Shown here: piece after piece, positions 1-64,000 of the stretch
Position numbering within the stretch: position 1 is the first letter of the stretch
Layout of the letters: every line of letters starts with the position of its first letter
DNA from: a virus
Strand: one strand, 5' to 3'
Virus record (IMG/VR): IMGVR_UViG_3300036832_000775
Location: 1-64,000 of that record
Length of the DNA: 64,000 bases
Made by a program: the position numbers and the translations under genes
The notes under the pieces: model-generated
What the model was told of the DNA's origin: nothing
Seen by the model: the letters and a program-made list of their open reading frames with translations, nothing else
Database searches by the model: none

Positions 1-27
1 GCGCATAAAAATTGTGTCCCGGCTCTC

Positions 28-42
28 TTGCACCATTTGCAA
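28..42. promoter_or_regulatory. Dispersed operator, copy 1 (TTGCA-N5-TGCAA)
   Basis: The sequence TTGCACCATTTGCAA is an exact 5+5 palindrome with a 5-bp centre. It lies about 120 bp upstream of the rightward gene that starts at 165. It belongs to the set of identical half-site pairs at 7393, 16389, 18045, 46948, 56719 and 63225. No clear -35/-10 pair could be assigned around this copy. Confidence 0.7.
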
Positions 43-164
43 CCAGGCTGGATTCGGGTACGAGTCAAGTTGTCGCGTTCGTCTGATACTATCCCACAAC
101 CGGCCGAGTGTGATGGGCGCGGGCGTCTTGTATATTTCAGCTGAAAAAACCGAGGAGAGCACGC

Positions 165-632
165 ATGACGAAAGTGTGTATCGTTGGCGATATGTACTAC
201 ACAGATTTGAGTATCGGCGGTGGCCCAATCATCCCGCCCGGTGGCGGCGGTGGCGCCCCAGGTTATCCCGCCCATCCGTGGGTTCCGCCTTGGGGGCCGG
301 CTCATCCTATCGCACCAGGGGGGCAACCTCCGGGGTTCTGGGGAGGCGTCGCACCGCCGTGGGTCGATACTACGCCTCCGGGGCCGCAGCCTGGACCGTC
401 GCATCCGTGGATTCCGCCGAGACCGGGACAGGGCCAGCCCCCCGGAATCTGGGGCGGCGCAAACGAGCCGTTCCCCACGCCGCCGATCTTCATCCCTCCA
501 AACGCGCCGCCGGTCGATCCGCCGACAGACGAGAGCAAGGTCGTATGGAAGAGCGGCTGGACGGCAGACAAAGGCTGGATCACGGTCGGGATTTTCCAGC
601 CTGAAGCGCCGATCCCCACTCCGTCTTCGTAA
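165..632 (+). CDS. Proline/glycine-rich phage protein
   Basis: This is a 155-aa protein of unknown function. About 20 N-terminal residues (MTKVCIVGDMYYTD...) are followed by a long Pro/Gly/Trp-rich stretch with repeats such as PGIWGG and HPWIPP, and then a short ordered-looking C-terminus (VVWKSGWTADKGWITVGIF). The start at ATG 165 is preceded by GAGGAG at good spacing. I recall similar low-complexity proteins in phages of Rhizobiales, but cannot name a function. It is the only gene of its unit: operator copy 1 lies upstream, and a strong hairpin at 654-679 separates it from the convergent methyltransferase gene. Confidence 0.75.
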   Translation: MTKVCIVGDMYYTDLSIGGGPIIPPGGGGGAPGYPAHPWVPPWGPAHPIAPGGQPPGFWGGVAPPWVDTTPPGPQPGPSHPWIPPRPGQGQPPGIWGGANEPFPTPPIFIPPNAPPVDPPTDESKVVWKSGWTADKGWITVGIFQPEAPIPTPSS

Positions 633-653
633 GCGTAAAGGGTACTTAGTTCG

Positions 654-679
654 CCCCAGCTCGCCCAGGCGGGCTGGGG
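654..679. terminator. Bidirectional hairpin between convergent genes
   Basis: A near-perfect 26-nt hairpin: CCCCAGC pairs with GCTGGGG, and inside it CGCC pairs with GGCG around a CA loop. It sits exactly between the stop of the rightward gene ending at 632 and the stop of the leftward methyltransferase at 680. There is no clear U-run, so intrinsic termination is inferred from position and stem strength. Confidence 0.6.
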
Positions 680-1183
680 TTAGCGTCTGCCAATGAAAGG
701 CGCGCCGCTGGCTCTGCGGTCAAATAACAGCCAGGCGCAATTGTCCTTGCCGACATGCGGGCTCCCCGGAATCCATTTCACGCGACCGACCGCAACGATC
801 AAGCTCAGCCGTTGCGTCAGTGGGCCGGACGATTGATTGAAGAGCCAGTCAGCTGACATCAGGAGCCATGTCGGCGCTTGGTTCGATAGATTCGTGATCA
901 GCGGATGCAAGTTTTTGGGCTTGCCCCAAAATGGCGGATTGGTGATGAAAAATTCCCCGTCCTGCATCCCGTAGTCATGCTCGCGCGCATCGATCGGCAG
1001 ATCGAACCCGCCGCAGAATATATGCCCTGCCGCGTCCAGAGCCCGTCGCAATGCGCCGTCGCCGTAACAGGGCTCGATGAATCGAGTCTTAGGCTTGAGC
1101 CAGGGCAAGAGCGGCTCAACCGCTTTGGCCGGCGTATTGTACAGGTCCCGCGGGAGCCGCTCGAACTGCGAGCGCTTGCCCAT
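680..1183 (-). CDS. Phage DNA N6-adenine methyltransferase
   Basis: A 167-aa SAM-dependent methyltransferase. The SAM-binding motif I is visible as FIEPCYGDGAL near residue 35, and the catalytic motif IV as TNPPFW near residue 81, which is the NPPF form typical of amino-methyltransferases acting on adenine. No separate target-recognition domain is visible, as in many short phage enzymes of this type. It is the last gene of the leftward early operon. The likely role is modification of phage DNA against host restriction or regulation by methylation. Sequence specificity cannot be read from the sequence. Confidence 0.8.
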   Translation of the reverse strand: MGKRSQFERLPRDLYNTPAKAVEPLLPWLKPKTRFIEPCYGDGALRRALDAAGHIFCGGFDLPIDAREHDYGMQDGEFFITNPPFWGKPKNLHPLITNLSNQAPTWLLMSADWLFNQSSGPLTQRLSLIVAVGRVKWIPGSPHVGKDNCAWLLFDRRASGAPFIGRR

Positions 1184-1213
1184 CAGCTGAACCAGGTGAT
1201 CATCGAATAGCGC

Positions 1214-1471
1214 GTGATGAAGGAGGTCAAGTCGGCCAGGTATCGCATCCTCAAATTCCGCTGCATTCTGGGGACGTGGACCTATGAGGTCTGCGACGGC
1301 TACTGCGTGCTCGGCTATTACAAGTCATGGACGGCGGCCAAAGCGCGCCTCGCCGATGAGCTGGCTAAAACTGAAACTCGGCGACCACCTCCCACGAGTA
1401 ATCAGTCAGCGCATCTTTCATCCACTCCCAATATTTCTCATCCTCACCATGAAACCGATCCGGCCCCGTGA
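1214..1471 (+). CDS. Small hypothetical protein, antisense-overlapping
   Basis: An 85-aa reading frame whose first 55 residues look like real protein (YRILKFRC...TWTYEVCDGYCVLGYYKSWTAAKARLADELAK), with aromatic and amphipathic patterning. The tail is Pro/Ser/His-rich and lies antisense to the 3' end of the ParB-like gene (107-bp convergent overlap). The opposite strand of 1190-1360 is broken by stops, which favours this strand. There is no convincing Shine-Dalgarno before ATG 1214/1217, and no operator copy upstream. Function unknown. Confidence 0.4.
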   Translation: MMKEVKSARYRILKFRCILGTWTYEVCDGYCVLGYYKSWTAAKARLADELAKTETRRPPPTSNQSAHLSSTPNISHPHHETDPAP

Positions 1472-1679
1472 TCTCGATGTTGGGGCAGAGCCCCAGCTCA
1501 AAGGCGGCGCGCAGCCGGTGGCTGCCCTCGATCGCGTACAGTTCTCCGCGCCAATCGACGCAGCGAATCCTCGGCCGCCCCAGCTCGCGCATGTCCTCGA
1601 TGACGTCGCGGAGATGACCGGGGTCCGGCTCGTGCTTGGCCCAGATGCGCAGGACGCGCTTGCCCCCCAGTTCGATCAT
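1365..1679 (-). CDS. ParB/Srx-like domain protein
   Basis: A 104-aa protein that resembles ParB N-terminal (ParB/sulfiredoxin fold) domains. The segment RCVDWRGELYAIEGSHRLRAA carries the G-x-H-R motif of that fold (EGSHR near residue 53). The domain is present alone, without the HTH and dimerisation parts of true partition proteins, as in many small phage proteins. The ATG at 1679 overlaps the stop of the upstream gene (ATGA), and this start is chosen over one five codons upstream. Role unknown; it may be a nucleotide- or DNA-binding accessory factor of the early operon. Confidence 0.6.
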   Translation of the reverse strand: MIELGGKRVLRIWAKHEPDPGHLRDVIEDMRELGRPRIRCVDWRGELYAIEGSHRLRAAFELGLCPNIEITGPDRFHGEDEKYWEWMKDALTDYSWEVVAEFQF

Positions 1680-1873
1680 TGGATTCCCCACCATAGCTTC
1701 ATGCAGGCGTCACAGAATTGGCAGGCGTGGCCGTCTTCCTTCCACATCATCAGCGGCACCTCGCCTTCGCGGATCACCGCCGAGCAATACGAGCACAGCG
1801 CCGATCGCGGAGAGTCGGGGCGACCCCACGTCACCCGGTCCCAGTCGAACCCTTCTTTCGGCTCGAAGATCAT
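1676..1873 (-). CDS. Small zinc-ribbon protein
   Basis: A 65-aa protein with two CxxC pairs (CSYC near residue 27, CDAC near residue 54, plus a nearby extra Cys) separated by about 25 residues, which is the layout of a treble-clef or zinc-ribbon module. Nothing else is recognisable. It is translationally coupled by ATGA overlaps to both neighbours in the leftward early operon. Confidence 0.65.
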   Translation of the reverse strand: MIFEPKEGFDWDRVTWGRPDSPRSALCSYCSAVIREGEVPLMMWKEDGHACQFCDACMKLWWGIQ

Positions 1874-2178
1874 AAGGGGGGTTTGCCGAGCGTCTTGCGA
1901 TCGGCGTCGCGTTGCTCTGGCGTCAATGGCGGTGCGCCTTGCCAGCTCGTCTCGTAGCCGCGTTCAGTGAGCCATCGAATTGACTCCTCAAGCATCGCGT
2001 CGGTGGCGTCGAGCCATTGCAACCGTGCTTTGTGAGCGGCGGCAAGAGGGACGTCCGGCCGCGCCCAATCGCGCTTGTCGCCGAACAGCTGTTCATCGAA
2101 CACCTTGATCGCATGCTCAAGCGTCATGTCGCGGAAGAGCGCGTCGCGCTTTTCGTTAAATTCCTGAACGCCGCTCAT
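1870..2178 (-). CDS. Hypothetical early protein
   Basis: A 102-aa soluble, mostly helical, charged protein (MSGVQEFNEKRDALFRDM...) with no motif I recognise. It overlaps the genes on both sides by 4 bp, so it is part of the early leftward operon. Confidence 0.65.
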   Translation of the reverse strand: MSGVQEFNEKRDALFRDMTLEHAIKVFDEQLFGDKRDWARPDVPLAAAHKARLQWLDATDAMLEESIRWLTERGYETSWQGAPPLTPEQRDADRKTLGKPPL

Positions 2179-2459
2179 TGCCGCGTCTCAGTCGCTACGT
2201 CCGGCATTGGCGGCGGGGGCGGCGGGGGCGGCGGCTGCATGGCGTTGGTGATGATCGCCCAGGTCATGCAAGCGAGGCCGCCGATTAAGTCCGTTTGCGG
2301 CCGCGCGCCGAAATGCCATTTCCACCCAACGACCCCGTTCGGGTCGACGGTGATGATGGCGAAGGCCGCGACCTTCGCAGCGTTGGCGCGCTCGAGGCTC
2401 TCCTCGAAGGCCTCGACCGAGCGCGGGAAGGGGTGGGCCTGCTGAGTTGTTTCATTCAC
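2175..2459 (-). CDS. Hypothetical protein with polyproline tract
   Basis: A 94-aa protein. I place the start at GTG 2459, which overlaps the upstream stop and has GGAG nine bases before it. The upstream extension of the frame is a Ser/Thr/Arg-rich shadow. Residues 12-65 look folded (EAFEESLERANAAKVAAFAIITVDPNG...GWKWHFGARPQTDLIGGLACMTWAIITNAM), and a run of nine prolines follows, encoded by a GGC/GGGGGC repeat. Function unknown. Confidence 0.6.
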   Translation of the reverse strand: MNETTQQAHPFPRSVEAFEESLERANAAKVAAFAIITVDPNGVVGWKWHFGARPQTDLIGGLACMTWAIITNAMQPPPPPPPPPMPDVATETRQ

Positions 2460-2712
2460 CGTTGAGTCTCCGTTCTGAGTAGAGGTTGTAGTCCCGGTCA
2501 AGGATGGCGACGATGAAGTCGAGCGCCGTGTGCGCGTCCGTTTGCGCTTTCGCGTCGCGCTTGAGGAGACCGTTGCGGATGATGTCGAGGCACCATTTGA
2601 CGTGCTTGCGATCGTCATCATTGAGATCCTGACGTCGCGCCGAGGCGCGCCTTGATAAAAGCGATGGCGGCTCGCCGCGCCTGCCGATGTATTTGTCGGC
2701 GAGCTTTTTCAT
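2452..2712 (-). CDS. Hypothetical protein, long 5' overlap
   Basis: An 86-aa basic N-terminus followed by a helical region (DDDRKHVKWCLDIIRNGLLKRDAKAQTDAHTALDFIVAILDRDYNLYSERR). The only usable start I see, ATG 2712, lies 95 bp inside the upstream zinc protein, which is unusually deep for this phage. The true product may begin later with a non-standard codon. Function unknown. Confidence 0.5.
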   Translation of the reverse strand: MKKLADKYIGRRGEPPSLLSRRASARRQDLNDDDRKHVKWCLDIIRNGLLKRDAKAQTDAHTALDFIVAILDRDYNLYSERRLNGE

Positions 2713-3025
2713 CGCCAGCCTGCGGGTTGCCGTCTCGACGTCGGGCCTCAAGCTCTTGCTCCTGTCCGTAGGCGCCCATGAGCGTGATCGTGGCGACCAG
2801 GGCTGGGTCTCCGGCGATCTCGACAATCTCCTCGTCGGTCGGGTTCCGCAGGCTGAGATCGGCGTTGTAGATCATGACGTGCCGGCAATAGAGGCACACG
2901 GTCATGTCGCCATCGCGGGGGCTGTGCTCTCCGCCCATGCCGATCATCGACGAGGCGTCGATCCCTATGCCGCAGTTGAGACATGGCGACTTAGTGTGCC
3001 GTGTGGTGCTCGCAGATAAGGCCAT
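2618..3025 (-). CDS. Zinc-ribbon phage protein
   Basis: A 135-aa protein with CLNCG near residue 16 and CLYC near residue 44. Between them is a loop (MGGEHSPRDGDMTVCLYCRHVMIYNADL) that fits a two-pair zinc ribbon, followed by a helix-rich tail. I recall similar proteins scattered through proteobacterial phages without an assigned role. It overlaps the next upstream gene by 35 bp. Confidence 0.65.
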   Translation of the reverse strand: MALSASTTRHTKSPCLNCGIGIDASSMIGMGGEHSPRDGDMTVCLYCRHVMIYNADLSLRNPTDEEIVEIAGDPALVATITLMGAYGQEQELEARRRDGNPQAGDEKARRQIHRQARRAAIAFIKARLGATSGSQ

Positions 3026-3215
3026 CCATCGACTCTCCCTTGAGCTGGCGAACTATGCCGGCCATGAAATGCGCCCAGCCGGCCTCATCGAATCCAAATG
3101 TGGCGAGGGGCTTATCGTTTGCGTCGAGCAACATTGCCTTGTAGGTGCCGCAGCCGCACGGGCAGAGACCAAGCCATTCGACCGAGTCAGCGGACGGGAT
3201 GCGCTTCTTGGCCAT
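2991..3215 (-). CDS. Small hypothetical protein
   Basis: A 74-aa protein starting at ATG 3215, one base after the helicase stop. It has a CPCGCG cluster near residue 18 that might bind a metal. The rest (YKAMLLDANDKPLATFGFDEAGWAHFMAGIVRQL) reads as a small alpha/beta domain. Function unknown. Confidence 0.6.
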   Translation of the reverse strand: MAKKRIPSADSVEWLGLCPCGCGTYKAMLLDANDKPLATFGFDEAGWAHFMAGIVRQLKGESMDGLICEHHTAH

Positions 3216-3216
3216 G

Positions 3217-4542
3217 TCAGAACTCCACGTCAGGCATCGGCTCCGAGTCGTCGGGGTCGGCTTTAGGCGTTGGCTGGGTATGCGGGAAGGCGCGCAGCGG
3301 GCGGCCGGTCCAATAGACGTAGGTTGCCCCATCGTGGCGAGCGACATTGAGGATCTCGAGCGCGACCAGGTCCTCGCGCATCCTCTGGATCCTTTTTTTG
3401 AGCGTCTCGCGCCATCGCTTCTCGGCGATAGCCGCCTCGGCCGTCGTCTGCTGATCCGGCGCGATCGTGTCCGGTGGGCTCAGCTCAACGTAGAGGCGCT
3501 TGGTATCCTCCCAAGGGGCCAGCGAACGCACAGCGGAGGCCAAGGAGAGCTCCCGAGGGACCGGGATGCCGTATCGGCGCTCGCAGTCGAAAAAGGCGCG
3601 CATGAACACTTCCTGGGCCTTGTTCAACCGGTAGCCCTTGAGCTCCTCTTCGCGCCGCACCGCCTCTTTCTCACCGACGGGGATGCATACGCAGCTCGTG
3701 ATCGGCTGCCCGTCTTCATCGACGCCGATCGTCAGCGGGAACAGCTCAAAGTTCATGCTCCGACCGTCTTCGTCGTCTTTTTGCTTATCCAACTTGACGG
3801 TCCGAATTTTGGTTTGCTCGTCCCGCTCGACGAGGAGCACCTGGCCGACGTTGGCATAGACCGAAGTGTGGCCGCGCAGCTTGCCGCCAGCCGCATTGAG
3901 ATGATGAACGAGCATCACATGGCAGCCGCAGCGCTCGCTGATCTTCGCGACGTTCGCGAGAACCATCGACATGTCCCTGCCGCTGTTCTCATCGGCCCCA
4001 GGCGTCGCCGTCGCTAATGTATCGATGACGACCAGGCGGAGCGGATCGCTGAACACTTTCGCGTGCTCGATGATCTCAGTGATCAGCGCATCCACGTCAT
4101 CGGTGGAGTGATAAACGTCGATCGGTTTCTGCAGGAGCACAAACGGGGTTTCCCTCGTCCAGATCCTGCCATGATGCTGCCGCCAGGCACGCAGTCGCTT
4201 CTTGCAACCGACGGCCCCTTCGCCTGCCTGGTAGACGACGGCGCCGTGTTTAACCCGGAGACCGAATAGCGGGCGCGCCTCGGCGACGCAGAGGCCGACC
4301 TCGAGGGCGAAGAATGATTTGCCGCTGCGCGAGGCTCCGGCGACGACAGAGACCTCGTTGCACGCCAGCCATCCCTGAACCAACCAGTTGTGCTCGGGGC
4401 CTGGATTGTCGAGCTCGTCCAAGTAGAGCGCTCCAAATTTGCTGCGGATCGGATCGTCGAAGACCCAGGCGACTCGCTTGAAGAAATCATCGCTGCTTTC
4501 GATGCCGACCGGATGCTCAATAACGTCGGGGAAAGCGCTCAT
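3217..4542 (-). CDS. RepA/DnaB-type AAA replicative helicase
   Basis: A 441-aa P-loop ATPase of the RecA-like/RepA (AAA_25) type. The Walker A GASRSGKS is at about residues 69-76. The Walker B strand LRLVVID ends at about residue 174, followed by the TLA...ADENS segment and a conserved HH (MLVHH) further on, as in RepA/DnaB-like hexameric helicases. The C-terminal third is predicted helical, possibly winged-helix. The start ATG 4542 overlaps the primase stop (ATGA). It pairs with the upstream primase as the replisome of the phage, acting at the fork in the cytoplasm. Confidence 0.85.
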   Translation of the reverse strand: MSAFPDVIEHPVGIESSDDFFKRVAWVFDDPIRSKFGALYLDELDNPGPEHNWLVQGWLACNEVSVVAGASRSGKSFFALEVGLCVAEARPLFGLRVKHGAVVYQAGEGAVGCKKRLRAWRQHHGRIWTRETPFVLLQKPIDVYHSTDDVDALITEIIEHAKVFSDPLRLVVIDTLATATPGADENSGRDMSMVLANVAKISERCGCHVMLVHHLNAAGGKLRGHTSVYANVGQVLLVERDEQTKIRTVKLDKQKDDEDGRSMNFELFPLTIGVDEDGQPITSCVCIPVGEKEAVRREEELKGYRLNKAQEVFMRAFFDCERRYGIPVPRELSLASAVRSLAPWEDTKRLYVELSPPDTIAPDQQTTAEAAIAEKRWRETLKKRIQRMREDLVALEILNVARHDGATYVYWTGRPLRAFPHTQPTPKADPDDSEPMPDVEF

Positions 4543-5744
4543 ATGTCCTCCTGGCGGCCCAGCTCGCGCAGGAGGAAGGCGTTGTAGTCGGTCCCCTTGG
4601 GCGGGAAGCTGAGATCGACGGCGAGGTCCTGCGCTCTGAATCGTTTGGCGGCGACGTGCAGCAAGGCCGTCGTCACGTAGCTCTCGGAATCGGCGTCGGC
4701 GATGAGGATGACCGACTTGATTCCATTGGGGAGAATGATGCCTGGGCGTTTCGGGTCCGGCTGCCCGTTCGGTATCTTCCGCGGTCGACCGTCCATGTCG
4801 ACGAGCTTCTTGTGCATCTTGCTGCCGGTCGCGGCGCCGGCCAGGTTGCCCAAATCCACCGCGGCGGCGAGCATCACCTCTTCCGGCCCGAGCCCGAGCT
4901 GATGCCACGCTAGCGCGTTCTCCCAACCTTCGCTGACGGCGATCGTTTCGGCTGGCTTCCCAAGGCGGATCATCCCGCCCTGTTTCTTGCCGCGGATCTT
5001 CTTGGACTTGTTGCGTGAGCTGCCAGTTGGCGTCCACTTTTTCGGCTCTTTGGGGTCAAGGTAGGTTTGACTGATGCCTATAACGTCGCCGAGTGCATCC
5101 CGTATGATGGCGATTAGAGCGGGTACGCTGGCGAGGAGGATGGGCTCGTTTGAGCCATTGTCCCCGAATCCCCAGTAGTCCAGATTTTGCACGTAACGCA
5201 AATCGCCGGTCAAGTGTCTTGAGGGCGTAAGTCCGCGCGTCTCTCTCATGTAGGCCTCGGCGTGCGTGTCCCAGATCGGGACCGCGCGCTTGATCACCTC
5301 GGAAATCGAGGCCTCGTCGGCGGCCGCCTTCTTCTCCATGGCGGCGCGCTCTTCCGCCTCGCGCTTGGCGTATTCAGCCGCGCGCACTTGGTGCGCCAGC
5401 TCACGGCGTTTGCGCTCCTCGGCGGTCTCGTCCCTGGTGCGGTCGGGCCTGGGCGTGCCGGTGATGCGCTCAACCGCCTCGATCATGTCGCAGCCGACGA
5501 CATGCCTTACGAGATTGATGCAATCGCCCTTGCCGTACTCATCGCCCGAGCCGCGGCACAGAAACACCCGTTTTTGTTGGTTTACAGCGAACCGATCTTT
5601 GCCGCCGCAGATCGGGCAGGGGCCGATCCACTCGTGCCCTTCTCGGTGGAGGTGAGCGCCATACTCGACCGCGACATCATGGATGTCCCGAGCCCTGGCC
5701 GCTTCAATCCAATTTGTCCACTCCGCATTCGATGCGCGCGCCAT
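4539..5744 (-). CDS. DNA primase (CHC2 zinc finger and TOPRIM)
   Basis: A 401-aa primase. The N-terminal zinc-binding domain has Cys at about residues 43, 46, 63 and 75 (CPICGGKDRF...CRGSGDEYGKGDC). A charged helical linker at about 100-150 is followed by a TOPRIM-type core with the glutamate motif AVSEGWENALA and the acidic motif SVILIADADS near residue 350. The order matches phage and plasmid primases. It is encoded directly before the helicase with a 4-bp overlap, and the two are expected to cooperate in priming and unwinding. Confidence 0.88.
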   Translation of the reverse strand: MARASNAEWTNWIEAARARDIHDVAVEYGAHLHREGHEWIGPCPICGGKDRFAVNQQKRVFLCRGSGDEYGKGDCINLVRHVVGCDMIEAVERITGTPRPDRTRDETAEERKRRELAHQVRAAEYAKREAEERAAMEKKAAADEASISEVIKRAVPIWDTHAEAYMRETRGLTPSRHLTGDLRYVQNLDYWGFGDNGSNEPILLASVPALIAIIRDALGDVIGISQTYLDPKEPKKWTPTGSSRNKSKKIRGKKQGGMIRLGKPAETIAVSEGWENALAWHQLGLGPEEVMLAAAVDLGNLAGAATGSKMHKKLVDMDGRPRKIPNGQPDPKRPGIILPNGIKSVILIADADSESYVTTALLHVAAKRFRAQDLAVDLSFPPKGTDYNAFLLRELGRQEDI

Positions 5745-5781
5745 TGCCGTCTCGGTCGCCTCTCCCGATTAGGCTTGGGTT

Positions 5782-6081
5782 TTATTTAAAGGCCTCGACG
5801 AACGTGGCCATGCCTTGCTTGACGATCGTCTTTAACCACTCCGCGTGTTTGCCGTCTTTTTGCCACTCTGCAACCAAGTGGACGAAAATGTCAGCCGCCG
5901 CCTCGAGGGCGACGACATGCTTGAGGTGCTCCTTGCCCTCGGGACTCTCGCAGTAGACGAATGAATTGGCCTCGTAGGCCGTGCGCAACCCCCAGGCACG
6001 TTCAATGAGCGTGTCGCGGATGAGACAGAGCATGCGCTCGCGCTTCTCGTCCCGCGCGTCGATGGTTGCGGCGTCGCTCAT
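5782..6081 (-). CDS. Hypothetical early protein
   Basis: A 99-aa acidic helical protein (MSDAATIDARDEKRERMLCLIRDTLIERAW...) without recognised motifs. The start overlaps the stop of the resolvase gene by 4 bp, and a 37-bp gap precedes the primase. Possibly a replication accessory protein by position only. Confidence 0.65.
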   Translation of the reverse strand: MSDAATIDARDEKRERMLCLIRDTLIERAWGLRTAYEANSFVYCESPEGKEHLKHVVALEAAADIFVHLVAEWQKDGKHAEWLKTIVKQGMATFVEAFK

Positions 6082-6650
6082 GCCGCCCTCATCGGGTAGC
6101 GCGGCGGGATGATCTCGACGGCCTGCCGGAACATCATCTTGGAGATCGGCGGGGTTGCCCGCTTGTCATTGGCCAGGCAGGCGAACCACCAAAGCGCGCC
6201 CGCGTCGGCCTCGTCATCGTTCGCTGGGCTCCAGCCGAGCAACCGGCACATGGCGCGCGTGCGCCTCTTAGCGATGTCGCGCTTGAGCCTCCCATGGCCC
6301 AGGAAGCCCTTCCTGGCTGACGTGATCAGGACGTCATGCACGGGGACGCCCTTGAGCCTGGCGGCCGCTCCAAACAGCATATAAAGCCCGTTGAGCCGCA
6401 CGAGGGACGCCCTGGTCGTCTTGCCCGAGGAGCCCTCGAACGACAGGGGCTCCTCGATCCAGAGCTGGTCCGGACGCTCATCAGTCAGCCGGTGAGCGAT
6501 CCACCGCAAGGCGCGGGCACCCACTTCGAGATGGTTGTCCCCGCTATCCCCAAAGTTTACGGTCTCAAACCGTGGGACATCACCCGGCCGGCCGGAACAA
6601 ATACCCGTCTGCGTGGCCGCATCGACGGCCATGATGAGCGGCGCGGGCAT
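6078..6650 (-). CDS. RuvC-like Holliday junction resolvase
   Basis: A 190-aa RNase H-fold nuclease of the RuvC type. The first catalytic aspartate is in MAVDAATQTG near residue 9, the second acidic motif is DQLWIEEP near residue 62, and the C-terminal acidic pair is in NDDEADAGALWW near residue 145. That order of carboxylates is diagnostic of RuvC-like nucleases. The expected role is cleavage of branched DNA produced by the RecT/YqaJ recombination system or before packaging. It lies in the leftward early operon. Confidence 0.82.
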   Translation of the reverse strand: MPAPLIMAVDAATQTGICSGRPGDVPRFETVNFGDSGDNHLEVGARALRWIAHRLTDERPDQLWIEEPLSFEGSSGKTTRASLVRLNGLYMLFGAAARLKGVPVHDVLITSARKGFLGHGRLKRDIAKRRTRAMCRLLGWSPANDDEADAGALWWFACLANDKRATPPISKMMFRQAVEIIPPRYPMRAA

Positions 6651-6659
6651 GGCTGCCCG

Positions 6660-7109
6660 CTATTCTGCAGCGCGATCGTCAAATTCCTCGGGGGGCTCGG
6701 TCACGAGCTCCTCGATCGGGTCGCGGCGCTTGCGCTGCCGGCGGGGCTGCGCCTGGGCCTGCGCCTTGGCCTCATCCATCGCGGCTCTGCCGAGCGGACT
6801 ATCGGCGAACGTGCCGAGCTGGCTCTGCAGGCGATCGAGCGCGGTCTGCGTGACCTCGTCGAGCTCAGTCTCGAGCTCCTCCATTTTGCGCAGGAGCTCG
6901 CGTTGCTTGACCGAGACCTTCAACGCCTTTTTATCGAACCCCTTTGTTTTCACCGCCTCTTCGATCGTGTCGCGGATTGCTTCGTGCAGCGGCTTGCAGC
7001 GATTGGCGTAAAGCGCTTTTTCGGCCCGGAGATCCGCCATATAGCCTTCGACGGAGCGGACTACCTCTTCAGCTTCATCTTTGGTTGGGCCATTCGGGCG
7101 ATCGGTCAT
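6660..7109 (-). CDS. GapR-like (DUF2312-like) coiled-coil DNA-binding protein
   Basis: A 149-aa protein. Residues 20-100 are strongly helical and heptad-like (YMADLRAEKALYANR...KTKGFDKKALKVSVKQREL...EELETELDEV) and carry a G-F-D-x-K-A-L-K-x-x-V element as in GapR, the alphaproteobacterial nucleoid protein that binds overtwisted DNA. The C-terminal 45 residues are charged and disordered. Assignment to the GapR family is by pattern only. The gene overlaps the XRE gene by 4 bp and is the second gene of the early operon. Confidence 0.55.
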   Translation of the reverse strand: MTDRPNGPTKDEAEEVVRSVEGYMADLRAEKALYANRCKPLHEAIRDTIEEAVKTKGFDKKALKVSVKQRELLRKMEELETELDEVTQTALDRLQSQLGTFADSPLGRAAMDEAKAQAQAQPRRQRKRRDPIEELVTEPPEEFDDRAAE

Positions 7110-7333
7110 GCTGTCTCCTTCGTTTTTGGTTTTGACTGCGGGGAGACCGCAAACATTAGGTCTGAGATGTCGACCTCACCGCCGGTCGCTTCTATGATTT
7201 TCGTGAGGTTTTGGCGCTTGGGAATCGTGGTGCCGCTCAACAATCTGTAGATAGTTGTCGGGTGTACGCCAACCCGCGCCGCGAATTGCTCGGGGTTCAT
7301 TTCCTTCTTGGCGAGATACTCGCTTAGGCGCAT
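7106..7333 (-). CDS. XRE-family repressor-like HTH protein
   Basis: A 75-aa single-domain helix-turn-helix protein of the XRE (Cro/CI) type. The HTH is at about residues 14-45 (NPEQFAARVGVHPTTIYRLLSG), with the usual following helices. There is no dimerisation or self-cleavage domain, so it resembles Cro or a minimal repressor. It is the first gene of the leftward early operon. Two palindromes (7360-7374 and 7393-7407) lie just upstream, and one covers the -35 box of its own promoter. There is no Shine-Dalgarno before ATG 7333, and the predicted transcription start is only about 2 nt upstream, so the transcript is probably leaderless. Confidence 0.82.
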   Translation of the reverse strand: MRLSEYLAKKEMNPEQFAARVGVHPTTIYRLLSGTTIPKRQNLTKIIEATGGEVDISDLMFAVSPQSKPKTKETA

Positions 7334-7341
7334 GGGCGGCT

Positions 7342-7369
7342 ACCATAAACGGCGGCATCTTGCGGTCAA
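7342..7369 (-). promoter_or_regulatory. Leftward early promoter of the XRE gene
   Basis: On the minus strand a -35 box TTGACC (7369-7364) and a -10 box TATGGT (7347-7342) are separated by 16 bp. The predicted start, 6-7 nt downstream, falls at about 7335, next to ATG 7333. The palindrome at 7360-7374 overlaps the -35 box, so a protein bound there should block this promoter. Confidence 0.6.
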
Positions 7370-7374
7370 TGCAA
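7360..7374. promoter_or_regulatory. Operator copy 2 (one mismatch)
   Basis: TTGCGGTCAATGCAA has nine of the ten half-site bases of the consensus. It covers the -35 box of the leftward promoter. Its centre is 33 bp (about three helical turns) from copy 3, which would allow dimers on the two sites to contact each other. Confidence 0.65.
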
Positions 7375-7392
7375 ATTCCCCCTTGCCCGGAC

Positions 7393-7407
7393 TTGCACGA
7401 ACTGCAA
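7393..7407. promoter_or_regulatory. Operator copy 3 (exact)
   Basis: TTGCACGAACTGCAA is an exact copy of the 5+5 palindrome, placed on the side of the divergent region facing the rightward early operon. The rightward promoter itself could not be resolved. Confidence 0.75.
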
Positions 7408-7564
7408 AACTTGATTCGCCATCGATCCGCCCGCTCGGCCGATGCGATGAGCTGTGTCGGGACGGTTAGTCGAGGCAGGCCGTAAGGCGCGCGCCACGGT
7501 CGGATCGGTCCATGGGAGGTCGGGGGCGGTCTTAGTCGGGCCGCCCCCGCAGGGGAGTGGGAGC

Positions 7565-7978
7565 ATGCGATATCGAGTTCAAGTTACGGTCGGAGCCGGC
7601 CATTTAACTGCCGTCATCGAGGCCTCCTGCAAAGACAATCCGGAGCCGGATCTTCGAGTCGAGCCTATCAATCAGCCAGCCCTGCCAGCCCCGCCGCGCC
7701 GGACGGCGGCGCTTATGCGTCCAGGCGCGGAGCCGAAGCCCAAGGCGCAAAGGCGATCTCCCTCCAGCTCTGGCGAGCGCCGGGAGGTCATCGAGAAGTC
7801 TCTGAGAACTGGACCGAAGCGCTGGAAGGAATTGAAGACCGCCCTCGAGGCCGCCAGCCTTTCACCGTGGACGCTCAACTCGCTGATCTCGACATGGCAG
7901 AAAGAGGGCAAGATTCGGCGCGGCCCCGAGGGGCTCTGGAGCCTGGTGGCGAAACATGACGAATCGGCGATTACCTGA
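7565..7978 (+). CDS. Winged-helix-like early protein
   Basis: A 137-aa protein starting at ATG 7565 (GGGAG upstream). The N-terminus is a short beta-rich segment (RYRVQVTVGAGHLTAVIEA) and the middle is Pro/Arg-rich and disordered. The C-terminal 55 residues (VIEKSLRTGPKRWKELKTAL...WTLNSLISTWQKEGKIRRGPEGLW) read as a winged-helix DNA-binding domain. It is the first gene of the rightward early operon, downstream of operator copy 3, so it may be a regulator of that operon. This last point is inference. Confidence 0.65.
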   Translation: MRYRVQVTVGAGHLTAVIEASCKDNPEPDLRVEPINQPALPAPPRRTAALMRPGAEPKPKAQRRSPSSSGERREVIEKSLRTGPKRWKELKTALEAASLSPWTLNSLISTWQKEGKIRRGPEGLWSLVAKHDESAIT

Positions 7979-8390
7979 ACGCTTCCTGACTGACTTCCCC
8001 GATCTTCCATGGCTCGGTCAGTACATTCTTGGCGGCGAGGAGGGGCACACGCCCATCCCCTGCTATTCGCTAACCGAATGGGGCCAGTTCATGGAAGGCG
8101 ACAAGCGGCTCGTCGCCCGCACCGGGAACGACACGAAGTGGGTTTCGACGGTGTTCTTGGGCCTCGATCATCACTTCTTGTGGGGCGGTCCGCCGCTCGT
8201 CTTCGAGACCATGGCGTTCATTAACGAAGGCCGGACCATCAAGCTGGGCGACAGCGAGATGCCCGTCGCCGAGCCTCTCGATCAGGCCCGCTATTCGTCA
8301 TGGGACGACGCCGAGATCGGCCACCAGGCGCTCGTGCGCAAATGGCTGATCAACGCCAAGACCCGTGTCGTGAGGGTCGATTCCGAATGA
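7956..8390 (+). CDS. Conserved phage hypothetical protein
   Basis: A 144-aa protein with the signature WVSTVFLGLDHHFLWGGPPLVFETMAF near the middle, which I recognise from many phage genomes as a conserved protein of unknown function. It overlaps the previous gene by 23 bp and the exonuclease by 4 bp. Confidence 0.75.
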   Translation: MTNRRLPERFLTDFPDLPWLGQYILGGEEGHTPIPCYSLTEWGQFMEGDKRLVARTGNDTKWVSTVFLGLDHHFLWGGPPLVFETMAFINEGRTIKLGDSEMPVAEPLDQARYSSWDDAEIGHQALVRKWLINAKTRVVRVDSE

Positions 8391-9328
8391 TCCATTCTTG
8401 GCCCATCACGAGCCGAGAGGAGTGGCTCGCGCGCCGACGTCGCAACGTCAACGCGAGCGAGGCCGCGGCGCTGTTCGGGCCGGAGATCCACCCGAGCCTC
8501 ACGCCCTACAAGCTCTGGGCGCTCAAGTGCGAGAAGATCGACGATCCGGAAGACAACCCGACGATGCGGCGCGGGCGCAAGTTTGAGCCGGTCGTCGTCG
8601 ACATCCTCCGCGAAGAGAACCCGACGTGGAAGATCGCAAGGTCTGGGGTTTATCTCTGGGATGACCAGACCCGCATCGGCTGCACCCCTGATGTAGATGG
8701 GACCCGGCCCGACGTTTATGGGGACGGCATCGTCCAAATAAAAACTGTCGGGCAGTTTGCTTTCCGGAAACGCTGGCATGACGAGGAGGGCAACATCGCG
8801 ATCCCAACCTGGGTCGCGGTGCAGGCCTCGATCGAAGCCTATCTGACCGGCTCGACCTGGGCCGGCGTCGCGGCGTTGAGACTCGGCGACGGGGGCATCG
8901 AGGTCCTCTACGTCGATATCCCCTTAAAACCGCATCTCATCCACGCGATCGAGGACCTGACCGCTGAGTTCTGGCGTAGGGTCGCCGACAACGACCCTTA
9001 CGACCCCGATTTCGGGCACGATCGAAAGCTCATCTTCGACCTCTTCGTCGAGGGCAAAGGGCCGATCGTCGACCTTAGCGACGACGTCGAGTTCGGGGAA
9101 ATTCTGCAGGAGCGGGCGCAGCTCAAGCAGGTCGAAAAGGCGGGGGAGTCCGCGACCACTCAGCGAAAGGTCCTTGACGCACGGATCATCAATAAGCTCG
9201 GCAACTCCCCCGCCGCCCGCAGCGGCGGCCGCCTGGTGACGATCAAAGTCGTCCGCAAAAAATCCTACCAGGTCAAGGCCACGCAATACCCGCTGGTCAC
9301 TGTCAAAGGAGTTGAAGATGCCGACTAA
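8387..9328 (+). CDS. YqaJ-type viral recombinase exonuclease
   Basis: A 313-aa PD-(D/E)xK exonuclease of the YqaJ/lambda-Exo family. N-terminal ITSREEWLARRRRNVNASEAAALFG is the typical entry motif of this family. RRGRKFEPVVVDILREE, then IGCTPDVDG and VQIKTV, supply the E, D and E-x-K-like catalytic elements at about residues 65-125, followed by the VAVQASIEAYLTG helix. The start ATG 8387 overlaps the upstream stop (ATGA). It degrades one DNA strand to load the annealase encoded next to it. Confidence 0.88.
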   Translation: MIHSWPITSREEWLARRRRNVNASEAAALFGPEIHPSLTPYKLWALKCEKIDDPEDNPTMRRGRKFEPVVVDILREENPTWKIARSGVYLWDDQTRIGCTPDVDGTRPDVYGDGIVQIKTVGQFAFRKRWHDEEGNIAIPTWVAVQASIEAYLTGSTWAGVAALRLGDGGIEVLYVDIPLKPHLIHAIEDLTAEFWRRVADNDPYDPDFGHDRKLIFDLFVEGKGPIVDLSDDVEFGEILQERAQLKQVEKAGESATTQRKVLDARIINKLGNSPAARSGGRLVTIKVVRKKSYQVKATQYPLVTVKGVEDAD

Positions 9329-10613
9329 CGGAGCCGGAGGTGCAGCTGGTTCATCGCTGACGATCGCGCAAGAGCTGGGGCAGCGGATGACCCAGTTCGA
9401 GGCCGCTTTGGCCGGGAGCGGAGTCTCGCCCAAGAAATTCGCGCGCGTCATCCTGACCGCAATCAACCTCAACCCCGATTTGCTCAACTGCGATCGACGC
9501 TCGCTCATGAACGCCGCCCTGAAGGCGGCCGCCGACGGGCTCGCGCCTGATGGGCATGACGGCGCGCTCGTGCCCTTCGAGGGCAAGGTGACCTGGATGC
9601 CGATGATCGCCGGGGTCCGAAAGAAGGTCCGGCGTAGCGGCGACGTCACCGCCTGGGACGTGACTGCCGTTTTCGCGAAGGACCATTTCGACTTTGAGCT
9701 CGGCGACAATCCCTGGATCAAGCACAAGCCCTGGATGCCTGGGCAGCTCGATCGCGGCGAGGAAGAGAGCGAGCCAGAATACCTCGCTCGCCTGCGTCGG
9801 CATGTCGACCATGGGCCGCTAACTCACGTTTATTCTGTCGCGATGATTAAGGGCGGCGACAAGTCCAGGGACGTCATGTCACGCGCCGAGGTCGAGCTGG
9901 TGCGCGACACGTATGCGCGGAAGAACCGCAAGGGCGAGTTCTCGCCGGCCTGGCGCAAGTCTTTCGCCGAGATGGCCAAAAAGACGGTCGCGCGCCGGCA
10001 CGCCAAGCAGCTCCCCATGTCTAGCGATATCCTCGGGTTGCTGACGCGCGACGATGAGCTATATGATTTGGAACGAGAGCGCGGCGAGCGCGTGCAAGCT
10101 CCCCGCGAGCTGAGTGCCCGACTAGACTTTCTCGCAGGAGTCGATCCTGAAACCGGCGAAATAGCGACTTCCGACGACGAGGTGATCGACTCCCTCGTCA
10201 AGGAACGCGCGGTCTCCGATGACGCCACTGGGGGTAGGATCCCAGCGGCCGAGGAGGCCGCGCAGCAATCTGGAGCCCCTCTCCCCGGGGGTTCCAGTGA
10301 GCGTGATGGGCCACTAGCAACGAACCCCGTCACGTCGGCACCCGAGCCGGATGATGTCTCGTCCGACTCGTCCGCGCCACCGGGAGCGGCGGATACCCCC
10401 TCGCAAGCTCCCGGTGGGTCGCCTCGGAAGGCCAAGGCGGCGACCCCCGACCTCCTGAGTCAGAATATCGCGCTGCGCGGCGACGAGATCGCTACGCAAG
10501 GCCGCCAGCAGCTAGAACGCTGGGTTAATGAATTGCCCCCGGACGAGATGGCGAAAATCTCGTTGGCGCAACTGAAAGCATGGCGCGGCGTCGCTGACAA
10601 GGTGGGCGTGTGA
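9318..10613 (+). CDS. recT: RecT-family single-strand annealing protein
   Basis: A 431-aa protein. Residues 15-240 match RecT: FARVILTAINLNPDLLNCDRRSLMNAALKAAADGLAPDGHDGALVPF, then VTWMPMIAGVRKKVRRSGDV and the PAWRKSFAEMAKKTVARRHAKQLP segment. The long C-terminal extension (about 270-390) is acidic, Ser/Pro-rich and probably disordered. ATG 9318 has AAGGAG six bases upstream and overlaps the exonuclease gene by 11 bp. The pair forms a Red-like recombination system. Confidence 0.9.
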   Translation: MPTNGAGGAAGSSLTIAQELGQRMTQFEAALAGSGVSPKKFARVILTAINLNPDLLNCDRRSLMNAALKAAADGLAPDGHDGALVPFEGKVTWMPMIAGVRKKVRRSGDVTAWDVTAVFAKDHFDFELGDNPWIKHKPWMPGQLDRGEEESEPEYLARLRRHVDHGPLTHVYSVAMIKGGDKSRDVMSRAEVELVRDTYARKNRKGEFSPAWRKSFAEMAKKTVARRHAKQLPMSSDILGLLTRDDELYDLERERGERVQAPRELSARLDFLAGVDPETGEIATSDDEVIDSLVKERAVSDDATGGRIPAAEEAAQQSGAPLPGGSSERDGPLATNPVTSAPEPDDVSSDSSAPPGAADTPSQAPGGSPRKAKAATPDLLSQNIALRGDEIATQGRQQLERWVNELPPDEMAKISLAQLKAWRGVADKVGV

Positions 10614-11021
10614 ATGGCCCAATTCGCCGCCCGCACAAGAGTTCCAATCGACAAGACCAAGGCCGATATCGAGCGCCTGGTGAAGCGTTACGGGGCCAAG
10701 GGCTTCGCCTCCGGCTGGCACAACGACGCCGCCCGAATCGAGTTCGTTTGCCACAACCGGCATATCCGCTTCACCGTCGTCGTCCCGCAAGGCGAACAGG
10801 CAGCGCGCCAAAAGTGGAGAGCCCTGCTTCTTTTGGTCAAGGCTAAGCTGGAAGCGGTCGACGCCAAGATCGCGAGCTTCGAGGAGGTCTTCGTCGGAGA
10901 GATCGTTATGCCGGGGACAGGCAAGACGATCTGGGAGACCGTGCGCGAGCCGATTCGCCTCAATTACGAGGGAAAGAAACCGACGCCGCTACTAGGATTC
11001 GAGCATGACCGGACCTCTTAA
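10614..11021 (+). CDS. Conserved phage protein of recombination operon
   Basis: A 135-aa protein of a family I recognise from many proteobacterial phages and prophages (MAQFAARTRVPIDKTKADIERLVKRYGAKGFASGW...WRALLLLVKAKLEAVDAKIASFEEVFVGEIVMPGTG). It usually sits near recombination or replication genes. No enzymatic motif is known to me. Confidence 0.75.
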   Translation: MAQFAARTRVPIDKTKADIERLVKRYGAKGFASGWHNDAARIEFVCHNRHIRFTVVVPQGEQAARQKWRALLLLVKAKLEAVDAKIASFEEVFVGEIVMPGTGKTIWETVREPIRLNYEGKKPTPLLGFEHDRTS

Positions 11022-11331
11022 ACTGCACCGCAGCTACAACTTCGTCGACAAGCATACCATCGTCGATGAGATCCGCACCGCCATTCAGGACAGTGGCGAG
11101 CCCGTCGAGTACATCGCCCACGCCGCTGGCGTCTCTCGGGCGACGATCGATTCCTGGCTCCACGGCAGGACCAAGAAGCCCTACTCGACCAGTCTCGAAG
11201 CGGTAGCGCGCGCTCTCGGGAAGCGCCTCACGCTGAGCGACAACGGCGATATGCAGCTCGTCGATGTCCCCCCTCCGCCGCCGGCCATTAAGAGCCGGCG
11301 ATTGTCCCTGGGCTGGAGACGCTACCAATGA
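11005..11331 (+). CDS. XRE-type helix-turn-helix protein
   Basis: A 108-aa protein. Residues 19-75 form an HTH domain (VEYIAHAAGVSRATIDSWLHGRTKKPYSTSLEAVARALGKRL), followed by a proline run and a basic tail. It is a second candidate regulator in the window, within the rightward early operon. It overlaps its neighbours by 17 and 4 bp. Confidence 0.72.
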   Translation: MTGPLKLHRSYNFVDKHTIVDEIRTAIQDSGEPVEYIAHAAGVSRATIDSWLHGRTKKPYSTSLEAVARALGKRLTLSDNGDMQLVDVPPPPPAIKSRRLSLGWRRYQ

Positions 11332-11543
11332 TGACGCGCGAAGAATTTCTCACGGACCTAAAGCAGCGCGCGCTCGAGATCGCGCGCGCCGGAGATCTGC
11401 AGCATGCGGTGAGCATGATGACGGTGGAGATCAACCGCCGCCATGACATGAAAGTCCATCACGCCTTTACGTTAGCCGGCACGATGCACGCAATGAACGA
11501 CGACCGGCCAAAGGTCATCGACTGGATCGAGTCGATGTCATGA
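11328..11543 (+). CDS. Small hypothetical protein
   Basis: A 71-aa helical protein (MMTREEFLTDLKQRALEIARAG...). It is coupled by ATGA overlaps to the HTH gene before it and the membrane protein gene after it. No known motif. Confidence 0.6.
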   Translation: MMTREEFLTDLKQRALEIARAGDLQHAVSMMTVEINRRHDMKVHHAFTLAGTMHAMNDDRPKVIDWIESMS

Positions 11544-11746
11544 TCGAGGACATCACACTCGCCTGCCAGCTTATCGTCCTGGCCATGCTCATCGGCATCA
11601 CCTGGTTCGGTTGGCAGACGCGCAAAAACGTTCAGAAAACGGCTGATCTGATCACGCAATACAGGAGGGAAGTCGAATGGCTGGGAGCAAGAATCGACAT
11701 GCTGGAGCGATCAAGGCAATCGCAGAAAATGACCTCATCCAAGTGA
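11540..11746 (+). CDS. Small single-pass membrane protein
   Basis: A 68-aa protein with one transmembrane helix at about residues 6-25 (LACQLIVLAMLIGITWFGW), followed by a cytoplasmic-looking amphipathic coiled-coil tail (QKTADLITQYRREVEWLGARIDMLERS). It overlaps the next gene by 70 bp. Function unknown. The layout of one N-terminal helix plus coiled coil resembles small phage inner-membrane accessory proteins, but no specific assignment is justified. Confidence 0.6.
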   Translation: MIEDITLACQLIVLAMLIGITWFGWQTRKNVQKTADLITQYRREVEWLGARIDMLERSRQSQKMTSSK

Positions 11747-11955
11747 ACGAAGACGGGCCGCCGAACTGGTTCCGCTGTGTGCTTGCGGTCGATGAGGTGA
11801 AGAGCTGGGGCGTCCAGGCCTATTGCACGATTCCGCGAGCGCAAGGCGAGGCGTCAGGTGACGCCTACATGCGGCTCAGTTGGGGTGAGTTCGACGAGCT
11901 CGGCGTCAAGTCGAAGTTCGTCGCGGTCGAGGACTTCCGGGTGAACCCGGATTAA
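11677..11955 (+). CDS. Hypothetical protein
   Basis: A 92-aa basic-then-acidic protein (MAGSKNRHAGAIKAIAENDLIQVNEDGPPNWFRCVLAVDEVKSWGVQAYC...) that looks like a small beta-rich fold. The start sits 70 bp inside the previous gene but has AGGAGGGAAG-like sequence upstream. Function unknown. Confidence 0.6.
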   Translation: MAGSKNRHAGAIKAIAENDLIQVNEDGPPNWFRCVLAVDEVKSWGVQAYCTIPRAQGEASGDAYMRLSWGEFDELGVKSKFVAVEDFRVNPD

Positions 11956-11968
11956 GGAGGAGGAAAGC

Positions 11969-12424
11969 ATGGCGCTAACACCAGCTGCATTACTTGCGTT
12001 CGTTTCGACTGTGTTCATGGCTCGATCCCTGGGCGGGGACCCGCCGATCGAGCTGCCGCCGGAGCCCAAGCCGGAGCCGCTGCCGGAGCCCAAGCCCCAG
12101 GAGGTGAAGGAACCGGAGCCCGAGGAGGACCCCGCTGCGCGCCACCAGCGCATCAGCAGGGAGATCGCCTTGCGCCTCGTGAGGGAGAATGTCGATTTGC
12201 GCGAACAGCTGATCTGGGAGCGGCACATGCGCGCCCAGCTCGAAGTGGAGCTCGCGCGGCGCAGCCAGCAGCTCGCCGCCCAGCAAGCGCCCATCCCCCT
12301 CGTGATGCCATCCGACGCCCAGCGCCAGCTGCTGGGAGCGCAAGTGCAATTTGGTTTCTGCACGTGCGTTCCCGGCCGCGCCGACGCGCTGCGTGGCCCG
12401 CAGCCTCATCGGATCGTTGGATGA
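11969..12424 (+). CDS. Membrane-anchored proline-rich coiled-coil protein
   Basis: A 151-aa protein preceded by a strong AAGGAGGAGG. It has an N-terminal hydrophobic anchor (TPAALLAFVSTVFMA), a PEPKPEPLPEPKP-type repeat at about residues 28-48, and then an acidic/basic coiled coil (RISREIALRLVRENVDLREQLIWERHMRAQLEVELARRSQQL). The layout is TonB-like or spanin-like: an inner-membrane anchor plus an extended periplasmic arm. Neither identity can be proved from the sequence. Confidence 0.6.
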   Translation: MALTPAALLAFVSTVFMARSLGGDPPIELPPEPKPEPLPEPKPQEVKEPEPEEDPAARHQRISREIALRLVRENVDLREQLIWERHMRAQLEVELARRSQQLAAQQAPIPLVMPSDAQRQLLGAQVQFGFCTCVPGRADALRGPQPHRIVG

Positions 12425-12624
12425 CCAAGTGCATCTGCGGCGAGGAGCACGAGCGTCACCCCGTCCCTCTGCTGAGCATGGGGCTCTCGACGACCGACGA
12501 AGTGGTCAGCGTCGAGCCCTTCACGGCCGAGGACGGGCGCCGCGCTTGGCGCTGCGTCATGGCTGACGGCGTCAGGGAGATCGTTGTCGAGCTCCGCGAG
12601 GCTCCGGCTAAGGGGGACGCTTAA
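12421..12624 (+). CDS. Small hypothetical protein
   Basis: A 67-aa protein beginning MTKCICGEEHERHPVPLL. Its ATG overlaps the previous stop (ATGA). A Cys/His cluster (C4, C6, H10, H12) could bind metal, and the remainder is a beta-rich segment (RRAWRCVMADGVREIVVEL). Function unknown. Confidence 0.6.
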   Translation: MTKCICGEEHERHPVPLLSMGLSTTDEVVSVEPFTAEDGRRAWRCVMADGVREIVVELREAPAKGDA

Positions 12625-12625
12625 A

Positions 12626-12898
12626 GTGCCGAAGCTTTGTCCCAGTTGCGGGCTCACGAAGCCTCTAACCGAGTTCAATATCCGCATACGTGATTTTGAG
12701 TTGATCCCGAGATGTCGAGCGTGCTGCGCCTCAGTTCATGCAGAGTGGCGTGCCGACAATCGTGAAGGCCTGCTTGAATACAACCGCGCCTACAATAAGA
12801 CGCGCCCGAAGCGATCTATCCCAAGAGAAAAGGCGACTGCAGCTCAACGAAGATGGCGAGCAAAGCGGCGGGCTCTCCTGCTGGGAACTCCGCTATGA
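12626..12898 (+). CDS. Zinc-finger protein, endonuclease VII-like N-terminal module
   Basis: A 90-aa protein starting at GTG 12626, with AGGGGG upstream. CPSCGLTKPLTEFN and CRACCASVHAEWRADNREGLLEYNRAYNKTRPKR match the treble-clef module that often precedes the nuclease domain in phage endonuclease VII-like proteins. The nuclease part is absent here, so it is either a stand-alone DNA-binding zinc protein or a remnant. Confidence 0.6.
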   Translation: MPKLCPSCGLTKPLTEFNIRIRDFELIPRCRACCASVHAEWRADNREGLLEYNRAYNKTRPKRSIPREKATAAQRRWRAKRRALLLGTPL

Positions 12899-13428
12899 AG
12901 CGCGAATGTGGAGACTGCCAGCTCTGCTGCAAATTGCTCCCCGTAAAAGGGATCAACAAGCCGGCGCTCACCCGCTGCCCGCATCAGCGCCACCACAAGG
13001 GGTGCGCCGTCTACCATAAGCCCGAGAAAGGCTTTCCATGGGAGTGCGGCCTATGGAATTGCGCCTGGCTGCAGAACATTGACGCGGCGGAGCTGCGCCG
13101 CCCGGATCGATCCAACTACGTGATCGATGTCATGCCCGATTACCTCACGGCAGAGGGCGCCGATGGACAGAACATCGTGCTCCCCGCCGTCCAGATCTGG
13201 GCCGATCCAAAATACCCTGACTGTCACCGGGACCCCGAGCTGCGGGCATGGCTCGTGCGCCGCCGGGGCTTTGTGGGGCTCGTCCGCTACGGGGCCTACG
13301 ACGCCATCACGCTTATCCCGCCGTACATGATGGAGAACGGCGAGTGGCTTGAGAAGCGCAACGGCAATGTGCTTGAGAAGACGCATTCGTTCGGCCAGGT
13401 CCTCGAAGCCTTGAGCACTGTCGGATGA
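12895..13428 (+). CDS. YkgJ-type cysteine-cluster protein
   Basis: A 177-aa protein starting at ATG 12895, which overlaps the previous stop. The N-terminus CGDCQLCCKLLPV...CPHQRHHKGCAVY...WECGLWNCAW has the eight-cysteine pattern of the YkgJ (zinc/iron-chelating) family. The remaining 120 residues are less conserved in look. A metal-binding role is expected, but the biological function in phages is unknown. Confidence 0.7.
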   Translation: MKRECGDCQLCCKLLPVKGINKPALTRCPHQRHHKGCAVYHKPEKGFPWECGLWNCAWLQNIDAAELRRPDRSNYVIDVMPDYLTAEGADGQNIVLPAVQIWADPKYPDCHRDPELRAWLVRRRGFVGLVRYGAYDAITLIPPYMMENGEWLEKRNGNVLEKTHSFGQVLEALSTVG

Positions 13429-13724
13429 AGCGCGCCGCCATCGCTGTGATCGCCATCACATTGGCGCTCGAGCCGGCCGCCGCGGCGAAATGCCATCATT
13501 TCAGCATTTGGAAATATCCCTGGCGGCAGAGCTGCCGGATGACCGCGCTCGCGCCGTCCTCGATACGCTCTCGGGCCAGGATCAACGTCATCCTGCCGGT
13601 GCCACGGCCTATTGAAATCCCCCTCCCCGATCTCACGAACATCGACTGGGGCCAGCTCCCCGACGATGACGCGCGCGGCAGGCTGATGCTGCGCGCAACT
13701 CTCCAAGGAAAGGAAGACAAATGA
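13425..13724 (+). CDS. Small exported protein
   Basis: A 99-aa protein with a clear Sec signal peptide (MKRAAIAVIAITLALEPAAAA, probable cleavage after AAA) followed by a basic, Cys-containing mature part. The mature protein is predicted to be periplasmic. ATGA coupled to the previous gene. Function unknown. Confidence 0.65.
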   Translation: MKRAAIAVIAITLALEPAAAAKCHHFSIWKYPWRQSCRMTALAPSSIRSRARINVILPVPRPIEIPLPDLTNIDWGQLPDDDARGRLMLRATLQGKEDK

Positions 13725-14062
13725 GTGACGAAGCCCACCACACGGAGCCCCTAACCGTCGGTCACGGACGCCACGATTATTCCACCGCAGCGACCTTCAA
13801 CGAGCCAACGCAGCTCCGGCGCATGATCAGCGCGATCCCACCGAAGGTGGAAGAGATCCCTCACGACGCCGACGCCGAGATCGCCGCCGCGGCGACAGCT
13901 GCAGCGAATCACCGCTCCGAGGCCCGCCGTGACGCCGTCCTGGCGGTTGCGCTGGCTATCGCGCGGCGCGGTCAGAGCCCCGTCTCAGACTGGACGACGC
14001 GAGACACGGATACGGCTTACGCGATAGCCGACCAGCTCATCGCCCTGGGGCAAACTACCTAG
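13721..14062 (+). CDS. Hypothetical protein, last gene of rightward operon
   Basis: A 113-aa Ala-rich helical protein (HYDSTA...EIAAAATAAANHRSEARRDAVLAVALAIARRG). No motif recognised. It ends 20 bp before the operator-like box and the hairpin array at 14.1 kb. Confidence 0.6.
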   Translation: MSDEAHHTEPLTVGHGRHDYSTAATFNEPTQLRRMISAIPPKVEEIPHDADAEIAAAATAAANHRSEARRDAVLAVALAIARRGQSPVSDWTTRDTDTAYAIADQLIALGQTT

Positions 14063-14082
14063 CACGCCATGCAAAACAAAAC

Positions 14083-14111
14083 GTGCAAATAGGGCAAAAC
14101 CGTTCTATGAT
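14083..14111 (+). promoter_or_regulatory. Promoter with degraded operator, candidate RNA gene
   Basis: GTGCAAATAGGGCAA (14083-14097) is the reverse complement of TTGCCCTATTTGCAC, a degraded operator with two half-site mismatches but the same centre as copy 9. It overlaps a possible -35 GTGCAA (14083-14088), followed after 17 bp by a good -10 TATGAT (14106-14111). The predicted transcript would start at about 14117. No coding sequence follows, only a hairpin array. Confidence 0.5.
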
Positions 14112-14116
14112 TAACG

Positions 14117-14256
14117 GCGTTCGGCTGAGTAGCGCCGGACGCGACGGCTGGCTCGAGCCCACACTCTAGCCAGCCAGCCCTGCGATGACCGAACGTGGGG
14201 CGAAGGAGAGGGGCCGGCTTCTGAAACGCGCCTCGTTATTGGGGTCGGCCTCTCTC
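14117..14256 (+). ncRNA. Candidate structured RNA, three hairpins
   Basis: Three stem-loops follow each other with short linkers. Stem 1 is 9 bp (14117-14125 with 14134-14142, one G-U). Stem 2 is 8 bp (14146-14153 with 14168-14175). Stem 3 is 13 bp (14206-14218 with 14244-14256, two G-U), with an inner AACG/CGTT pair in its 25-nt loop. The first stem begins at the start predicted from the upstream TATGAT box. The segment lies between convergent operons and has no credible reading frame. The third hairpin could alternatively act only as a bidirectional terminator. I recognise no known RNA family. Confidence 0.45.
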
Positions 14257-14297
14257 TGAATCACCCTACCACAGATCATCGCGTCGCGCCGCAGCGT

Positions 14298-14525
14298 TCA
14301 ATCCGGCGGCGCGCCGATCTTTCGGCGCACGTCATCACAATTATCGACGACGTTGATAATCTTGCCGTCAACGGTCTGAATCACGCACGCGATATCGTTG
14401 GCGAAATGATGTTGATGTTGCTCGCGGACCGCCCGCAGGCTGACAATCTCCGCCGGATTAACCCAGATCACTTGCTTGTCTGGGCCGTCGAGCGCCACCA
14501 AGGCGACGGCAAGCGCAGTGAGCAT
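14298..14525 (-). CDS. Small hypothetical protein with hydrophobic N-terminus
   Basis: A 75-aa protein with a short hydrophobic start (MLTALAVALVALDG), then a compact beta-rich domain (KQVIWVNPAEIVSLR...HHFANDIACVIQTVDGKIINVVDNCDDVRRK). Its pattern suggests a small domain that senses or binds something through the HQHH segment, but nothing firm can be said. It is the last gene of the long leftward block. Confidence 0.6.
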   Translation of the reverse strand: MLTALAVALVALDGPDKQVIWVNPAEIVSLRAVREQHQHHFANDIACVIQTVDGKIINVVDNCDDVRRKIGAPPD

Positions 14526-14608
14526 TCCCCACAGCCAATCTCTCCCACGCCGTACTTATGTCATAGACCCAAGCGCGGGTCTCCTGTTCCCGATTCGTCT
14601 TCGCGTAC

Positions 14609-14758
14609 TCACTGATTGCTGATGCCGAAAACGATGGCGCGCACGAGGTAGACGATCGCGGCGATAAACATCACCCAGGTCAGGATGGGCTGATCGAATC
14701 CGAATTTTGAGAGGAAGGCGAGCGCGAGGCAGAACAGGCTGCGCTCGGTGAGCGCCAG
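14609..14758 (-). CDS. Small membrane protein, start uncertain
   Basis: The frame ends with two probable transmembrane helices (RSLFCLALAFLSKFGF and ILTWVMFIAAIVYLVRAIVFG). No ATG or GTG lies in frame between the end of the PEP-CTERM gene (14791) and the first helix. A CTG at 14758 gives 49 aa; the next ATG upstream (14929) would be deep inside the neighbouring gene. It is real coding sequence by pattern, with an unresolved start. A holin-like role is possible but unproved. Confidence 0.4.
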   Translation of the reverse strand: MALTERSLFCLALAFLSKFGFDQPILTWVMFIAAIVYLVRAIVFGISNQ

Positions 14759-14790
14759 CGACTCATCGTCGCTGGCGAAGAAGACCGGCT

Positions 14791-15588
14791 TTAGTAGAGG
14801 GCGAGGCGCGCGCGAGCGCGTCGGCCAGCGAAGCCAAGGAAGACGAAACCGAGGAGCATCATTGCCCAAGTGCTCGCCTCCGGCACGGGTGGCCCGCTCA
14901 ACTGATTTACGAAGCCCGCGTTCGTCCATGCGGTGTCAAAGGTGGTCACGTCAAGCTTGCCGTTGTTGCCGATTGAAACATCCACAGCTATCGGCGCGAT
15001 GACAGTGCCCAGGCCAAACGAGCCGTTGAGCGTCAGGAAGTCCGCGTCGCTGTTGAAGCCCACCGGGATCACCGCATCCTCGATTTGGAACGTCGTCGGC
15101 GCAGTCAACCCTGCAGCCGCGTAGGCGAGGAGGATGTTGGAGAAGCTCACCGATGCATCGGCTCCCGGCAAGTTGAACGCCTTGCCGACATCCTGCCCCG
15201 CCGAGAGCGTGACCACTGGACCGTCAAACAGACCGTTCGTCTGGTCGAAGGCCGTCGCCGCCACCGTCGTCTGCGGGCCGAGCGAGAATGCGCCTGCAGA
15301 GCCGACGCCGGTCGCGCTCGTGATGGTCGGCAAGGGCGACCCGAGCGGCTCAAGGAGGAGCACGCGGATCGGCTGGTTGATGGTGTGATTGCCGACCTCG
15401 GTGATCGTCAGCGTATTGCTGTCGTTCAGGAGCACCGGATCGGAGCCGGTCGCGGTGGGCGAGCTGACATGGAACGACGCCGGGTCGCAGAACGTATTGC
15501 CCGCGGCGTCGGTAGTGCAAGCGGTCTGCGCGTGAGCCGCGCCAGCCGCCACGAGGATCGTGGCGGCGAGAAGTGTCTGTCTGAGCAC
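14791..15588 (-). CDS. PEP-CTERM exported protein 1
   Basis: A 265-aa protein. The Sec signal peptide is MLRQTLLAATILVAAGAAHA. The mature part is Thr/Ser/Asn-rich and beta-like with one early Cys pair. The C-terminal 30 residues form a PEP-CTERM sorting signal: VPEASTWAMMLLGF, a hydrophobic helix, then GRRARAR. In PEP-CTERM bacteria such proteins are exported and processed by exosortase with exopolysaccharide production. Finding one in a phage late block is unusual and points to host-derived cargo. A second such gene lies 9 bp upstream. Confidence 0.82.
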   Translation of the reverse strand: MLRQTLLAATILVAAGAAHAQTACTTDAAGNTFCDPASFHVSSPTATGSDPVLLNDSNTLTITEVGNHTINQPIRVLLLEPLGSPLPTITSATGVGSAGAFSLGPQTTVAATAFDQTNGLFDGPVVTLSAGQDVGKAFNLPGADASVSFSNILLAYAAAGLTAPTTFQIEDAVIPVGFNSDADFLTLNGSFGLGTVIAPIAVDVSIGNNGKLDVTTFDTAWTNAGFVNQLSGPPVPEASTWAMMLLGFVFLGFAGRRARARLALY

Positions 15589-15597
15589 TGGAGCCTC

Positions 15598-16323
15598 CTA
15601 ATCGGCCAAACGCGGAGCGCGCTGCCGGCTGCGGAAGACCCCAAACAGGCCCAGCAACCCGAACCCTGCCATCAGCATCGCCCAAGTGGAGGCTTCCGGA
15701 ACGCCCGTCTCCATGGCTTGATTAAAGCCAGTTATGCTACCCCCGGTTGTGAGCGCGAGCGATGCACTCTCAGTCATACTAAACGGCGCGAGCGCAGAGA
15801 ACGCCGCGATGTTCGAGCCCGCGAAGCTGTCGGGGTTGGTCGTCGGCGTACCAGAGACCGTCTCCAATAAGCTGCCGGGGGTGTTCAGCGGATTCGCGCC
15901 CTGCGTATTGAGCGGGTCGGCCCAGAACGAGAGCGAGCTTGGCCCCGACCCAACCGCGTTGTTGAAGGTCAGCGAACCGCTGTCGCGGACGAAGGTGACC
16001 GGCGCGGCGAAACCAGTGTCGCCAGCGACCAAGCTGATGGTGATCGGCGCTCCCGACAGGTTCTCGATGTTGGAGCTCGAAAGCTGAAGCTCGTTAGGCG
16101 CGCCGAACGAACTCTGGGCCAGCGTCAGCTGGACGAACGCCCCGCCGACGCTCTGATCAATGGTTAGGAGGTTGTTCGCGCCGCCGCTGACGTCGCAGGA
16201 AAGCTGGCCGTCGAAGCAACTGAACGTGCTCCCGTTCGCGGAGATCGAGAGCTGCAGCCGCGCATAGGCAGGCGAGGCCGCAATCGCAGACAGAATCGCA
16301 GTGGTCACAAGAAGTTTGCGCAT
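15598..16323 (-). CDS. PEP-CTERM exported protein 2
   Basis: A 241-aa protein with a signal peptide (MRKLLVTTAILSAIAASPAYA) and a C-terminal PEP-CTERM signal (VPEASTWAMLMAGFGLLGLFG followed by RSRQR). The mature domain is beta-rich (LTIDQSVGGAFVQLTLAQSSFG...) and differs from protein 1, so the pair is not a simple tandem duplication. It is the first gene of a two-gene unit. An exact operator copy lies 66 bp upstream, at 16389-16403. Role in the phage unknown; surface modification of the lysogen is a reasonable hypothesis. Confidence 0.82.
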   Translation of the reverse strand: MRKLLVTTAILSAIAASPAYARLQLSISANGSTFSCFDGQLSCDVSGGANNLLTIDQSVGGAFVQLTLAQSSFGAPNELQLSSSNIENLSGAPITISLVAGDTGFAAPVTFVRDSGSLTFNNAVGSGPSSLSFWADPLNTQGANPLNTPGSLLETVSGTPTTNPDSFAGSNIAAFSALAPFSMTESASLALTTGGSITGFNQAMETGVPEASTWAMLMAGFGLLGLFGVFRSRQRAPRLAD

Positions 16324-16388
16324 TGGATTACCCCGCTTTCGGTTCGGCCGAGGCTACGACCTTAACAATACATTTTCACAACGCCCTG

Positions 16389-16403
16389 TTGCACGCAATG
16401 CAA
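16389..16403. promoter_or_regulatory. Operator copy 5 (exact), upstream of PEP-CTERM pair
   Basis: TTGCACGCAATGCAA lies in the 89-bp gap between the stop of the membrane protein gene (16413) and the start of PEP-CTERM protein 2 (16323). It is the only copy placed between two genes of the same direction, which suggests the PEP-CTERM pair has its own regulated promoter. Confidence 0.72.
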
Positions 16404-16412
16404 AAGAATCAG

Positions 16413-16919
16413 TCACGCCCGCACGTCGGACAAATATCTGGCACGCCCTGCGGGAAAGGCCCAGGCCATTTGTCGGCTGGCCGGAAAGGGCGAAGTGTCC
16501 GCCCCCTTCATCATCGCGAAGCGCTGACCGAACAGGAGGTCGGCGGCGGCGATCAAGAGGCCGATGAGGACGATGGCGCCGAGAATGTATTTGATCGCTG
16601 AGACATACGGGCCTGCGCCCATCTGCGTGCCGATCCAGTCGACGACAAGATTGATGACGTAGAGGACGACGACGGCGACGATCACCGCGATGGCGAAGTA
16701 GACGATGCCGAGCGGCGAAACGGCGACCGCGCCGCCACCGAGCCCGAACGCGGCTGCAACCGTGACGACGAGAGCGATCAGGAGCAACGCGCCGATCGCG
16801 ATCTTGGCGATCCGAGCAAAGAACTCATCCGGCGCGACCTTGTCGATGGAGAGAAAAAATATCCCACCCGCGGCCAGAACAGCGATGATGTTGACTACGA
16901 ATTGCACCAGGCCTGACAT
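16413..16919 (-). CDS. Multi-pass membrane protein
   Basis: A 168-aa protein with about four transmembrane helices (FVVNIIAVLAAGGIFFLSI; IAKIAIGALLLIALVVTVAAAFGL; IVYFAIAVIVAVVVLYVINLVVDWI; AIKYILGAIVLIGLLIAAADLLFG) and a polar C-terminal tail. AGGAG precedes the ATG. By size and late position it could be a holin, but phage holins are usually shorter, and no endolysin gene is adjacent. Confidence 0.65.
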   Translation of the reverse strand: MSGLVQFVVNIIAVLAAGGIFFLSIDKVAPDEFFARIAKIAIGALLLIALVVTVAAAFGLGGGAVAVSPLGIVYFAIAVIVAVVVLYVINLVVDWIGTQMGAGPYVSAIKYILGAIVLIGLLIAAADLLFGQRFAMMKGADTSPFPASRQMAWAFPAGRARYLSDVRA

Positions 16920-16928
16920 CTTTGGCTC

Positions 16929-17030
16929 CTATTCAGTCGACGGCGGCGCAGTGGGAGGAACGCGCCGCCGCCGCCAAACCGCCTCGCCCCTTTCAACGAC
17001 GCGCCGCCAGGAGTTCAGCGATCTCACCAT
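16929..17030 (-). CDS. Very small arginine-rich protein
   Basis: A 33-aa frame (MVRSLNSWRRVVERGEAVWRRRR...) whose ATG overlaps the stop of the collar protein by 7 bp and which fills the gap before the membrane protein. A stop-start overlap of this kind is usual in this genome, but the length and composition leave it uncertain. Confidence 0.3.
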   Translation of the reverse strand: MVRSLNSWRRVVERGEAVWRRRRVPPTAPPSTE

Positions 17031-18037
17031 TTGATCATCTTCATCGTTGTGCTTGTCGGCTGAACATTGTTGTGGGCCACCCAGCTGCCCTGCGCGGCGA
17101 CGACAATGTTGGCGTAGCCGGTCCCGACATAGACGCCATTGGCGCTCGCGCCGCTCGTCGTCACATTGGTGAACTGCCAGCCGTTGCCGGGAGCGATGTT
17201 GGGGCCGAGGGCGCTGCCGTTGCCGACATTCGGGACATTGTGCGTGTGCGCGTCCTGCGAGGCGGAGTGGCCATGGCCCGAGTCGCCGCTGCCAGGATGG
17301 TTGTGTCCAGGCATCTCCGCGACCGATATCTGATGGGTCGCCTCGCCACCCGCGTTGACCCCCACTCCCCAGCTGTAGAGGATGCCGCGGTTGCCGGCGT
17401 TGGCGGCGTAAGGTCCCTGGCCAGGGACGGTGCCGATCTGGTCCGCCATCGCGAGCACGGTCCCGCGATAATCCGGCATCTTGAAGTAAGGGCCGCTGAC
17501 GCCCCAGGTCCCGCCGACGACGTCGTACAGGATGTCGTGCAGAGACTGGAAGACCCACCGACCGTCGCATGGGATCCAGCCGTTCCCGCACCATCCAGTC
17601 GGGAAATCGGCGATCGTCCCAGGGCTGCACTGGCCATAATCCCAATGAACGCGCCAGGGCAGGACGACGATGCCGTAAGGGATGCCGAACCCGGTCCAGA
17701 AATAGATGCCGTTCGTGTCTTGGCCGTTGTTCCCGCGCACGTAGATGGTGAAACCGTTGAGGTTGACGCTCGGCATGATGATGCGGCGGCCGGCGATCGG
17801 CGGGAAGTAGACGTATTGATCGCTGCTGAGCGTGCCCGTCAGGAAGATGATCGGGTTGGAGGCCTCGGCGAGCGTGAGCTGGTGCGTGCCGCCTGACACG
17901 GCGAGGCTGAGATAGCCGCCATACGCCGTGTCGAGCGTAGTGAGCGAGCTATCCATCGGCGTGTCCCAGCCGGTCGTCGCGTAGTCGCCGTGACCAGGGA
18001 TCTCGAGGCGGAGGTTGGGGGTGAAGGTTGAGGTCAT
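17024..18037 (-). CDS. Phage tail-collar domain protein
   Basis: A 337-aa fibre-type protein. The N-terminal third is beta-rich (FTPNLRLEIPGHGDYATTGWDTPMDSSLTTLD). The centre has a tail-collar domain (TIADFPTGWCGNGWIPCDGRWV...YFKMPDYRGTVLAMADQ), and the C-terminal part has the His/Gly-rich GHNHPGSGDSGHGHSASQDAHTH segment typical of trimeric, metal-stabilised phage fibres. It is probably a virion adhesin component. The start ATG 18037 faces operator copy 6. Confidence 0.8.
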   Translation of the reverse strand: MTSTFTPNLRLEIPGHGDYATTGWDTPMDSSLTTLDTAYGGYLSLAVSGGTHQLTLAEASNPIIFLTGTLSSDQYVYFPPIAGRRIIMPSVNLNGFTIYVRGNNGQDTNGIYFWTGFGIPYGIVVLPWRVHWDYGQCSPGTIADFPTGWCGNGWIPCDGRWVFQSLHDILYDVVGGTWGVSGPYFKMPDYRGTVLAMADQIGTVPGQGPYAANAGNRGILYSWGVGVNAGGEATHQISVAEMPGHNHPGSGDSGHGHSASQDAHTHNVPNVGNGSALGPNIAPGNGWQFTNVTTSGASANGVYVGTGYANIVVAAQGSWVAHNNVQPTSTTMKMIKW

Positions 18038-18044
18038 GGCAACC

Positions 18045-18059
18045 TTGCAAATCGTGCAA
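18045..18059. promoter_or_regulatory. Operator copy 6 (exact)
   Basis: TTGCAAATCGTGCAA lies in the 60-bp divergent region between the leftward collar gene (start 18037) and the rightward membrane protein gene (start 18098). A possible rightward promoter is TTGCAA (18045-18050) with TATGTG (18067-18072) at 16 bp spacing, so the palindrome would cover the -35 box. Confidence 0.75.
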
Positions 18060-18097
18060 ATTGAACTATGTGGAGGTGTCCTACAGGAGTCGAACCC

Positions 18098-18445
18098 GTG
18101 AACATCACGCTATCCGTCCTCGCCGCGCTGATCATCTTCAGCTGGCTCCAGAACCCATTTGTTGAGCGGCTGATTGCAGTCGCCGGGCTCGGCGCCCTCG
18201 CGCTAGCCGCGATCTTCTTTGTCGGAGCGCTCGGCACGATGGGCCCGCCGCAACCGGAACAGGTCATGCGGCCGATGCCGCCGGGGTTCGCCGAACGCAT
18301 GACAGTCGTCATCTATATTGTTCTCCTCCTGTATTCGGCGGCCATTTGGGGCCTCATCGCGGTTGTCCGGAAGGTCCAGCGCCGCCGACAACAGCGGACG
18401 CCAACGGCCCTGACCCCGCGACAAGGCTATTCTCTACGCCCCTAA
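18098..18445 (+). CDS. Rightward membrane protein inserted in late block
   Basis: A 115-aa protein starting at GTG 18098 (AGGAG eight bases upstream). It has three transmembrane helices (LSVLAALIIFSWL; LIAVAGLGALALAAIFFVGAL; MTVVIYIVLLLYSAAIWGLIAVV) and a basic C-terminal tail. It runs against the late direction, is controlled by its own operator copy, and overlaps the convergent ejection-protein gene by 92 bp. This is the layout of a lysogenic conversion or superinfection-exclusion gene, an inference from context. Confidence 0.65.
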   Translation: MNITLSVLAALIIFSWLQNPFVERLIAVAGLGALALAAIFFVGALGTMGPPQPEQVMRPMPPGFAERMTVVIYIVLLLYSAAIWGLIAVVRKVQRRRQQRTPTALTPRQGYSLRP

Positions 18446-20477
18446 GCGCCCTCATTAGCATCGGCCTCGACGCGACATGGTTCAGGATCTCGTTGACCTT
18501 ATTGGGGTCTCCCGAGCTCAGATTCTTCGCGATGAAATTTGCAATCTCCGGGTTCGCCCCAGCCTTGATCAGCGCCTGGTTGTAGAGATGCCCGACGACC
18601 GCTGCGCCAGCCCCAACCATGGCGCCGACATGGGAACCCCCAGTCAGCTCACGGCCGGTAATCGCGTAGTCCCGCATGTTCCGGCCGAGCTCACCCAGCT
18701 GTGACCCGCCCCCCTCCTTCGCCGCATCAGCCCATTGCTGCACGGTCGACGAGTTGCGCATGACCGCATTGTTCGACAGGTTCATCGCACTTTCCCAGCG
18801 CAGCGAGGCCTCGACTTTCGCCGCTCCGAGCGGGCCAAAGGCAGTCTGAAATTTCTGCCGCGTCAGCGGATCGTTGAACTGACTGAGGAGGTCCCGGCTG
18901 TCGTTCGTCGAGAGCGATTTCCCCTTGACCGCCGCAGCCATGCCGCGCGTGAACTCCGCCTTTTCGGCCTGGCTCATATTGCCGAGCGCCGCATTCATGT
19001 CGTCGAGCTTCTTGCCCGGGGGCGTCTTCAGATAGTTGAGGCCGGCGTCGAGGGCGTTCTCAGCGTTGAAGCCTTCATAGGCGCCCTGCCGCGCCGTCTT
19101 GAACGCCGGGACTGCAGTGTCCAGCTCGCTGGTTAGCGCCCGCTTGAACGTGTTCCAGTCTTTCGCGCCCTCCTTGTTGCCGCTGCCGATCGCAGTCTCT
19201 TCCGCGCCCTGAAGCGAGCGCCTCACCTGATCCCAGTACATCAGGTCAGGAGGCTTTGCCGTGGGGTCGAGAGAGACCTTTCCAGTTTTCGGATCGACGC
19301 TGAATGGGTTCTTGGGCTGCTGCTGCCCGCTCAGCGCCGCATAGTTTTCGGCTTTCGCCTGCGCGTCTTTGAGCACGCTGCGGAACTGAGGCGCCTCCAT
19401 GAGTTGTTGCATGCCAGGGGTCCAGAGCGATTGGCCGGCCGGGTCGGAGTAGGCTTTGGTGTAGTTCGTGAGATTATTGGCGCGGGCATTGCGCAAGATC
19501 GAGTCGCGGGCGGTTGCCGTATCGAGGCCTGTCGCGCCGCCGAAGGTCTGATCCATGAGGTCGGCCATGCGCTCGTTCTGCTTGTTGGCGCGCGCCATCA
19601 CGGTGTTCTGAAGGATGTCTCGCGCATCCGGCGAAAGGTTTGCGGTTGCACGCGCGAGCGCCTTCGTTGGGCCGCCACCGAGGTCCATGGCCGTGACAGG
19701 ATAGCCAGCCTGGCGCGCGGCCTCCCAGTCTTGCTGGGGAGTGATGCCCTGGTCGCCAAACCCGCCGCGCTCTTTTTCGACATCGGGTTGCAGCGACTCG
19801 GCCGTGCGGTTCATCGCCTTCTGTTCAGGCGAGAGCCAGCGCTCACTGAGGTTTCGGATGCCTTGCGCGGCGCCGTGAAAGACGCCGCCAAAGAAGCCGC
19901 CGCCAATCCCGCTCTCGATCGCGTTCTTCGCCCGCTCCTCCGGGGTCCAGCCTTCGCCAGCTCCGGAGCCCGCGCCCCAGAGCGAGCCGATGCCGATCGA
20001 TTTCGCCAGCGTTGGGACTTTCGGGCCGAACGCCGCACCAAATGGTGCGCCGGCCGCAAGCGCCGAGCCGTAGTAGATGCCTGGATGCTGGCGCGCGCTC
20101 TCACCAGACAGGAGGTCGAGCCACTTCTTGTTCTCTTCGTAGCGCTCGCCGAATGTGCCGGTCTGTTCTTCCGATGGCAGCGCCGCGGTGCCGAGCGCCG
20201 CGATGTCTGGGCCGAACGGGAGGACATGCATGGCGCCCGTGCCGGCCGCCGTCCAACCTGAGACAGGCGCGTCTTCTTCGCCGGTTTGGCTATGCGCCGG
20301 CTCCTCTCTCACGCTTCCTTTCGGCGCTACAGCCTGCGAGGGCGCCGATGGGGTAGCCCCTGTCGGGCTCCAGCCTGGGCCGGTGAAGCTCCAGAACGAT
20401 CCAGGCTCACCGGCCGGCGCAGGCGCCTGCGTTGTGTCCTGATGCTCATCGTTATCTGGGGCTTCCAAGACAGCCAT
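18354..20477 (-). CDS. Internal virion / DNA-ejection protein
   Basis: A 707-aa protein with no enzymatic motif. The N-terminal 80 residues are Pro/Ser-rich. Residues 110-180 are Gly/Ala-rich and hydrophobic (GIYYGSALAAGAPFGAAFGPKVP...GIGGGFFGGVFHGAAQGI), which could insert in membranes, and the rest is long helical segments. This composition, and the position next to the giant lysozyme protein, match podovirus ejection proteins. The assignment is by architecture and context, not by a diagnostic motif. Confidence 0.6.
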   Translation of the reverse strand: MAVLEAPDNDEHQDTTQAPAPAGEPGSFWSFTGPGWSPTGATPSAPSQAVAPKGSVREEPAHSQTGEEDAPVSGWTAAGTGAMHVLPFGPDIAALGTAALPSEEQTGTFGERYEENKKWLDLLSGESARQHPGIYYGSALAAGAPFGAAFGPKVPTLAKSIGIGSLWGAGSGAGEGWTPEERAKNAIESGIGGGFFGGVFHGAAQGIRNLSERWLSPEQKAMNRTAESLQPDVEKERGGFGDQGITPQQDWEAARQAGYPVTAMDLGGGPTKALARATANLSPDARDILQNTVMARANKQNERMADLMDQTFGGATGLDTATARDSILRNARANNLTNYTKAYSDPAGQSLWTPGMQQLMEAPQFRSVLKDAQAKAENYAALSGQQQPKNPFSVDPKTGKVSLDPTAKPPDLMYWDQVRRSLQGAEETAIGSGNKEGAKDWNTFKRALTSELDTAVPAFKTARQGAYEGFNAENALDAGLNYLKTPPGKKLDDMNAALGNMSQAEKAEFTRGMAAAVKGKSLSTNDSRDLLSQFNDPLTRQKFQTAFGPLGAAKVEASLRWESAMNLSNNAVMRNSSTVQQWADAAKEGGGSQLGELGRNMRDYAITGRELTGGSHVGAMVGAGAAVVGHLYNQALIKAGANPEIANFIAKNLSSGDPNKVNEILNHVASRPMLMRALRGVENSLVAGSGPLASAVVGGAGPSGQPR

Positions 20478-20484
20478 GGCTCAC

Positions 20485-23400
20485 TCACTGCTTAACCGGG
20501 CTGCCGTCATAGTTGAACGCCTTGCCCGTCGTCTTGTTTGTCCAAACTCCAGTCTGATTGTCGTAGGTGTATTTCCCGCTAGGCAGCCCGGGCGGCCGGA
20601 CGCCCGAGCGAGCTTTCCGCAGAGAGACGGCATCGTCGATCTTGTTGTCCTTGACGAACTGATCGTCGTAGTCGCCCAGGCTGAGCGTAGTCGGGCGCTG
20701 GCCCTCCTTGGCGTGTCGCCACTTCATGTAGCCCTGGCCGTATTTGTCTTGGTAATCGAGGACGCCAAGCGCCTGCGCCAGGATGGCGCGGTTCGCCTCC
20801 GGCTCCAGCTCGGCGCTGGGCGAGGCCTGCTTGTAGGACGTGATCTCGGCGACGCGCGGGGTTCCCGGCATGGCCTTGACGGCGTCCATAATCATGGCCG
20901 TCGAGTTCTTGACGTACTCCTGGTAGCTGGAGGCCGTGCTCGGATCCAAGCCGACAGCGCCCGGGTTGAAGCCGGCCGCCTTGATGTAGCGGACGACATC
21001 AGCCTTCCAGTCTGCGCCAGCTCCCGGCTTGTAGCCGCTGTCGAGGAGCCCGATGAGCGCTTCCGCGCGCTGCGCGAGGACCGGCCGGCTGCGGAGCCCC
21101 TGGCGCACGTCGGCATCCTGTTCGGACGTCGCCTTGACGTCGGCCTCTGTCCCCGCCTCCAGGCCTTTCTTGATGCCGGCCGTCCTCGCTTCCCAGGACG
21201 CCTTCGCGGCCGCGATCATCGCGTTGCCTTGATCGATGTAGGAATTGCCGGCCGTGCCGCCGCCAATGTTCATGGCGCCGCCAAGCTTGATCCGCCGCAT
21301 CCCCTCTATGTAATCCGGGTCGGTTGTGTAAGTGCCGATGTCGGCCCCAGACGTGCCGGCCCCGGTCCTATCCCCAGCTCCTCCCGCGACCTTCGTCGGC
21401 GGAGCTCCGCCCCCACCCGTTCCAGATTGCCCCGCGCCGCCCGTAGGAGCCCCGCTGGCGCCCGTTCCCCCTCCCAGGGTAGGAATAGACGGGAGAGGAC
21501 CAACGCCCGTCCCTGAGCCTCCTGTGCTCCCTGTAGAGCCGTCGCCGACGTCGATGCCCGCATCACGGAAGGCCGCGATCTGGATTTTGGCCATGCGCTG
21601 CGCGATCTGGGTCTGGATGACCTTGAAATCGGCGTCCGCGCCATGCTCGCGCGCCTCGGCCGACAGATTGGCGATCTGCGCCTGATTGTAGTTCCAGTCC
21701 TTCTCCAGGCCCTGCATCTGGCCGAGGTACTTGTTCCCGGCCGCGAAGCCCTCGCCCATCTGTGTGCCGAGCCAGGGCGAGCGAGACGCCATCATCCCTG
21801 CGCCGACCGTCATCATGTAGCCGAACGGGTCGCGCTTCAGCTCATCGCCCAAGGTCGGAGGATGGCTCGGCTGCCCGCCGCCAGGAGGAATAGCAAACCC
21901 GCCGCCGTAGCCTTCCGTAGTGGCCACGGCAGGCTGCGCGCCAGCGCTTGGGACATCGGCGCCCCCGCCCGCGACCGAGACCGGCGAGGCCTTGCCAGAG
22001 CTCAGATAGGCCTGGGCGTACTTGTCGCCCTTCCACGGCGCGAGATTGACCCCCTTGCCATGGCTATACATCTGGTCGATCGCGAACTTGCCGACGCCCT
22101 GCCATTGGTTCGGGTCAGTCGGATCGTAGCCCGCCTTGCGCGCCTGATCCCCGAGCGCGCCAGGATGGATGTTCATCTGAAAATCGCCGAACGAGAACGG
22201 CTTGCCTCCCTCGACATCGACGGTCGATCCGCCGACGCCAGGAGCGTACAGCCCCTCGGCCTTCGCGACGCCGAGCGCGATGTTTGGATCGGCGCCGGGA
22301 TAGGTCTTGGTGATGTAATCGCGATACCAGGCGGCTCGCTGCGCAGGAGTCGTCGCTCTCCGATCAGACGGGACGCCGCCGCCTCCGCCTCCGCCGCCGC
22401 CTCCGCCTCCGCCTCCGCCTCCGCCCCCTCCGCTCGGAGCTGGGGCCGGCGCGGGCGCGGGCGCGGCCCCCGCAAACGGGTCTAACGCCTCTTCGATCGC
22501 CGCGTCGCCGCCCTCTTGAAAGTTACCGCGCAGGGAGCCAAGCCCTACGCCACCTCCAGTCGCGAAACCTGTATCAAGGTTGAAAGTGTCGTCAGGGAGA
22601 GCTGCGAAATCTCCCGACAGATCAGCGCCGCTGACGATATCGCTCGCCCCGCCGCCTCCGACGTCCCCGGCGCCTCCATCCGATCCCGTCGGCGTCGTCT
22701 GCGCCCCGCTCCGGTCCTTGAAGCCCGTCAGGACGGCGCCGGCCTGCTTCATCAGATCGCCAGGACTCCCCGGCTGAGCGCCGCTCTGGGGCTCTGGCGC
22801 TTTAGGCGCCTGGGCCTGCGGCGGACCTGGCCCCAGTCTGCCGCTGCTGCCGGACGAGGCCTCGATCGCCGCCAGGAACGGATCGATCGAACCGCCCCCC
22901 TCCGCAAAGCCCATACGGCCGCCGCCGCCGAACAGATCGCCGAACCCGCTCGCGGCCTTCGAGGTCGCGAAGGATCCGAGGCCTTCGCCCTGTGAGGTCT
23001 GGCCGGACATGCCGAAGCCCTGCGGCGTATAGCCGCCAGTGTTCTCGAGAGGCGAGGAGCCCATGACGCCGCCGCCGCCCTGGAAGTTAACCGGCCCACC
23101 AGAAGCCCGAACGGGAGCGCCGAGATAATCCTCACGCGGCGGGACCCAGCTCCCGTAATCGGTGTTCGGCGTCGGCCAGGAGCCATGGTTGCCAACGATG
23201 TCGGCGTAGTTGCTGAGATTGACGCGGCCTGGCCCGCCGGCTGGGTGAGCTCCTCTAGTCCGCGCGATATGCCGCGCCGCAGCAATCGCTGGGTGAACAG
23301 GCGCTTGAGCTCGAGCGTTCGGGCTGACCCCCGCGGCGACCGCGTCGCCAGGAACGTAGGTTGAGCCGCGCGCATTGCCGGTCGTTGGCACGAAGTGGCC

Positions 23401-26400
23401 GGCGGTGATCGGCGGCCCGCCCATGAGGCTCGTGACGTCGCCGCGATAGCCGCCTTGCCCAGACGCGCCGCTCAAGGAGCTTGCCGGAAGCGTCCCCGAC
23501 ATCGGCGCGGCGTCTCGCGACGGGACGTCGCCCCCGCTGTCATTGAAGGTGTCGAAGGTGTCGTCGCTAAGATTGGCGAATATCCTGTCGAGCCATCCGC
23601 CGCTCTGCGGCGGCGGCGCCCAGGTGCCGCCTGGGTCCGTCTGGCCGGGATAGGGCATGTTGCGAGTCTCGGCGGGACTGGACGTATCGCCGCCGTCGGC
23701 GCGGCCGATGCGGCCGCCCGTCCACTCGCTCTGGAAGCCCGCGCCTCCGCCATGGAAGGCCCCTGGCAGATCGAGCTCGTCATGATGCCACATGGGCGTG
23801 CCGAACTGATCGCCCTCCGGCGGCATGATCAGTTTCGGCCCGAAGGCGCCCCCCTCTGTGTGCCCAACCGCGTGTGGCGGGACCATCGGCATCGGGCGCG
23901 GAGGCGGCGGCTCGGGCGGCGGAGCCGGGAGCCTCAACGGAGGCTCATTAACCCTGCCTTCGATCGGCGGCTCGACCTCGGTCGACGGCGGACGGTACTC
24001 GGTCTCGCCGGAGAGCGGTCCGGGTCTGACCGCAGGAACACGGGACTGGGGCGGGGGCTCGGGAGGAGGCCCCCAGTTCATCGAATGCCCGCCATAAGGC
24101 TTCGTCTTCCAGGTCTCATCCAGCGGCTCTGGGGCCGGCTCGGGTGCCGGCGGCCGGACGACAGTAGGCGGGACGATCGGCGGCTGCCGGAGGAGCGGCC
24201 CATGCAGGGGATCGCCGGCTGCGCCAGATCCTGCCGGCCCCGGCGTCGGCCAGCCAGGATAGCGCGCTGTCGAGGGATGGTCCGGCTGCGGCGTGATGTC
24301 ATGAGGCTGACCCGTCACCGGATCATGCGCGATGACGCGAGGCTTCACGATGCCGCGCGAAGCCGCCGCCTGTGCTCGAGCTCGCCCCGCGAGCTGGCGC
24401 TGCACTGCGATGGCTGGCGGCGCCTGCCGCCCTCCAAAGAGGCCAGAGAGGTCGAGCGCAGTGTAGGTCGGAGGCGTGCGCCCCGAACCGGTCCCCGGTT
24501 GAAAGGTAGTGAAGCGGGGGAAACCGCCACGCTGGAAGCCGTCGCGCACGTTCGTCCCTCCGATCCCTCCGCCTGCCGATTTTCCGGGCTGGAACATGTG
24601 CGGCGTCGGTCCGCCATAAACATCGCTGTAAGAGTGCGCATAGCCAGGCATGCCCAGCTCGCCGAGGAACCGCCCCATGTCGTTGCCGGGGCCGACTTCC
24701 GCCCATTCCTGGCTCGTCCCACCGAGCGCCGCCTGCCTCATCGGCGACTGAGGCGCTGGCTGCGATGGCGGGGGCTGCGACAGCGTTTCAGTTCCTGCCG
24801 GAACCTTTCCAGGCGTGTAGCCGAACCCGCTGCCGGAGCCGAACCCGCCGCCGGCACTGCCGCCCGCGCCAGGATCGGCGATGCCGCCGCCTTGGAAGCC
24901 CGCCCGCCCGCCGTTGGCGTGACCCGTCATTGCACCGAGGTAAGCCTGCCTACTCGCAGGCGAGACGCCGGGGGGTGGACGTGGCGGCTGCCACTGCATG
25001 GGACCCCCCCAGCCCCCGCCGCTTGGGTTGTTGTGATTTGCGACCGGGTCGAACGTCGTCGGGACCCATTGGCCTTGCGGCTGGGCTGGCGCAGCGGCGG
25101 CCGGAGCGGCGGCCGGAGCGGCGGCGAGGGGTTTCATTTCGGTTCCTGCCGGGACCTTTCCGGGCGTGTAGCCGAACCCGCCGGCACTGCCGCCCGCGCC
25201 AGAGCCGCCCGAGCCACCACCTCCGCCGCCGAAGTATTGATTGGCGATGTCGCCGAGCTGGCCGCGAGACAGTCCGCCATATGTCGCGCCAGCTCCGCCA
25301 GGGATCCGCGCGCCCCCAATTGCGGGCGGACTCGTGATGCCTCCGGAGGGAGCGACCCCGCCGCTGCCCGAGCCCCCGCCGAAGAGACCCGCGAGAGAGG
25401 CCTCGGCCGAGCCGAATTGCGGCGACGAACCGAGGTCCTGCCAGTTTGGCGATGGCGAATTGGTGACGGGCGGCATCCACTGGCCGCCGCCGATCGCCAG
25501 CGGCGCGGTGAGATCGAACCCCAAGTAGGGGTTCTTAGAACCGCCGCTCCCCAGCTCCCAAACTGAGGCGGCCATACCAGAGGCTGGCCCCACCTCTTCT
25601 CCCGGGCTCCAGCCGCCAACATTCCCTGCCGGGTTCAACGCGCCGCCGCCCTGGAAACCTTGCCGCTCGCCGCCGGCCATACCGGATGGGCGCAACGGGA
25701 CAGTCTCAAAGCCGGGGTTAGGATGAACGTCGGCCCCGCTGGCGAGCGCCATCGAGCCTAAACCCATGCGCGCGCCAGGCACCCCCATCATCATCAGATC
25801 TTGCCCAGGCGAGCCGCCTCCGCCGCCGCCTCCGCCTGCCACACCGCCGAGCGAGCCCAAGCCGCCCATCGCGCCCATCATTTGCGCGCTGCCCATCGGC
25901 GCGCCGCCGGAAGCGAAGTGGCCGCGGTCGGCTGCCTCGTCGGTCGCGCCCTCGTAGTCGACGCCGAGGAGATCGCCAACGCCGATTCGCTTCACATTGC
26001 CAGGATCGCGGTAGGCCTCTTCCTGCGCCATGAGGCCGATCTGGGTGCGCGGGTCGCCGCGGAAGTTGTAGCGGTAGATTTGCTTGCCGTCGTAGGTCTC
26101 ACCGATCGGCTCGACGTTCTCTTTCGCGCGGATATCAGAGAGACCGAACAGGCTGCCGAGCATCCCCAGTCCCTGAAGCCCGGCACCGATCCCTTGGCCG
26201 ATCGTGTTCGGCGCCGGAGAAGTGGTCTGGCCCGAGGTTGTGCCGCCGGACAGGCTTCCTGTCCCCTCGACGATGTTCCCCAACCACCCCGTTGTCGTGA
26301 ACGGATACGCCTGCCCTTGCTGATACATTTGCTGGGCGGCTTGATCGATCGCCTGCTGTTCTTGTTGCGGGATCATCCCCGCCTGGATGTTCGCCTGCGC

Positions 26401-27054
26401 GCCCTGGAGCCCAGCCTGCTGAGCGGTCTGGCCGATCGATCCGAGCTGGGACGCTGCCGACAACTGGCGCTGGGCATTGGCTTGCTGCGCACCAAGATTG
26501 ATCCCTTGCTGGTTCTGCCAGTTGCTCATCGCCTGGTTGAAATTGGACTGGTTCAATCCCGCGATCGTCGGCGCCTCGGCGAGCTGCTGCTGATTGGCCA
26601 GGATCGATTGACCGATGCCAGCTCTGTCTCCGCCGAACGCGCCCGAGCTGATGTTCGCGCTGTTCAAGAATTGCGCTTGTTGTTGATTCTGATTGTTCAT
26701 CTCCGCGGTACTCGCGTCGATGACCGACTTCGTGAACGGGTTCATGAAGGGCTGGAGCGAACCCATGCCCTGGAATTGCGATGGGTTGACCGGGGCGGCA
26801 GCCCCCATCGTCATCGCGCCTGCAGCTCCAAGGTAGGGCTGCGCGGCATTCGCGTACTGACTGATCCCACCGACCCCCTGGAGCGTCTGACTCGAGAGCG
26901 GGGCGACGAGCTCGCCCTGGTAGGGTTGGTAGGGCTGATTGGCTACGTTCGTCGCGCGATCGACAAGGCCTTGGTACTCGGCCATCACCTGGGGCGGCGG
27001 CCCAGACGACGAGGTCGACGACGTCTGCTGAGTGCCTCCGCCCTTCGAGCCCAT
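20485..27054 (-). CDS. Giant (2189 aa) internal virion protein with lysozyme-like domain
   Basis: The N-terminal 290 residues are Gln/Asn/Ala-rich helices. At about 306-360 is an S74-type segment (SDIRAKENVEPI...QIGLMAQEE). Residues 380-1540 are Gly/Pro-rich low complexity with GF-Q-GGG and RA-x-GG motifs. A run of about 20 glycines lies near 1541-1560. A lysozyme/transglycosylase-like domain is at about 1560-1690 (AAWYRDYITKTYPGADPNIALGVAKAEGLYAPGV...FSFGDFQMNIHPGALGDQARKAG). The C-terminus is helical. It probably is ejected into the cell and opens peptidoglycan. S74 domains normally sit at the C-terminus of fibres, so the internal one is odd. Confidence 0.72.
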   Translation of the reverse strand: MGSKGGGTQQTSSTSSSGPPPQVMAEYQGLVDRATNVANQPYQPYQGELVAPLSSQTLQGVGGISQYANAAQPYLGAAGAMTMGAAAPVNPSQFQGMGSLQPFMNPFTKSVIDASTAEMNNQNQQQAQFLNSANISSGAFGGDRAGIGQSILANQQQLAEAPTIAGLNQSNFNQAMSNWQNQQGINLGAQQANAQRQLSAASQLGSIGQTAQQAGLQGAQANIQAGMIPQQEQQAIDQAAQQMYQQGQAYPFTTTGWLGNIVEGTGSLSGGTTSGQTTSPAPNTIGQGIGAGLQGLGMLGSLFGLSDIRAKENVEPIGETYDGKQIYRYNFRGDPRTQIGLMAQEEAYRDPGNVKRIGVGDLLGVDYEGATDEAADRGHFASGGAPMGSAQMMGAMGGLGSLGGVAGGGGGGGGSPGQDLMMMGVPGARMGLGSMALASGADVHPNPGFETVPLRPSGMAGGERQGFQGGGALNPAGNVGGWSPGEEVGPASGMAASVWELGSGGSKNPYLGFDLTAPLAIGGGQWMPPVTNSPSPNWQDLGSSPQFGSAEASLAGLFGGGSGSGGVAPSGGITSPPAIGGARIPGGAGATYGGLSRGQLGDIANQYFGGGGGGSGGSGAGGSAGGFGYTPGKVPAGTEMKPLAAAPAAAPAAAAPAQPQGQWVPTTFDPVANHNNPSGGGWGGPMQWQPPRPPPGVSPASRQAYLGAMTGHANGGRAGFQGGGIADPGAGGSAGGGFGSGSGFGYTPGKVPAGTETLSQPPPSQPAPQSPMRQAALGGTSQEWAEVGPGNDMGRFLGELGMPGYAHSYSDVYGGPTPHMFQPGKSAGGGIGGTNVRDGFQRGGFPRFTTFQPGTGSGRTPPTYTALDLSGLFGGRQAPPAIAVQRQLAGRARAQAAASRGIVKPRVIAHDPVTGQPHDITPQPDHPSTARYPGWPTPGPAGSGAAGDPLHGPLLRQPPIVPPTVVRPPAPEPAPEPLDETWKTKPYGGHSMNWGPPPEPPPQSRVPAVRPGPLSGETEYRPPSTEVEPPIEGRVNEPPLRLPAPPPEPPPPRPMPMVPPHAVGHTEGGAFGPKLIMPPEGDQFGTPMWHHDELDLPGAFHGGGAGFQSEWTGGRIGRADGGDTSSPAETRNMPYPGQTDPGGTWAPPPQSGGWLDRIFANLSDDTFDTFNDSGGDVPSRDAAPMSGTLPASSLSGASGQGGYRGDVTSLMGGPPITAGHFVPTTGNARGSTYVPGDAVAAGVSPNARAQAPVHPAIAAARHIARTRGAHPAGGPGRVNLSNYADIVGNHGSWPTPNTDYGSWVPPREDYLGAPVRASGGPVNFQGGGGVMGSSPLENTGGYTPQGFGMSGQTSQGEGLGSFATSKAASGFGDLFGGGGRMGFAEGGGSIDPFLAAIEASSGSSGRLGPGPPQAQAPKAPEPQSGAQPGSPGDLMKQAGAVLTGFKDRSGAQTTPTGSDGGAGDVGGGGASDIVSGADLSGDFAALPDDTFNLDTGFATGGGVGLGSLRGNFQEGGDAAIEEALDPFAGAAPAPAPAPAPSGGGGGGGGGGGGGGGGGGGVPSDRRATTPAQRAAWYRDYITKTYPGADPNIALGVAKAEGLYAPGVGGSTVDVEGGKPFSFGDFQMNIHPGALGDQARKAGYDPTDPNQWQGVGKFAIDQMYSHGKGVNLAPWKGDKYAQAYLSSGKASPVSVAGGGADVPSAGAQPAVATTEGYGGGFAIPPGGGQPSHPPTLGDELKRDPFGYMMTVGAGMMASRSPWLGTQMGEGFAAGNKYLGQMQGLEKDWNYNQAQIANLSAEAREHGADADFKVIQTQIAQRMAKIQIAAFRDAGIDVGDGSTGSTGGSGTGVGPLPSIPTLGGGTGASGAPTGGAGQSGTGGGGAPPTKVAGGAGDRTGAGTSGADIGTYTTDPDYIEGMRRIKLGGAMNIGGGTAGNSYIDQGNAMIAAAKASWEARTAGIKKGLEAGTEADVKATSEQDADVRQGLRSRPVLAQRAEALIGLLDSGYKPGAGADWKADVVRYIKAAGFNPGAVGLDPSTASSYQEYVKNSTAMIMDAVKAMPGTPRVAEITSYKQASPSAELEPEANRAILAQALGVLDYQDKYGQGYMKWRHAKEGQRPTTLSLGDYDDQFVKDNKIDDAVSLRKARSGVRPPGLPSGKYTYDNQTGVWTNKTTGKAFNYDGSPVKQ
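22375..22432. repeat. GC microsatellite (CCTCCG/CCGCCG) coding for polyglycine
   Basis: A run of about ten CCN-CCG hexamers (CCTCCGCCTCCG...) encodes roughly 20 consecutive glycines on the minus strand, just before the lysozyme-like domain. Such a repeat is expected to change length by slippage, in steps of one or two glycines if the frame is kept. Confidence 0.75.
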
Positions 27055-27058
27055 GGCT

Positions 27059-27625
27059 CTACTCCGCTGCCACGCTATTCGCTGGCGTCATCTCCGCAAG
27101 GCGCTGGGCGAAAGGAATCCGGTTAGGTGGCGCGTAACAGAAGAACGCGCCGAACTGCGGGAGCCAGCGGCGATAGAGCCTGATCTTCGCCGCGGTCCGA
27201 ATGTTCGAGAACACGCCGACGGTGAGATCGAGGCCGATCTGATCGGAGCATTGCTTCGCGTAAGCGATGAGGTCTGCGGCGAAGCCCATGCGCCGGTAGT
27301 CCGGCTTCACGTAATTGAAAAACTCGAGGAGCTGCCAGTCGTCCGAGTACCAGATCGGCTCGATCAGCAAGAAGATCGCGCCCTTGAGATCGTGACGATC
27401 GCCGATCACGCCGAGGATGCCGCGGCGTTCCGGCCCCTGGCGAATAGCGAGCCGGATCATCGCGGCGACCTTGCCGAGATTGAGCGGATGATAAGGTTGT
27501 TCGGCGTGCATCATCTTGCACATCTCGAGGATGCCGAACTCGTCATGCTCATCGGCCATGCGGATATTCAGGCGCGGCGGCGCGCTCCGCAGCTCAGCCT
27601 CGTGTACGCGAGAAAACTCTTTCAC
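27059..27625 (-). CDS. GNAT-family acetyltransferase-like protein
   Basis: A 188-aa protein with the GNAT fold layout: a central strand WQLLEFFNYVKPDYRRMGFAADLIAYAKQCSDQIGLDLTVGV, where R-R-M-G-F-A matches the acetyl-CoA binding Q/R-x-x-G-x-G/A motif A, then NIRTAAKIRLYRRWLPQFGAFFCY as motif B. The start at ATG 27625 overlaps the upstream stop. I recall similar acetyltransferase-like proteins among phage virion-region genes. Substrate unknown. Confidence 0.68.
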   Translation of the reverse strand: MKEFSRVHEAELRSAPPRLNIRMADEHDEFGILEMCKMMHAEQPYHPLNLGKVAAMIRLAIRQGPERRGILGVIGDRHDLKGAIFLLIEPIWYSDDWQLLEFFNYVKPDYRRMGFAADLIAYAKQCSDQIGLDLTVGVFSNIRTAAKIRLYRRWLPQFGAFFCYAPPNRIPFAQRLAEMTPANSVAAE

Positions 27626-27930
27626 GAGTCGAGCTCCTTCTCGAACTCCGGCCAGAGGTAGAGCTCCTTGCGGCCGAAGGCATCCTTCGCGAAGCGGCTG
27701 ATCTCATCGGGCGGATCGAACGCCGTCGGCGTGCCCTCGACCTTGAGCTGCGCGAGCCCGAGGTAGCGCATCGACGGTCCAGGCTGCACGAGCCCTGCAG
27801 GGTCGGGCGGATCGGCATATGGAATCCCGGTCGGATGCAGCATGACCGGCAGCTCGGCCGCGATCTGCGGCGCGAGCGCGGCGGCCGGCGCTGCGATGCC
27901 AAGCAGCTTGAGGAATCCTCGTCTGTTCAT
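27622..27930 (-). CDS. Twin-arginine-leader protein with capsid-derived segment
   Basis: A 102-aa protein beginning MNRRGFLKLLGIAAPAAALA, a twin-arginine (RRxFLK) signal followed by an Ala-rich hydrophobic stretch and AQIA-like end. Near residues 52-68 it contains MRYLGLAQLKVEGTPTAFD, which matches MRYLGLAALKNEGGPTTFD of the major capsid protein at nearly every position. The start ATG 27930 overlaps the upstream stop (ATGA). Function unknown; see findings. Confidence 0.7.
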   Translation of the reverse strand: MNRRGFLKLLGIAAPAAALAPQIAAELPVMLHPTGIPYADPPDPAGLVQPGPSMRYLGLAQLKVEGTPTAFDPPDEISRFAKDAFGRKELYLWPEFEKELDS

Positions 27931-28664
27931 TTGGCTGGCCCCGGCAATCGTTTGATCGTGTCGGCGGCCTCTTTCTTCAACGTCAGGACCCATCTGTCGA
28001 GGATGAGGTGCCCCTTATCGACATTGCCATCCCCCATTTTTGCGACCTCACTCGGCGAGATTACAAACTCGCCGCCACTCGCATTGATCGGAACCGCGCC
28101 ATTCCTCGTCGGCAGATTGGTCGCTGCGCCGCCATGCTTCTGCTTGTCAGTCAGCGCCGGGTTCTCCTCCGACATGCCCTGCGGATAGAAATTCGGCGGC
28201 GTGAAGTGCATCGGCGGCGGCTTGCCCCTGGGTATCTTGATGCCCTTGCCGACCTTGAGCGCCGGAGATGGCGCGCCCCATGGCGCCTTTGGCGCGCCCC
28301 ACGGGCTGCCAAACATCATCTTCAATTGGCTCATGCCGCTGACGGTGTTCCCTTCGCCCAAGTGCGAGACCGCCCAAGCCGGGACGACGTAACTTCCATC
28401 GGGGACATGCATGGGAACGTCGTCGGCGCGGCCGGCGCCTGCCGACATGATGCCGCCAGTGAACGGCGACTCGGGACTATCCTCGATGCCGCCGCCTGTC
28501 TCGCCGCCTTCCGCGCGCCCAGGCCGCATCAGCATGCGGTCGCTGACCCCAGCTCCGAATTTCGGCGTCGCCATTGGTTTCGGGAGCGTCGGCATGCGAG
28601 GCGGCTTACTCGCACCGAGCATGCGCTGGATGCGGATAGCCGACGGGTTGTAGCCGTTCGCCAT
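27927..28664 (-). CDS. Virion-region protein with GGEFVI motif
   Basis: A 245-aa Pro/Gly-rich protein carrying PGRAEGGE near residue 49 and NASGGEFVISPSEVAKMGDGNVDKG near residue 195. These GGEFV-I-P segments resemble those found in phage tape-measure and other tail-internal proteins. The rest is low complexity with W-G-A-P-K repeats (SPWGAPKAPWGAPSP). No enzyme motif. Probably a minor virion or assembly protein. Confidence 0.6.
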   Translation of the reverse strand: MANGYNPSAIRIQRMLGASKPPRMPTLPKPMATPKFGAGVSDRMLMRPGRAEGGETGGGIEDSPESPFTGGIMSAGAGRADDVPMHVPDGSYVVPAWAVSHLGEGNTVSGMSQLKMMFGSPWGAPKAPWGAPSPALKVGKGIKIPRGKPPPMHFTPPNFYPQGMSEENPALTDKQKHGGAATNLPTRNGAVPINASGGEFVISPSEVAKMGDGNVDKGHLILDRWVLTLKKEAADTIKRLPGPAK

Positions 28665-28667
28665 GGC

Positions 28668-28943
28668 TTACACCGGATAGTAGGGAACGAGACGAGGACC
28701 GACGCCAGGAATGTCGACAGTGATGTAGCCGTCAGGCGAGGTGGGCAGCGGCCCCGCACGCTGTGCGACAGCGCCCATCTGCCCGGTCATGGAGCCGCGC
28801 GCGAGGCCGCTTAATTGCGTCGCAACATCGCTGAGCACTGGGCTAATGCCAGCTGTCGCTCGAATGAGATGGCCGAGCTGAGTATTTCCGTTTTGCAGCG
28901 TTGAGATCAACGTCTGCAGTTCACCTCCGCTGACGTCCGCCAC
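28668..28943 (-). CDS. Small virion-region protein
   Basis: A 91-aa protein. The N-terminal helix (ELQTLISTLQNGNTQLGHLIRATAGISPVLSDVATQLSGLA) is amphipathic with heptad-like spacing, and the C-terminus is beta-like (DGYITVDIPGVGPRLVPYYPV). It lies between the hub gene and the GGEFVI protein. Function unknown. Confidence 0.6.
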   Translation of the reverse strand: MADVSGGELQTLISTLQNGNTQLGHLIRATAGISPVLSDVATQLSGLARGSMTGQMGAVAQRAGPLPTSPDGYITVDIPGVGPRLVPYYPV

Positions 28944-28962
28944 TTAGGTTCCTCCTGTCGCA

Positions 28963-31200
28963 TCAGTTGCGACCGTCAGGAGCGAACCGGAACTTGAAAC
29001 CGCCCAACCGTGCAAAAGACCCAAGGTCATTGCCTTGGATCTCCGCGAAGAAATAGCGCCCTCTGCACCGGACCTCAACTGCCCCGGTGGCATTGGTGAC
29101 AATAAAAGGCCCGTAGGGGATCCAGGTTTCTCGCGGGTCGTCTGGATACTCGGCCGTGTAGAGGATGATTTGGACCTGGGCGCTGACGCTCTGCGGTTGT
29201 TGCCAGCGCCGCCAGCGCATGTCGGGAATCATGTAGTCGATGAAGACTTTGTCCTCGCCCTCGCTCAGCATGAAGAAGCCCGTCTGAACCATCCAATTGA
29301 TCGGCTGGCCGTTGGCGTCCGCCCCCATCTCATGCTGGTGGATCATCGAGTTGACCCCGCCGGAGACAACCATCGACGAGACGGGATGGCCGAAGATGTT
29401 GTTGTCGAGCCAGGCCGTGACATGGATTGGAGTCTCGCCGACCATGCCTTCCTGCGGGGTCGAGAGCGAATAGTCCCACTCCCCGGTAACCGGGTTGAAC
29501 TTCACCCAGCTGTCGTTCTCGCCATCCACCGAAGCCATCGAGGGGAAGTGAAAGGCGACCTCGTCAAAGCCAGAGTTAGCCGCGCCTCGGATATGGTGGA
29601 AGTAGAAGTAGTCCCCGTCGCTGTCCCTGGCGTTGTTTAGATTCTTGATGATCACGTCCCAGACGTCGCACTGGAGCCGCTGCACGGTGCCGTTAGAGTA
29701 CATCCAGAAGGCATCGCGCGACATCCAGAAGACTTGCGGGCCGTAGATGGCCCAGGCGTGCTTGCCGATAAGTCCACAGCCCTGCGCCACCTCGTTGAAG
29801 CCAAATACATTGGGATATCCGATGTAGGCCATCACCCACAAACCAACATCTGTCCAAAGCATAGCCTGCTGGGGTCCTTGGCAGCCACCTATGATTTTAC
29901 TTCCGCGCGTCAGTCGATATGTTCCAGCTTGATTGGAAACCGCCGCGGTCCAGGTGTTATAGTTGGCGTTATCGCACCAGGCGACGAGCATGGGGTCCTG
30001 CACCTGGCCCGTGCTTGCTCCGTAGGCGATGATTTGCTGTTCGGGCATGCCGATGAAGAAGCCCGAGGCATAGCTCGGCCCGTTGCCGATCCGCTCCGAG
30101 TTCTGAATCCCGCTCGTCGGGTCCCAGGCGAACAGCGGCCCGTTGATCGCGCTCGAGATCAGCTGCGAGCCCCAGTTAGCGAGCGTCCAGTCGTCGCCGG
30201 AGATCGCGCCGAACCCAACCGTCCCCTCCGGCGGCGGGTATGGCGTCCCCGATAGCGGCGACGGTTGCTGGCCTACGCCCCAGCCGCCGGTGCCCCAGCC
30301 GCCGACGCCCCAACCTGAGTTCGGCAGGAGCGGCGCTTGCGTGACCCAATAGATGAGCTGCGGCGCGCCACTGAGGTTCGCTTCATTCGTTGTGGCCGAC
30401 GTCGGGCACGATTCCTGCGCGAAGATGATGAAGTGGTTCGCGTCGATGACCTCTTGGACTGGATAGAAGCCCTGCAGCGTCACCGTCCCTGCAGGATTAG
30501 TGTTATCGCCGATGTACGTCGGCATCGGGATTGAGAAGTACGCGCCCGCAACCAGCCCATGGCTCGGCAGATAGACGTTGACGACCTCGGTGTTCGCGTT
30601 CGAGGTGAATGTGGCGACGCACGGCGTCGTCGCGGTGGCGGCGCTGACCGCGGAGAATGGCAGCGTGATCGTGTACTGCAGATTGGTCAGCATCGTTGTG
30701 ATCGGGTAGGTGCCGAAGATCACGATGCCGCCGACGGCGACATGGCACTCGATCTGGACCGAGCCGTAATTGTTTATCTGGGCATTGGGGTCGTTGATCG
30801 TGACGATCGGCGAGCCCGCCGTTGTCGTAAAGGTCTGACCGTTGGTCGAGACCGCATACTGCGGCGTGATGGTTTGATTGGCCGGCCGGCCGCCTTGGGT
30901 CGGCGTTAGGACGTTCAGGCCAGCTGAGCCCGCAATCGCGAGATGGTAACTGAGATTGAGGTCCATCCAGGCGCATAGGTCGCGCGTGATGCCATTGACC
31001 GTTTGAGTGGCTGAGCCGGTAGGCGGACCGCTGGCGACGTTCCAGAGCCCCGTCGCGAAAAAATTGATCCAGCCGCCATACTTCTCCGGCAGGCCGCCCT
31101 TCCAGCGAATCATGTTCGAGGCGACGATGTTCGCCTGAAGCAGCGTCGGAGTCTGAAGCGCCTTAACTCCTGGCTGGATCTTGACGGTCTCGAAGGGCAT
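28963..31200 (-). CDS. P22 gp10-like tail hub (DNA stabilisation) protein
   Basis: A 745-aa protein that resembles the packaged-DNA stabilisation/tail hub family. There is an N-terminal LLQANIVASNMIRWKGGLPEKYGGW element, followed by repeated beta-propeller-like blades, including MLWTDVGLWVMAYIGYPNVFGFNEVAQGCGLIGKHAWAIYG and VFWMSRDAFWMYSNG, which are characteristic in look. A Gly/Trp repeat (WGVGGWGTGGWGVG) is near residue 300. In P22-like podoviruses this protein forms the plug below the adaptor ring. It lies directly before an adaptor-like gene. Confidence 0.72.
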   Translation of the reverse strand: MPFETVKIQPGVKALQTPTLLQANIVASNMIRWKGGLPEKYGGWINFFATGLWNVASGPPTGSATQTVNGITRDLCAWMDLNLSYHLAIAGSAGLNVLTPTQGGRPANQTITPQYAVSTNGQTFTTTAGSPIVTINDPNAQINNYGSVQIECHVAVGGIVIFGTYPITTMLTNLQYTITLPFSAVSAATATTPCVATFTSNANTEVVNVYLPSHGLVAGAYFSIPMPTYIGDNTNPAGTVTLQGFYPVQEVIDANHFIIFAQESCPTSATTNEANLSGAPQLIYWVTQAPLLPNSGWGVGGWGTGGWGVGQQPSPLSGTPYPPPEGTVGFGAISGDDWTLANWGSQLISSAINGPLFAWDPTSGIQNSERIGNGPSYASGFFIGMPEQQIIAYGASTGQVQDPMLVAWCDNANYNTWTAAVSNQAGTYRLTRGSKIIGGCQGPQQAMLWTDVGLWVMAYIGYPNVFGFNEVAQGCGLIGKHAWAIYGPQVFWMSRDAFWMYSNGTVQRLQCDVWDVIIKNLNNARDSDGDYFYFHHIRGAANSGFDEVAFHFPSMASVDGENDSWVKFNPVTGEWDYSLSTPQEGMVGETPIHVTAWLDNNIFGHPVSSMVVSGGVNSMIHQHEMGADANGQPINWMVQTGFFMLSEGEDKVFIDYMIPDMRWRRWQQPQSVSAQVQIILYTAEYPDDPRETWIPYGPFIVTNATGAVEVRCRGRYFFAEIQGNDLGSFARLGGFKFRFAPDGRN

Positions 31201-31203
31201 GGT

Positions 31204-32007
31204 TCACCCCGCAGGAGCCCCAGCTGGAGCCGGCATCGACGGCGATTGATACGACGACATCATGCCCCAGCCGAGAAACTTCTTCCTGGTCTCTTCGCTC
31301 TTCGCCGAGCTCAGCAGCGTTTGGAATTGCGTCTCCCAGCTCACCGCCATGCGCGGGTCGTCGGCCTGGGCGCCGTAGTTCTTGCGGTAGCCCGAGGCGG
31401 AGACCATCGCGCAGGCGAGGAAGAGATCTGGCAGGACCTGGGTCAGGAATGTGGTCTGCGTCCCGTCGGCCGGCGCGGCCAGGTAGAGCGGGACCGGACG
31501 CGCAGAGCCATGCACCAGGAAATAATAGGCCTGGTCCGGCATCGGCCCGAACACGAGCGTCTGGTCGTCGAGGAGCGCGAAGCGCACCGGCTGCCCAGTG
31601 GTTTCAGGGTTCGGAAAGACGCCGCTGTAGATCGCGTCAAGGTAATCGACCGTGCTCGGGAGGCAGGGCTCTCCGCCAACCGTCGGGGCCACGCCAGGAA
31701 TGGGCGGGAGGACCGCATTGGGCGGCTCGACCCGGACCCGATCGACGACGAGAATTTGCTGCGGTGGGGATGGGGTCGAATAGACCGCGCCGCCGACCGC
31801 GAAGCTCTGCGAGCGCCGGAAAGGAGCCATCTGGAACCACTGCCGCGCCTCTGCGGTCAGGAGGTCAAGCTCGCGATAGCAGCGCTGTTCGGCATAATCG
31901 ATGATGGTAGGCAGGACGGCGACGAAGTTCGGTTCGTTCACGTTGTTGTTCGGAACGACCATCTCGATCGCGAGCGCGGTTTGGAAAGTTGTATAATTAT
32001 AACTCAT
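31204..32007 (-). CDS. Tail adaptor-like structural protein
   Basis: A 267-aa protein with FVAVLPTIIDYAEQRCYRELDLL near the N-terminus, followed by beta strands and a helical C-terminus (FLACAMVSASGYRKNYGAQADDP...WETQFQTLLSSAKSEETRKKF). This resembles a family of podovirus and siphovirus head-tail adaptor/tail-tube proteins. It is coupled to the fibre gene upstream by a 4-bp overlap and to the hub gene downstream by a 3-bp gap. Confidence 0.6.
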   Translation of the reverse strand: MSYNYTTFQTALAIEMVVPNNNVNEPNFVAVLPTIIDYAEQRCYRELDLLTAEARQWFQMAPFRRSQSFAVGGAVYSTPSPPQQILVVDRVRVEPPNAVLPPIPGVAPTVGGEPCLPSTVDYLDAIYSGVFPNPETTGQPVRFALLDDQTLVFGPMPDQAYYFLVHGSARPVPLYLAAPADGTQTTFLTQVLPDLFLACAMVSASGYRKNYGAQADDPRMAVSWETQFQTLLSSAKSEETRKKFLGWGMMSSYQSPSMPAPAGAPAG

Positions 32008-33359
32008 GCCCTGGCCGCCTCCAGTTCCTCGATCCGAGCCGCCAGCGTCTTGACCGCCTCGACCAAGAGCGCAGTCAATTGCCCGTAGGCGATGCCAAGC
32101 GTCGTCTCGCCGGTCTCCTTGCCTTCTAGGTCAGTCTCGGCATGCTCGTAGACGACTTCCGGCACAATCGAGCGCACGTCTTGCGCTACGAGGCCGATCT
32201 CGCGCTGGTGCTTGATCTTCAGGTCATTGCCTTCGACATCGATCCGGTCGAACGCCACGCCTCTCAGGCGCAAGACTTTGGCGAGCGCGTCGGCGATTGG
32301 CTCAATGTTCTTCTTTAGCTTGATGTCCGAACCGTTCGTATAGGTTCCTTGCACCCAGAAGCCCCCTGCCCCGTCGAGCGTGCAGGTGCGGGCCGAGGCG
32401 TTGTAAAATTCGTGAGTGTAAGTCGTCCGGCCACCGCCATTGGTGATGCATGTGCCGGTCGAAGAATTGCCGAACTGAGAGCCGGTGAAGCCCGCATACA
32501 CCGCTCCGATTGCGCCGTAGGTGTTACCCCCGTTTGGCGATTGAACGCCGGTACTGGTGACATAGCCCTGTGTCGTCGTCGGATTGCCGCTGCCATCGGT
32601 GGTGCCCCACGCCATGATCGCGCCAAGGCCGGGGTTCCACCATCCCATCCCCGAAGTGCCGTCGCGGACGACCGCGATGCAGGAATTGCCGGCGCCGTGG
32701 GAGTAGATCGGGGCGCTGTTGGCGGCGACGTGCGTGCCGGTAGTGGAGACGGTAGCCGCAGAGAAATTGCCGCTCTGATCGAGCGAGGCGATCCGGGCCG
32801 CTCCCCAATAATACTCGAAGCTGTAAGTCGGACGGCTGCCGCCGTTGACGACCATCGTCGCCGTGCCTGCCGTATTGGTCGCCTGCCCGCCAGAGAGCGT
32901 GATGTAGCCGCCTGCCGCGTTGGCGACGATGCTGTTGTCGGTCGGGATCACTTGGATCGTATTGGCGGCGACGATATATCGCGTATTCAGGTTTCCGGTC
33001 AGCGTTCCTCCGGTCAAAGGCAGATAGCCGCCGAGCGATACGTTCATCTGCTGCAGCGGCACCGGGTTCAGGCTCGCGGTCGCATTACCCGACAGCGTCA
33101 TCAAGCCGGTCATCGCGCCGCCGCTCAGCGGCAGATACCCACCCAATGACGCATTGACTTGCTGCAACGGCACCGGATTGAGATTGGCGGTCGCGTTGCC
33201 CTTGAGGACGATGTCGCCGTTCATCGTCCCGCCGCTCAAAGGCAAGAACCCAGTTCCGGTGCCGGTCGAACCCCACTTGGCCCCGTCCCATTTCCAGGCC
33301 GAGCCGTTGGGAGCCGTGAACACCTGATTGAGGGTTGCAGGAGAGGGGAAATCTAACAT
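32004..33359 (-). CDS. Tail fibre with S74 intramolecular chaperone domain
   Basis: A 451-aa fibre. The N-terminal 130 residues are three repeats of a [29 protein letters not shown] type module. A beta-rich middle part follows, and then a C-terminal S74 chaperone domain from about residue 350 ([19 protein letters not shown]...[18 protein letters not shown]) ending in a coiled coil ([19 protein letters not shown]). S74 domains trimerise and then self-cleave just before the domain. The repeats are shared with the next gene upstream. Confidence 0.82.
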
Positions 33360-36300
33360 CGGCCCGCCTCCAACGCCGCGATACGCGCCGTCAGGTCAGC
33401 ATTCTGCGCCGCCAGCGTCTTGACCGCGTTGACGAGCGCGTAGGTCAGCGCCGAAGCGTCCAGCCCGAGAAGGTCCGGCACATCGGTCTTGATCCGGCCT
33501 TTTTTGTTGTCGTGATCAATCGAGTGCAGTTCGGCTTCGCAGAGCATTTCCGGCATGATCGGTTGCACGTCTTGCGCCGTCAGTCCGTAATAGGTCTTGC
33601 CGTTGTCGGGCGTGCCGCCCCTGCCGTTGTACTGGTAGGCGACCGGGCGCAAGGCGCAGACCTGATCGAGGCCCGCCGAATAATCCTTGACGTTCTTCTT
33701 CACCCGAATATCCGACTGCGTCGCCCAGACGCCGCCGCCCGGTTTGTAGCCGTTGCCAGAGACGAGGCCAAAGTTGCCGGGGTAGTCGAGCGTCACGGTA
33801 TTGGCATTGTTGCCGTACCAATAGAGAACGCCACTGTTCCGGTCTAATTGTAGCGAATAGGCGGTTCCCCATGAGAGGGTGCGCACGCCACCGCTGATAT
33901 TCATGTAGAAGGAGGCGTCGACGTTGTAGGCGAAATAGGTCGGGCCGGTCGCTACGACGAGCGCGCCCCCGACATTAGTGTTGCCGGTCGACTGGACGCC
34001 CGCCCCGACAATCGTCCCGCTCATGGAGATGCCGGTCCCGTTGAGTTGTCCGCTCAACGTCCCTCCCACCAGCTGGAGGTAGGCCGAGTTGCCGTAGGTG
34101 CGAACCCAATAGGTATTTGCGACTGCCGCCGAATTGTCGGTGTTCGACGGACTTGGCACAAGCGGGACGCCGGAGAAGTTTGGGCTCGCCAGTGGGGCGC
34201 GTGAGGTGTCGGTCGGATGAACGTGGTCGTTGCGCGCGAACATTGCGCCGACGCCAACCGCCGCCGTTCCGTCCATCAATGGGGTTGTGCTTGAGGCGAC
34301 CGGCAATTGCTGCAACGTCACTGGGTTCAGGTTCGCAGTCGCATTGCCTTTGAGAACGAGGTCGCCGGTCAACGTTCCGCCCGCTAAAGGTAGGAACGGA
34401 GCCGCGTTCATCTGCTGCAACGTCACCGGATTGAGCGCCGCCACAGCGTTGCCCTTGAGCACGATGTCGCCCGTGAGGGTCCCGCCGCTCAAAGGCAGAT
34501 AGCCGCTCGTAAGCTGCTGCAACGGCACTGGATTGAGTGCCGCCGTCGCGTTGCCCTTGAGCACGATGTCGCCGTTCATCGTCCCGCCGCTCAAAGGCAG
34601 GAAATTGCCGCCGGAATTGTTAGCGATCACCCACTGACTTGAGTTGGCATCTTGATACCAGAGGTAGGTCTGGCCTCCGACGGAATCGAACCAGAGGTCC
34701 CCCGGTTTCGGATTTGTCGGAGCGATGTCGCTGATGGTCACGCTCGCGCCGATCGCCGCTTGCCACGAAGCATCCGAGCCGCGCCGCGCATAGAGCGCAC
34801 CGTCGGTCGGCGCCTCGGGCACGGGACCAGGCGGCCCGGTGTTCCCGATCGGACCCTGCGGGCCTGCCGGCCCGGTCGCGCCGTTTGGCCCCGTCGGTCC
34901 TGCCGGCCCGGTGCTCCCGGTGGATCCGGTCGGACCTGGCACGCCCTGCGGCCCAGGATCGCCCTTCAGACCTTGCGGTCCAGTAATGCCAGATGGCCCT
35001 TGCGGCCCTGCCGGCCCTGCCGGACCGTCGTTGCCGAGAGGCCCTACCGGACCCTGGATGCCCTGCGGGCCAGGCGTGCCCTGCGAACCCTGCGGACCAG
35101 GCGGCCCGGTGTTCCCGATCGGTCCTTGCGGGCCTGCACCTCCGCCGGTTCCCTGGGGGCCTGCCGGCCCCTGGGGGCCTACCGAACCAGCTGCGCCGTC
35201 CTGGCCAGGAACGCCCTGGATCCCCTGCGGACCAGGCGGCCCGACGACATTGCCGAGGCTCGTCCAACCCGCAGGCGTGATTGATGTCCCGACGTAGTCC
35301 CAGATCGAGCTGTCGACGGTGTAGACCATCGCTTGCCCGGGCTGCATCTGGATGGCTGTCGGGGGATTCCCGGCCGAGTCCCAATTGATCGGGATGAGAC
35401 CGGACGGGGGCAGCGTGGAGGGCGCGTTGTGCGTGAACGATCCGACGATGATCGCGGTCTGCCCAGGCGGCCCAGGATTGCCCTGGGAGCCCTGTGGGCC
35501 GGATGTACCGGGGTCCCCCTGTATACCCTGCACGCCCTGGATACCCTGGTCTCCTGGGGCTCCCGGGGTCCCCTGGGGGCCGGCTGGGCCGATGATCCCT
35601 TGAGCTCCGGTCGCGCCGCCTGGCCCCTGGGCTCCGGTTGAGCCGCCCGGGCCTGCCGGCCCCTGCGGACCAGGCGGACCCTGCGAACCCTGCTGGCCAG
35701 GCGGACCCTGCGTCGCGCCCCCGATATCGATCCACCCGGGCGCGGTGTATTGCGTGCCGACGAAGTCCCAGACTGAGTTGCTCGGCGTATAGATGAGCGC
35801 CTGCCCGGGCTTCATCTGCAGATCGGCCGGCGGATTCCCCGGAGCATCCCAGTTCGCGGGGAGCAACCCGCTCGGCGGCAACGTCGAAGGGTTATGATTC
35901 GCGAAGCTGCCGACGACGATCGCGGTCTGCCCCGCGGCTCCCGTGATGCCTGGCGGCCCCTCGGGGCCTGCCGGCCCCTGGACTCCCTGCTGACCGGGGA
36001 TGCCTTGAGGACCCTGGGGGCCGACCGGCCCCTGTGGGCCTGACGGACCAGGAATCCCTGCGAGCTGCGTCCAGATCGGGTCGTTCCCGGCTCCCTGGCT
36101 TTGCAAGAAACTGCCGGAGACGCCGACGCCCGACCAGCGCGGCGGATCGCCGCCGACGAGCACCGCGCCAGGCGGGTTGGGATAGATCGCGCCGAACTGC
36201 GTCGGTCCAGCATAGAGGAGGCCGAACTCCGGATAGAATCCCCCTCCCGTGCCGCCATCATCCACCGAGATCGGCGTCGGCACTCGGATGTATTCGACGA

Positions 36301-36607
36301 GCACGTCGATCGGGTTCTTGACCGTGATCCCGCCCTGAACCATCGGGATCCACTCGCCGCCTTGGATCACGCCGCCCTGCGGGAGCTGCGAGATCGGGGT
36401 CTCGTCTTGCGGGGCTTCGCCGGCTTGCAGCGATGGAGCCGCGGGGATCGGCGGCATGTCCGTTTGTCGCGCCACTGGCGGGAGCGTTAGCGGGGTCGCC
36501 GGCCGCGCCGTCTGTACTGGCCCGGGCGTCGGCCATTGCGCAGCTCCAGGCACGCCTGGGATCGGCGACGACGGCGCAGCCGGGTCAGGGGAGAAGAGCT
36601 TATTCAA
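33353..36607 (-). CDS. Collagen-like tail fibre with S74 chaperone domain
   Basis: A 1084-aa protein. Residues 1-160 form a probable attachment domain. Residues about 185-600 are three collagen-like Gly-X-Y blocks separated by two copies of a [11 protein letters not shown].../...[19 protein letters not shown]-type domain. Next come four LPLSGGT-type fibre repeats (about 650-800) and a C-terminal S74 domain ([20 protein letters not shown]...[18 protein letters not shown]) with a terminal coiled coil. A trimeric collagen rod with a self-cleaving chaperone is expected. It overlaps the next gene by 7 bp. Confidence 0.85.
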
Positions 36608-36974
36608 TGGTCAGCGGCTCCCCATCCTCGGTTGTGATCGGGCGCAGCGGCGGCAGGGGTCGCTGTTCGGTCGTGATCGGATTGCCGGAGACCGCCGTCG
36701 GGTCGAAGCGCGAGGCGATGAAGTTCTCGGGGCGCGGATCGTAGACGGGGACCGGATCAGGCGGCGCGAGGCGCGCCTTGAGCTGCGGGTTCGCCCGATC
36801 GAGACAGAGCTGGCAGACGCGCTTGCGCGTATTGATGAGGCTCGTGCCCTGCCACTCGTATTGGTACTTCAGCTTGAAGAGGTTATGCCACAGGCCACAT
36901 CTGTCGCAGACGCCAAAGGCGCGCGGCGAGTGCGGGTTGGTAAGCGCACGGCCAGACCTACTCGCGTAGCCCAT
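36600..36974 (-). CDS. Zinc-ribbon virion-region protein
   Basis: A 124-aa protein starting at ATG 36974 ([13 protein letters not shown]). CDRCGLWHN near residue 23 and CQLCLD near residue 54 form a two-pair zinc site, and a Pro-rich tail ([15 protein letters not shown]) follows. I recall this protein type as common in phage tail gene clusters, without a known function. Confidence 0.7.
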
Positions 36975-37257
36975 CTTCTTCGCCCGTGACGTACTTGAAA
37001 TGCAAACCGCCAACGCTATGCCTGCGCAAGTCTCCCAAGCACAGCTCAATCAGAGCGCTTTTGGCGACGCGATAGGCGCGCGCCGCTGCCGATGCGCTCT
37101 CATAAAGTTTCCCATCCTCAAGGCACATAACGCGCCTTGAAGACGCTTGCGGGCCGAGAGGCCGATATCGCGCCCAGCGCTCTCGCTCAGAAGCCCTCAT
37201 GCTGCGAAGCCAAAGCCGATCTTTCGCGCGCCATTCGTGCTTCGACCCAAGCCGCAT
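36958..37257 (-). CDS. NUMOD1-like DNA-binding protein
   Basis: A 99-aa basic protein. The C-terminal half (RRVMCLEDGKLYESASAAARAYRVAKSALIELCLGD...VGGLHFKYV) matches the NUMOD1-type element usually attached to homing endonucleases (V-x-C-L-E-D-G-K-x-Y-x-S-x-x-x-A-A...). No HNH or GIY-YIG nuclease motif is present. Start ATG 37257 is chosen for GGTGAGG upstream; GTG 37269, which overlaps the previous stop, is also possible. Confidence 0.55.
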   Translation of the reverse strand: MRLGSKHEWRAKDRLWLRSMRASERERWARYRPLGPQASSRRVMCLEDGKLYESASAAARAYRVAKSALIELCLGDLRRHSVGGLHFKYVTGEEDGLRE

Positions 37258-37265
37258 CGCCCACC

Positions 37266-37436
37266 TCACCTACTGCCAAACTTCTTGCGCTTGACGAGAT
37301 AGCCGCTGAACCCATGCGCGCGCAGAATCTTGCTGATCGTGCCTTGGCTCACGCCCAGCTCGACCGCGATCTCGTCTTGCTTCCAGCCCTTGGCGCGCAA
37401 CGCCTTGACCTTCTCGATGAAGCCCTCGTCAATCAT
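37266..37436 (-). CDS. Small resolvase-type HTH protein
   Basis: A 56-aa protein (MIDEGFIEKVKALRAKGWKQ...) with an HTH of the resolvase/sigma-like type at about residues 18-40 (KQDEIAVELGVSQGTISKIL) and a basic tail. It overlaps the stop of the adaptor gene by 8 bp and precedes the NUMOD1-like gene. Together they look like the DNA-binding leftovers or helpers of a mobile homing element inside the tail module. Confidence 0.6.
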   Translation of the reverse strand: MIDEGFIEKVKALRAKGWKQDEIAVELGVSQGTISKILRAHGFSGYLVKRKKFGSR

Positions 37437-38193
37437 AGTAGCTCTGGATCATCGGCAAGAGGTAGATCGAGCCGTCTTCTGTGTCCTGCGTCGCGGCAAT
37501 CCCATAGGCCTCGTCGGCCTGCGCCTTGCGCTGCGCTTCGAGATCCTGCGCGTAATGCGTCGCCAATCGATAAGCGAGGCCAGCGCAGGCCGCATCGAGC
37601 CAGCGATAGGGGATGTCGAGCTGCATCGCCCCGCGATGCATTGCATCGTACTGCTGACCATAGCTCCAGACGTGGACATGATAGACGTCATTGGGCGTCG
37701 GCCAGAACGTGATCGTCTGCGCGATCGTGCGGTCATACCAGAACGACGTCGGCCGGCTTTGCTGCGCCTTGCGCGGCTGCATCGTGTACTCTTGCCGCGT
37801 CATCGGCGTGATCGTGAGCTCGCTTTCATCTGGCGGGTCGCCCGTGCCGATCGTGACGTTGAGCACCATGATGTTGGTCGAGGGCAGCGGATAGGTCGCG
37901 AGGCCGACTTGCGTGTCGAAGGTTTGCTCGACGACCTTCCAGAGGTTCGGCCCTTTGTTGCTCCACTGCACTTGAAGCAGGTTCGCTTCCATCCACGCCT
38001 GGTGCAGATGCTCGGCGAGCACCATCGGCCCGCGGATCCGGATCCGCGAGAGCGCGTTGAGCGTGCATTCGCCGAGCGACGGGAAGAAGTTGAAGCTGCC
38101 GCTGGTACGGGATGGCTGCGGCGGCGGCGGGTTGTAGGCGCCGATCGACGAGCCGCCGACAATGAACGTGCCGATGGCGCTCTGCAGGCTCAT
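37429..38193 (-). CDS. P22 gp4-like head-tail adaptor protein
   Basis: A 254-aa protein. The segment LGECTLNALSRIRIRGPMVLAEHLHQAWMEANLLQVQWSNKGPNLWKV is typical in look for podovirus adaptor/tail accessory proteins that bind below the portal. The C-terminal helical region (YRWLDAACAGLAYRLATHYAQDLEAQRKAQADEAYG) fits the same family. It lies among tail genes and is coupled to the fibre-like gene upstream by a 4-bp overlap. Confidence 0.7.
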   Translation of the reverse strand: MSLQSAIGTFIVGGSSIGAYNPPPPQPSRTSGSFNFFPSLGECTLNALSRIRIRGPMVLAEHLHQAWMEANLLQVQWSNKGPNLWKVVEQTFDTQVGLATYPLPSTNIMVLNVTIGTGDPPDESELTITPMTRQEYTMQPRKAQQSRPTSFWYDRTIAQTITFWPTPNDVYHVHVWSYGQQYDAMHRGAMQLDIPYRWLDAACAGLAYRLATHYAQDLEAQRKAQADEAYGIAATQDTEDGSIYLLPMIQSYYD

Positions 38194-38879
38194 CGCATGC
38201 GTCTCGCCGAGATGAAGCCGGTGAGCTGCGCGCCCGCGCCGCTAACTGAGCCCGAAAGATAAACCGTGGGCGCGGCGCTCGAGCTGATCCGCAGACGGCC
38301 TGTCGGGTGAGCTCCGACGCTGGTCGTAGTCAGGCCGGCGGCGATATAGGCAAATCCAGTCTGTCCGGCCCCAGTTATCAGCGGCGCGGTTGCCGAGACC
38401 GTATTGAGCCAGGCCAAGAGAACCAACCCGCTCGCGCCGGTCAGCGCCTGGACGTTGCCCTGGACGTCCCAATCGCCAGCCGCGAGCGTGAGCGAAGCAA
38501 TGTCGACGATCGTAGCGCTGGCCGAGGCGATGCCGGTCGACCTGGAGGCGGTTAGCCATTCGCCGACCATGCCCGCCGCAGCATTGGAGCCGTCAGTGAC
38601 GCCGGCCACCGAACCGGTCAAAGTCCCCGCGACATTACCGCTGACGTTACCTGTCAGATTGCCGGTGACATTGCCGGTGACATTGCCGGTCAAGGCTCCT
38701 GTGACATTGCCGCTGACGTTGCCGGTCAGCGGCCCCGAGAAGGTCCCGACAAACGAGGTCGTAAAGTCTGCCTTCTCGCTGAAGAGCGTGTCCCATTGCT
38801 GGGGCGTCGGCACGAATGAGCCGCTCATCCACGTCGATTGCGGGATGCCTAAGATCGTCCAGGGGTCGCTGCCGCTCAT
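38190..38879 (-). CDS. Repeat-containing fibre-like protein
   Basis: A 229-aa protein with a run of GNVTG/GNVSG/GALTG pentapeptide repeats at about residues 45-95, giving a beta-helix-like or collagen-like shaft. A C-terminal globular beta domain follows (MVGEWLTASRSTGIASASATIVDIASLTLAAGDWDVQG...TGFISARRMR). Probably a minor tail fibre or head fibre. Confidence 0.68.
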   Translation of the reverse strand: MSGSDPWTILGIPQSTWMSGSFVPTPQQWDTLFSEKADFTTSFVGTFSGPLTGNVSGNVTGALTGNVTGNVTGNLTGNVSGNVAGTLTGSVAGVTDGSNAAAGMVGEWLTASRSTGIASASATIVDIASLTLAAGDWDVQGNVQALTGASGLVLLAWLNTVSATAPLITGAGQTGFAYIAAGLTTTSVGAHPTGRLRISSSAAPTVYLSGSVSGAGAQLTGFISARRMR

Positions 38880-39298
38880 TCGCCCATCGCTCCAAAGTTC
38901 GTGCCTGGCGCGCCCTCTCTCGCGAGCTTAGGCGGCGCGAATGGCCCCTTCGAGATGTTCGAGTGCGAGTGCTCGCCGACCTGGAGAAACGTCGCGCGCA
39001 CCGAGCCGACGCCGCTCGTGAGGTTGAGCCGGAAATAGAGCGGGCACGTCATGATCTGGAAGGTGACGTTCGCGCCGCCGCTTTGCGCCGCCGCCGGCAG
39101 AAGCGAATTGTCCCAGAACATCGAGCCAACGGGGACGGGGTTTACGAGATCGTTGGGATCGTCATGCGAGTGGAAGAGCGAGAACTGGCCGCCGCCTGAA
39201 CAAACGATCGCGCCGCCGAGGACCGCGGTCGCATAGTTGTCCATGCGGACCAACGCCTGCGTCGCGCCTGGGGCCACGGTGGCAGTGATCGCGCGCAT
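38876..39298 (-). CDS. Small beta-rich virion protein, tandem paralogue A
   Basis: A 140-aa protein related to its neighbour at 39300-39641: both start MR-x-I-T, have a V/I-R-L/M-D motif near residue 20, F-x-x-x-H-S-x-D-D-P-N-D-L-V/I-N-P-V-P-V-G-x-M-F-W-D in the middle, and end with a beta-rich half. This copy has a C-terminal extension rich in Gly/Pro. Possibly a head or tail decoration protein. Confidence 0.65.
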   Translation of the reverse strand: MRAITATVAPGATQALVRMDNYATAVLGGAIVCSGGGQFSLFHSHDDPNDLVNPVPVGSMFWDNSLLPAAAQSGGANVTFQIMTCPLYFRLNLTSGVGSVRATFLQVGEHSHSNISKGPFAPPKLAREGAPGTNFGAMGE

Positions 39299-39299
39299 G

Positions 39300-39641
39300 T
39301 CATCCCTCGACGACGTTGTATTGCGTGACGACCATCTTGGCTGTGCCAGAGCCCGAGTTGAACAATAACCGCATCCAAAGCGGCGCGGTCGCCATCGAAA
39401 ACGTCAAGCCCGCCGTGCCGCCGATCGCCCCGGCAGGCACCAACCCGGTATCCCAGAACATGTTGCCGACGGGGACCGGGTTGATGAGGTCGTTGGGGTC
39501 ATCGAAGGAATGCTGGACGGTGAAATTCGCCGTCCCCTGTGTCGACACTTGAATGCCGACCGGCGCATCGGCCCACTCGTCCAGGCGAATCATATTCGAC
39601 GGGCCTGCGGCGGGGCCTGCGGAGACGGTGATCGGGCGCAT
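39300..39641 (-). CDS. Small beta-rich virion protein, tandem paralogue B
   Basis: A 113-aa protein, the shorter member of the tandem pair, sharing HSFDDPNDLINPVPVG near the middle with paralogue A. A strong AGGAGG lies upstream, immediately after the terminator at 39652-39678. It is the first gene after that terminator, so it may need its own promoter or read-through. Confidence 0.65.
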   Translation of the reverse strand: MRPITVSAGPAAGPSNMIRLDEWADAPVGIQVSTQGTANFTVQHSFDDPNDLINPVPVGNMFWDTGLVPAGAIGGTAGLTFSMATAPLWMRLLFNSGSGTAKMVVTQYNVVEG

Positions 39642-39651
39642 TCAACCCTCC

Positions 39652-39678
39652 TAAAAAATTCGCCGCCCGGAGGCGGCG
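39652..39678 (-). terminator. Rho-independent terminator of capsid gene block
   Basis: On the minus strand CGCCGCC-TCCG-GGCGGCG forms a perfect 7-bp GC stem with a 4-nt loop, followed directly by AATTTTTTA. This is the clearest intrinsic terminator in the window. It separates the head gene block (right) from the tail block (left). Confidence 0.85.
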
Positions 39679-39755
39679 ATTCGGACACAAGCGCCTCTAT
39701 GAAAGGCTGGGCATGCCGGTTCACAATCCAATGTGTTCGCTGACGCCTCTCCGAA

Positions 39756-40139
39756 TTATGGGACCTTTTCGCTTTCGGCCATGATCTTTCGCTGTTTCGG
39801 GCCGGAGCCCGCATCGTGGGTCTTGGGATGAAGGTCCGCGCCGACGCCGCCGCCGCTCGCTCGAGCTGCCCGCCCCATCGAGGGTTTCCTGCCTCCGCCG
39901 CTGATCGTCGAACCGCCATAGGCCCGCTTGAGCGAAGCCCCATCAGGAGCTGCGCCGCCGGTCGCCAGCTTCGCGATCTTGCCGCCCTTCGCGCGGAAGA
40001 TTCCCGAGCCGCGCGAGAGCGTGGCGTCCGGCTCGTTCTTGGGATGAGCGCCGCGCGCCTCGCGCTCGACGTTCTTGGCGGATTGCTTTTTGAGAGCGCC
40101 TCCTGACGCCCTGCCTTCGCGACTTGTTTCGCCTCGCAT
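39756..40139 (-). CDS. Basic Gly-rich protein with RA-x-GG motifs
   Basis: A 127-aa basic, probably disordered protein. It contains RASGG, RAKGG, ATGGAA, RAYGG and KPSMGRAARASGGG. The last element is shared with the proteins at 45766-46866 and 54745-54987. The ATG is preceded by AGGAGG. Function unknown; the position suggests a minor virion or assembly component. Confidence 0.6.
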   Translation of the reverse strand: MRGETSREGRASGGALKKQSAKNVEREARGAHPKNEPDATLSRGSGIFRAKGGKIAKLATGGAAPDGASLKRAYGGSTISGGGRKPSMGRAARASGGGVGADLHPKTHDAGSGPKQRKIMAESEKVP

Positions 40140-40150
40140 CGAAGCCTCCT

Positions 40151-41374
40151 TCAGACTGTCGGAACGCCGAACAGCGGGCCGGGATTGAGCATGCTGCCCG
40201 TGACCGCTGCAAGCGCCGAGATCGTCTGAGTGACGGAAACAATACTGGTGCCGTCAGGACCAGTGCCGGTGACGCCGGCATTCGGCCCCTTCGTCGACAT
40301 CTGGAACGCGCCCCGCGGGTCGCCCGTCGTTGTCGTCGCCGGGGCGGTCTGGTCGGCGTACTGGATGCCAACCAGCGTGCCCGTCTGAGCTGTAGCGCCG
40401 AGCATGATGGTCGGCGGAGGCGCGCTCGGCACAACCGAGATCGGGAAGCCCATCAGGTCCGACGTCACCACGGTGTAGGCGTGGGCGTCATTGAACTGCG
40501 GCGTCGCAGCGATGATGGTCGAGTAGGTCTTCTTGCCGTAAGCGGTCGTCGCGCCAGCGGTCGCAGTGATGATCTCGCTCTGCGGTTGATTGTAGATGTC
40601 GAGACCCTGGATAAGGACGGGGCCGCCGGTCCCGCCGGCGACGCCCGTCACCCCGACTCCGCGTGCGGTCGCGCACTCGGGGATGAGGAACCGGCCCATG
40701 CCGCCGGCCACGAAGTCCGAGACGCCGCTCGGCGCCGGATTGCCGTAGCCATACAGGCTGTAGCGATTGGTGATCCCAACCTCGGCATTAGCCTGGGCCG
40801 TCGAGGGCACAGCCGAGATCGTGATCTGGCCATTAGCCGGCGTGCCGAGGGCCAGGACCTGGGCGAACAGCGTCGCGCCTGCGAGGCCAGCTCCGCCGAT
40901 CGCGAGCCACATGCCCTTGGTGTAGCGCCAGATGTTCGCGGGCTTCGCCAGCGTGATGACGTTGCCACTCGTGACCGCCGCCGCCTTGTCGAGCGCGATA
41001 TCGAGCGCGACCGCATTGAAGACCGGGGTGCCGGCGAGCTGCGCCGCGGTGCCAGGCGCAACGCCAGGCGCGAAGGTCGAGGTGTTCGTCAGCGCGACGC
41101 CACTCGCCGCAGCCGCGCCGGTCGCCAACGTCACCCCACCGGGGACGGGGGCCGCGTAGATCGTCTGGATCGGCGTCTGCATGTAGATCGCCGGGACCGC
41201 GCCAGGATTGATGTTGTCCTTGTTCGCGCCCGCGACCATCGCCGGGATGCCGATCCCGCCGTAGAAGATCGAGGGACCGATCTGCTGAGCGTATTCGGTG
41301 GGCTGCATCCCCGCCGGAGCGCCGGTTAGACCTCCGAGAGCGACGATTGGCCCAGATGAAACAGAGCCTGCCAT
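40151..41374 (-). CDS. Virion structural protein downstream of the capsid gene
   Basis: A 407-aa protein without charged-rich helices, dominated by Ala, Gly, Thr and Val in beta-like repeats (GVTLATGAAAASGVALTNTSTFAPG...). The composition fits a decoration, head-fibre or tail protein. No family recognised. It lies 15 bp downstream of the major capsid gene and precedes the RA-x-GG protein and the terminator. Confidence 0.6.
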   Translation of the reverse strand: MAGSVSSGPIVALGGLTGAPAGMQPTEYAQQIGPSIFYGGIGIPAMVAGANKDNINPGAVPAIYMQTPIQTIYAAPVPGGVTLATGAAAASGVALTNTSTFAPGVAPGTAAQLAGTPVFNAVALDIALDKAAAVTSGNVITLAKPANIWRYTKGMWLAIGGAGLAGATLFAQVLALGTPANGQITISAVPSTAQANAEVGITNRYSLYGYGNPAPSGVSDFVAGGMGRFLIPECATARGVGVTGVAGGTGGPVLIQGLDIYNQPQSEIITATAGATTAYGKKTYSTIIAATPQFNDAHAYTVVTSDLMGFPISVVPSAPPPTIMLGATAQTGTLVGIQYADQTAPATTTTGDPRGAFQMSTKGPNAGVTGTGPDGTSIVSVTQTISALAAVTGSMLNPGPLFGVPTV

Positions 41375-41389
41375 AGTGTCCTCGCCGCT

Positions 41390-42304
41390 CTACTGGGTCG
41401 GGAACGAGCCCCAGATAGATCTGAAGTCGAAGTACCCGAACGAATACCGCTCGTAACCCTTAACAAGCAAGTTGTCTGTCGTGAAATCTACCTGCATGTC
41501 GAGCTCGAATGCTACGCGCTGCAAGTATAGGAGCCCTTCTTGATCTGTCATCACGAACCAGGCCGTAGGTGATGTCAGGTAGTCATGCACCAGATGACCA
41601 TCAGGAATGCCACCTGACGTCTCAGGTATTGCGTTAATATCATTATCATTCGTGCCTGGCCTGAGCACTGTACGCAGAAGCCTGATCGCAATAGGCTCGA
41701 GAGCGATCGGAACGACTAGCTTGCGAGCTCGCGCCTGCATTCTCAGGCCGGCATTGTCGCGGAAGAGACCGCGGACCGAGGCCTGCGCATTGAGGAGCGA
41801 GGCCTCATTCAGATCCATATCGACGGGGAATCGATTGGGGACGACCCCAGTATCGATCGGATGGTTCAGAGAACATAGCGGTTGCTGATCCCCCAGGATG
41901 GTGGGATCGTAGACGGTCGCCATGTTTAGTGGGTACGCGCCATAGATCTCTTTAGTCTGATTGAAAGACTTCTGTAGTCCAAGGTTACTTGGTTGCCACT
42001 GTCTTTTATATAAATTATCGTCGATCATCTTTCGTGTGAAAGCATAACCGAGCCCGATCTCCTTGTGGTACTGATTATAGACGTAACGCTCGCCAGCTTG
42101 ATTGTCGAACGTAGTCGGGCCGCCCTCATTCTTCAGGGCGGCAAGGCCGAGGTACCGCATCGATGCTGTGCGCTCGACCGACATGAAGGATTTGTCGACC
42201 TTGTAGATCTTGGGATAGATCCGGTCGATGTCCTTGTACTGTCCCGCAACCTTACGGAGGCCGGGGAAGAGAAGGTCGTAAGCCTGGGCGACTGAGACGG
42301 CCAT
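41390..42304 (-). CDS. Major capsid protein (HK97-like fold)
   Basis: A 304-aa protein. The recognisable pattern is SMRYLGLAALKNEGGPTTFD, HKEIGLGYAFTRKMIDDNLY, the late helix region LMRLQARARKLVVP...AIRLLRTVLRPGTNDNDINA, PDGHLVHDYLTSPTAWFVMTD and the C-terminal ERYSFGYFDFRSIWGS. This order is characteristic of one large family of phage major heads. GAGGAGG lies upstream of ATG 42304. The gene is visibly more AT-rich than its neighbours. The scaffold gene lies a little further upstream. Confidence 0.85.
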   Translation of the reverse strand: MAVSVAQAYDLLFPGLRKVAGQYKDIDRIYPKIYKVDKSFMSVERTASMRYLGLAALKNEGGPTTFDNQAGERYVYNQYHKEIGLGYAFTRKMIDDNLYKRQWQPSNLGLQKSFNQTKEIYGAYPLNMATVYDPTILGDQQPLCSLNHPIDTGVVPNRFPVDMDLNEASLLNAQASVRGLFRDNAGLRMQARARKLVVPIALEPIAIRLLRTVLRPGTNDNDINAIPETSGGIPDGHLVHDYLTSPTAWFVMTDQEGLLYLQRVAFELDMQVDFTTDNLLVKGYERYSFGYFDFRSIWGSFPTQ

Positions 42305-42317
42305 TGGTCAATCCTCC

Positions 42318-42923
42318 TCAGATGCCCGTCAAGGACTTGTAGTCCTGGTTGTTGAAGGTGACGTAGGCCCAGTTGTACGGGGTCGTCGCATCGGCCCCAG
42401 GAGCTCCCGGCGGGTCCCGAATGAGGTCGATGATGCGGAACGGGAACGTGGCCGTCACGGCCGGCACGTTGGTGACGACGTCGAGCGTCGCGCCCGATCG
42501 GCCGGTCACCTGATTGCCACCGCCCAGCGAGTACTGGCCGTTCATTCCGATCATGGCGAGCGTGAGCAAGCCATTGGCCTGAACTCTGAAGACGGTTAGC
42601 GGGTCGTCAATGATCTTCGCTTCGACGTCGAAGCCGGTGCCAGAGACGACGGCGTCGCTCCCTGGCCACCAGGGGACCGCGACCCGCTTCTTCTGGCTGA
42701 TCGACATGTACTCGCAGCCGCAGAAGATTCCGCCGATCTGCGCCGCGCCAGGCGTCGATGGCGCCTGCGAGATGTAGCCGGTCGAGAGCTGGATGACGGG
42801 GTCGCCCGTGTAGATGGGCGTCGGGTTCGATGCGCTGATCCAGCGCTTCGACATTTGGTAGTTAACGGCTGCGCCGAGGCGGTGTGAGTCAGCGAAGCCA
42901 AAAGGCGCATTGGGGTTCGGCAT
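42318..42923 (-). CDS. Head decoration-like protein
   Basis: A 201-aa beta-rich protein beginning MPNPNAPFGFADSHRLGAAVNYQ, a start often seen in the protein encoded just before phage major capsid proteins of this type. It has GCEYMSISQKKRVAVPWWPGSDA and a C-terminal barrel-like segment. A capsid cement role is likely by position. Confidence 0.65.
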   Translation of the reverse strand: MPNPNAPFGFADSHRLGAAVNYQMSKRWISASNPTPIYTGDPVIQLSTGYISQAPSTPGAAQIGGIFCGCEYMSISQKKRVAVPWWPGSDAVVSGTGFDVEAKIIDDPLTVFRVQANGLLTLAMIGMNGQYSLGGGNQVTGRSGATLDVVTNVPAVTATFPFRIIDLIRDPPGAPGADATTPYNWAYVTFNNQDYKSLTGI

Positions 42924-43033
42924 GACGATCCCTTCCGCAATCGCGGGATTTCAGGGTTCGTCATCACCGAGCGCCGGACGATGACTCGGAGCTGTCAAGC
43001 GAGGGTACGAGCGCCGCACCCAAGCCTACGGTC

Positions 43034-43615
43034 TTAGTCGGGAATGCCTATGGGGCCGACCGTGGACCCCACCCGTGGATGCGTCTTTCGATTGGCGTCG
43101 CGAGGCGCCGTCCCGGGTGGCGCCTCAACAAGTTTCGCCTCACTGTTACGCACCTGATCGGTGGCCTTGATTTTCTCGCGCAATCTCCGCCGGTCTGTCA
43201 ACTCCTTTGGCCGCTCCATTAACATCAGACCTTCAATGATAATTGTTTCGTCTGAATATTCTGGAAACAGGAGCTCACGGTGCCGGCTCGCCGGGACCGG
43301 CGCCCAGCCGCTGCGGAGTAGCTGATTCGTGTAGTGGGGGAATTGCTTGTTGAAGACCGTGTGCGTCTTCCATTCATACGTCCAGCCAGGGGGGCTCTCG
43401 GCGTAGAAGCGATCGAGGTACAGATCACCATCCTCGCCCTCATCGAGCTCGCCGTACTGAGCTCGCAGCTCGGAGATCCTGAGTCGAGCTCGCTCCATAT
43501 GGTCGATGTAGCCAGGGCGCGCCTCGGCCTCGTCGCGGAAGCCTGGACGAGCTCCGTTCGCGCTCGCCCCCATGAATGAGCCCAGCTCCTCTGGGTTGTT
43601 TTGGAAATCGGTCAC
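43034..43615 (-). CDS. Conserved head-region protein
   Basis: A 193-aa protein with GWTYEWKTHTVFNKQFPHYTNQLLRSGWAPVPASRH in the centre and GLMLMERPKELTDRRRLREKIKA after it. This combination is familiar to me from phages with a similar head gene order, but it has no assigned function. It is coupled to the scaffold gene by a 4-bp overlap. Confidence 0.65.
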   Translation of the reverse strand: MTDFQNNPEELGSFMGASANGARPGFRDEAEARPGYIDHMERARLRISELRAQYGELDEGEDGDLYLDRFYAESPPGWTYEWKTHTVFNKQFPHYTNQLLRSGWAPVPASRHRELLFPEYSDETIIIEGLMLMERPKELTDRRRLREKIKATDQVRNSEAKLVEAPPGTAPRDANRKTHPRVGSTVGPIGIPD

Positions 43616-44673
43616 GATCGCGCTCCCAACATCTTGCCGCGACCCTGCGCATCAAGCAGCTCGGCGGCGTATTCCTCATCAGTCATGCCCAGGACGTCGC
43701 GCGCATGCTCTCGCTGGCGAGGGGTGAGAGAGACTGGCGTCCCGCGGATCCGGCCCGTGCGCAGGCTCGGCGCTTCAGCTCGAGCTGGCGCGCCCATGCT
43801 GCGCGCTTGACCCATCTGGCGCTGGCCCTGGCGCGTCATTGGCGACATTTGCCCTCCCATGGCCTCTTCAAGCTTCTCTTCCAGCTTCTCGAAATAGGCG
43901 TCTGTTTCCGGAATCAGGCCCAGCGAGTTGGTGACGTAGTTGTGCGCGCCGTCGACCCGATTGATGCCGGCGCGGTCTTTGACCATTTCGGGGTGCGATC
44001 GGATCCAGGCGGCGCTTTTCGGGAAGCCAGTCCGATCGAGGTGACTCGAGAGCGTTTGGACGTTCCCCTGCATCTGCTGTGCAGGGTCGACGTATCCTGG
44101 TTGGCGCGGCTGCGGCTGCGGTTGCTGCCGTTGCTGCTGCGGTTGCTCGGTTGAGAGCCCCTCGCGCATCTCCATTAGCCGCAGCAAATTCGCGCGGCTG
44201 TCCGAAATCATGATTTGGGCTTCTGACGCGGCCTTGTGGTCGCCGCGATCGAGCGCTTGCTGGAAATAGACCCGCGCCTGTTCGGAATCGCGCTTCGCGC
44301 CCTCGATCGCCTGGTCGACCATCGAGACATTCGAGGTCGCGAGCCCGCGCTCGGCCTGGATGCGCGCCTGGTGCTCGGCTTGCGCCACCTGGGCGGCGCG
44401 CTGCGCTACGTTTTGCTGGTACGCGAGCTGCCGTTTCAGCTCGGAGACGCCATCGTCCTCCGGCGCAGGCTCCGGCGAGGCGCGCATCGGCAGCTCGCCC
44501 TCGCCGCCGGCCCCATTCGAGCGCAGATCCGGCTTTTTGTCGCCCTTGCGGACCGTCTCGCCGGCAATGACAGTTTTCGGCGGCAGCCGCTCCTCGGGCG
44601 GAATGTCGTCGTCTTCGATAAGCGAGCCGAAAGCGGTCTGCTGTTCGGGGTCTTCTACTTCTCGCACTGCCAT
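43612..44673 (-). CDS. Scaffold-like head protein
   Basis: A 353-aa acidic-to-basic helical protein starting at ATG 44673 (ATGA overlap with the GroES-like gene). It has coiled-coil regions (VSELKRQLAYQQNVAQRAAQVAQAEHQARIQAE), a Gln/Pro-rich linker near residues 180-200 and a basic C-terminus (TRQGQRQMGQARSMGAPARAE...TPRQREHARDVLGMTDEEYAAELL). Composition and position, two genes upstream of the capsid genes, fit a head scaffolding protein. Confidence 0.65.
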   Translation of the reverse strand: MAVREVEDPEQQTAFGSLIEDDDIPPEERLPPKTVIAGETVRKGDKKPDLRSNGAGGEGELPMRASPEPAPEDDGVSELKRQLAYQQNVAQRAAQVAQAEHQARIQAERGLATSNVSMVDQAIEGAKRDSEQARVYFQQALDRGDHKAASEAQIMISDSRANLLRLMEMREGLSTEQPQQQRQQPQPQPRQPGYVDPAQQMQGNVQTLSSHLDRTGFPKSAAWIRSHPEMVKDRAGINRVDGAHNYVTNSLGLIPETDAYFEKLEEKLEEAMGGQMSPMTRQGQRQMGQARSMGAPARAEAPSLRTGRIRGTPVSLTPRQREHARDVLGMTDEEYAAELLDAQGRGKMLGARS

Positions 44674-45080
44674 CAGAACACCGCGTCCGGGTGGCCTAGC
44701 TTGCCCTTGATGTAGACGTCCGGAATCAGCCTGCACTCACGGTCACCGATCATGCACTTGAGACCGTCAGAAGCCCGGTAGACCACCCAGTCCCCAGGCG
44801 TGACGTCTTGTCCGTAAAACTTGACCGGGCCGTCATCGACGAAGGCCCGCAGCCCCTTCTTGAGGACCATGCCGACCTTGCCCTGGTAGCGGTCCTCATC
44901 GACCGCTTCGTCGGCGATCTGCAGACCGCTCGCCGTATGCGTCGCCGGCCGGATGTAGATCGCGACGAGCACTTGCTGGTTCATCGGCTCGACGATCTCG
45001 AGATCGGCGCCGACGGCGTTCCAGATGACGTCGCGAGGGTCCTCGACGTGTATGGTTCGGAGTCTATGATGCGCGGGCAA
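44673..45080 (-). CDS. GroES-like co-chaperonin
   Basis: A 135-aa protein. From residue 34 it follows the GroES barrel: QQVLVAIYIRPATHTASGLQIAD (first strand and mobile loop), then DRYQGKVGMVLKKG, VTPGDWVVYRASDGLKC and CRLIPDVYIKGKL, matching G-x-V, G-D-x-V and the final strands of the family. TTG 45080 is used as start with AAGAGG upstream. Phage co-chaperonins replace host GroES when folding large capsid proteins. Here the gene is in the head block next to the scaffold. Confidence 0.75.
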   Translation of the reverse strand: MPAHHRLRTIHVEDPRDVIWNAVGADLEIVEPMNQQVLVAIYIRPATHTASGLQIADEAVDEDRYQGKVGMVLKKGLRAFVDDGPVKFYGQDVTPGDWVVYRASDGLKCMIGDRECRLIPDVYIKGKLGHPDAVF

Positions 45081-45288
45081 GGGGGCCTCTTCCTTGATCG
45101 TCTTCTGCAGCGTCGATTTCTTCCATCCACTCGAGAACGTGACCGAGGGCTTCGAGGTAACCGGCGCGTTTCTTGTAGTCGGGGAAATCGGTCGCAGCTC
45201 CCTGGATCAGGGGGCGCAGCATCGCTTGCTGTTTCGCCTCGATGATCTCGGTGAGCTTGCGGGCGAGGAAGATTGAGGTCGCGTCCAT
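45064..45288 (-). CDS. Small hypothetical head-block protein
   Basis: A 74-aa helical acidic protein (MDATSIFLARKLTEIIEAKQQAMLRPLIQG...). ATG 45288 overlaps the upstream stop (ATGA). No motif recognised. It overlaps the GroES-like gene by 17 bp. Confidence 0.6.
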   Translation of the reverse strand: MDATSIFLARKLTEIIEAKQQAMLRPLIQGAATDFPDYKKRAGYLEALGHVLEWMEEIDAAEDDQGRGPLARAS

Positions 45289-45542
45289 CAGTCGGGCGCT
45301 CCAAGCGTCGACTTGATCCAGACGTCTGCAGCGTCGATTTGCTCTTTCCGATTGTCCTGCAGGCCGAGCGTGTTCACGAGGCCGCGCGCGCACACTACTC
45401 GGGCCTCGTCCTCGTCTTCGATATGCGAGAGGAAGAAGCGGCACGATGAGTTCTCGGTGACGATCACCGCGAATGCGGTGAAGTCCTTGCCGGAGTCCGC
45501 CTCTTCTGCAGCCTGGCGCAGCCGATCGCCGATCGCGCTCAT
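45288..45542 (-). CDS. Small hypothetical head-block protein
   Basis: An 84-aa protein starting at ATG 45542, overlapping the stop of the Acb2/Tad1-like gene. A beta-alpha pattern is visible (SAIGDRLRQAAEEADSGKDFTAFAVIVTENSSCRFFLSHIED). Function unknown. Confidence 0.6.
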   Translation of the reverse strand: MSAIGDRLRQAAEEADSGKDFTAFAVIVTENSSCRFFLSHIEDEDEARVVCARGLVNTLGLQDNRKEQIDAADVWIKSTLGAPD

Positions 45543-45769
45543 TTCGTCAGGCCTTTGACGGCCCACATAACCGCCTCTTCGACGCGCGTCACAGCAAGAG
45601 AGGCCTCACGGCTCGCGGGCACATTGGCCTCGATGGCTCGAATAAGCCCGAGGCCCATGTCCTTGAGGTGCGTCATCCCGGCCTTCTCCGCGTCGGTCAG
45701 AACGCGGTACTGGTGGCGCATCGTATTGTTGACGGTGCGATCGTCGCTTGCGCTGTCGACATGCGTCAT
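45539..45769 (-). CDS. Acb2/Tad1-like hairpin protein (candidate anti-defence)
   Basis: A 76-aa protein with YRVLTDAEKAGMTHLKDMGLGLI near residue 21 and SREASLAVTRVEEAVMWAVKGLT at the C-terminus. I recognise this two-helix pattern from the small phage proteins related to Acb2/Tad1, which bind cyclic nucleotides and block CBASS or Thoeris signalling. Whether this member binds any nucleotide is unknown; sponge activity is shown only for some relatives. It is encoded inside the head gene block with 4-bp overlaps on both sides, not in an accessory island. Confidence 0.6.
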   Translation of the reverse strand: MTHVDSASDDRTVNNTMRHQYRVLTDAEKAGMTHLKDMGLGLIRAIEANVPASREASLAVTRVEEAVMWAVKGLTK

Positions 45770-46866
45770 TCGGCCAGCTCAATCTTCCCGCTATTGTTGC
45801 GCTTGGCGTTCGCCATCCGGCCCTGGCCGGAGCCTGCACCAAACTTCTGACTGATGCGGCCGCCGCTCGCGCGACCTGGCATGCCTGGGGGCATCATGTG
45901 TGGGGGGAGTCCTGGCGGCATGCCGCCAGGCGGAGCGCCAGCTGGCCCCATCGGCGCGCCTGGCGGCGGCCCCATCGGAGGAGGACCTCCAGGTCCTGCG
46001 CCAGGAGGCCCAACGGGTGGCATCGGCGGCCGCGGCGGCGGCATCGGCGGCGGGACCGGCCCAGGAGCGGCCATAGGCGGCGGAGCCGGCGGTTGCTGTC
46101 CCTGCCCGTGCCCGACGATCACATTGACGACGGTCTTGCCCTTGCCCTTGCCCTTCGTCCGGCCGCCGCGCGCGCGGGGGACCCGGCCGCCGGCAGCCTG
46201 GCGCGGCGGCTCGGCGGCCTCATCAGAGCCAATGCCGCCCTGGCCTTTCGGCGCTCCGACAGATCTCCCGCCGAGACCGCCGGTAATGAAGTCGTAGTAT
46301 TCATGCTGACCAGGAATCGAAGTGTCTAACCACTCGGGCTTCTGTTCCGCGTAGACATCTTTCTGGCCGAGCACGTCTCTTTCTGGGCCGCCTCTCCAGC
46401 GCCCGATTCGGCCGCCTTTGGCGCGAATCAGCGGCCGATCGCCGTAGCTTTTCGGGCCGCCATCGGTGACCTTGGAAATATCGCGCGTCTTGCCACCATT
46501 GGCGCGCGCGACTCGACCGCCCTTGGCGCGGGTGGGAGGATAATTCTCGCCAGTGAACCGATCCTTGCCGGATGCGTCCTCGTTCGCCATGGTCCGGCCA
46601 GCTTGGGTGAACTCGTCTTTGGCAGTCGCCTGTCCGCCGAGCGAGCGCCCGATTCGGCCGCCGGCAGCTCGTGCGGCGCGCCCAAGCGACGGCGCCCTCG
46701 CGGCTCCGCCGGTAGCGAAGGCCGAGCAATCGCTCGTCTTGGCGGCTGCCCGCCCATAATCGTCAGCGGACGCGCCCTTGTCGCCGTTGCCGCCGTTGTT
46801 TTTGCCTGACGCCGCAAACTTTTGCAGTTTGTCGGTCGTAAAGGCCTTTTGAGAGTTCGCGCCCAT
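45766..46866 (-). CDS. Disordered basic protein rich in RA-x-GG motifs
   Basis: A 366-aa protein (ATG 46866, AAAGG upstream; GTG 46899 possible). It carries at least six copies of a R-A-x-GG-R-I/V motif (RAAGGRIGR, RAKGGRVAR, RANGGK, RAKGGRIGRW, QAAGGRVPRARGG, RASGGRI) and a Gly/Pro/Met-rich segment (GPPPMGPPPGAPMGPAGAPPGG). It is highly basic and probably unstructured. It begins the leftward unit that faces operator copies 7 and 8. Function unknown; possibly DNA-associated in the head. Confidence 0.6.
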   Translation of the reverse strand: MGANSQKAFTTDKLQKFAASGKNNGGNGDKGASADDYGRAAAKTSDCSAFATGGAARAPSLGRAARAAGGRIGRSLGGQATAKDEFTQAGRTMANEDASGKDRFTGENYPPTRAKGGRVARANGGKTRDISKVTDGGPKSYGDRPLIRAKGGRIGRWRGGPERDVLGQKDVYAEQKPEWLDTSIPGQHEYYDFITGGLGGRSVGAPKGQGGIGSDEAAEPPRQAAGGRVPRARGGRTKGKGKGKTVVNVIVGHGQGQQPPAPPPMAAPGPVPPPMPPPRPPMPPVGPPGAGPGGPPPMGPPPGAPMGPAGAPPGGMPPGLPPHMMPPGMPGRASGGRISQKFGAGSGQGRMANAKRNNSGKIELAE

Positions 46867-46920
46867 GGCGGGGACCTTTCTGGGGTCCCAGCCTTTCACG
46901 CCGCGAGTTTATGGCGCCGT

Positions 46921-46962
46921 TTGCATTTCGTGGGAAGAGATCTATATTTGCAGTTCGTGCAA
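46921..46962. promoter_or_regulatory. Operator copies 7 and 8 and rightward promoter
   Basis: TTGCATTTCGTGGGA (46921-46935, two mismatches) and TTGCAGTTCGTGCAA (46948-46962, exact) lie 27 bp apart, centre to centre, in a divergent region. TTGCAT (46921-46926) and TATATT (46943-46948) at 16 bp spacing form a good rightward promoter. The exact palindrome starts at the last base of the -10 box, a position where binding would block transcription start. Confidence 0.75.
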
Positions 46963-46975
46963 ATAGGAGTCGATG

Positions 46976-47191
46976 ATGGCACAACTTCCCCCGCCGGATC
47001 ATCCGGCCTGGCAGCAATGGGCGCGGACGAGCCCGGTCCTCGCCGGCATGCTTCAACGCGGCGACCCGCTCACGCGCGGCACCTGGCTGCGGCGCAGTTA
47101 TGTGTTCGATGAAGTTCCTGACCCCGTGCCCCCCGAGGTCGAACAGCAGATGCCGCCGCCCTTCCGGCAGCTAAATGAGGATCAGGGCTGA
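46976..47191 (+). CDS. Small rightward protein of unknown function
   Basis: A 71-aa Pro/Trp-containing soluble protein (MAQLPPPDHPAWQQWARTSPVLAGMLQRGDPLTRGTWLRRSYVFDE). ATG 46976 has AGGAG at six bases; ATG 46973 is also possible. It runs against the late direction under its own operator-controlled promoter, and overlaps the 3' end of the convergent polyvalent gene by 10 bp. A lysogenic conversion or regulatory role is inferred from context only. Confidence 0.62.
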   Translation: MAQLPPPDHPAWQQWARTSPVLAGMLQRGDPLTRGTWLRRSYVFDEVPDPVPPEVEQQMPPPFRQLNEDQG

Positions 47192-50100
47192 CCACCCGCG
47201 GGCCGGAAGGTCCCAAACCAGCGCGGATCCCTGATCCTCTCGCCGTTCGGCCCCAAGATCGCATCATGGGCCTGATCCATCGTCATCTGGTTGTTCTGGT
47301 AAGCCCGCCAGATGCCGTTGGTGATGTCGGTTTGAGACGTAAAGTTCTTCTTTAGGTTCGTCTTGGCGCTCTTCTCTCCCGGCGTCCATCTGCCACGAAG
47401 CGCTTCCCAGGTGATCGATTGCATTTCGCGCGGCAGGATCCCCGCCTTTTCAGCCGCCCTGCGATAGGCCTCGGCGACGAACGGATAAAAGCCCTGGGCG
47501 CCAGTCTCGTTATGCGTCGGGCTGGCCGCCCCCATGCCAGACGCCGCCTCCGGCGCGCCCGCGCCCAGCGGACGTAGGAGAGCCGCCGCCACAGCGTGCG
47601 TGTCGCTGGTGACGTCGCCCTTCCGCGACCATGGCGCGATGATGTTGTTGAAGAACGAGCGCACTTTGTGGCCGCCGCCGAGCGCCTCTGAAATATCGCC
47701 CATGCTCTGAGCATGAAACGCCCGGATGGCGTTTGCGGCTTCGTTGGTCGAGCCCCACGAGACCGGGATTGGCTGGCCCGCGACGTTCTTATATTCATCG
47801 CTGTAGGCGGCGTTCACTCCGTCGTGGGTCCCGTCCGGATTGTTGATGTAATAGCCGTACTTGCGGTCGCCCTTGTCATCGATCCAATGCAGGGGCTCTC
47901 CCTTGGCTATTTCAATCTGCCTGCCGCCAGCGCCCTGCCATTTATAATCCGCATCGCTGATCGGCATCAGATGATCCGGCGGCCCGTGCGCCTCGTAATA
48001 GGCGCGCGTGTAGAACGCCTTCTGTTCTGGGGTCATCTGACTCCAGGGCTTCCCGGCGACCTCGTCGAGCTGGCGGAGAACGTCCTGCTGACTGACACTG
48101 TTCGGGGACATCACCTCGCCAGTTTTGGCGTTGTATCGCGTCTCCTTGCCAGTCGCCTGGTCGACCTCAACCCGCTCCGGATCCTTGCGAAGAGCGTAGC
48201 GATTCACCCAGTCGGTCATATCCCCGGTCATCGTGGCGTCTGGCGCGGTCGTTCCGGCGGTATGCGCGACCCAATCCGCGAGCGTGACGTTCTGATCCCA
48301 GTCTTTCTGCGGCGACATTGCCGCCACAACGCCGGCTGCGTTCTCGTGCGGGATATCGTGGGTCAACGCGATATCGCGCGATCGGCCGTGCGCGCCCTCG
48401 TACCAGAGACGAGAACCGTTCTTCACCGCATCGCTTATTCGCTGGTAGAGACCGCTGATATTGTCGGTCATGTGCCCGATTAAGGCCTCATGGATCTCCG
48501 CATCGGTCGCGCCAGGCGCCACCTTGATGAAGGGGATCTTGCCGCTCCGGACCATGTCGGCGACGGCCTTGCCGTATCTCGGCCCCGCTTGCTTCACTAG
48601 GTCCATGCCGACGTGCGCGTCGTTGTTCGCGTGGGCGGCCTGTTCGGCCTCGATCGGCGCATTTGGGTCATCGTTCCACGGGACCGAGGTCCCGACCCGG
48701 CTCTCGGGGAACTCTGGGTCGATATGTCGTTTGACGCCGTTGATGTCCAAGACCTGGGCGCGAGGCGTTGCCGCGGCCGCCGAGACGTCAGACCCGGCAC
48801 CGCCCAGGCGTGGCGCAGCTGCCTCCGGCACCCCATGCATGCCCATCGTCAGGTCACCGCCGAGCATCGGGTCGGATGCCAGCTCACTGCCAGCGCCATA
48901 AATGCCTTTCGCGAGATTCGCCTCGGTCTCTGGGCTCATCGTGCGCCAGCCGAACGCCGGGAACGGATCCGCGATAGTGCCAGCGATAGCTTTGGAGCCG
49001 AACTCGCCGGCCTTGCCGGCCGCGTAATCGAGGCCGCTCACTCCAGCGCTCACCTCGTCTCCCAGGGTCTTGCCCCATCGGCCGTACCAAGTTGTCGGCT
49101 CGGTCGGAGCTGCCTCCGGCTGCGGATATTGCTCGGGGTGCGCTTGCCGGAATTGCTCCGCCTGGGCCTCTTGCTGCGCTCGAGCTTGAGCGTTCGCCGT
49201 GAACGCATCCTGGCTCTGATCGTCAGGAGCTCCGCCGGCCTGGAAGCCATGGCGCGGCTGCATCAGCAGCTCGAGGCGACGGCGCAGGGCTTCGCTCTCA
49301 GAGACGCTGCCGCCGGCCGCGCGCGGCAAGATGTCCTGGCCCCAGCGCCAGCGGCCAGGCGAGCCCCACCACTGCATCGAGCGGGGCGCGCGCTCCATTT
49401 CGGCCGGATGGAAGTCGCGGCGCACGTCCATTGGCAAACCAAACCGGCCTTCGCCGGTATTGGCCGCCTGGACCTCGCCCGCGCTAGTGCCGTAGGCCAT
49501 GCCCTTCGCGGTCTCGATTAGCTCAGCGCGCGGCTTGCTCTTGTATTCCTTCTGGTTGAGCAACCACAGAAGCGCTTTTTGGCCAGGTGAGCCTTGTTGG
49601 TGCACCCCCTGCACATTCGGATTGGTGCCAGGAGGCCAGCCTTCGATATCTTGGACCGCATGCTGGCCTTCGTGAGCGAGCGTCGGGTAGGCCTCCCCGG
49701 GCGGCATGTCGGCGTTCAGGACGAAAGCCTTGGCGTCACGGTTGTAGCCGCCGAGGACGTCGCCCATGTGCTCCTTGCCGAGGAACCGGACCGGCATGTC
49801 GGCGAGCTCGGGGTAATTCTCGTAGAGCTCGGGGTGCTCGTAGACCTCCGACAATTTGTAGACGTCGCCAGGGCGGCCCCATTTTGAGTAGTCCGGCGGG
49901 TGAGTTGGGTCGGCGATCTCGGTATGCCAGTTGCCTTCCGGATCCTGGCCCCAGACATGGCGGTTCCAGACGTCGTAGGGGTGATCGCCGGCCTGCAGGC
50001 CCGCTTTCGCGGCGGCGAGGGCGTCGCGATCGACGTTTCGAGCGCCCGTGCCCAGGAACATCGCGCCGATCGGCGCGACCGAATGCGCGATCGTGGGCGC

Positions 50101-51213
50101 AGCTGCGTGCAAGGCGGGAGCGACGAACTTACCGACGTCAGGGACCGCGCCAACGCCGGACAGGGCGGCCTGGCCATAGTCGCCTTCGCTCCCATAGTGG
50201 TAGGCGTCAGCGCCGGACAGGACCTGGCCGCTGATGGGCGCGTAGTTCGCGACCGTCGAGGCGAGGGTCCCAAGGCCCCGCGGGCCGCCCATGCTTTCCG
50301 CGCCGGTTTCCAGCCCATGCTGAAGGCGTTCGGACGGAGGGAGGTCGGCGGGGCCGATCGTCCCGATGCCGCCCTGCGCCAGGATGTCCTTCGAGGTCAT
50401 CGGCGGCGGCGCGTCGGGGACCTGGGCTCCAGCGTCTGGATCGACCTCGCCCAGGTCGGTGACGCCGCCGTCCTGATAGTCGATGCGGCCGCCGGCAGCT
50501 CGCGTCGCGAAGGCGTCAGGGTCATGCCAGCCTGGCCCCTGTTCCCGGCCGACGAAGGTCGTATTGCCGATCTTCTCGCGGTTCAGCGCGGCGAGCGGTC
50601 CCGCCCAGCTCGGCGGCCGCGGCATGACCCCGTAATAATGGGTGGCGCCATAGGTCGGATCTGGGGTCGCGCCGCTGTAGACCTTGTCGACGAGGCGGCC
50701 GATGCGCGCGTAGTCACCAGGCCGATCGCGCTGCAGCGTATTGATCGTCGGCTGGCCTTCTGTCGCGCGGCCGGTGTTCCATGGAGAGAACTCATGGTAG
50801 CCGAGGCGCGGATTGACCCCTTCAGCCGGGGCCTTGACGACGCCCTCGATGCCTTGGCCGTAGCCGCCAGATCTGACCCGGTTAAGGATGGCGTGCGTGA
50901 CGCCGGCCTTGCCGAGCTCGGGCTCGCCTCGAGCCTCACCGTAGACGGTCTTGACCAGGAGATCGCGGTCGCTTGGGCTCAGCGGCGGCGGATTCCAGCC
51001 CAGCGGGGGCGCTACGGGATAGCGCGCGTCTCCGCCAATGCCGGAAGGCGGTTGAGGCTGCCTGGAGGCGAGCCGGAGCTCATCTGGAGGAGCTGAAAAC
51101 GGATCGTGGTCGACTGGCGCGACGTCATAGTCGTTCGGCGACGACGCCATCGAGCCGAAAGGGTTCCCCTCGACCGGATCAACGTCATAGTCGCCGAGGT
51201 CGCTACCCGCCAT
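47182..51213 (-). CDS. 1343-aa polyvalent internal protein with SleB hydrolase domain
   Basis: Two DYDVxPVxxxPF repeats at residues 8-39 are followed by a SleB-type cell-wall hydrolase domain at about 80-215 (RDLLVKTVYGEARGEPELGKAGVTHAILNRVRSGGYG). Next comes a Gly/Ala-rich hydrophobic region near 330-400, and an LPD23-like domain with HEGQHAVQDIEGW near 514, where HExxH could bind zinc. RA-x-GG linkers lie near 240 and 640. A C-terminal region from about 880 includes PHENAAGVVAAMSPQKDWDQNV. Large polyvalent phage proteins of this kind are thought to be carried in the virion and delivered with DNA. Confidence 0.72.
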   Translation of the reverse strand: MAGSDLGDYDVDPVEGNPFGSMASSPNDYDVAPVDHDPFSAPPDELRLASRQPQPPSGIGGDARYPVAPPLGWNPPPLSPSDRDLLVKTVYGEARGEPELGKAGVTHAILNRVRSGGYGQGIEGVVKAPAEGVNPRLGYHEFSPWNTGRATEGQPTINTLQRDRPGDYARIGRLVDKVYSGATPDPTYGATHYYGVMPRPPSWAGPLAALNREKIGNTTFVGREQGPGWHDPDAFATRAAGGRIDYQDGGVTDLGEVDPDAGAQVPDAPPPMTSKDILAQGGIGTIGPADLPPSERLQHGLETGAESMGGPRGLGTLASTVANYAPISGQVLSGADAYHYGSEGDYGQAALSGVGAVPDVGKFVAPALHAAAPTIAHSVAPIGAMFLGTGARNVDRDALAAAKAGLQAGDHPYDVWNRHVWGQDPEGNWHTEIADPTHPPDYSKWGRPGDVYKLSEVYEHPELYENYPELADMPVRFLGKEHMGDVLGGYNRDAKAFVLNADMPPGEAYPTLAHEGQHAVQDIEGWPPGTNPNVQGVHQQGSPGQKALLWLLNQKEYKSKPRAELIETAKGMAYGTSAGEVQAANTGEGRFGLPMDVRRDFHPAEMERAPRSMQWWGSPGRWRWGQDILPRAAGGSVSESEALRRRLELLMQPRHGFQAGGAPDDQSQDAFTANAQARAQQEAQAEQFRQAHPEQYPQPEAAPTEPTTWYGRWGKTLGDEVSAGVSGLDYAAGKAGEFGSKAIAGTIADPFPAFGWRTMSPETEANLAKGIYGAGSELASDPMLGGDLTMGMHGVPEAAAPRLGGAGSDVSAAAATPRAQVLDINGVKRHIDPEFPESRVGTSVPWNDDPNAPIEAEQAAHANNDAHVGMDLVKQAGPRYGKAVADMVRSGKIPFIKVAPGATDAEIHEALIGHMTDNISGLYQRISDAVKNGSRLWYEGAHGRSRDIALTHDIPHENAAGVVAAMSPQKDWDQNVTLADWVAHTAGTTAPDATMTGDMTDWVNRYALRKDPERVEVDQATGKETRYNAKTGEVMSPNSVSQQDVLRQLDEVAGKPWSQMTPEQKAFYTRAYYEAHGPPDHLMPISDADYKWQGAGGRQIEIAKGEPLHWIDDKGDRKYGYYINNPDGTHDGVNAAYSDEYKNVAGQPIPVSWGSTNEAANAIRAFHAQSMGDISEALGGGHKVRSFFNNIIAPWSRKGDVTSDTHAVAAALLRPLGAGAPEAASGMGAASPTHNETGAQGFYPFVAEAYRRAAEKAGILPREMQSITWEALRGRWTPGEKSAKTNLKKNFTSQTDITNGIWRAYQNNQMTMDQAHDAILGPNGERIRDPRWFGTFRPAGGQP

Positions 51214-51379
51214 CAGCCATCTCGAAACCGGCCCGCTCGTAGAGGAAATCGTCGAGCGGCGTGTACTCGTCGTCGTCCCAATAGTGGGACAGGTCGATCC
51301 ATTCCTTGACCCATTCCCAGAGCTTCGCTGCGCCGTAATTCGCTTCTAGGGCCGCGAGCATCCCAGATTCGTCGCTCAT
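51203..51379 (-). CDS. 58-aa protein between portal and polyvalent genes
   Basis: A 58-aa acidic Trp/Tyr-rich protein (MSDESGMLAALEANYGAAKLWEW...LSHYWDDDEYTPLDDFLYE). Its ATG overlaps the portal stop (ATGA), and its stop overlaps the start of the polyvalent gene. The coupling on both sides and the non-random composition support it as a real gene. Confidence 0.65.
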   Translation of the reverse strand: MSDESGMLAALEANYGAAKLWEWVKEWIDLSHYWDDDEYTPLDDFLYERAGFEMADGG

Positions 51380-54186
51380 TTTCGTCGGATTCTGAAGTAC
51401 TGGCCCGTGCGAGGATGCTGGACGTAGAACTCGCCGTCCGGCGCGCGCCGCGCGAGCCCGTAAGGCGTGTCGATATGATGCTGGACCGAGCCGCCGGCCG
51501 CGCGTTGCGTTCTCGAGCTCGAGCTCGCCGGTCTCGGCTTCGCTTTCACCTCCTGCAGGCGCGCGCGATGCTCTTCCTGGCCCATCTGGGCCTCGTGCCG
51601 CTCTTCGCGCTGCGTGACCTGGTCCTCGTGAGCCTGTTCTTGCTGACCCATCGAGCGCTCGTGCGCCTGGGTGCGGTCCGTCATCATCGATTCATGCTGT
51701 CGGCCGCGCTCTTCGCGCTGCGATTCCATCTGCTGTTCGCGCGCGCCCATCACTTGCTCATGCTGACGGTCCTGCGCGCCCATGACCATGTCGGTCTGCG
51801 CCTTCTGCGCGCCCATCACGCGATCGTGCATCTGTTCTTGCTGGCCCATCTGGGCCTCATGCTGGCGATCGACCGCGTGCAGCTGCTGTTCGTGCGCCCA
51901 ACCGCCTCTCTCGAGGTTCATTTCGTGCGCCTGGTCGCGCAATTGCGTCGCGGTGTCATGCGCGCGATCGAACTGGTTCTGCTGACCCTCGAATTGCTGC
52001 TTCTGCCGTTCCATGAGCGGCTTCCGCGCCTCGTTGGAGGCCTGCGCATGCGCCGTTTGGGTCGCGAGCTGCTGTTTCTGCAGCCCCATCTTCGACGTCG
52101 CGATCTTCACTTGCGCGTCGACCATATGTTGCTGGTTGTCCATCGGCACGTTTTGCTTGTCGAGCTCCAGCTGACCGGCCTTTGTCTGCGCGTCGAGCAT
52201 CGAAGCCTGCCCGGTGAGCATTGCAGCTTGCGCTTTCGGATCCGGCGGCGGCCCTTGCGGCACTGGGTTCAAGTACTGATCCGGGTTCGCGAACCCGATT
52301 CCGCGAATGCATGTGCGGCGAATCACCAAGACGTTGAAAGCGCCAGGCTCATCCTTCGCCATTTGATAAAGAGCCGCATTCCTCAACATGCGCTGCAGAT
52401 GCGAGGCCGTGTTTGGGTCGGCCTTGGTGACGATCGAGTTCTCGTTGATCGCCTGCAGGAATAATTGCTCGTCCCACGAGAGGTTCGCCGGCATCTGAGG
52501 GCCGGAGCTCGCCTTCTTCTTCTGACGCCGGACCGTGCGCAGGAAGGATTCGGGATCCTCGCGGAAGCGATCGACCAGGAGCTGCAGCTCATCGCTCTGC
52601 GCCGCGCACAAGCGCTTGTGGGTCGCGAGGAGCGGTTTGATGGCTTGTTCGATTAACGCCAAGGTCGTGCCAACCGGGGCGTCCTGTCGCCCCTCGCCAA
52701 CCATCACCTCGGCAGTCCCTCCGAGGCTCTTGCCCTGTTCATTGAGCTGCTGAACGAAGCCCACCCAGACCGCGTCGGGGCTGCGGTAGGGCATGCCCAT
52801 TGCGACTTGCTGGATCGGTAGTCCGCCAGTCTCGACTTCAGCCGAGCCGCCTGGCGGAATGCGGAATATGTTGTTATTCTGTCTAGCGGCCCCCTTGGCA
52901 ACTAGAAGCCCTGGGAAATTGGCGAACATGCCAGCATCGACGATCTCTCGCCAAGCAGCGGTTATGCCATTAGTAATATTGCCAAGTAGATGAGACAGCC
53001 CAATAGCATAAAATCCGAACCCACGGATAAAGGGAAACTGGACAAAATAGGTCTTGGGCAGACACATTTCGTCGTCTTCATTGTAGTTTCTTCTGAGCTC
53101 GACGATTGTTCTTGTCTCTCTGTGTATGACGGCCTTGTAGGGGACCGCCAGGCCGTCAGGTGATCCGTCGGTCTCATGCTCGAAGCCATCGAGGTCCAGC
53201 TCGCAGTAGGTCTCCAGAAATTCGTGTTCGCGATCGTCTTGCTCCCAGCTGTCGTATTTACGCACGCCGGAGATTTGCTCGCTCTGCAGCTCGGTCGCTG
53301 ACTTCTCGATGTAGCCTGGCGTGGATAGGTCGACGTCGCGCCAGGCGCCGCAGATCTGCATGCGCTTGACCATCGAAGGGCGCATAAACACGCGGTGCGT
53401 GATCCGGCCCGCATCGTAGATCGAGGTTGCGCTATTGTTGACGATCAGGTCATCGCCAAACACCGCGCGAGAGATTGGCCGGCGGAGGATCGGATCGTGG
53501 CACACCTTCTTGAAGACGCATCCATCGAGCCCCACGCGCAACAACATCTGATCTGTGTCGGGAATCCAGGGCTTGTCGACGACGGTCAGATAGTGATTGA
53601 GATCGTGCTCCAGAGCGTCGGCGAGGTCGTCGAGTGCTGGAGTCGCGCCCGCCGTGTCCTCGGAGACTTTCGCGGGTCCGTCGGTTGGGCAAAGTTCAGC
53701 GAAGGCATTGGCCCCGAATCGTATCACTGCCTCCGCCAGTAGCGTGGCGCGGATCTGCGATTGACCTTCGAGCGGAGCTGAGCCCTCGGAGCCGCTCGAT
53801 CGCATCGATTCGATGCGCAGGCCCATGAGCTCCATGCCGCGAGCTCGCGTGTCGAGCCATTCACGGCGTGATTCGTTGTCTTGATCGATTAGGCGGATGA
53901 GCTCGTCGGCGAGTCCGTTGAGCTGCGTGTCGGGGAGCACCTCGGCGAGGTTATCGTCGAACTCGGTGTCTTCCTTCGCGATGCGCGGCGGCCCGATATA
54001 GACGATGACGCCGCCGTCATCGGTCTCGATCTTAGTGGCTTTGTCGTAATCGATGCCGCCGTCATCGTCTGAGAGGTCGACGTCCCTCGGCGTGAAGAGA
54101 CTCGACATGTCGTCGTCGTCATCAAAGCTGCCGTCAATAGGGCTCGGCGGCAGCCTGATCGCCCCAAGACCACCGAGCCCAGCCAT
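51376..54186 (-). CDS. Podovirus-type portal protein
   Basis: A 936-aa portal. The core at about residues 100-650 has conserved-looking segments (RSSGSEGSAPLEGQSQIRATLLAEAVIRFGANAFAELCP; IPDTDQMLLRVGLDGCVFKKVCHDP; GLSHLLGNITNGITAAWREIVDAGMFANFPGLLV; SLGGTAEVMVGEGRQDAPVGTTLALIEQ). The 250-residue C-terminal tail is a long Gln/Met/His-rich coiled coil with repeats such as MGQQEQMHDRV and MGAQDRQHEQV, ending in RAAGGSV and a small globular cap. It is larger than most portals. The tail would form the barrel. It lies downstream of small late genes and before the 58-aa gene. Confidence 0.82.
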   Translation of the reverse strand: MAGLGGLGAIRLPPSPIDGSFDDDDDMSSLFTPRDVDLSDDDGGIDYDKATKIETDDGGVIVYIGPPRIAKEDTEFDDNLAEVLPDTQLNGLADELIRLIDQDNESRREWLDTRARGMELMGLRIESMRSSGSEGSAPLEGQSQIRATLLAEAVIRFGANAFAELCPTDGPAKVSEDTAGATPALDDLADALEHDLNHYLTVVDKPWIPDTDQMLLRVGLDGCVFKKVCHDPILRRPISRAVFGDDLIVNNSATSIYDAGRITHRVFMRPSMVKRMQICGAWRDVDLSTPGYIEKSATELQSEQISGVRKYDSWEQDDREHEFLETYCELDLDGFEHETDGSPDGLAVPYKAVIHRETRTIVELRRNYNEDDEMCLPKTYFVQFPFIRGFGFYAIGLSHLLGNITNGITAAWREIVDAGMFANFPGLLVAKGAARQNNNIFRIPPGGSAEVETGGLPIQQVAMGMPYRSPDAVWVGFVQQLNEQGKSLGGTAEVMVGEGRQDAPVGTTLALIEQAIKPLLATHKRLCAAQSDELQLLVDRFREDPESFLRTVRRQKKKASSGPQMPANLSWDEQLFLQAINENSIVTKADPNTASHLQRMLRNAALYQMAKDEPGAFNVLVIRRTCIRGIGFANPDQYLNPVPQGPPPDPKAQAAMLTGQASMLDAQTKAGQLELDKQNVPMDNQQHMVDAQVKIATSKMGLQKQQLATQTAHAQASNEARKPLMERQKQQFEGQQNQFDRAHDTATQLRDQAHEMNLERGGWAHEQQLHAVDRQHEAQMGQQEQMHDRVMGAQKAQTDMVMGAQDRQHEQVMGAREQQMESQREERGRQHESMMTDRTQAHERSMGQQEQAHEDQVTQREERHEAQMGQEEHRARLQEVKAKPRPASSSSRTQRAAGGSVQHHIDTPYGLARRAPDGEFYVQHPRTGQYFRIRRK

Positions 54187-54194
54187 GACGGACC

Positions 54195-54503
54195 TCAGTC
54201 AGCGACGAGAACCAATTCCTGGCCAAGAACCTTCTTTTCCAGCTCTTCGTCAAGCGGCTGCGCCAGGCAGAGCGTATTGTGCAGGCGCGTCGCCGCGATC
54301 CATTTGTCCGGCGGATCGCCCTTCTTCTTGAGCCGGTGGCCTGCCTGGAAGAGGTTTTTGACCTCGTCCTTGTCGACGACCTTCTCTTCCGGCTTTTTCT
54401 CCTCAGTTGAGGCGTCTTTCTTCTCGGACTCTTTTGCGGGCGGGGTAGGCGCGCCGCGAGGCGGTTGCTGCTGCGGCGGGGGTTGCTGTGGTGTCGTTGC
54501 CAT
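54195..54503 (-). CDS. Small Pro/Gln- and Lys/Glu-rich protein
   Basis: A 102-aa protein starting at ATG 54503 (GGAGG eight bases upstream). The N-terminus is PQQPPPQQQPPRGAPTPP, followed by a charged stretch (KESEKKDASTEEKKPEEKVVDKDE). The C-terminal 45 residues look like a helical hairpin (VKNLFQAGHRLKKKGDPPDKWIAATRLHNTLCLAQP). Unknown; encoded just before the portal. Confidence 0.6.
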   Translation of the reverse strand: MATTPQQPPPQQQPPRGAPTPPAKESEKKDASTEEKKPEEKVVDKDEVKNLFQAGHRLKKKGDPPDKWIAATRLHNTLCLAQPLDEELEKKVLGQELVLVAD

Positions 54504-54554
54504 GGGAGTGCCTCCTTCGAGGGCGCGGATTCCGCGCATCGAAGGGGAGGTTCG

Positions 54555-54752
54555 TCAAGAGGTCCGCTGAACGGTCACACTGAAAGTCTGACCCCGAAAG
54601 CGGAAATGCGTCGATCCGCCGGAGCTGCCGATGATTTCGACGCCTTGCTGCGCCGTGAGGGCGGACGCGAGCGTCTTCGCCCAGACGAGGAGCCCCGCGT
54701 CGACTGGCGGGGCGCGATTAACCAGCGGCGGTTTCCTTTTCTCGTCAGCCAT
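54555..54752 (-). CDS. Small hypothetical protein
   Basis: A 65-aa protein (MADEKRKPPLVNRAPPVDAGLLVWAKTLASALTAQQGVEIIGSSGGSTHFRFRGQTFSVTVQ). It looks like a small alpha-beta domain. It overlaps the previous gene by 8 bp. No motif recognised. Confidence 0.55.
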   Translation of the reverse strand: MADEKRKPPLVNRAPPVDAGLLVWAKTLASALTAQQGVEIIGSSGGSTHFRFRGQTFSVTVQRTS

Positions 54753-54987
54753 GACGCGCCGGTCTCCCCATCGATGGTCTCTTCGCCGCGCCGCCGATCG
54801 CCAGCGGCTTCGCGTGTCGCTCCTTACGCGACATCTTGCCGCGTTTCACGCCAAGCTTAGTCGGTTGGTTCGTTCCGGGGCGAAGCTCTCCGGCCTTTTG
54901 GAGAGTAGACGTTGCGACAGCCCACGGATTGACGTCGGGGCTCGATTTTTTGATCGCTTTAACCGCCTTGTCCAAGATCGCGGGCAT
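54745..54987 (-). CDS. Small basic protein, RPSMGR-tail family
   Basis: An 80-aa basic protein. The N-terminus is helical (MPAILDKAVKAIKKSSPDVNPWAVATSTLQKAG) and ends in a Lys/Arg-rich tail IGGAAKRPSMGRPARHG, closely related to the GGGRKPSMGRAARASGG element at 39756-40139. Probably a minor virion protein. Confidence 0.6.
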   Translation of the reverse strand: MPAILDKAVKAIKKSSPDVNPWAVATSTLQKAGELRPGTNQPTKLGVKRGKMSRKERHAKPLAIGGAAKRPSMGRPARHG

Positions 54988-55237
54988 CGTCGCCTCCTTC
55001 GCCGATCACGAGCATCCCTCGCAACCCGGCGTGCTTCAAGATGACCATCGCAAACTGGATCGCCTGATCGCGTGGGAGGGAAAGCCATGCGACCGGTTTG
55101 CCGAAATCGAGCCGCACCATAGGCGTGCCAACCGGCGCCGGATGGCCGCTGAGCGCGACGTTGATTCCACCTTCATCATCGTCGCTGAGCTTCCCGTGCG
55201 GGAAGTCGCCGGTCGGGCCGAGCTTCGACTCGTTCAA
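54959..55237 (-). CDS. Hypothetical late protein, TTG start
   Basis: A 92-aa protein. TTG 55237 overlaps the upstream stop (TTGA), with GGGAGG seven bases before it. The frame upstream of TTG does not look coding. The sequence LDFGKPVAWLSLPRDQAIQFAMVILKHAGL suggests a small alpha-beta fold. Function unknown. Confidence 0.6.
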   Translation of the reverse strand: MNESKLGPTGDFPHGKLSDDDEGGINVALSGHPAPVGTPMVRLDFGKPVAWLSLPRDQAIQFAMVILKHAGLRGMLVIGEGGDDARDLGQGG

Positions 55238-55554
55238 TTGACGCCTCCCATCTGCCGGCGCACGTAGTCCTGGGCGAAGGCCTCGCACAGCGCAGCGTAG
55301 AAAGCGCGCGGGGTGAAGTACTTGAGATACTCGCCGCTGCCGATCTCTTCCTCGGAGCACGCGATGAGATGGACCGGGCCGTCGCGGATAATCTCGTCGA
55401 TTCCGTTGGTGAAGAAGAGTCCATCCGGCGTGTGCGTGACGTTGAGCTGGACGCCGTGCAGCTCGCCGATCTTCTTCGCGATCTGATCGAGGACCGGCCG
55501 AACCTCGAAGGCGCTGCGAATCTTCGCCTGGCCGCGCAGCTGGTGCTCGCTCAT
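55234..55554 (-). CDS. Hypothetical late protein
   Basis: A 106-aa protein (KIRSAFEVRPVLDQIAKKIGELHGVQLNVTHTPDGLFFTNGIDEIIRDG...EYLKYFTPRAFYAALCEAFAQDYVR). Helical ends surround a beta segment. No family recognised. Confidence 0.6.
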   Translation of the reverse strand: MSEHQLRGQAKIRSAFEVRPVLDQIAKKIGELHGVQLNVTHTPDGLFFTNGIDEIIRDGPVHLIACSEEEIGSGEYLKYFTPRAFYAALCEAFAQDYVRRQMGGVN

Positions 55555-55820
55555 GCCTTGCCTTTCATTTCTGGCTGTCCCTCGAAGCGCGCGATCTGCT
55601 CCTTCAGCATGGTGACGACGTCTTGGCGATCCGCGCCGTTGGAGATGTAATTGCAGCGGCCTTCCTTCTCGCCGAACGGGAACACCAGAAGCACGAAACC
55701 AGTCTTACGCTCCTTGCCTCTGAGACCCTCGTTAAACGTATCGTCGAGCGCCCGCGCGATGCCGTTCATCATATCGCGATATTCGTCCTCGATGGGCGCG
55801 TCGCCAAGACGTTCGCTCAT
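55551..55820 (-). CDS. Conserved phage hypothetical protein
   Basis: An 89-aa protein (ATG 55820, ATGA overlap). KTGFVLLVFPFGEKEGRCNYISNGADRQDVVTMLKEQIARFEGQPE matches a short protein family I have seen in many phages of proteobacteria, without a known role. Confidence 0.68.
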   Translation of the reverse strand: MSERLGDAPIEDEYRDMMNGIARALDDTFNEGLRGKERKTGFVLLVFPFGEKEGRCNYISNGADRQDVVTMLKEQIARFEGQPEMKGKA

Positions 55821-56140
55821 GACCAACGCAGCCTTTCGTCGCTCTCCTCTTCGATCCGCTTCACCCAGTGGCGCACGTAATCCGGGTCATGGTCGTTGAT
55901 GTCGACCCACATCGGCCCCAGCGGGCGTGGCCACGCATGCAGCTTAAGCTCATGGTACGGGGCGGAGCGCGGGACCGGGCAGCCGCCGATATCGACCGTG
56001 TCGAACAACCAATTGATTGGTACGTACATCGGCATGAAGCGCTTGCTGATCTTCATCAGCGGCGCGACGCGGATCACCGCCGGAGCGGCGACGAGCGCTG
56101 CGAGCCCAGTGATGAATCCGCGTCGGCCGAGCTCGATCAC
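55817..56140 (-). CDS. Twin-arginine-leader protein 2
   Basis: A 107-aa protein with N-terminus MIELGRRGFITGLAALVAAP: a twin arginine, a hydrophobic stretch and then APAVIRVAPLMKISKRF. The mature part is compact with VPINWLFDTVDIGGCPVPRSAPYHELKLHAWPRPL. The leader resembles that of the protein at 58140-58448. The role is unknown; export by Tat or use of the leader as a virion-sorting peptide are both possible. Confidence 0.62.
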   Translation of the reverse strand: MIELGRRGFITGLAALVAAPAVIRVAPLMKISKRFMPMYVPINWLFDTVDIGGCPVPRSAPYHELKLHAWPRPLGPMWVDINDHDPDYVRHWVKRIEEESDERLRWS

Positions 56141-56310
56141 TGCAAGTCTCGCAGCGCTGAAATGACCTCTTGGATGGCAGCGCGCGGGATCAGAACGCCC
56201 TCGGCGTCATGATGCCAGAGATTCGTGATCTGGATGTAGTCGTCGTCCTCGAAGTCCTCGACTTTGGTGTTCTGCGCCTCGCCGTTCTCGTCGTCGTGCT
56301 TGATCAACAT
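56137..56310 (-). CDS. Small acidic protein
   Basis: A 57-aa protein starting at ATG 56310, with GGGGAGGGG just upstream. MLIKHDDENGEAQNTKVEDFEDDDYIQITNLWHHDAEGVLIPRAAIQEVISAL is very acidic and resembles a small single-domain protein. Function unknown. Confidence 0.6.
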   Translation of the reverse strand: MLIKHDDENGEAQNTKVEDFEDDDYIQITNLWHHDAEGVLIPRAAIQEVISALRDLQ

Positions 56311-56323
56311 CGGCCCCTCCCCT

Positions 56324-56599
56324 TCACGGCGTCCTCGATCCTTCGATCTCCACAAATTTCAGCATCCCAGCGGCGCGCAGCGCGCGGGCCGGAAAATCGG
56401 GGATATATTTCTCTGCGATCTCCTCTGGAGTCGCCGCGACCATTTCCTCGCCGTCGACCGTAATCGGCTCGTCGACCCCGTCGACAAAGATGAGCCGATC
56501 GCCGGAGACCTCGACCGCGATGTCGACCCCGAACACCCGGTTGCCGACGAGATGCGCAATCCGGGTGAACCGTTCACAAGCTTCGTCGATTTCAGCCAT
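56324..56599 (-). CDS. Small hypothetical acidic protein
   Basis: A 91-aa protein starting at ATG 56599 (GGAGG six bases upstream). A central beta segment (RVFGVDIAVEVSGDRLIFVDGVDEPITVDGEEM) is flanked by helices. It is the first gene leftward of the divergent region carrying operator copy 9. The longer upstream frame is a shadow of the rightward gene. Confidence 0.6.
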   Translation of the reverse strand: MAEIDEACERFTRIAHLVGNRVFGVDIAVEVSGDRLIFVDGVDEPITVDGEEMVAATPEEIAEKYIPDFPARALRAAGMLKFVEIEGSRTP

Positions 56600-56718
56600 A
56601 GGAATCCTCCGCAGAAAGCGGGCGGCCCCATCCGCTTCCGGCTGGGGGGCAAAAAAGAAACATCGGAGCCGCCCGGGCGGGGGATCTAACCACCCCGCCG
56701 ATTGCAGCCTACCCCGAT

Positions 56719-56733
56719 TTGCACTATTTGCAA
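56719..56733. promoter_or_regulatory. Operator copy 9 (exact)
   Basis: TTGCACTATTTGCAA lies 22 bp before the GTG start at 56756. A possible promoter has -35 TTGCAG (56702-56707) and -10 TATTTG (56725-56730) at 17 bp, which would place the operator over the -10 box. A degraded half site (TTGCAG) lies 17 bp upstream. Confidence 0.75.
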
Positions 56734-56755
56734 GACGGGCGCTGGAGTCGAAAAC

Positions 56756-57016
56756 GTGGCCCTCTACACCGTCAAGCAACATCGGCCGGCCTATTTCGAG
56801 GGCTTCGACGACATGGTCGTCACCGCGGTCCCCGAGGCCGATTTCACGAACCCAAAGGTCCTGCCCTGGCTGAAGAATTTCATGCATGACGACGTCGAGG
56901 ACTACGCATTCGTCGAGTTTTACGTCGAGGACGGTTTCGGCACCGAGAAGCTCATCTCGGCGCGCTACAACAACGGCAAACACTGGGTCGCCGCCATCGC
57001 GCGGCCGGAGAAATGA
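56756..57016 (+). CDS. Small rightward protein of unknown function A
   Basis: An 86-aa protein starting at GTG 56756 (GGAG upstream). A beta-alpha pattern is visible (ALYTVKQHRPAYFEGFDDMVVTAVPEADFTNPKVLPWLKNFMHDD...FVEFYVEDGFGTEKLISARYNNGKHWVAAI). It is the first of two genes that run against the late direction under operator copy 9. Function unknown. Confidence 0.6.
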   Translation: MALYTVKQHRPAYFEGFDDMVVTAVPEADFTNPKVLPWLKNFMHDDVEDYAFVEFYVEDGFGTEKLISARYNNGKHWVAAIARPEK

Positions 57017-57219
57017 AGTATCGCGAAATGGAGTTCAGCTATCGCGAACTGCAGAAGTGCGCCGAGCGCGAGGCCGCGATGCGAACCAACGTCTACCGGC
57101 GGCACGGCAAGGGCCGGCCGTCGGACATGCGCGAGATTGAGATGATGCGCGTCATCGCCTCGCTGATGAAAGACATGGCCGACGGCCAGGACCTGACCGA
57201 GCTCGTCAAAAAATCATGA
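57013..57219 (+). CDS. Small rightward protein of unknown function B
   Basis: A 68-aa basic helical protein (MKYREMEFSYRELQKCAEREAAMRTNVYRRHGKGRPSDMREIEMMRVIASLMKDM). Coupled by an ATGA overlap to the preceding gene, and overlapping the convergent gene by 6 bp. It could bind nucleic acid, but there is no motif to prove it. Confidence 0.58.
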   Translation: MKYREMEFSYRELQKCAEREAAMRTNVYRRHGKGRPSDMREIEMMRVIASLMKDMADGQDLTELVKKS

Positions 57220-57708
57220 CTCATCGAGGCGGATGAGGCTAATGAAGCTAACCTTGTCGAGCGGGCAGGCGTAATAGGTCTCATCGTTGCCGGTAACGCT
57301 GTTCAGCTTGGTCACGCGATACCAGGTCTCCCAGGTTGTCTCCTCCATGATCATGACCGCCGCCTTGAGATCGGCGCTGATGCTCACCCAGGCATACACG
57401 TCCCCGACCGAGCGGTGGACCGATCGCACGCTGGAAACGAAGACTTCGCGAAACGGCCAGTCACGCCGGCCGCTGAAGGTGATCGTCAGCCCTTTGACCT
57501 CGAATCGGCGCCGCGGTCCGTTCTTCTGCCAGGCGAACAGATCGCCGCTGTCGGAGTACGCGCGGTGCTCGGCCGCCGTCGGAGCTTCCTCAGTCGGCTG
57601 AATCTCGACGGTGAACTTGCGCGTCTCATTCAGCCAATAGCCGAAAGCCCACACACTTGGCCTGTCGCTGCGCAGGCGCTCGAGGAAGAGCTCATGCTGC
57701 CTTGTCAG
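57214..57708 (-). CDS. Hypothetical late protein, probable CTG start
   Basis: A 164-aa protein if it starts at CTG 57708, which overlaps the upstream stop as CTGA, with GGAGGAGG just before it. The first 18 residues (LTRQHELFLERLRSDRPS) look like real coding sequence. A conventional GTG at 57654 gives 146 aa. The protein is beta-rich (NETRKFTVEIQPTE...GPRRRFEVKGLTITFSGRRDWPF...VYAWVSISADLKAAVMI). Function unknown. Confidence 0.58.
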   Translation of the reverse strand: MTRQHELFLERLRSDRPSVWAFGYWLNETRKFTVEIQPTEEAPTAAEHRAYSDSGDLFAWQKNGPRRRFEVKGLTITFSGRRDWPFREVFVSSVRSVHRSVGDVYAWVSISADLKAAVMIMEETTWETWYRVTKLNSVTGNDETYYACPLDKVSFISLIRLDES

Positions 57709-58007
57709 GCCGCCTCCTCCGGCTTGTTGGTCATTCTGAAGCGCACATAGGCGCGGATTCGATCGCCCTCACCCAGTCTTTGCTCGAGATCGGCGCGCAC
57801 CCGCCAGTAGCAGCGGCAGCCAGGCGAACCGAACACCGCGACCGCGCCGGCTAGCGCCTGGGTGATCGTCGAGATCCCGTCCGCATGGACGATGAGCTCC
57901 ATGTATTCCTCGCCGGTCTGACAGGTGCGCTGCTTCAGCCCGTCGAGAGGCTCGATCCCCTTCGCCTGCAGATGGGAATCGACGAAGGTCTGCACCGCCT
58001 TCTCCAT
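57705..58007 (-). CDS. Hypothetical late protein
   Basis: A 100-aa protein starting at ATG 58007, eight bases after the small membrane protein stop. QTGEEYMELIVHADGISTITQALAGAVAVFGSPGCRCYWRVRADLEQ suggests a beta-alpha domain. No family recognised. An ATG at 58040 is less likely because it lies inside the previous gene. Confidence 0.58.
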   Translation of the reverse strand: MEKAVQTFVDSHLQAKGIEPLDGLKQRTCQTGEEYMELIVHADGISTITQALAGAVAVFGSPGCRCYWRVRADLEQRLGEGDRIRAYVRFRMTNKPEEAA

Positions 58008-58014
58008 CTCGAGC

Positions 58015-58134
58015 TCACCGCGGTTTTCGTGGAGCATCATTGTCCGCCCGAAAGGCCTTCGACCCGAAATAAGCGCCCAGGAAGCTGCCGGCGAACGCCG
58101 ATAGAAACATCCAGGCGAGGTCCCACCAGGTCAT
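58015..58134 (-). CDS. 39-aa single-pass membrane protein
   Basis: A 39-aa protein with one transmembrane helix (WDLAWMFLSAFAGSFLGAYFG) and a short basic tail (SKAFRADNDAPRKPR). It lies between the collar protein and the next small gene. Its size and late position resemble small phage lysis accessory proteins, but this is inference. Confidence 0.45.
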   Translation of the reverse strand: MTWWDLAWMFLSAFAGSFLGAYFGSKAFRADNDAPRKPR

Positions 58135-58139
58135 TGTGA

Positions 58140-58448
58140 CTAGACCAACTGCAACTGCAACAACAACATTCCCGACTGGTTAATCATATACTCGAATGAG
58201 CCTGGGGGGCGATGCGGCGACTGCAAGCTGGGCAGATTGAACCCGTCGCCCAGCCCGCCATAAGTATGACCGAGAACCGCGAACAAGTCCGGGTAATCCC
58301 GCGCTGAGAGCCGAGCGCCGTTGCACACCAGAAGGCCGTTGCGACCGATGATTGAGGGTCGCCACGCCTTGACAGGCATCAGCGCGTCGAGGCGAAGGAT
58401 CGCCGGGGCGCTGACCAGTCCCAGAAGAAGACTACGCCGTCCAATCAT
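58140..58448 (-). CDS. Twin-arginine-leader tail-collar protein
   Basis: A 102-aa protein. The N-terminus MIGRRSLLLGLVSAPAILRLDALMPVKAW is a twin-arginine leader with an APAI-x-R element and a Met-Pro. The rest is a short tail-collar-like domain with GLLVCNGARLSARDYPDLFAVLGHTYGGLGDGFNLPSLQ, where the G-x-x-F-N-L-P motif is diagnostic. It joins a leader like those of two other window proteins to a virion-adhesin-like fold. Confidence 0.7.
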   Translation of the reverse strand: MIGRRSLLLGLVSAPAILRLDALMPVKAWRPSIIGRNGLLVCNGARLSARDYPDLFAVLGHTYGGLGDGFNLPSLQSPHRPPGSFEYMINQSGMLLLQLQLV

Positions 58449-58669
58449 TGCAGCTCATCGATCGCCCGAATGATCGCGTCCTCGCCGAGGCTCAGCCACG
58501 CCTCGTCATGGAAGGCGTGAACCGCAAACCCCGCCTTGGCTAAATCGAGCGCGTGCTCCGGGTCCGAGCGCGCCGCAGCCTCACGTTTGCATATCGGCCA
58601 CAAAACTTGCAAATCGATCGCCCGTTGGTGCGCTCGCCACCAGCGCATCAGCAGGATCAGCAGGGTCAT
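58445..58669 (-). CDS. Small membrane-leader protein
   Basis: A 74-aa protein starting at ATG 58669 (ATGA overlap). N-terminal MTLLILLMRWWRAHQRAIDLQVLWP is hydrophobic and basic, then a helical domain follows (EAAARSDPEHALDLAKAGFAVHAFHDEAWLSLGEDAIIRAI). I recall this kind of protein among phage genes of unknown role. Confidence 0.58.
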   Translation of the reverse strand: MTLLILLMRWWRAHQRAIDLQVLWPICKREAAARSDPEHALDLAKAGFAVHAFHDEAWLSLGEDAIIRAIDELQ

Positions 58670-59373
58670 GGCGCCGCCACCTCGTTGAGGTCGCCCAACC
58701 CTTTCCCCTTCTTGGCGTCCCAGTCGACCCGATAGTGCCGCGGCTCCGGCCGGCCATGGTAGCGCCCCTCGCAACCCAACGGCTCAAGCGCCTCGCGCAA
58801 AATCTTGCCGCGACAGGGATGCTTGAGCATCCGCATCGCCTTGGCCTCAATCTGGGCCACCCGCGAGCGTGTTATGCCCCACATTTCGCCAATCTCCGTG
58901 AGCGTCTTCTCCTCGCAATCAATTCCGAACCGTATGCGCAAAATGCGCTCCAGCCTCGGCGGCAGCATGCCCAGCGCCTGGCGCACCGAGGCCACAGCCT
59001 GTTCCCGAATCATCGTCTCCTCGGCCGGTATCGCCAAAGTGCGCAGCGACGCCCCGAGCGCGGCAATCGACTCGATCTCTTCGAGATTCGCCTGGAACGC
59101 CACCCGGTTCTTGCGCAGCGGCGCTTCCAGATGCTGCGGCGGATACAACTCTTCCGGCATGCAGCCAAGAAAGGCCGAGAGCTTGGCGACGGGCTCGCGC
59201 CAGTCGCCCGTCGAAGCAAGCGCTGGCGCCTTGAGATTGGCGATGACGCCAAGCGTCGGGTTGGGAATGCCGCTCGCCCGCGCCAATGCCGCCAGGGTCG
59301 GGAAGCCGCTCTCGCGCATCTTGGTCAGCAACCGATTGTTGCGGACCCGCACGACGACTTCGTAGTCCTTCAC
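58666..59373 (-). CDS. Hybrid HTH and sigma-70 region 4 transcription factor
   Basis: A 235-aa protein. Residues 12-80 are an XRE-like HTH (NNRLLTKMRESGFPTLAALARASGIPNPTLGVIANLKAP). Residues 135-187 match sigma-70 region 4 (LPPRLERILRIRFGIDCEEKTLTEIGEMWGITRSRVAQIEAKAMRML). Region 2, needed for the -10 element, is absent, so it is not a full sigma factor. Being in the late operon next to terminase, it may redirect host RNA polymerase to late promoters, or act as a positive regulator. Confidence 0.75.
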   Translation of the reverse strand: MKDYEVVVRVRNNRLLTKMRESGFPTLAALARASGIPNPTLGVIANLKAPALASTGDWREPVAKLSAFLGCMPEELYPPQHLEAPLRKNRVAFQANLEEIESIAALGASLRTLAIPAEETMIREQAVASVRQALGMLPPRLERILRIRFGIDCEEKTLTEIGEMWGITRSRVAQIEAKAMRMLKHPCRGKILREALEPLGCEGRYHGRPEPRHYRVDWDAKKGKGLGDLNEVAAP

Positions 59374-59585
59374 GGCGTAACCCCGAGCCCCAGCGCGATC
59401 TCGCGAAGCAACCGCTCGATCGGCACAAGCCGGTCGCTCGTCACAATCAGCTCGCGAACCCCGCCACGAATCTGGTCAAGGCTCTCATTGAGCTTCCGCA
59501 GCTCCGCCGTCAGCTCCGCCACCGTCGCCACGTTCCGGATGTCCGCCTCCATCAGCGTCAGATCCGGCTCCTTGCCCTCGGCCAT
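59370..59585 (-). CDS. Small coiled-coil protein
   Basis: A 71-aa helical protein starting at ATG 59585 (GGGAGG upstream). VATVAELTAELRKLNESLDQIRGGVRELIVTSDRLVPIERLLREI has heptad spacing. It is coupled by ATGA to the sigma-like gene. Possibly a partner of the transcription factor; inference only. Confidence 0.55.
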   Translation of the reverse strand: MAEGKEPDLTLMEADIRNVATVAELTAELRKLNESLDQIRGGVRELIVTSDRLVPIERLLREIALGLGVTP

Positions 59586-59733
59586 GCTGTTCAACCTCCC
59601 AGATCACTCCCAGCGCTCGGTCGAGCCGATCAATCGCCCGACAAATCAAAACCCGCGCCTCGACCCAATGCCCATCCTCCAACTCCGCCCTAACCAGATC
59701 CAGCATCCGCTGGGCGAAATCGAGATGGTTCAT
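59485..59733 (-). CDS. Small helical protein with long overlap
   Basis: An 82-aa protein (MNHLDFAQRMLDLVRAELEDGHWVEARVLICRAIDRLDRALGVIWEVEQ) with two helices, then a Gly/Asp-rich tail that overlaps the next gene by 101 bp in another frame. The N-terminal part is credible. The tail is probably constrained by the overlapped gene. Confidence 0.52.
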   Translation of the reverse strand: MNHLDFAQRMLDLVRAELEDGHWVEARVLICRAIDRLDRALGVIWEVEQHGRGQGAGSDADGGGHPERGDGGGADGGAAEAQ

Positions 59734-59945
59734 ACCGGATCGAGCGGCGCCGCATAGGCGCCGTCCAAAGCCGTGCGCAGGATGGCGACGAAAGCGATCA
59801 CTTCGGCGTCGATCTCAAGGCCCTGGCAACGCAATTGCCATTCAGAGAGGACGTGATCTAGCATCCGCGCTTCATCCGGACGCAAGAGGAAGTCGACGGT
59901 AGGATCGGGGCGATCGTCCGGTTCTCCCTTTGTGCCGACGTTCAT
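59730..59945 (-). CDS. Small hypothetical late protein
   Basis: A 71-aa protein (MNVGTKGEPDDRPDPTVDFLLRPDEARMLDHVLSEWQLRCQGLEIDAEVIAFVAILRTALDG). Helical C-terminus. Coupled by ATGA to the next gene. A small hairpin (GCGAAT-GCAG-ATTCGC, 59973-59988) lies in the 82-bp gap upstream. Confidence 0.58.
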   Translation of the reverse strand: MNVGTKGEPDDRPDPTVDFLLRPDEARMLDHVLSEWQLRCQGLEIDAEVIAFVAILRTALDGAYAAPLDPV

Positions 59946-60027
59946 GGTTTAGCCCGCAACCACTTGCACCCAGCGAATGCAGATTCGCGATTAGACTACG
60001 CCAACCGACTACGTCGAAAGAGGTAGG

Positions 60028-60237
60028 TCAATGCTTCGTCTGCCAAGCGACCCACTCGTGCGCTGACCACCACCACATCGCCAGTTCGTAGTCGCGCCGC
60101 TCCGCGGCGCTCAACTCGCCCCACGTCTTGCCGTTGGGGCACGGCATCGTCAGCTGCGGCTCGCCGCTGGCCTCCCACCAACTGCGGGTAGACGACAGCT
60201 CCTCGCCAAGCTTGACCGCCTCTTCGCTGGTCATCAT
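60028..60237 (-). CDS. Small hypothetical late protein
   Basis: A 69-aa protein starting at ATG 60237 (GGAG-CCGAGG upstream; ATG 60234 is equivalent). Trp-rich (STRSWWEASGEPQLTMPCPNGKTWGEL...YELAMWWWSAHEWVAWQTKH). It lies 11 bp from the terminase gene. Function unknown. Confidence 0.58.
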   Translation of the reverse strand: MMTSEEAVKLGEELSSTRSWWEASGEPQLTMPCPNGKTWGELSAAERRDYELAMWWWSAHEWVAWQTKH

Positions 60238-60248
60238 CCTCGGCTCCT

Positions 60249-61910
60249 TCAGATCGGATAGAGCGGCGCCGGCGGCATCGGCGACGCCATCAGCTCGGCA
60301 TAGTTCTCCATCTCCACCTCGGACGATTTCTTTAACAAGCCCCGATCGCGCAGCCACTTCAACGCCTGGCAGACCGCATCCGGAATATCGTCATGCTTGC
60401 CCTTGGGGAAAGAAGCCATCTGCGACATCGCCAGCTCCGCCCAGTCCCGCGGCCAGACCGCCCCATTCCCCTGCGTCTGCGCCGGCACCCACATGACCCC
60501 CTTGCGAATCGACCCGTCAGCCTCCTCCTCGCCCCACAAATGCGTCAGGGCATGCGCCCGCGCCACCTTGTCCATGTTCAGCGGGTCAATTCGCTGCACC
60601 GCAAACTCCTCGTCCCGCGTCAGCCGCTGCACCTCCTGCGCAACCGAAATCCCAGACCCCTTGTTCTCAATCAACAGCCGGTGAACCTTCAACTTCCGGC
60701 TGCCCTTGATCACCTCCGCAACCAAATCCGCCAGCGGCAGCCGCTTCTGCCAGCAGCTCATCAGCATCGCTTGCTGGACCCCATGATGATTGTTGAAAAC
60801 GCCCATAATCACGAACGCGGAATAATCGTTCTCCTGCTTCTCGCCATAGGCCGGGTCCAACGACCCCAAAATGATGTCAAAGTCCGGAAATTGGCTCTCG
60901 TTGCGCCCATAGGTCACCGCGATCGACCGCGACCACAGCTCCCACCCATTGTACGAAAATAGCCCGCCGCCCCGCGGCGCCGGCCGCTGCTGATACTGCC
61001 CAGCCCAAGCGAACTTCTCCATGTCCCGCTTGAGATTGTCGACCTCCTGCCGACCCCACCGCTCCGAAAACAAGAGCTCCCCATCCGACCGGCGAGGATC
61101 CGAAAACCCAATCGACGTCTCGCAATGCCGCCCGCTCTCGTACTCCATCGGCAAAACTAGCTGCACATAATCCGGCATGAACTCCTGGATCACCCCCGAA
61201 ATGTCCCCCTCATGCAATCGCTGCATGATCACAACAATCGCGCTCCGCGCCTGATCATTGAGCCGGTTCACCGCCCCCTCTCTGAACCTCCTGGTCGCCT
61301 TCTCCCGATCCGTCTGACTCTCCGCCTTCTCCACAGAGTGCGGATCATCGAGGATAAGCCGATCGCCGCGCCGACTCGTCAAACTCCCAAACGCAACCCC
61401 GTCCCGCGTCCCCGTCAGCGTGTTCTCAAAACTCAATTCCCCAAATCGCGTCAGCTCCACATGCGGCCAATGCCGCTGATACCAATCACTCGTCACCAAC
61501 GTCCGCATCTTCCGGACGTCCCGAACAACCGCCGTCTCCGCAAAAGAACTGGAGATATACCGGTAACTCGTCAGACCCTTCGGCCCCCACTCCCACGCCG
61601 GCCAAAACACGCTCACCAAAAGGCTCTTCGCGCTCCCAGGCGGGACATTGATCAGAAGCCGCGTGATCAGGCCGGCGGTGACAGCTTCGAGGTGCTCGCA
61701 AATCGCATCAATCAACCAACCGTGTACATACCGCCGGTTCGGCTCCAAAACATGCCAAGCCTCCTGAACAAACGCCGCAAAACTAACCCGACACTTCTCC
61801 CGAACCGTCGTGATGCTCTCCGACGCCTCGATCCGACTCACCCCCAATTCCCGCCGCATCAACTCCGCCACCACCGCCTCGTGACTCGGCATCGCGCTCG
61901 ACCTTGGCAT
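60249..61910 (-). CDS. terL: Terminase large subunit
   Basis: A 553-aa ATPase-nuclease. Walker A is INVPPGSAKS at about residues 87-96, Walker B is RLILDD near 184-189, and the coupling segment is SAIVVIMQRLHEGD. The RNase H-like nuclease begins with LGSLDPAYG near 348-356 (first catalytic Asp) and ends with HDDIPDAV near 520. The start at ATG 61910 (GAGG upstream) lies inside terS (128-bp overlap); ATG 61892 is an alternative. It pumps DNA into proheads and cuts it. Confidence 0.9.
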   Translation of the reverse strand: MPRSSAMPSHEAVVAELMRRELGVSRIEASESITTVREKCRVSFAAFVQEAWHVLEPNRRYVHGWLIDAICEHLEAVTAGLITRLLINVPPGSAKSLLVSVFWPAWEWGPKGLTSYRYISSSFAETAVVRDVRKMRTLVTSDWYQRHWPHVELTRFGELSFENTLTGTRDGVAFGSLTSRRGDRLILDDPHSVEKAESQTDREKATRRFREGAVNRLNDQARSAIVVIMQRLHEGDISGVIQEFMPDYVQLVLPMEYESGRHCETSIGFSDPRRSDGELLFSERWGRQEVDNLKRDMEKFAWAGQYQQRPAPRGGGLFSYNGWELWSRSIAVTYGRNESQFPDFDIILGSLDPAYGEKQENDYSAFVIMGVFNNHHGVQQAMLMSCWQKRLPLADLVAEVIKGSRKLKVHRLLIENKGSGISVAQEVQRLTRDEEFAVQRIDPLNMDKVARAHALTHLWGEEEADGSIRKGVMWVPAQTQGNGAVWPRDWAELAMSQMASFPKGKHDDIPDAVCQALKWLRDRGLLKKSSEVEMENYAELMASPMPPAPLYPI

Positions 61911-62391
61911 GCTCGCCCTCAATCATCACTGGATGTCCCGCCAACGGCCGCAAAGCCCGCTCCAACTCAATCAGCTGCGGCACACTCAGCCGGCTCAAAT
62001 CCGGCCCATCTTCCCGATCCCCACGCGGCGCCGCCCAAATCGCACCCCCGCGCCGCTCTAACCAAAACTTCGCCATCCCAGGATCAGCCTGCCGCCAATT
62101 CTTCTCCGGACCCCCTACCCCCATCAAATACGCCGACTGCGCCATCTCATTCGTCCGCCTCGCGTCCCCCTTAATCATGCAATCCCGATACCGCCGATAC
62201 AGCCGATCCGGCGCCAATCCCGTCAGCAGGGAGATCTGCGCCGCTCCCAACCCGTTCGCACTCATCTCCTCAATCGAACGCTCCATGTCCGCAGCCGCAG
62301 CCCGACGCTTCAACGCCAAAGCCGCCGAACGCTCCGACGTCCCCGCCGCCCGCGGTCTCAAATTCTTTAATGACGTCTCGGATACGGACAT
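61783..62391 (-). CDS. Terminase small subunit-like DNA-binding protein
   Basis: A 202-aa protein. A helical region at about residues 30-75 contains an HTH-like element (ANGLGAAQISLLTGLAPDRLYRRYRDCM), as in terminase small subunits. The C-terminal 40 residues are Gly-rich and overlap the start of terL. A TATGAT box lies 20 bp upstream of ATG 62391, in front of a large non-coding segment. It probably recognises the packaging start. Confidence 0.7.
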   Translation of the reverse strand: MSVSETSLKNLRPRAAGTSERSAALALKRRAAAADMERSIEEMSANGLGAAQISLLTGLAPDRLYRRYRDCMIKGDARRTNEMAQSAYLMGVGGPEKNWRQADPGMAKFWLERRGGAIWAAPRGDREDGPDLSRLSVPQLIELERALRPLAGHPVMIEGEHAKVERDAESRGGGGGVDAAGIGGESDRGVGEHHDGSGEVSG

Positions 62392-63224
62392 TGTTTTCGG
62401 GTCCCATCATATTTCCCGGAGAGGGTTAATCGGAATTTAGCTTCGTGGGGGCGCTCCCCCCCCCCTCTTCCACCCATGGGCACGCCATCATAGGGGCACG
62501 CATCGCGCCACGCATATGCCTGCCCTGCCTGGGCGCATGCAGATCCCAGGCGGCCTGGCGTCAACATCGCGCAGAGCGCATGCAATATCAAGCGCTTGCG
62601 CTGCGCCGGCGACGAGCTCGAGCTGCTGTACCCCAGCCTGTACCCCGATCGATGGCCGGCGCGAGCCGGCCTGGCGCGGGACGCCAGCCACGCGCCAAAC
62701 GACACTCGTTCAGTCCCGGCGGGTGAAGGACCTGGCGGGGGAAGAGTCGCGAAGGCAAACGCTGGGGCGCACTCTTTCTCTGGGAGCGAGGGACGGAGCC
62801 GAAAGCGGAGCGTCCCGTAGGGTTCGGCGAGGTCCTGAAGCGGGCAGAAAAGGACACTGGCGGGACATAGAGCGTCCTTGTTTGATCGTGCGCGCGGGAG
62901 AGCAGCTAACGATTCCGGACAGTGGTGGCGCGTCGGTTGGGACCTCGCTTCGCGCCGCCACAAGGGCGGTCGGTCCCGCCCTCTGCTGCCCGACGTGAGG
63001 GCATAACGGGCGGTGGAGGCTTGCCGCGCGCGCGCGAGGCGGCGCGGGGACAATGGCGATTTTGCTGGGTTGGGCAAAATCAATTTTTATAACCCTGTCA
63101 GGGCAAGCGCTTGCGAGGGCTGTGGCTGGGGTTTGGGATTGACCGAGCTGTGGGGCTGTAGATTGCTTTGGGGCTGTTCTGAGCGATTTATGGGGCTTGG
63201 CGGGGCCGTTCTGGCGTGCTTCAT
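62392..63224. other. 0.83-kb non-coding segment beside terS
   Basis: No credible reading frame was found on either strand; long frames here are Arg/Pro/Ser-rich shadows. The segment holds several inverted repeats: GGGGGCGCTCCCCC at 62458-62471, GGCCGGC-GCGA-GCCGGCC at 62654-62671, and the hairpin with T-run at 63058-63092. A TATGAT -10-like box faces terS. The position next to terS is typical for a packaging initiation site, which is inferred, not shown. Confidence 0.5.
63058..63092 (+). terminator. Hairpin with T-run (terminator or regulatory)
   Basis: GATTTTGC and GCAAAATC form an 8-bp stem with an 8-nt loop, followed by CAATTTTTATAA on the plus strand. It is AT-rich within a GC-rich segment. 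No rightward gene precedes it closely, so it may end a transcript from an unseen RNA or serve another role. Confidence 0.5.
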
Positions 63225-63239
63225 TTGCATGGTCTGCAA
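63225..63239. promoter_or_regulatory. Operator copy 10 (exact)
   Basis: TTGCATGGTCTGCAA lies 16 bp before ATG 63256 of the rightward gene, and 5 bp from the GGGAGGG ribosome-binding site, so it overlaps the transcript start region. The divergent gene on its left is terS. Confidence 0.75.
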
Positions 63240-63255
63240 GCTTGGGAGGGCTGCA

Positions 63256-63462
63256 ATGGCGCCGAGGTATGCTCCTGCGATTTTCCCCGCTTTGGCTTCG
63301 TCTCCGATCAAACGGCGTCGTTTGGCCAAGGTGCGGCTGATGCGCGCCGATCGCTCCATCGCTCGCCGCGAGGCGCTCGCGCTTCAACGTCAATTTGGGA
63401 AGACTTGGGCCGAGGCGGAGGCCTGGGCCAATTCGCTCGTGCGAGGGGAATCCGATGAATGA
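63256..63462 (+). CDS. Small basic rightward protein
   Basis: A 68-aa basic protein (MAPRYAPAIFPALASSPIKRRRLAKVRLMRADRSIARREALALQRQFGKTWAEAEAWANSLV). GGGAGGG five bases upstream supports the start. The helical C-terminal half may bind DNA. It is the first gene of a rightward unit under operator copy 10. Confidence 0.6.
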   Translation: MAPRYAPAIFPALASSPIKRRRLAKVRLMRADRSIARREALALQRQFGKTWAEAEAWANSLVRGESDE

Positions 63463-63470
63463 TCCCCTTG

Positions 63471-63500
63471 CGATCCTAAGCGATCCTAAGCGATCCTAAG
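63471..63500. repeat. Three tandem copies of CGATCCTAAG
   Basis: The 10-bp unit CGATCCTAAG occurs three times without spacing, immediately before the GGGAGGA ribosome-binding site of the next gene. Period 10 matches the helical repeat of DNA, as seen in protein-binding iterons. The third copy runs into TGAGG. Confidence 0.7.
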
Positions 63501-63516
63501 TGAGGGAGGAGCGGAA

Positions 63517-63705
63517 TTGAGCGAGAAACCGATTGTCGAGATCCGCGGGCTCGATATCCAGTGGATCGAGGTTTCGGGCGACCGCGAGGGGTTCGCGGAG
63601 GAGAAGGCGGCCTGGCGGATTCAGGTGCGGCGCGAGGGCGAAACCGAGTGGACGACGATCCCAGTGATCACGGTTGCTGGGCCGCCGGAGGACATGGAGA
63701 AATAG
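63517..63705 (+). CDS. Small hypothetical rightward protein, TTG start
   Basis: A 62-aa acidic protein starting at TTG 63517 (GGGAGGA six bases upstream). MSEKPIVEIRGLDIQWIEVSGDREGFAEEKAAWRIQVRREGETEWTTIPVITV is beta-rich. It follows the triple repeat. Function unknown. Confidence 0.55.
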   Translation: MSEKPIVEIRGLDIQWIEVSGDREGFAEEKAAWRIQVRREGETEWTTIPVITVAGPPEDMEK

Positions 63706-63733
63706 CGCCTCTATCGTGGGAGAAAAAATTAAC

Positions 63734-63937
63734 GTGGCCCATAGCAAGGACATCGCTCTGCGTAAGGCGCGCACAAAGGGCTATTGGAGGTGGAGGTGCC
63801 GCTGCGAACGGCTGGGCCTCGATTGGACCGATCGAGAGGTCCGGAGAGCTTACGCAGCCAATCCTCGCACCGGCCGCTTCCGCAACAAAGGCCTCTATTG
63901 GTGGCTGCATCCCGATGAGAACAAGGGCGGGGCGTAG
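63734..63937 (+). CDS. Small basic rightward protein, GTG start
   Basis: A 67-aa basic protein starting at GTG 63734 (AHSKDIALRKARTKGYWRWRCRCERLGLDWTDREVRRAYAANPRTGRFRNKGLYWWLHPDE). The N-terminus of the longer frame overlaps the previous gene and does not look coding. It could be a small DNA- or RNA-binding protein. Function unknown. Confidence 0.55.
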   Translation: MAHSKDIALRKARTKGYWRWRCRCERLGLDWTDREVRRAYAANPRTGRFRNKGLYWWLHPDENKGGA

Positions 63938-63942
63938 AACCG

Positions 63943-63987
63943 TTGTCCCGGCAATGTCCCTCTTGTGTCCCGGGACAGAGGCGGGAC
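63943..63987. repeat. Cluster of GTCCC/GGGAC elements at window end
   Basis: Within 45 bp are TTGTCCCGG, ATGTCCCTC, the perfect 12-bp palindrome TGTCCCGGGACA (63966-63977) and GCGGGACAA. A further GTGTCCCGG lies at 14-22, near the other edge of the window. The spacing of the first three copies is about 11-12 bp. The function is unknown. Confidence 0.55.
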
Positions 63988-64000
63988 AAATCGCCTGCCT

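What the first reader, a model, noticed from the sequence alone, without database searches (positions are those of the whole stretch)
14083..14256. Candidate structured small RNA between convergent operons
A TATGAT box and an operator-like -35 region are followed, at the predicted start, by three consecutive stems of 9, 8 and 13 bp within 140 nt and no reading frame. A simple terminator would need only one stem. The RNA would be under the same control as the other regulon members. It could be an antisense or protein-binding RNA of the phage.
Basis: partly seen in the sequence, partly recalled or inferred. Interest (0 to 1): 0.68.

Follow-up and report, generated by a model that had tools for sequence, protein, structure and literature searches.

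The report
Conserved phage small RNA, target unknown
Between two converging gene blocks, this soil phage and nearly every relative we could check carry a small structured RNA with its own promoter and one hairpin loop, CCCACA, that never changes; it is a real new RNA family, probably a regulator, but what it acts on is not known.

Summary
A syntenic segment occurs in 13 of 14 related phage contigs covering this spot (with the window, 10 distinct sequences, 40-58% identical to the window). A covariance model built without the window finds the window copy and two other divergent copies as its next-best matches. Sixteen of 30 base pairs change on both sides; G-U cells outnumber A-C 25 to 4, so the + strand is the RNA. 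H1 has the invariant hexaloop CCCACA in all ten. A promoter with 17-base spacing precedes it, next to an operator (TTGCA-N5-TGCAA) that recurs across these genomes. No shared reading frame, no Rfam family. Best reading: a phage regulatory small RNA, transcribed alone, ending in a terminator-like hairpin whose loop in most relatives (not in the window) is an anti-Shine-Dalgarno sequence. Target and expression are undemonstrated: loop complementarity to phage gene starts is no better than chance. It is confined to one clade of phages, probably of Bradyrhizobium-like hosts.

The parts
14060..14074 (+). operator-like palindrome TAGCACGCCATGCAA (one mismatch to TTGCA-N5-TGCAA), overlapping the stop codon of the upstream gene
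   Evidence: the family of sites is 7 in the window against 0.15 expected
14083..14088 (+). -35 element GTGCAA (operator half-site)
   Evidence: TGCA invariant in 10 aligned members, alignment A6
14106..14111 (+). -10 element TATGAT, 17-base spacer to the -35, inside an inverted repeat CCGTT/AACGG
   Evidence: TA invariant in 10 aligned members; sequence
14117..14142 (+). H0, window-specific 9-bp hairpin at the predicted 5' end
   Evidence: has no counterpart in relatives
14146..14175 (+). H1 hairpin with invariant hexaloop CCCACA (loop 14158-14163)
   Evidence: 6 of 9 pairs with changes on both sides; loop identical in 10/10
14177..14201 (+). H2 hairpin, C-rich 5' arm, G-rich 3' arm
   Evidence: 3 of 7 pairs with changes on both sides, 86.6% of cells paired
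14205..14257 (+). H3, long GC-rich 3' hairpin; terminator-like in relatives (followed by T run there), weak T run in the window
   Evidence: 7 of 14 pairs with changes on both sides, 94.9% of cells paired; sequences
14117..14263 (+). predicted small RNA as a whole (start and end inferred, not mapped)
   Evidence: R1 hit 14140-14261, model made without the window
7106..7333 (-). Cro/CI-type repressor, likely reader of the operator (inferred); operator copies lie upstream of it at about 7360-7407
   Evidence: HTH_3, PHROG transcriptional repressors; 79-87% identical in relatives; sites

Best explanation
The segment encodes a phage small non-coding RNA of about 140 nt, transcribed rightward from its own operator-linked promoter and ending at hairpin H3. 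Shown by sequence: conserved promoter, conserved and covarying three-hairpin fold on the + strand, invariant CCCACA loop in H1, conserved position between the converging operons. Inferred: it is expressed when the phage repressor lets go, and acts in trans by base pairing, with the exposed CCCACA loop (and in most relatives the UUUACCUCCUACGG loop of H3, an anti-Shine-Dalgarno sequence) as contact sites, most likely on host RNAs, since phage gene starts show no excess complementarity. H3 doubles as transcription terminator in the relatives that keep a T run.
For: Fold z -5.1 on + against -1.8 on -; + strand more structured than - in 10/10 members. Model R1, built from seven relatives only, finds the window (24 bits, E 8e-4 in 232 kb), L009 and L015 as next-best hits, all at the syntenic place. 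Alignment A3: 92.9% of cells paired against 42-59% for slid structures; 16/30 pairs with changes on both sides, 38 such cells against 12.7 in shuffles (0/500); covariation score 0.401 against 0.195. G-U 25 cells, A-C 4. CCCACA 10/10, and the stem-loop is single-copy per genome. Promoter elements TGCA/TA invariant. Different genes are inserted between the upstream gene and the promoter in L015, L005 and L002, yet promoter plus RNA stay together. H3 loop of the main group is complementary to ribosome-binding sites: 30 matches against 2.5 expected from coding regions (host contig) and 39 against 3.3 (phages). Rhizobial sRNAs with conserved anti-SD loops on variable stems are an established precedent (PMC10746234; PMC3927594).
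Against: No transcript data. The window's own H3 loop is not anti-SD (35 against 31.5), so that seed is not general. The complement of the H1 loop, TGTGGG, is not enriched at gene starts of the phages or of one Bradyrhizobium contig, and duplex energies to phage gene starts equal those of shuffled loops. Complement sites conserved in phage genes are explained by conserved codons. The window's T run after H3 is poor. Hfq binding was not tested.
Confidence: 0.5

Rival explanations
1. The RNA works through a protein: the CCCACA hexaloop on a variable stem is a binding site for, or decoy of, a host or phage RNA-binding protein.
For: Loop sequence invariant while the stem, including the closing pair (U-A or G-C), varies, as is common for protein-recognised hairpin loops; no RNA target found.
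Against: I know of no protein with this loop as its site; the site is single-copy, so it is not a dispersed antitermination or operator hairpin. The conserved anti-SD loop in H3 of the main group points to base pairing.
Confidence: 0.25
2. It is an elaborate terminator and insulator between the converging early and late operons, with no function in trans.
For: It lies between converging operons in all ten members; one distant relative without that convergence, L040, lacks it. H3 with T run is a good intrinsic terminator in the main group, and similar GC-rich hairpins occur beside host genes.
Against: A terminator needs neither its own conserved promoter, nor two further covarying hairpins, nor an invariant loop. 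The window, L015 and L009 lack a good T run after H3. The - strand has no T run after the stem. L040 is otherwise unlike this phage (no TerL or RecT match), so its lack of the RNA is weak evidence.
Confidence: 0.17
3. The element acts as DNA, for example as a replication origin or packaging site whose hairpins form in single strands.
For: Hairpins and a promoter also mark some phage origins; single copy per genome.
Against: G-U cells exceed A-C cells 25 to 4 and the + strand folds better in 10/10, which a DNA element would not need; no GC-skew turning point specific to this place.
Confidence: 0.04
4. A small protein is encoded.
For: Reading frames of 24-31 codons exist in some members.
Against: They are not shared; L005, L003, L008 and L009 have none over 3 codons; close relatives differ by single-base indels inside.
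Confidence: 0.02

Closest known systems
alpha-r14 family sRNAs of rhizobia (NfeR1 and kin)
   Same: Three hairpins with variable stems and conserved unpaired loop motifs; anti-Shine-Dalgarno seed in the main phage group (PMC10746234)
   Different: NfeR1 carries the identical CCUCCUCCC motif in all three hairpins; here H1 is CCCACA, H2 is C-rich and variable, and the window copy has no anti-SD loop. No Rfam match.
Phage-encoded small regulatory RNAs of enteric phages (reviewed in PMC12197685; anti-sRNAs of EHEC prophages, PMC4104026)
   Same: Small non-coding RNA in a phage genome
   Different: No sequence relation; those act in enteric hosts; the target here is unknown
RNA anti-CRISPRs (Racrs, PMC10651486)
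   Same: Small phage RNA from its own promoter; a repeat-like unit sits just behind this RNA in two sister phages
   Different: This RNA itself is not a CRISPR repeat mimic; the repeat-like unit is separate and absent from the window
Intrinsic (Rho-independent) terminators
   Same: H3 with T run in main-group relatives
   Different: Two or three further conserved hairpins, an invariant loop and a promoter

Membership tests
Described RNA families (Rfam 15) | Score at or above the family's gathering threshold | tested here: not met
   No match in the window or in 7 relatives; only a chance miRNA hit at E 1.9
alpha-r14 / NfeR1 anti-SD sRNAs | CCUCCUCCC motif in the loops of three hairpins | tested here: not met
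   Loops are CCCACA, C-rich variable, and UUUACCUCCUACGG or unrelated
alpha-r14 / NfeR1 anti-SD sRNAs | Silences mRNAs by pairing at the ribosome-binding site | not testable with these tools
   H3 loop of the main group is SD-complementary; no experiment
Conserved structured non-coding RNA (as a class) | Compensatory base-pair changes on one strand | tested here: met
   strand by G-U against A-C
Conserved structured non-coding RNA (as a class) | Discrete transcript | not testable with these tools
   no transcriptome available
Conserved structured non-coding RNA (as a class) | No conserved reading frame | tested here: met
Intrinsic terminator | GC-rich hairpin directly followed by a T run | tested here: inconclusive
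   Met in seven main-group members, poor in window, L015, L009; not among the scanner's sites in the window
RNA anti-CRISPR (Racr) | Sequence and fold of a CRISPR repeat | tested here: not met
   Only the type I-C repeat was sought by pattern; absent from the window. Other repeat types were judged by eye only.
Member of the phage repressor regulon | Operator TTGCA-N5-TGCAA at the promoter | tested here: met
   One-mismatch copy in window and G005, perfect copy in L015/G004; other members keep only the half-site; binding untested

The most novel reading that the evidence does not exclude
The invariant CCCACA loop is a dedicated contact with one specific, unchanging host molecule (a host RNA or an RNA-binding protein), making this a phage riboregulator or RNA-based counter-defence of a kind not yet described; the type I-C CRISPR-repeat-like unit directly behind it in two sister phages would fit an RNA-based anti-host locus.
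Probability: 0.15. Interest if true: 0.8.

Novelty: new member of a known kind. Interest (0 to 1): 0.55.

Why it matters
Structured RNAs of phages outside a few model hosts are hardly charted. This one comes with a promoter, an operator, ten divergent sequences, a covariance model and a single invariant six-base loop, so its target can be sought directly. If the loop contacts a conserved host molecule, it would reveal a handle that these soil phages use on their rhizobia-like hosts.

Tried and rejected
Rfam at gathering and at E 10: nothing meaningful. DNA similarity to isolate phages: only chance matches. Weak R2 hits in 4 of 150 host-family genomes: two (L110, L113) are GC-rich hairpins beside a tRNA-like segment, sharing only H3-like shape; one (L111) is a low-complexity hairpin; none is syntenic. 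R2 hits of 14.5 bits beside TerL in two fragments: judged chance. Phage mRNA targets by duplex energy at all gene starts: no better than shuffled loops. Kissing-loop partner hairpins with UGUGGG: only the RNA's own complement and chance cases. Conserved UGUGGG sites: explained by codons such as Leu-Trp-Gly and Met-Trp-Ala. Prophage relatives in Bradyrhizobium-type genomes share an upstream gene, not the RNA. Pattern hits L032 and L035-L037 were coding-region coincidences.

Full report
What is there. The finding lies in G000, a 72,948-base phage contig. Rightward genes 7565-14062 (RecE-like exonuclease, RecT annealing protein and small genes) meet leftward genes, structural ones among them, that end at 14298. 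In the gap, the + strand carries GTGCAA-17-TATGAT and then four hairpins, H0 to H3, ending at 14257. The fold is far more stable than shuffled sequence on the + strand (z -5.1, 0/200) and only mildly so on the - strand (z -1.8).

Relatives. The genes 12853-13428 and 13721-14062 led to overlapping sets of 17, 4 and 14 loci. Just after the homologue of 13721-14062, or after one inserted gene, comes the same arrangement: AAAACARAACGTGCAAA, a -10 box, a hairpin with CCCACA loop, a C/G hairpin, and a long GC-rich hairpin with a T run. Thirteen of fourteen contigs covering the site carry it (with the window, ten distinct sequences). The fourteenth, L040, has no such RNA, its downstream genes run in the same direction, and it belongs to a different phage, without a TerL or RecT match. 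Searches of whole virus records found members only at this site, besides reverse-strand echoes of H3 and weak single hits. The pre-filter of that tool lost the window and L015 copies with R1, which direct searches found, so those negatives are not exhaustive.

Independent homology test. Model R1 was built from seven main-group sequences. Searching 232 kb, its next hits after its own members were L009 (26.1 bits), L015 (25.1) and the window (24.0, E 8e-4), each at the syntenic place. The window RNA is only 40-58% identical to the others, so structure and the loop carry the match.

Covariation. On alignment A3 of ten sequences, 92.9% of cells are standard pairs (slid structures 42-59%), 16 of 30 pairs have changes on both sides, and the covariation score is 0.401 against 0.195 in shuffles, 0/500 reaching it. 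Related sequences can beat shuffles without structure, as the tool warns, but the slid controls keep relatedness and fall to 0.04-0.14. G-U cells number 25 and A-C cells 4, so selection acts on the + strand transcript; the + strand folds better than the - strand in all ten. The loop CCCACA is identical in ten of ten while its closing pair is U-A or G-C.

Control. The -35 TGCA and -10 TA are invariant in the alignment, and the 17-base spacer is the same in the main group and the window. The phages share an operator TTGCA-N5-TGCAA: seven near-matches of a longer form in the window against 0.15 expected, many in front of genes in the relatives, and a Cro/CI-type protein 79-87% identical between them. 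L015 has a perfect copy over its -35; the window has a one-mismatch copy at 14060-14074 plus a half-site as -35. That the Cro-like protein binds these sites is inference.

Coding. The longest frames (24-31 codons) are not shared, four members have none over 3 codons, and close relatives differ by single-base indels.

Function. H3 with T run is a terminator in the main group; the window's T run is poor. In the main group the H3 loop UUUACCUCCUACGG is invariant and strongly complementary to ribosome-binding sites, the design known from rhizobial anti-SD sRNAs (PMC10746234, PMC3927594). The window and L009 lack this loop; L015 has a partial one. The one feature common to all is CCCACA. Its complement is not enriched at gene starts, duplexes with phage gene starts are no better than with shuffled loops, and conserved complement sites in phage genes are codon-driven. 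A phage mRNA target is therefore unsupported; a host RNA or a protein remains. I commit to a trans-acting base-pairing RNA (about 0.5) over a protein-binding RNA (0.25) and a pure terminator (0.17). That it is a conserved structured RNA at all I hold at about 0.95.

Host and range. Relatives of the upstream gene occur in Bradyrhizobium and other Rhizobiales genomes, so a Bradyrhizobium-like host is likely but unproven. No isolate phage in the collection is close: the best TerL match is 43% identical, and the upstream gene has none. The RNA was not found in 150 genomes of the family of Bradyrhizobium sp. SRL28 apart from weak, non-syntenic hits.

Novelty. A new RNA family of a known kind (phage-encoded small RNA), without Rfam match. 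Nothing in the papers searched describes it, but that library is partial.

Noticed in passing
L008:6361-6391 and L013 about 6541-6570 (sister phages G002, G003): GTCGCCCCGCAGAAGGGGCGTGGATCGAAAC, a solitary unit very like type I-C CRISPR repeats (an array-like set in a Rhizobiales genome reads GTCGCCTCCGCACGGAGGCGTGGATTGAAAC every 66-68 bases), lies directly behind the RNA terminator: a candidate RNA anti-CRISPR. Absent from the window and the other relatives.
   Followed up: partly
window 26-42, 7360-7407, 14060-14074, 16389-16403, 18045-18061, 46948-46964, 56717-56733, 63223-63239: Shared operator TTGCA-N5-TGCAA in front of genes, conserved across the related phages; probably read by the Cro-like protein 7106-7333.
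   Followed up: partly
window 14791-15588 and 15598-16323 (-): Two genes whose products end in VPEASTWAM...; the first matches PEP-CTERM in Pfam. Such sorting tags seem unusual in phage genes; relative L040 has them too.
   Followed up: no
starts of genes in G000-G005 and G007: Many phage genes share the ribosome-binding site GGAGTCGA (6-14 genes per genome, none in the unrelated G006).
   Followed up: no
window 34824-36050 and 22376-22449: Long runs of short in-frame repeats, multiples of 9 bases, in large structural genes; the first looks collagen-like (Gly-X-Y).
   Followed up: no
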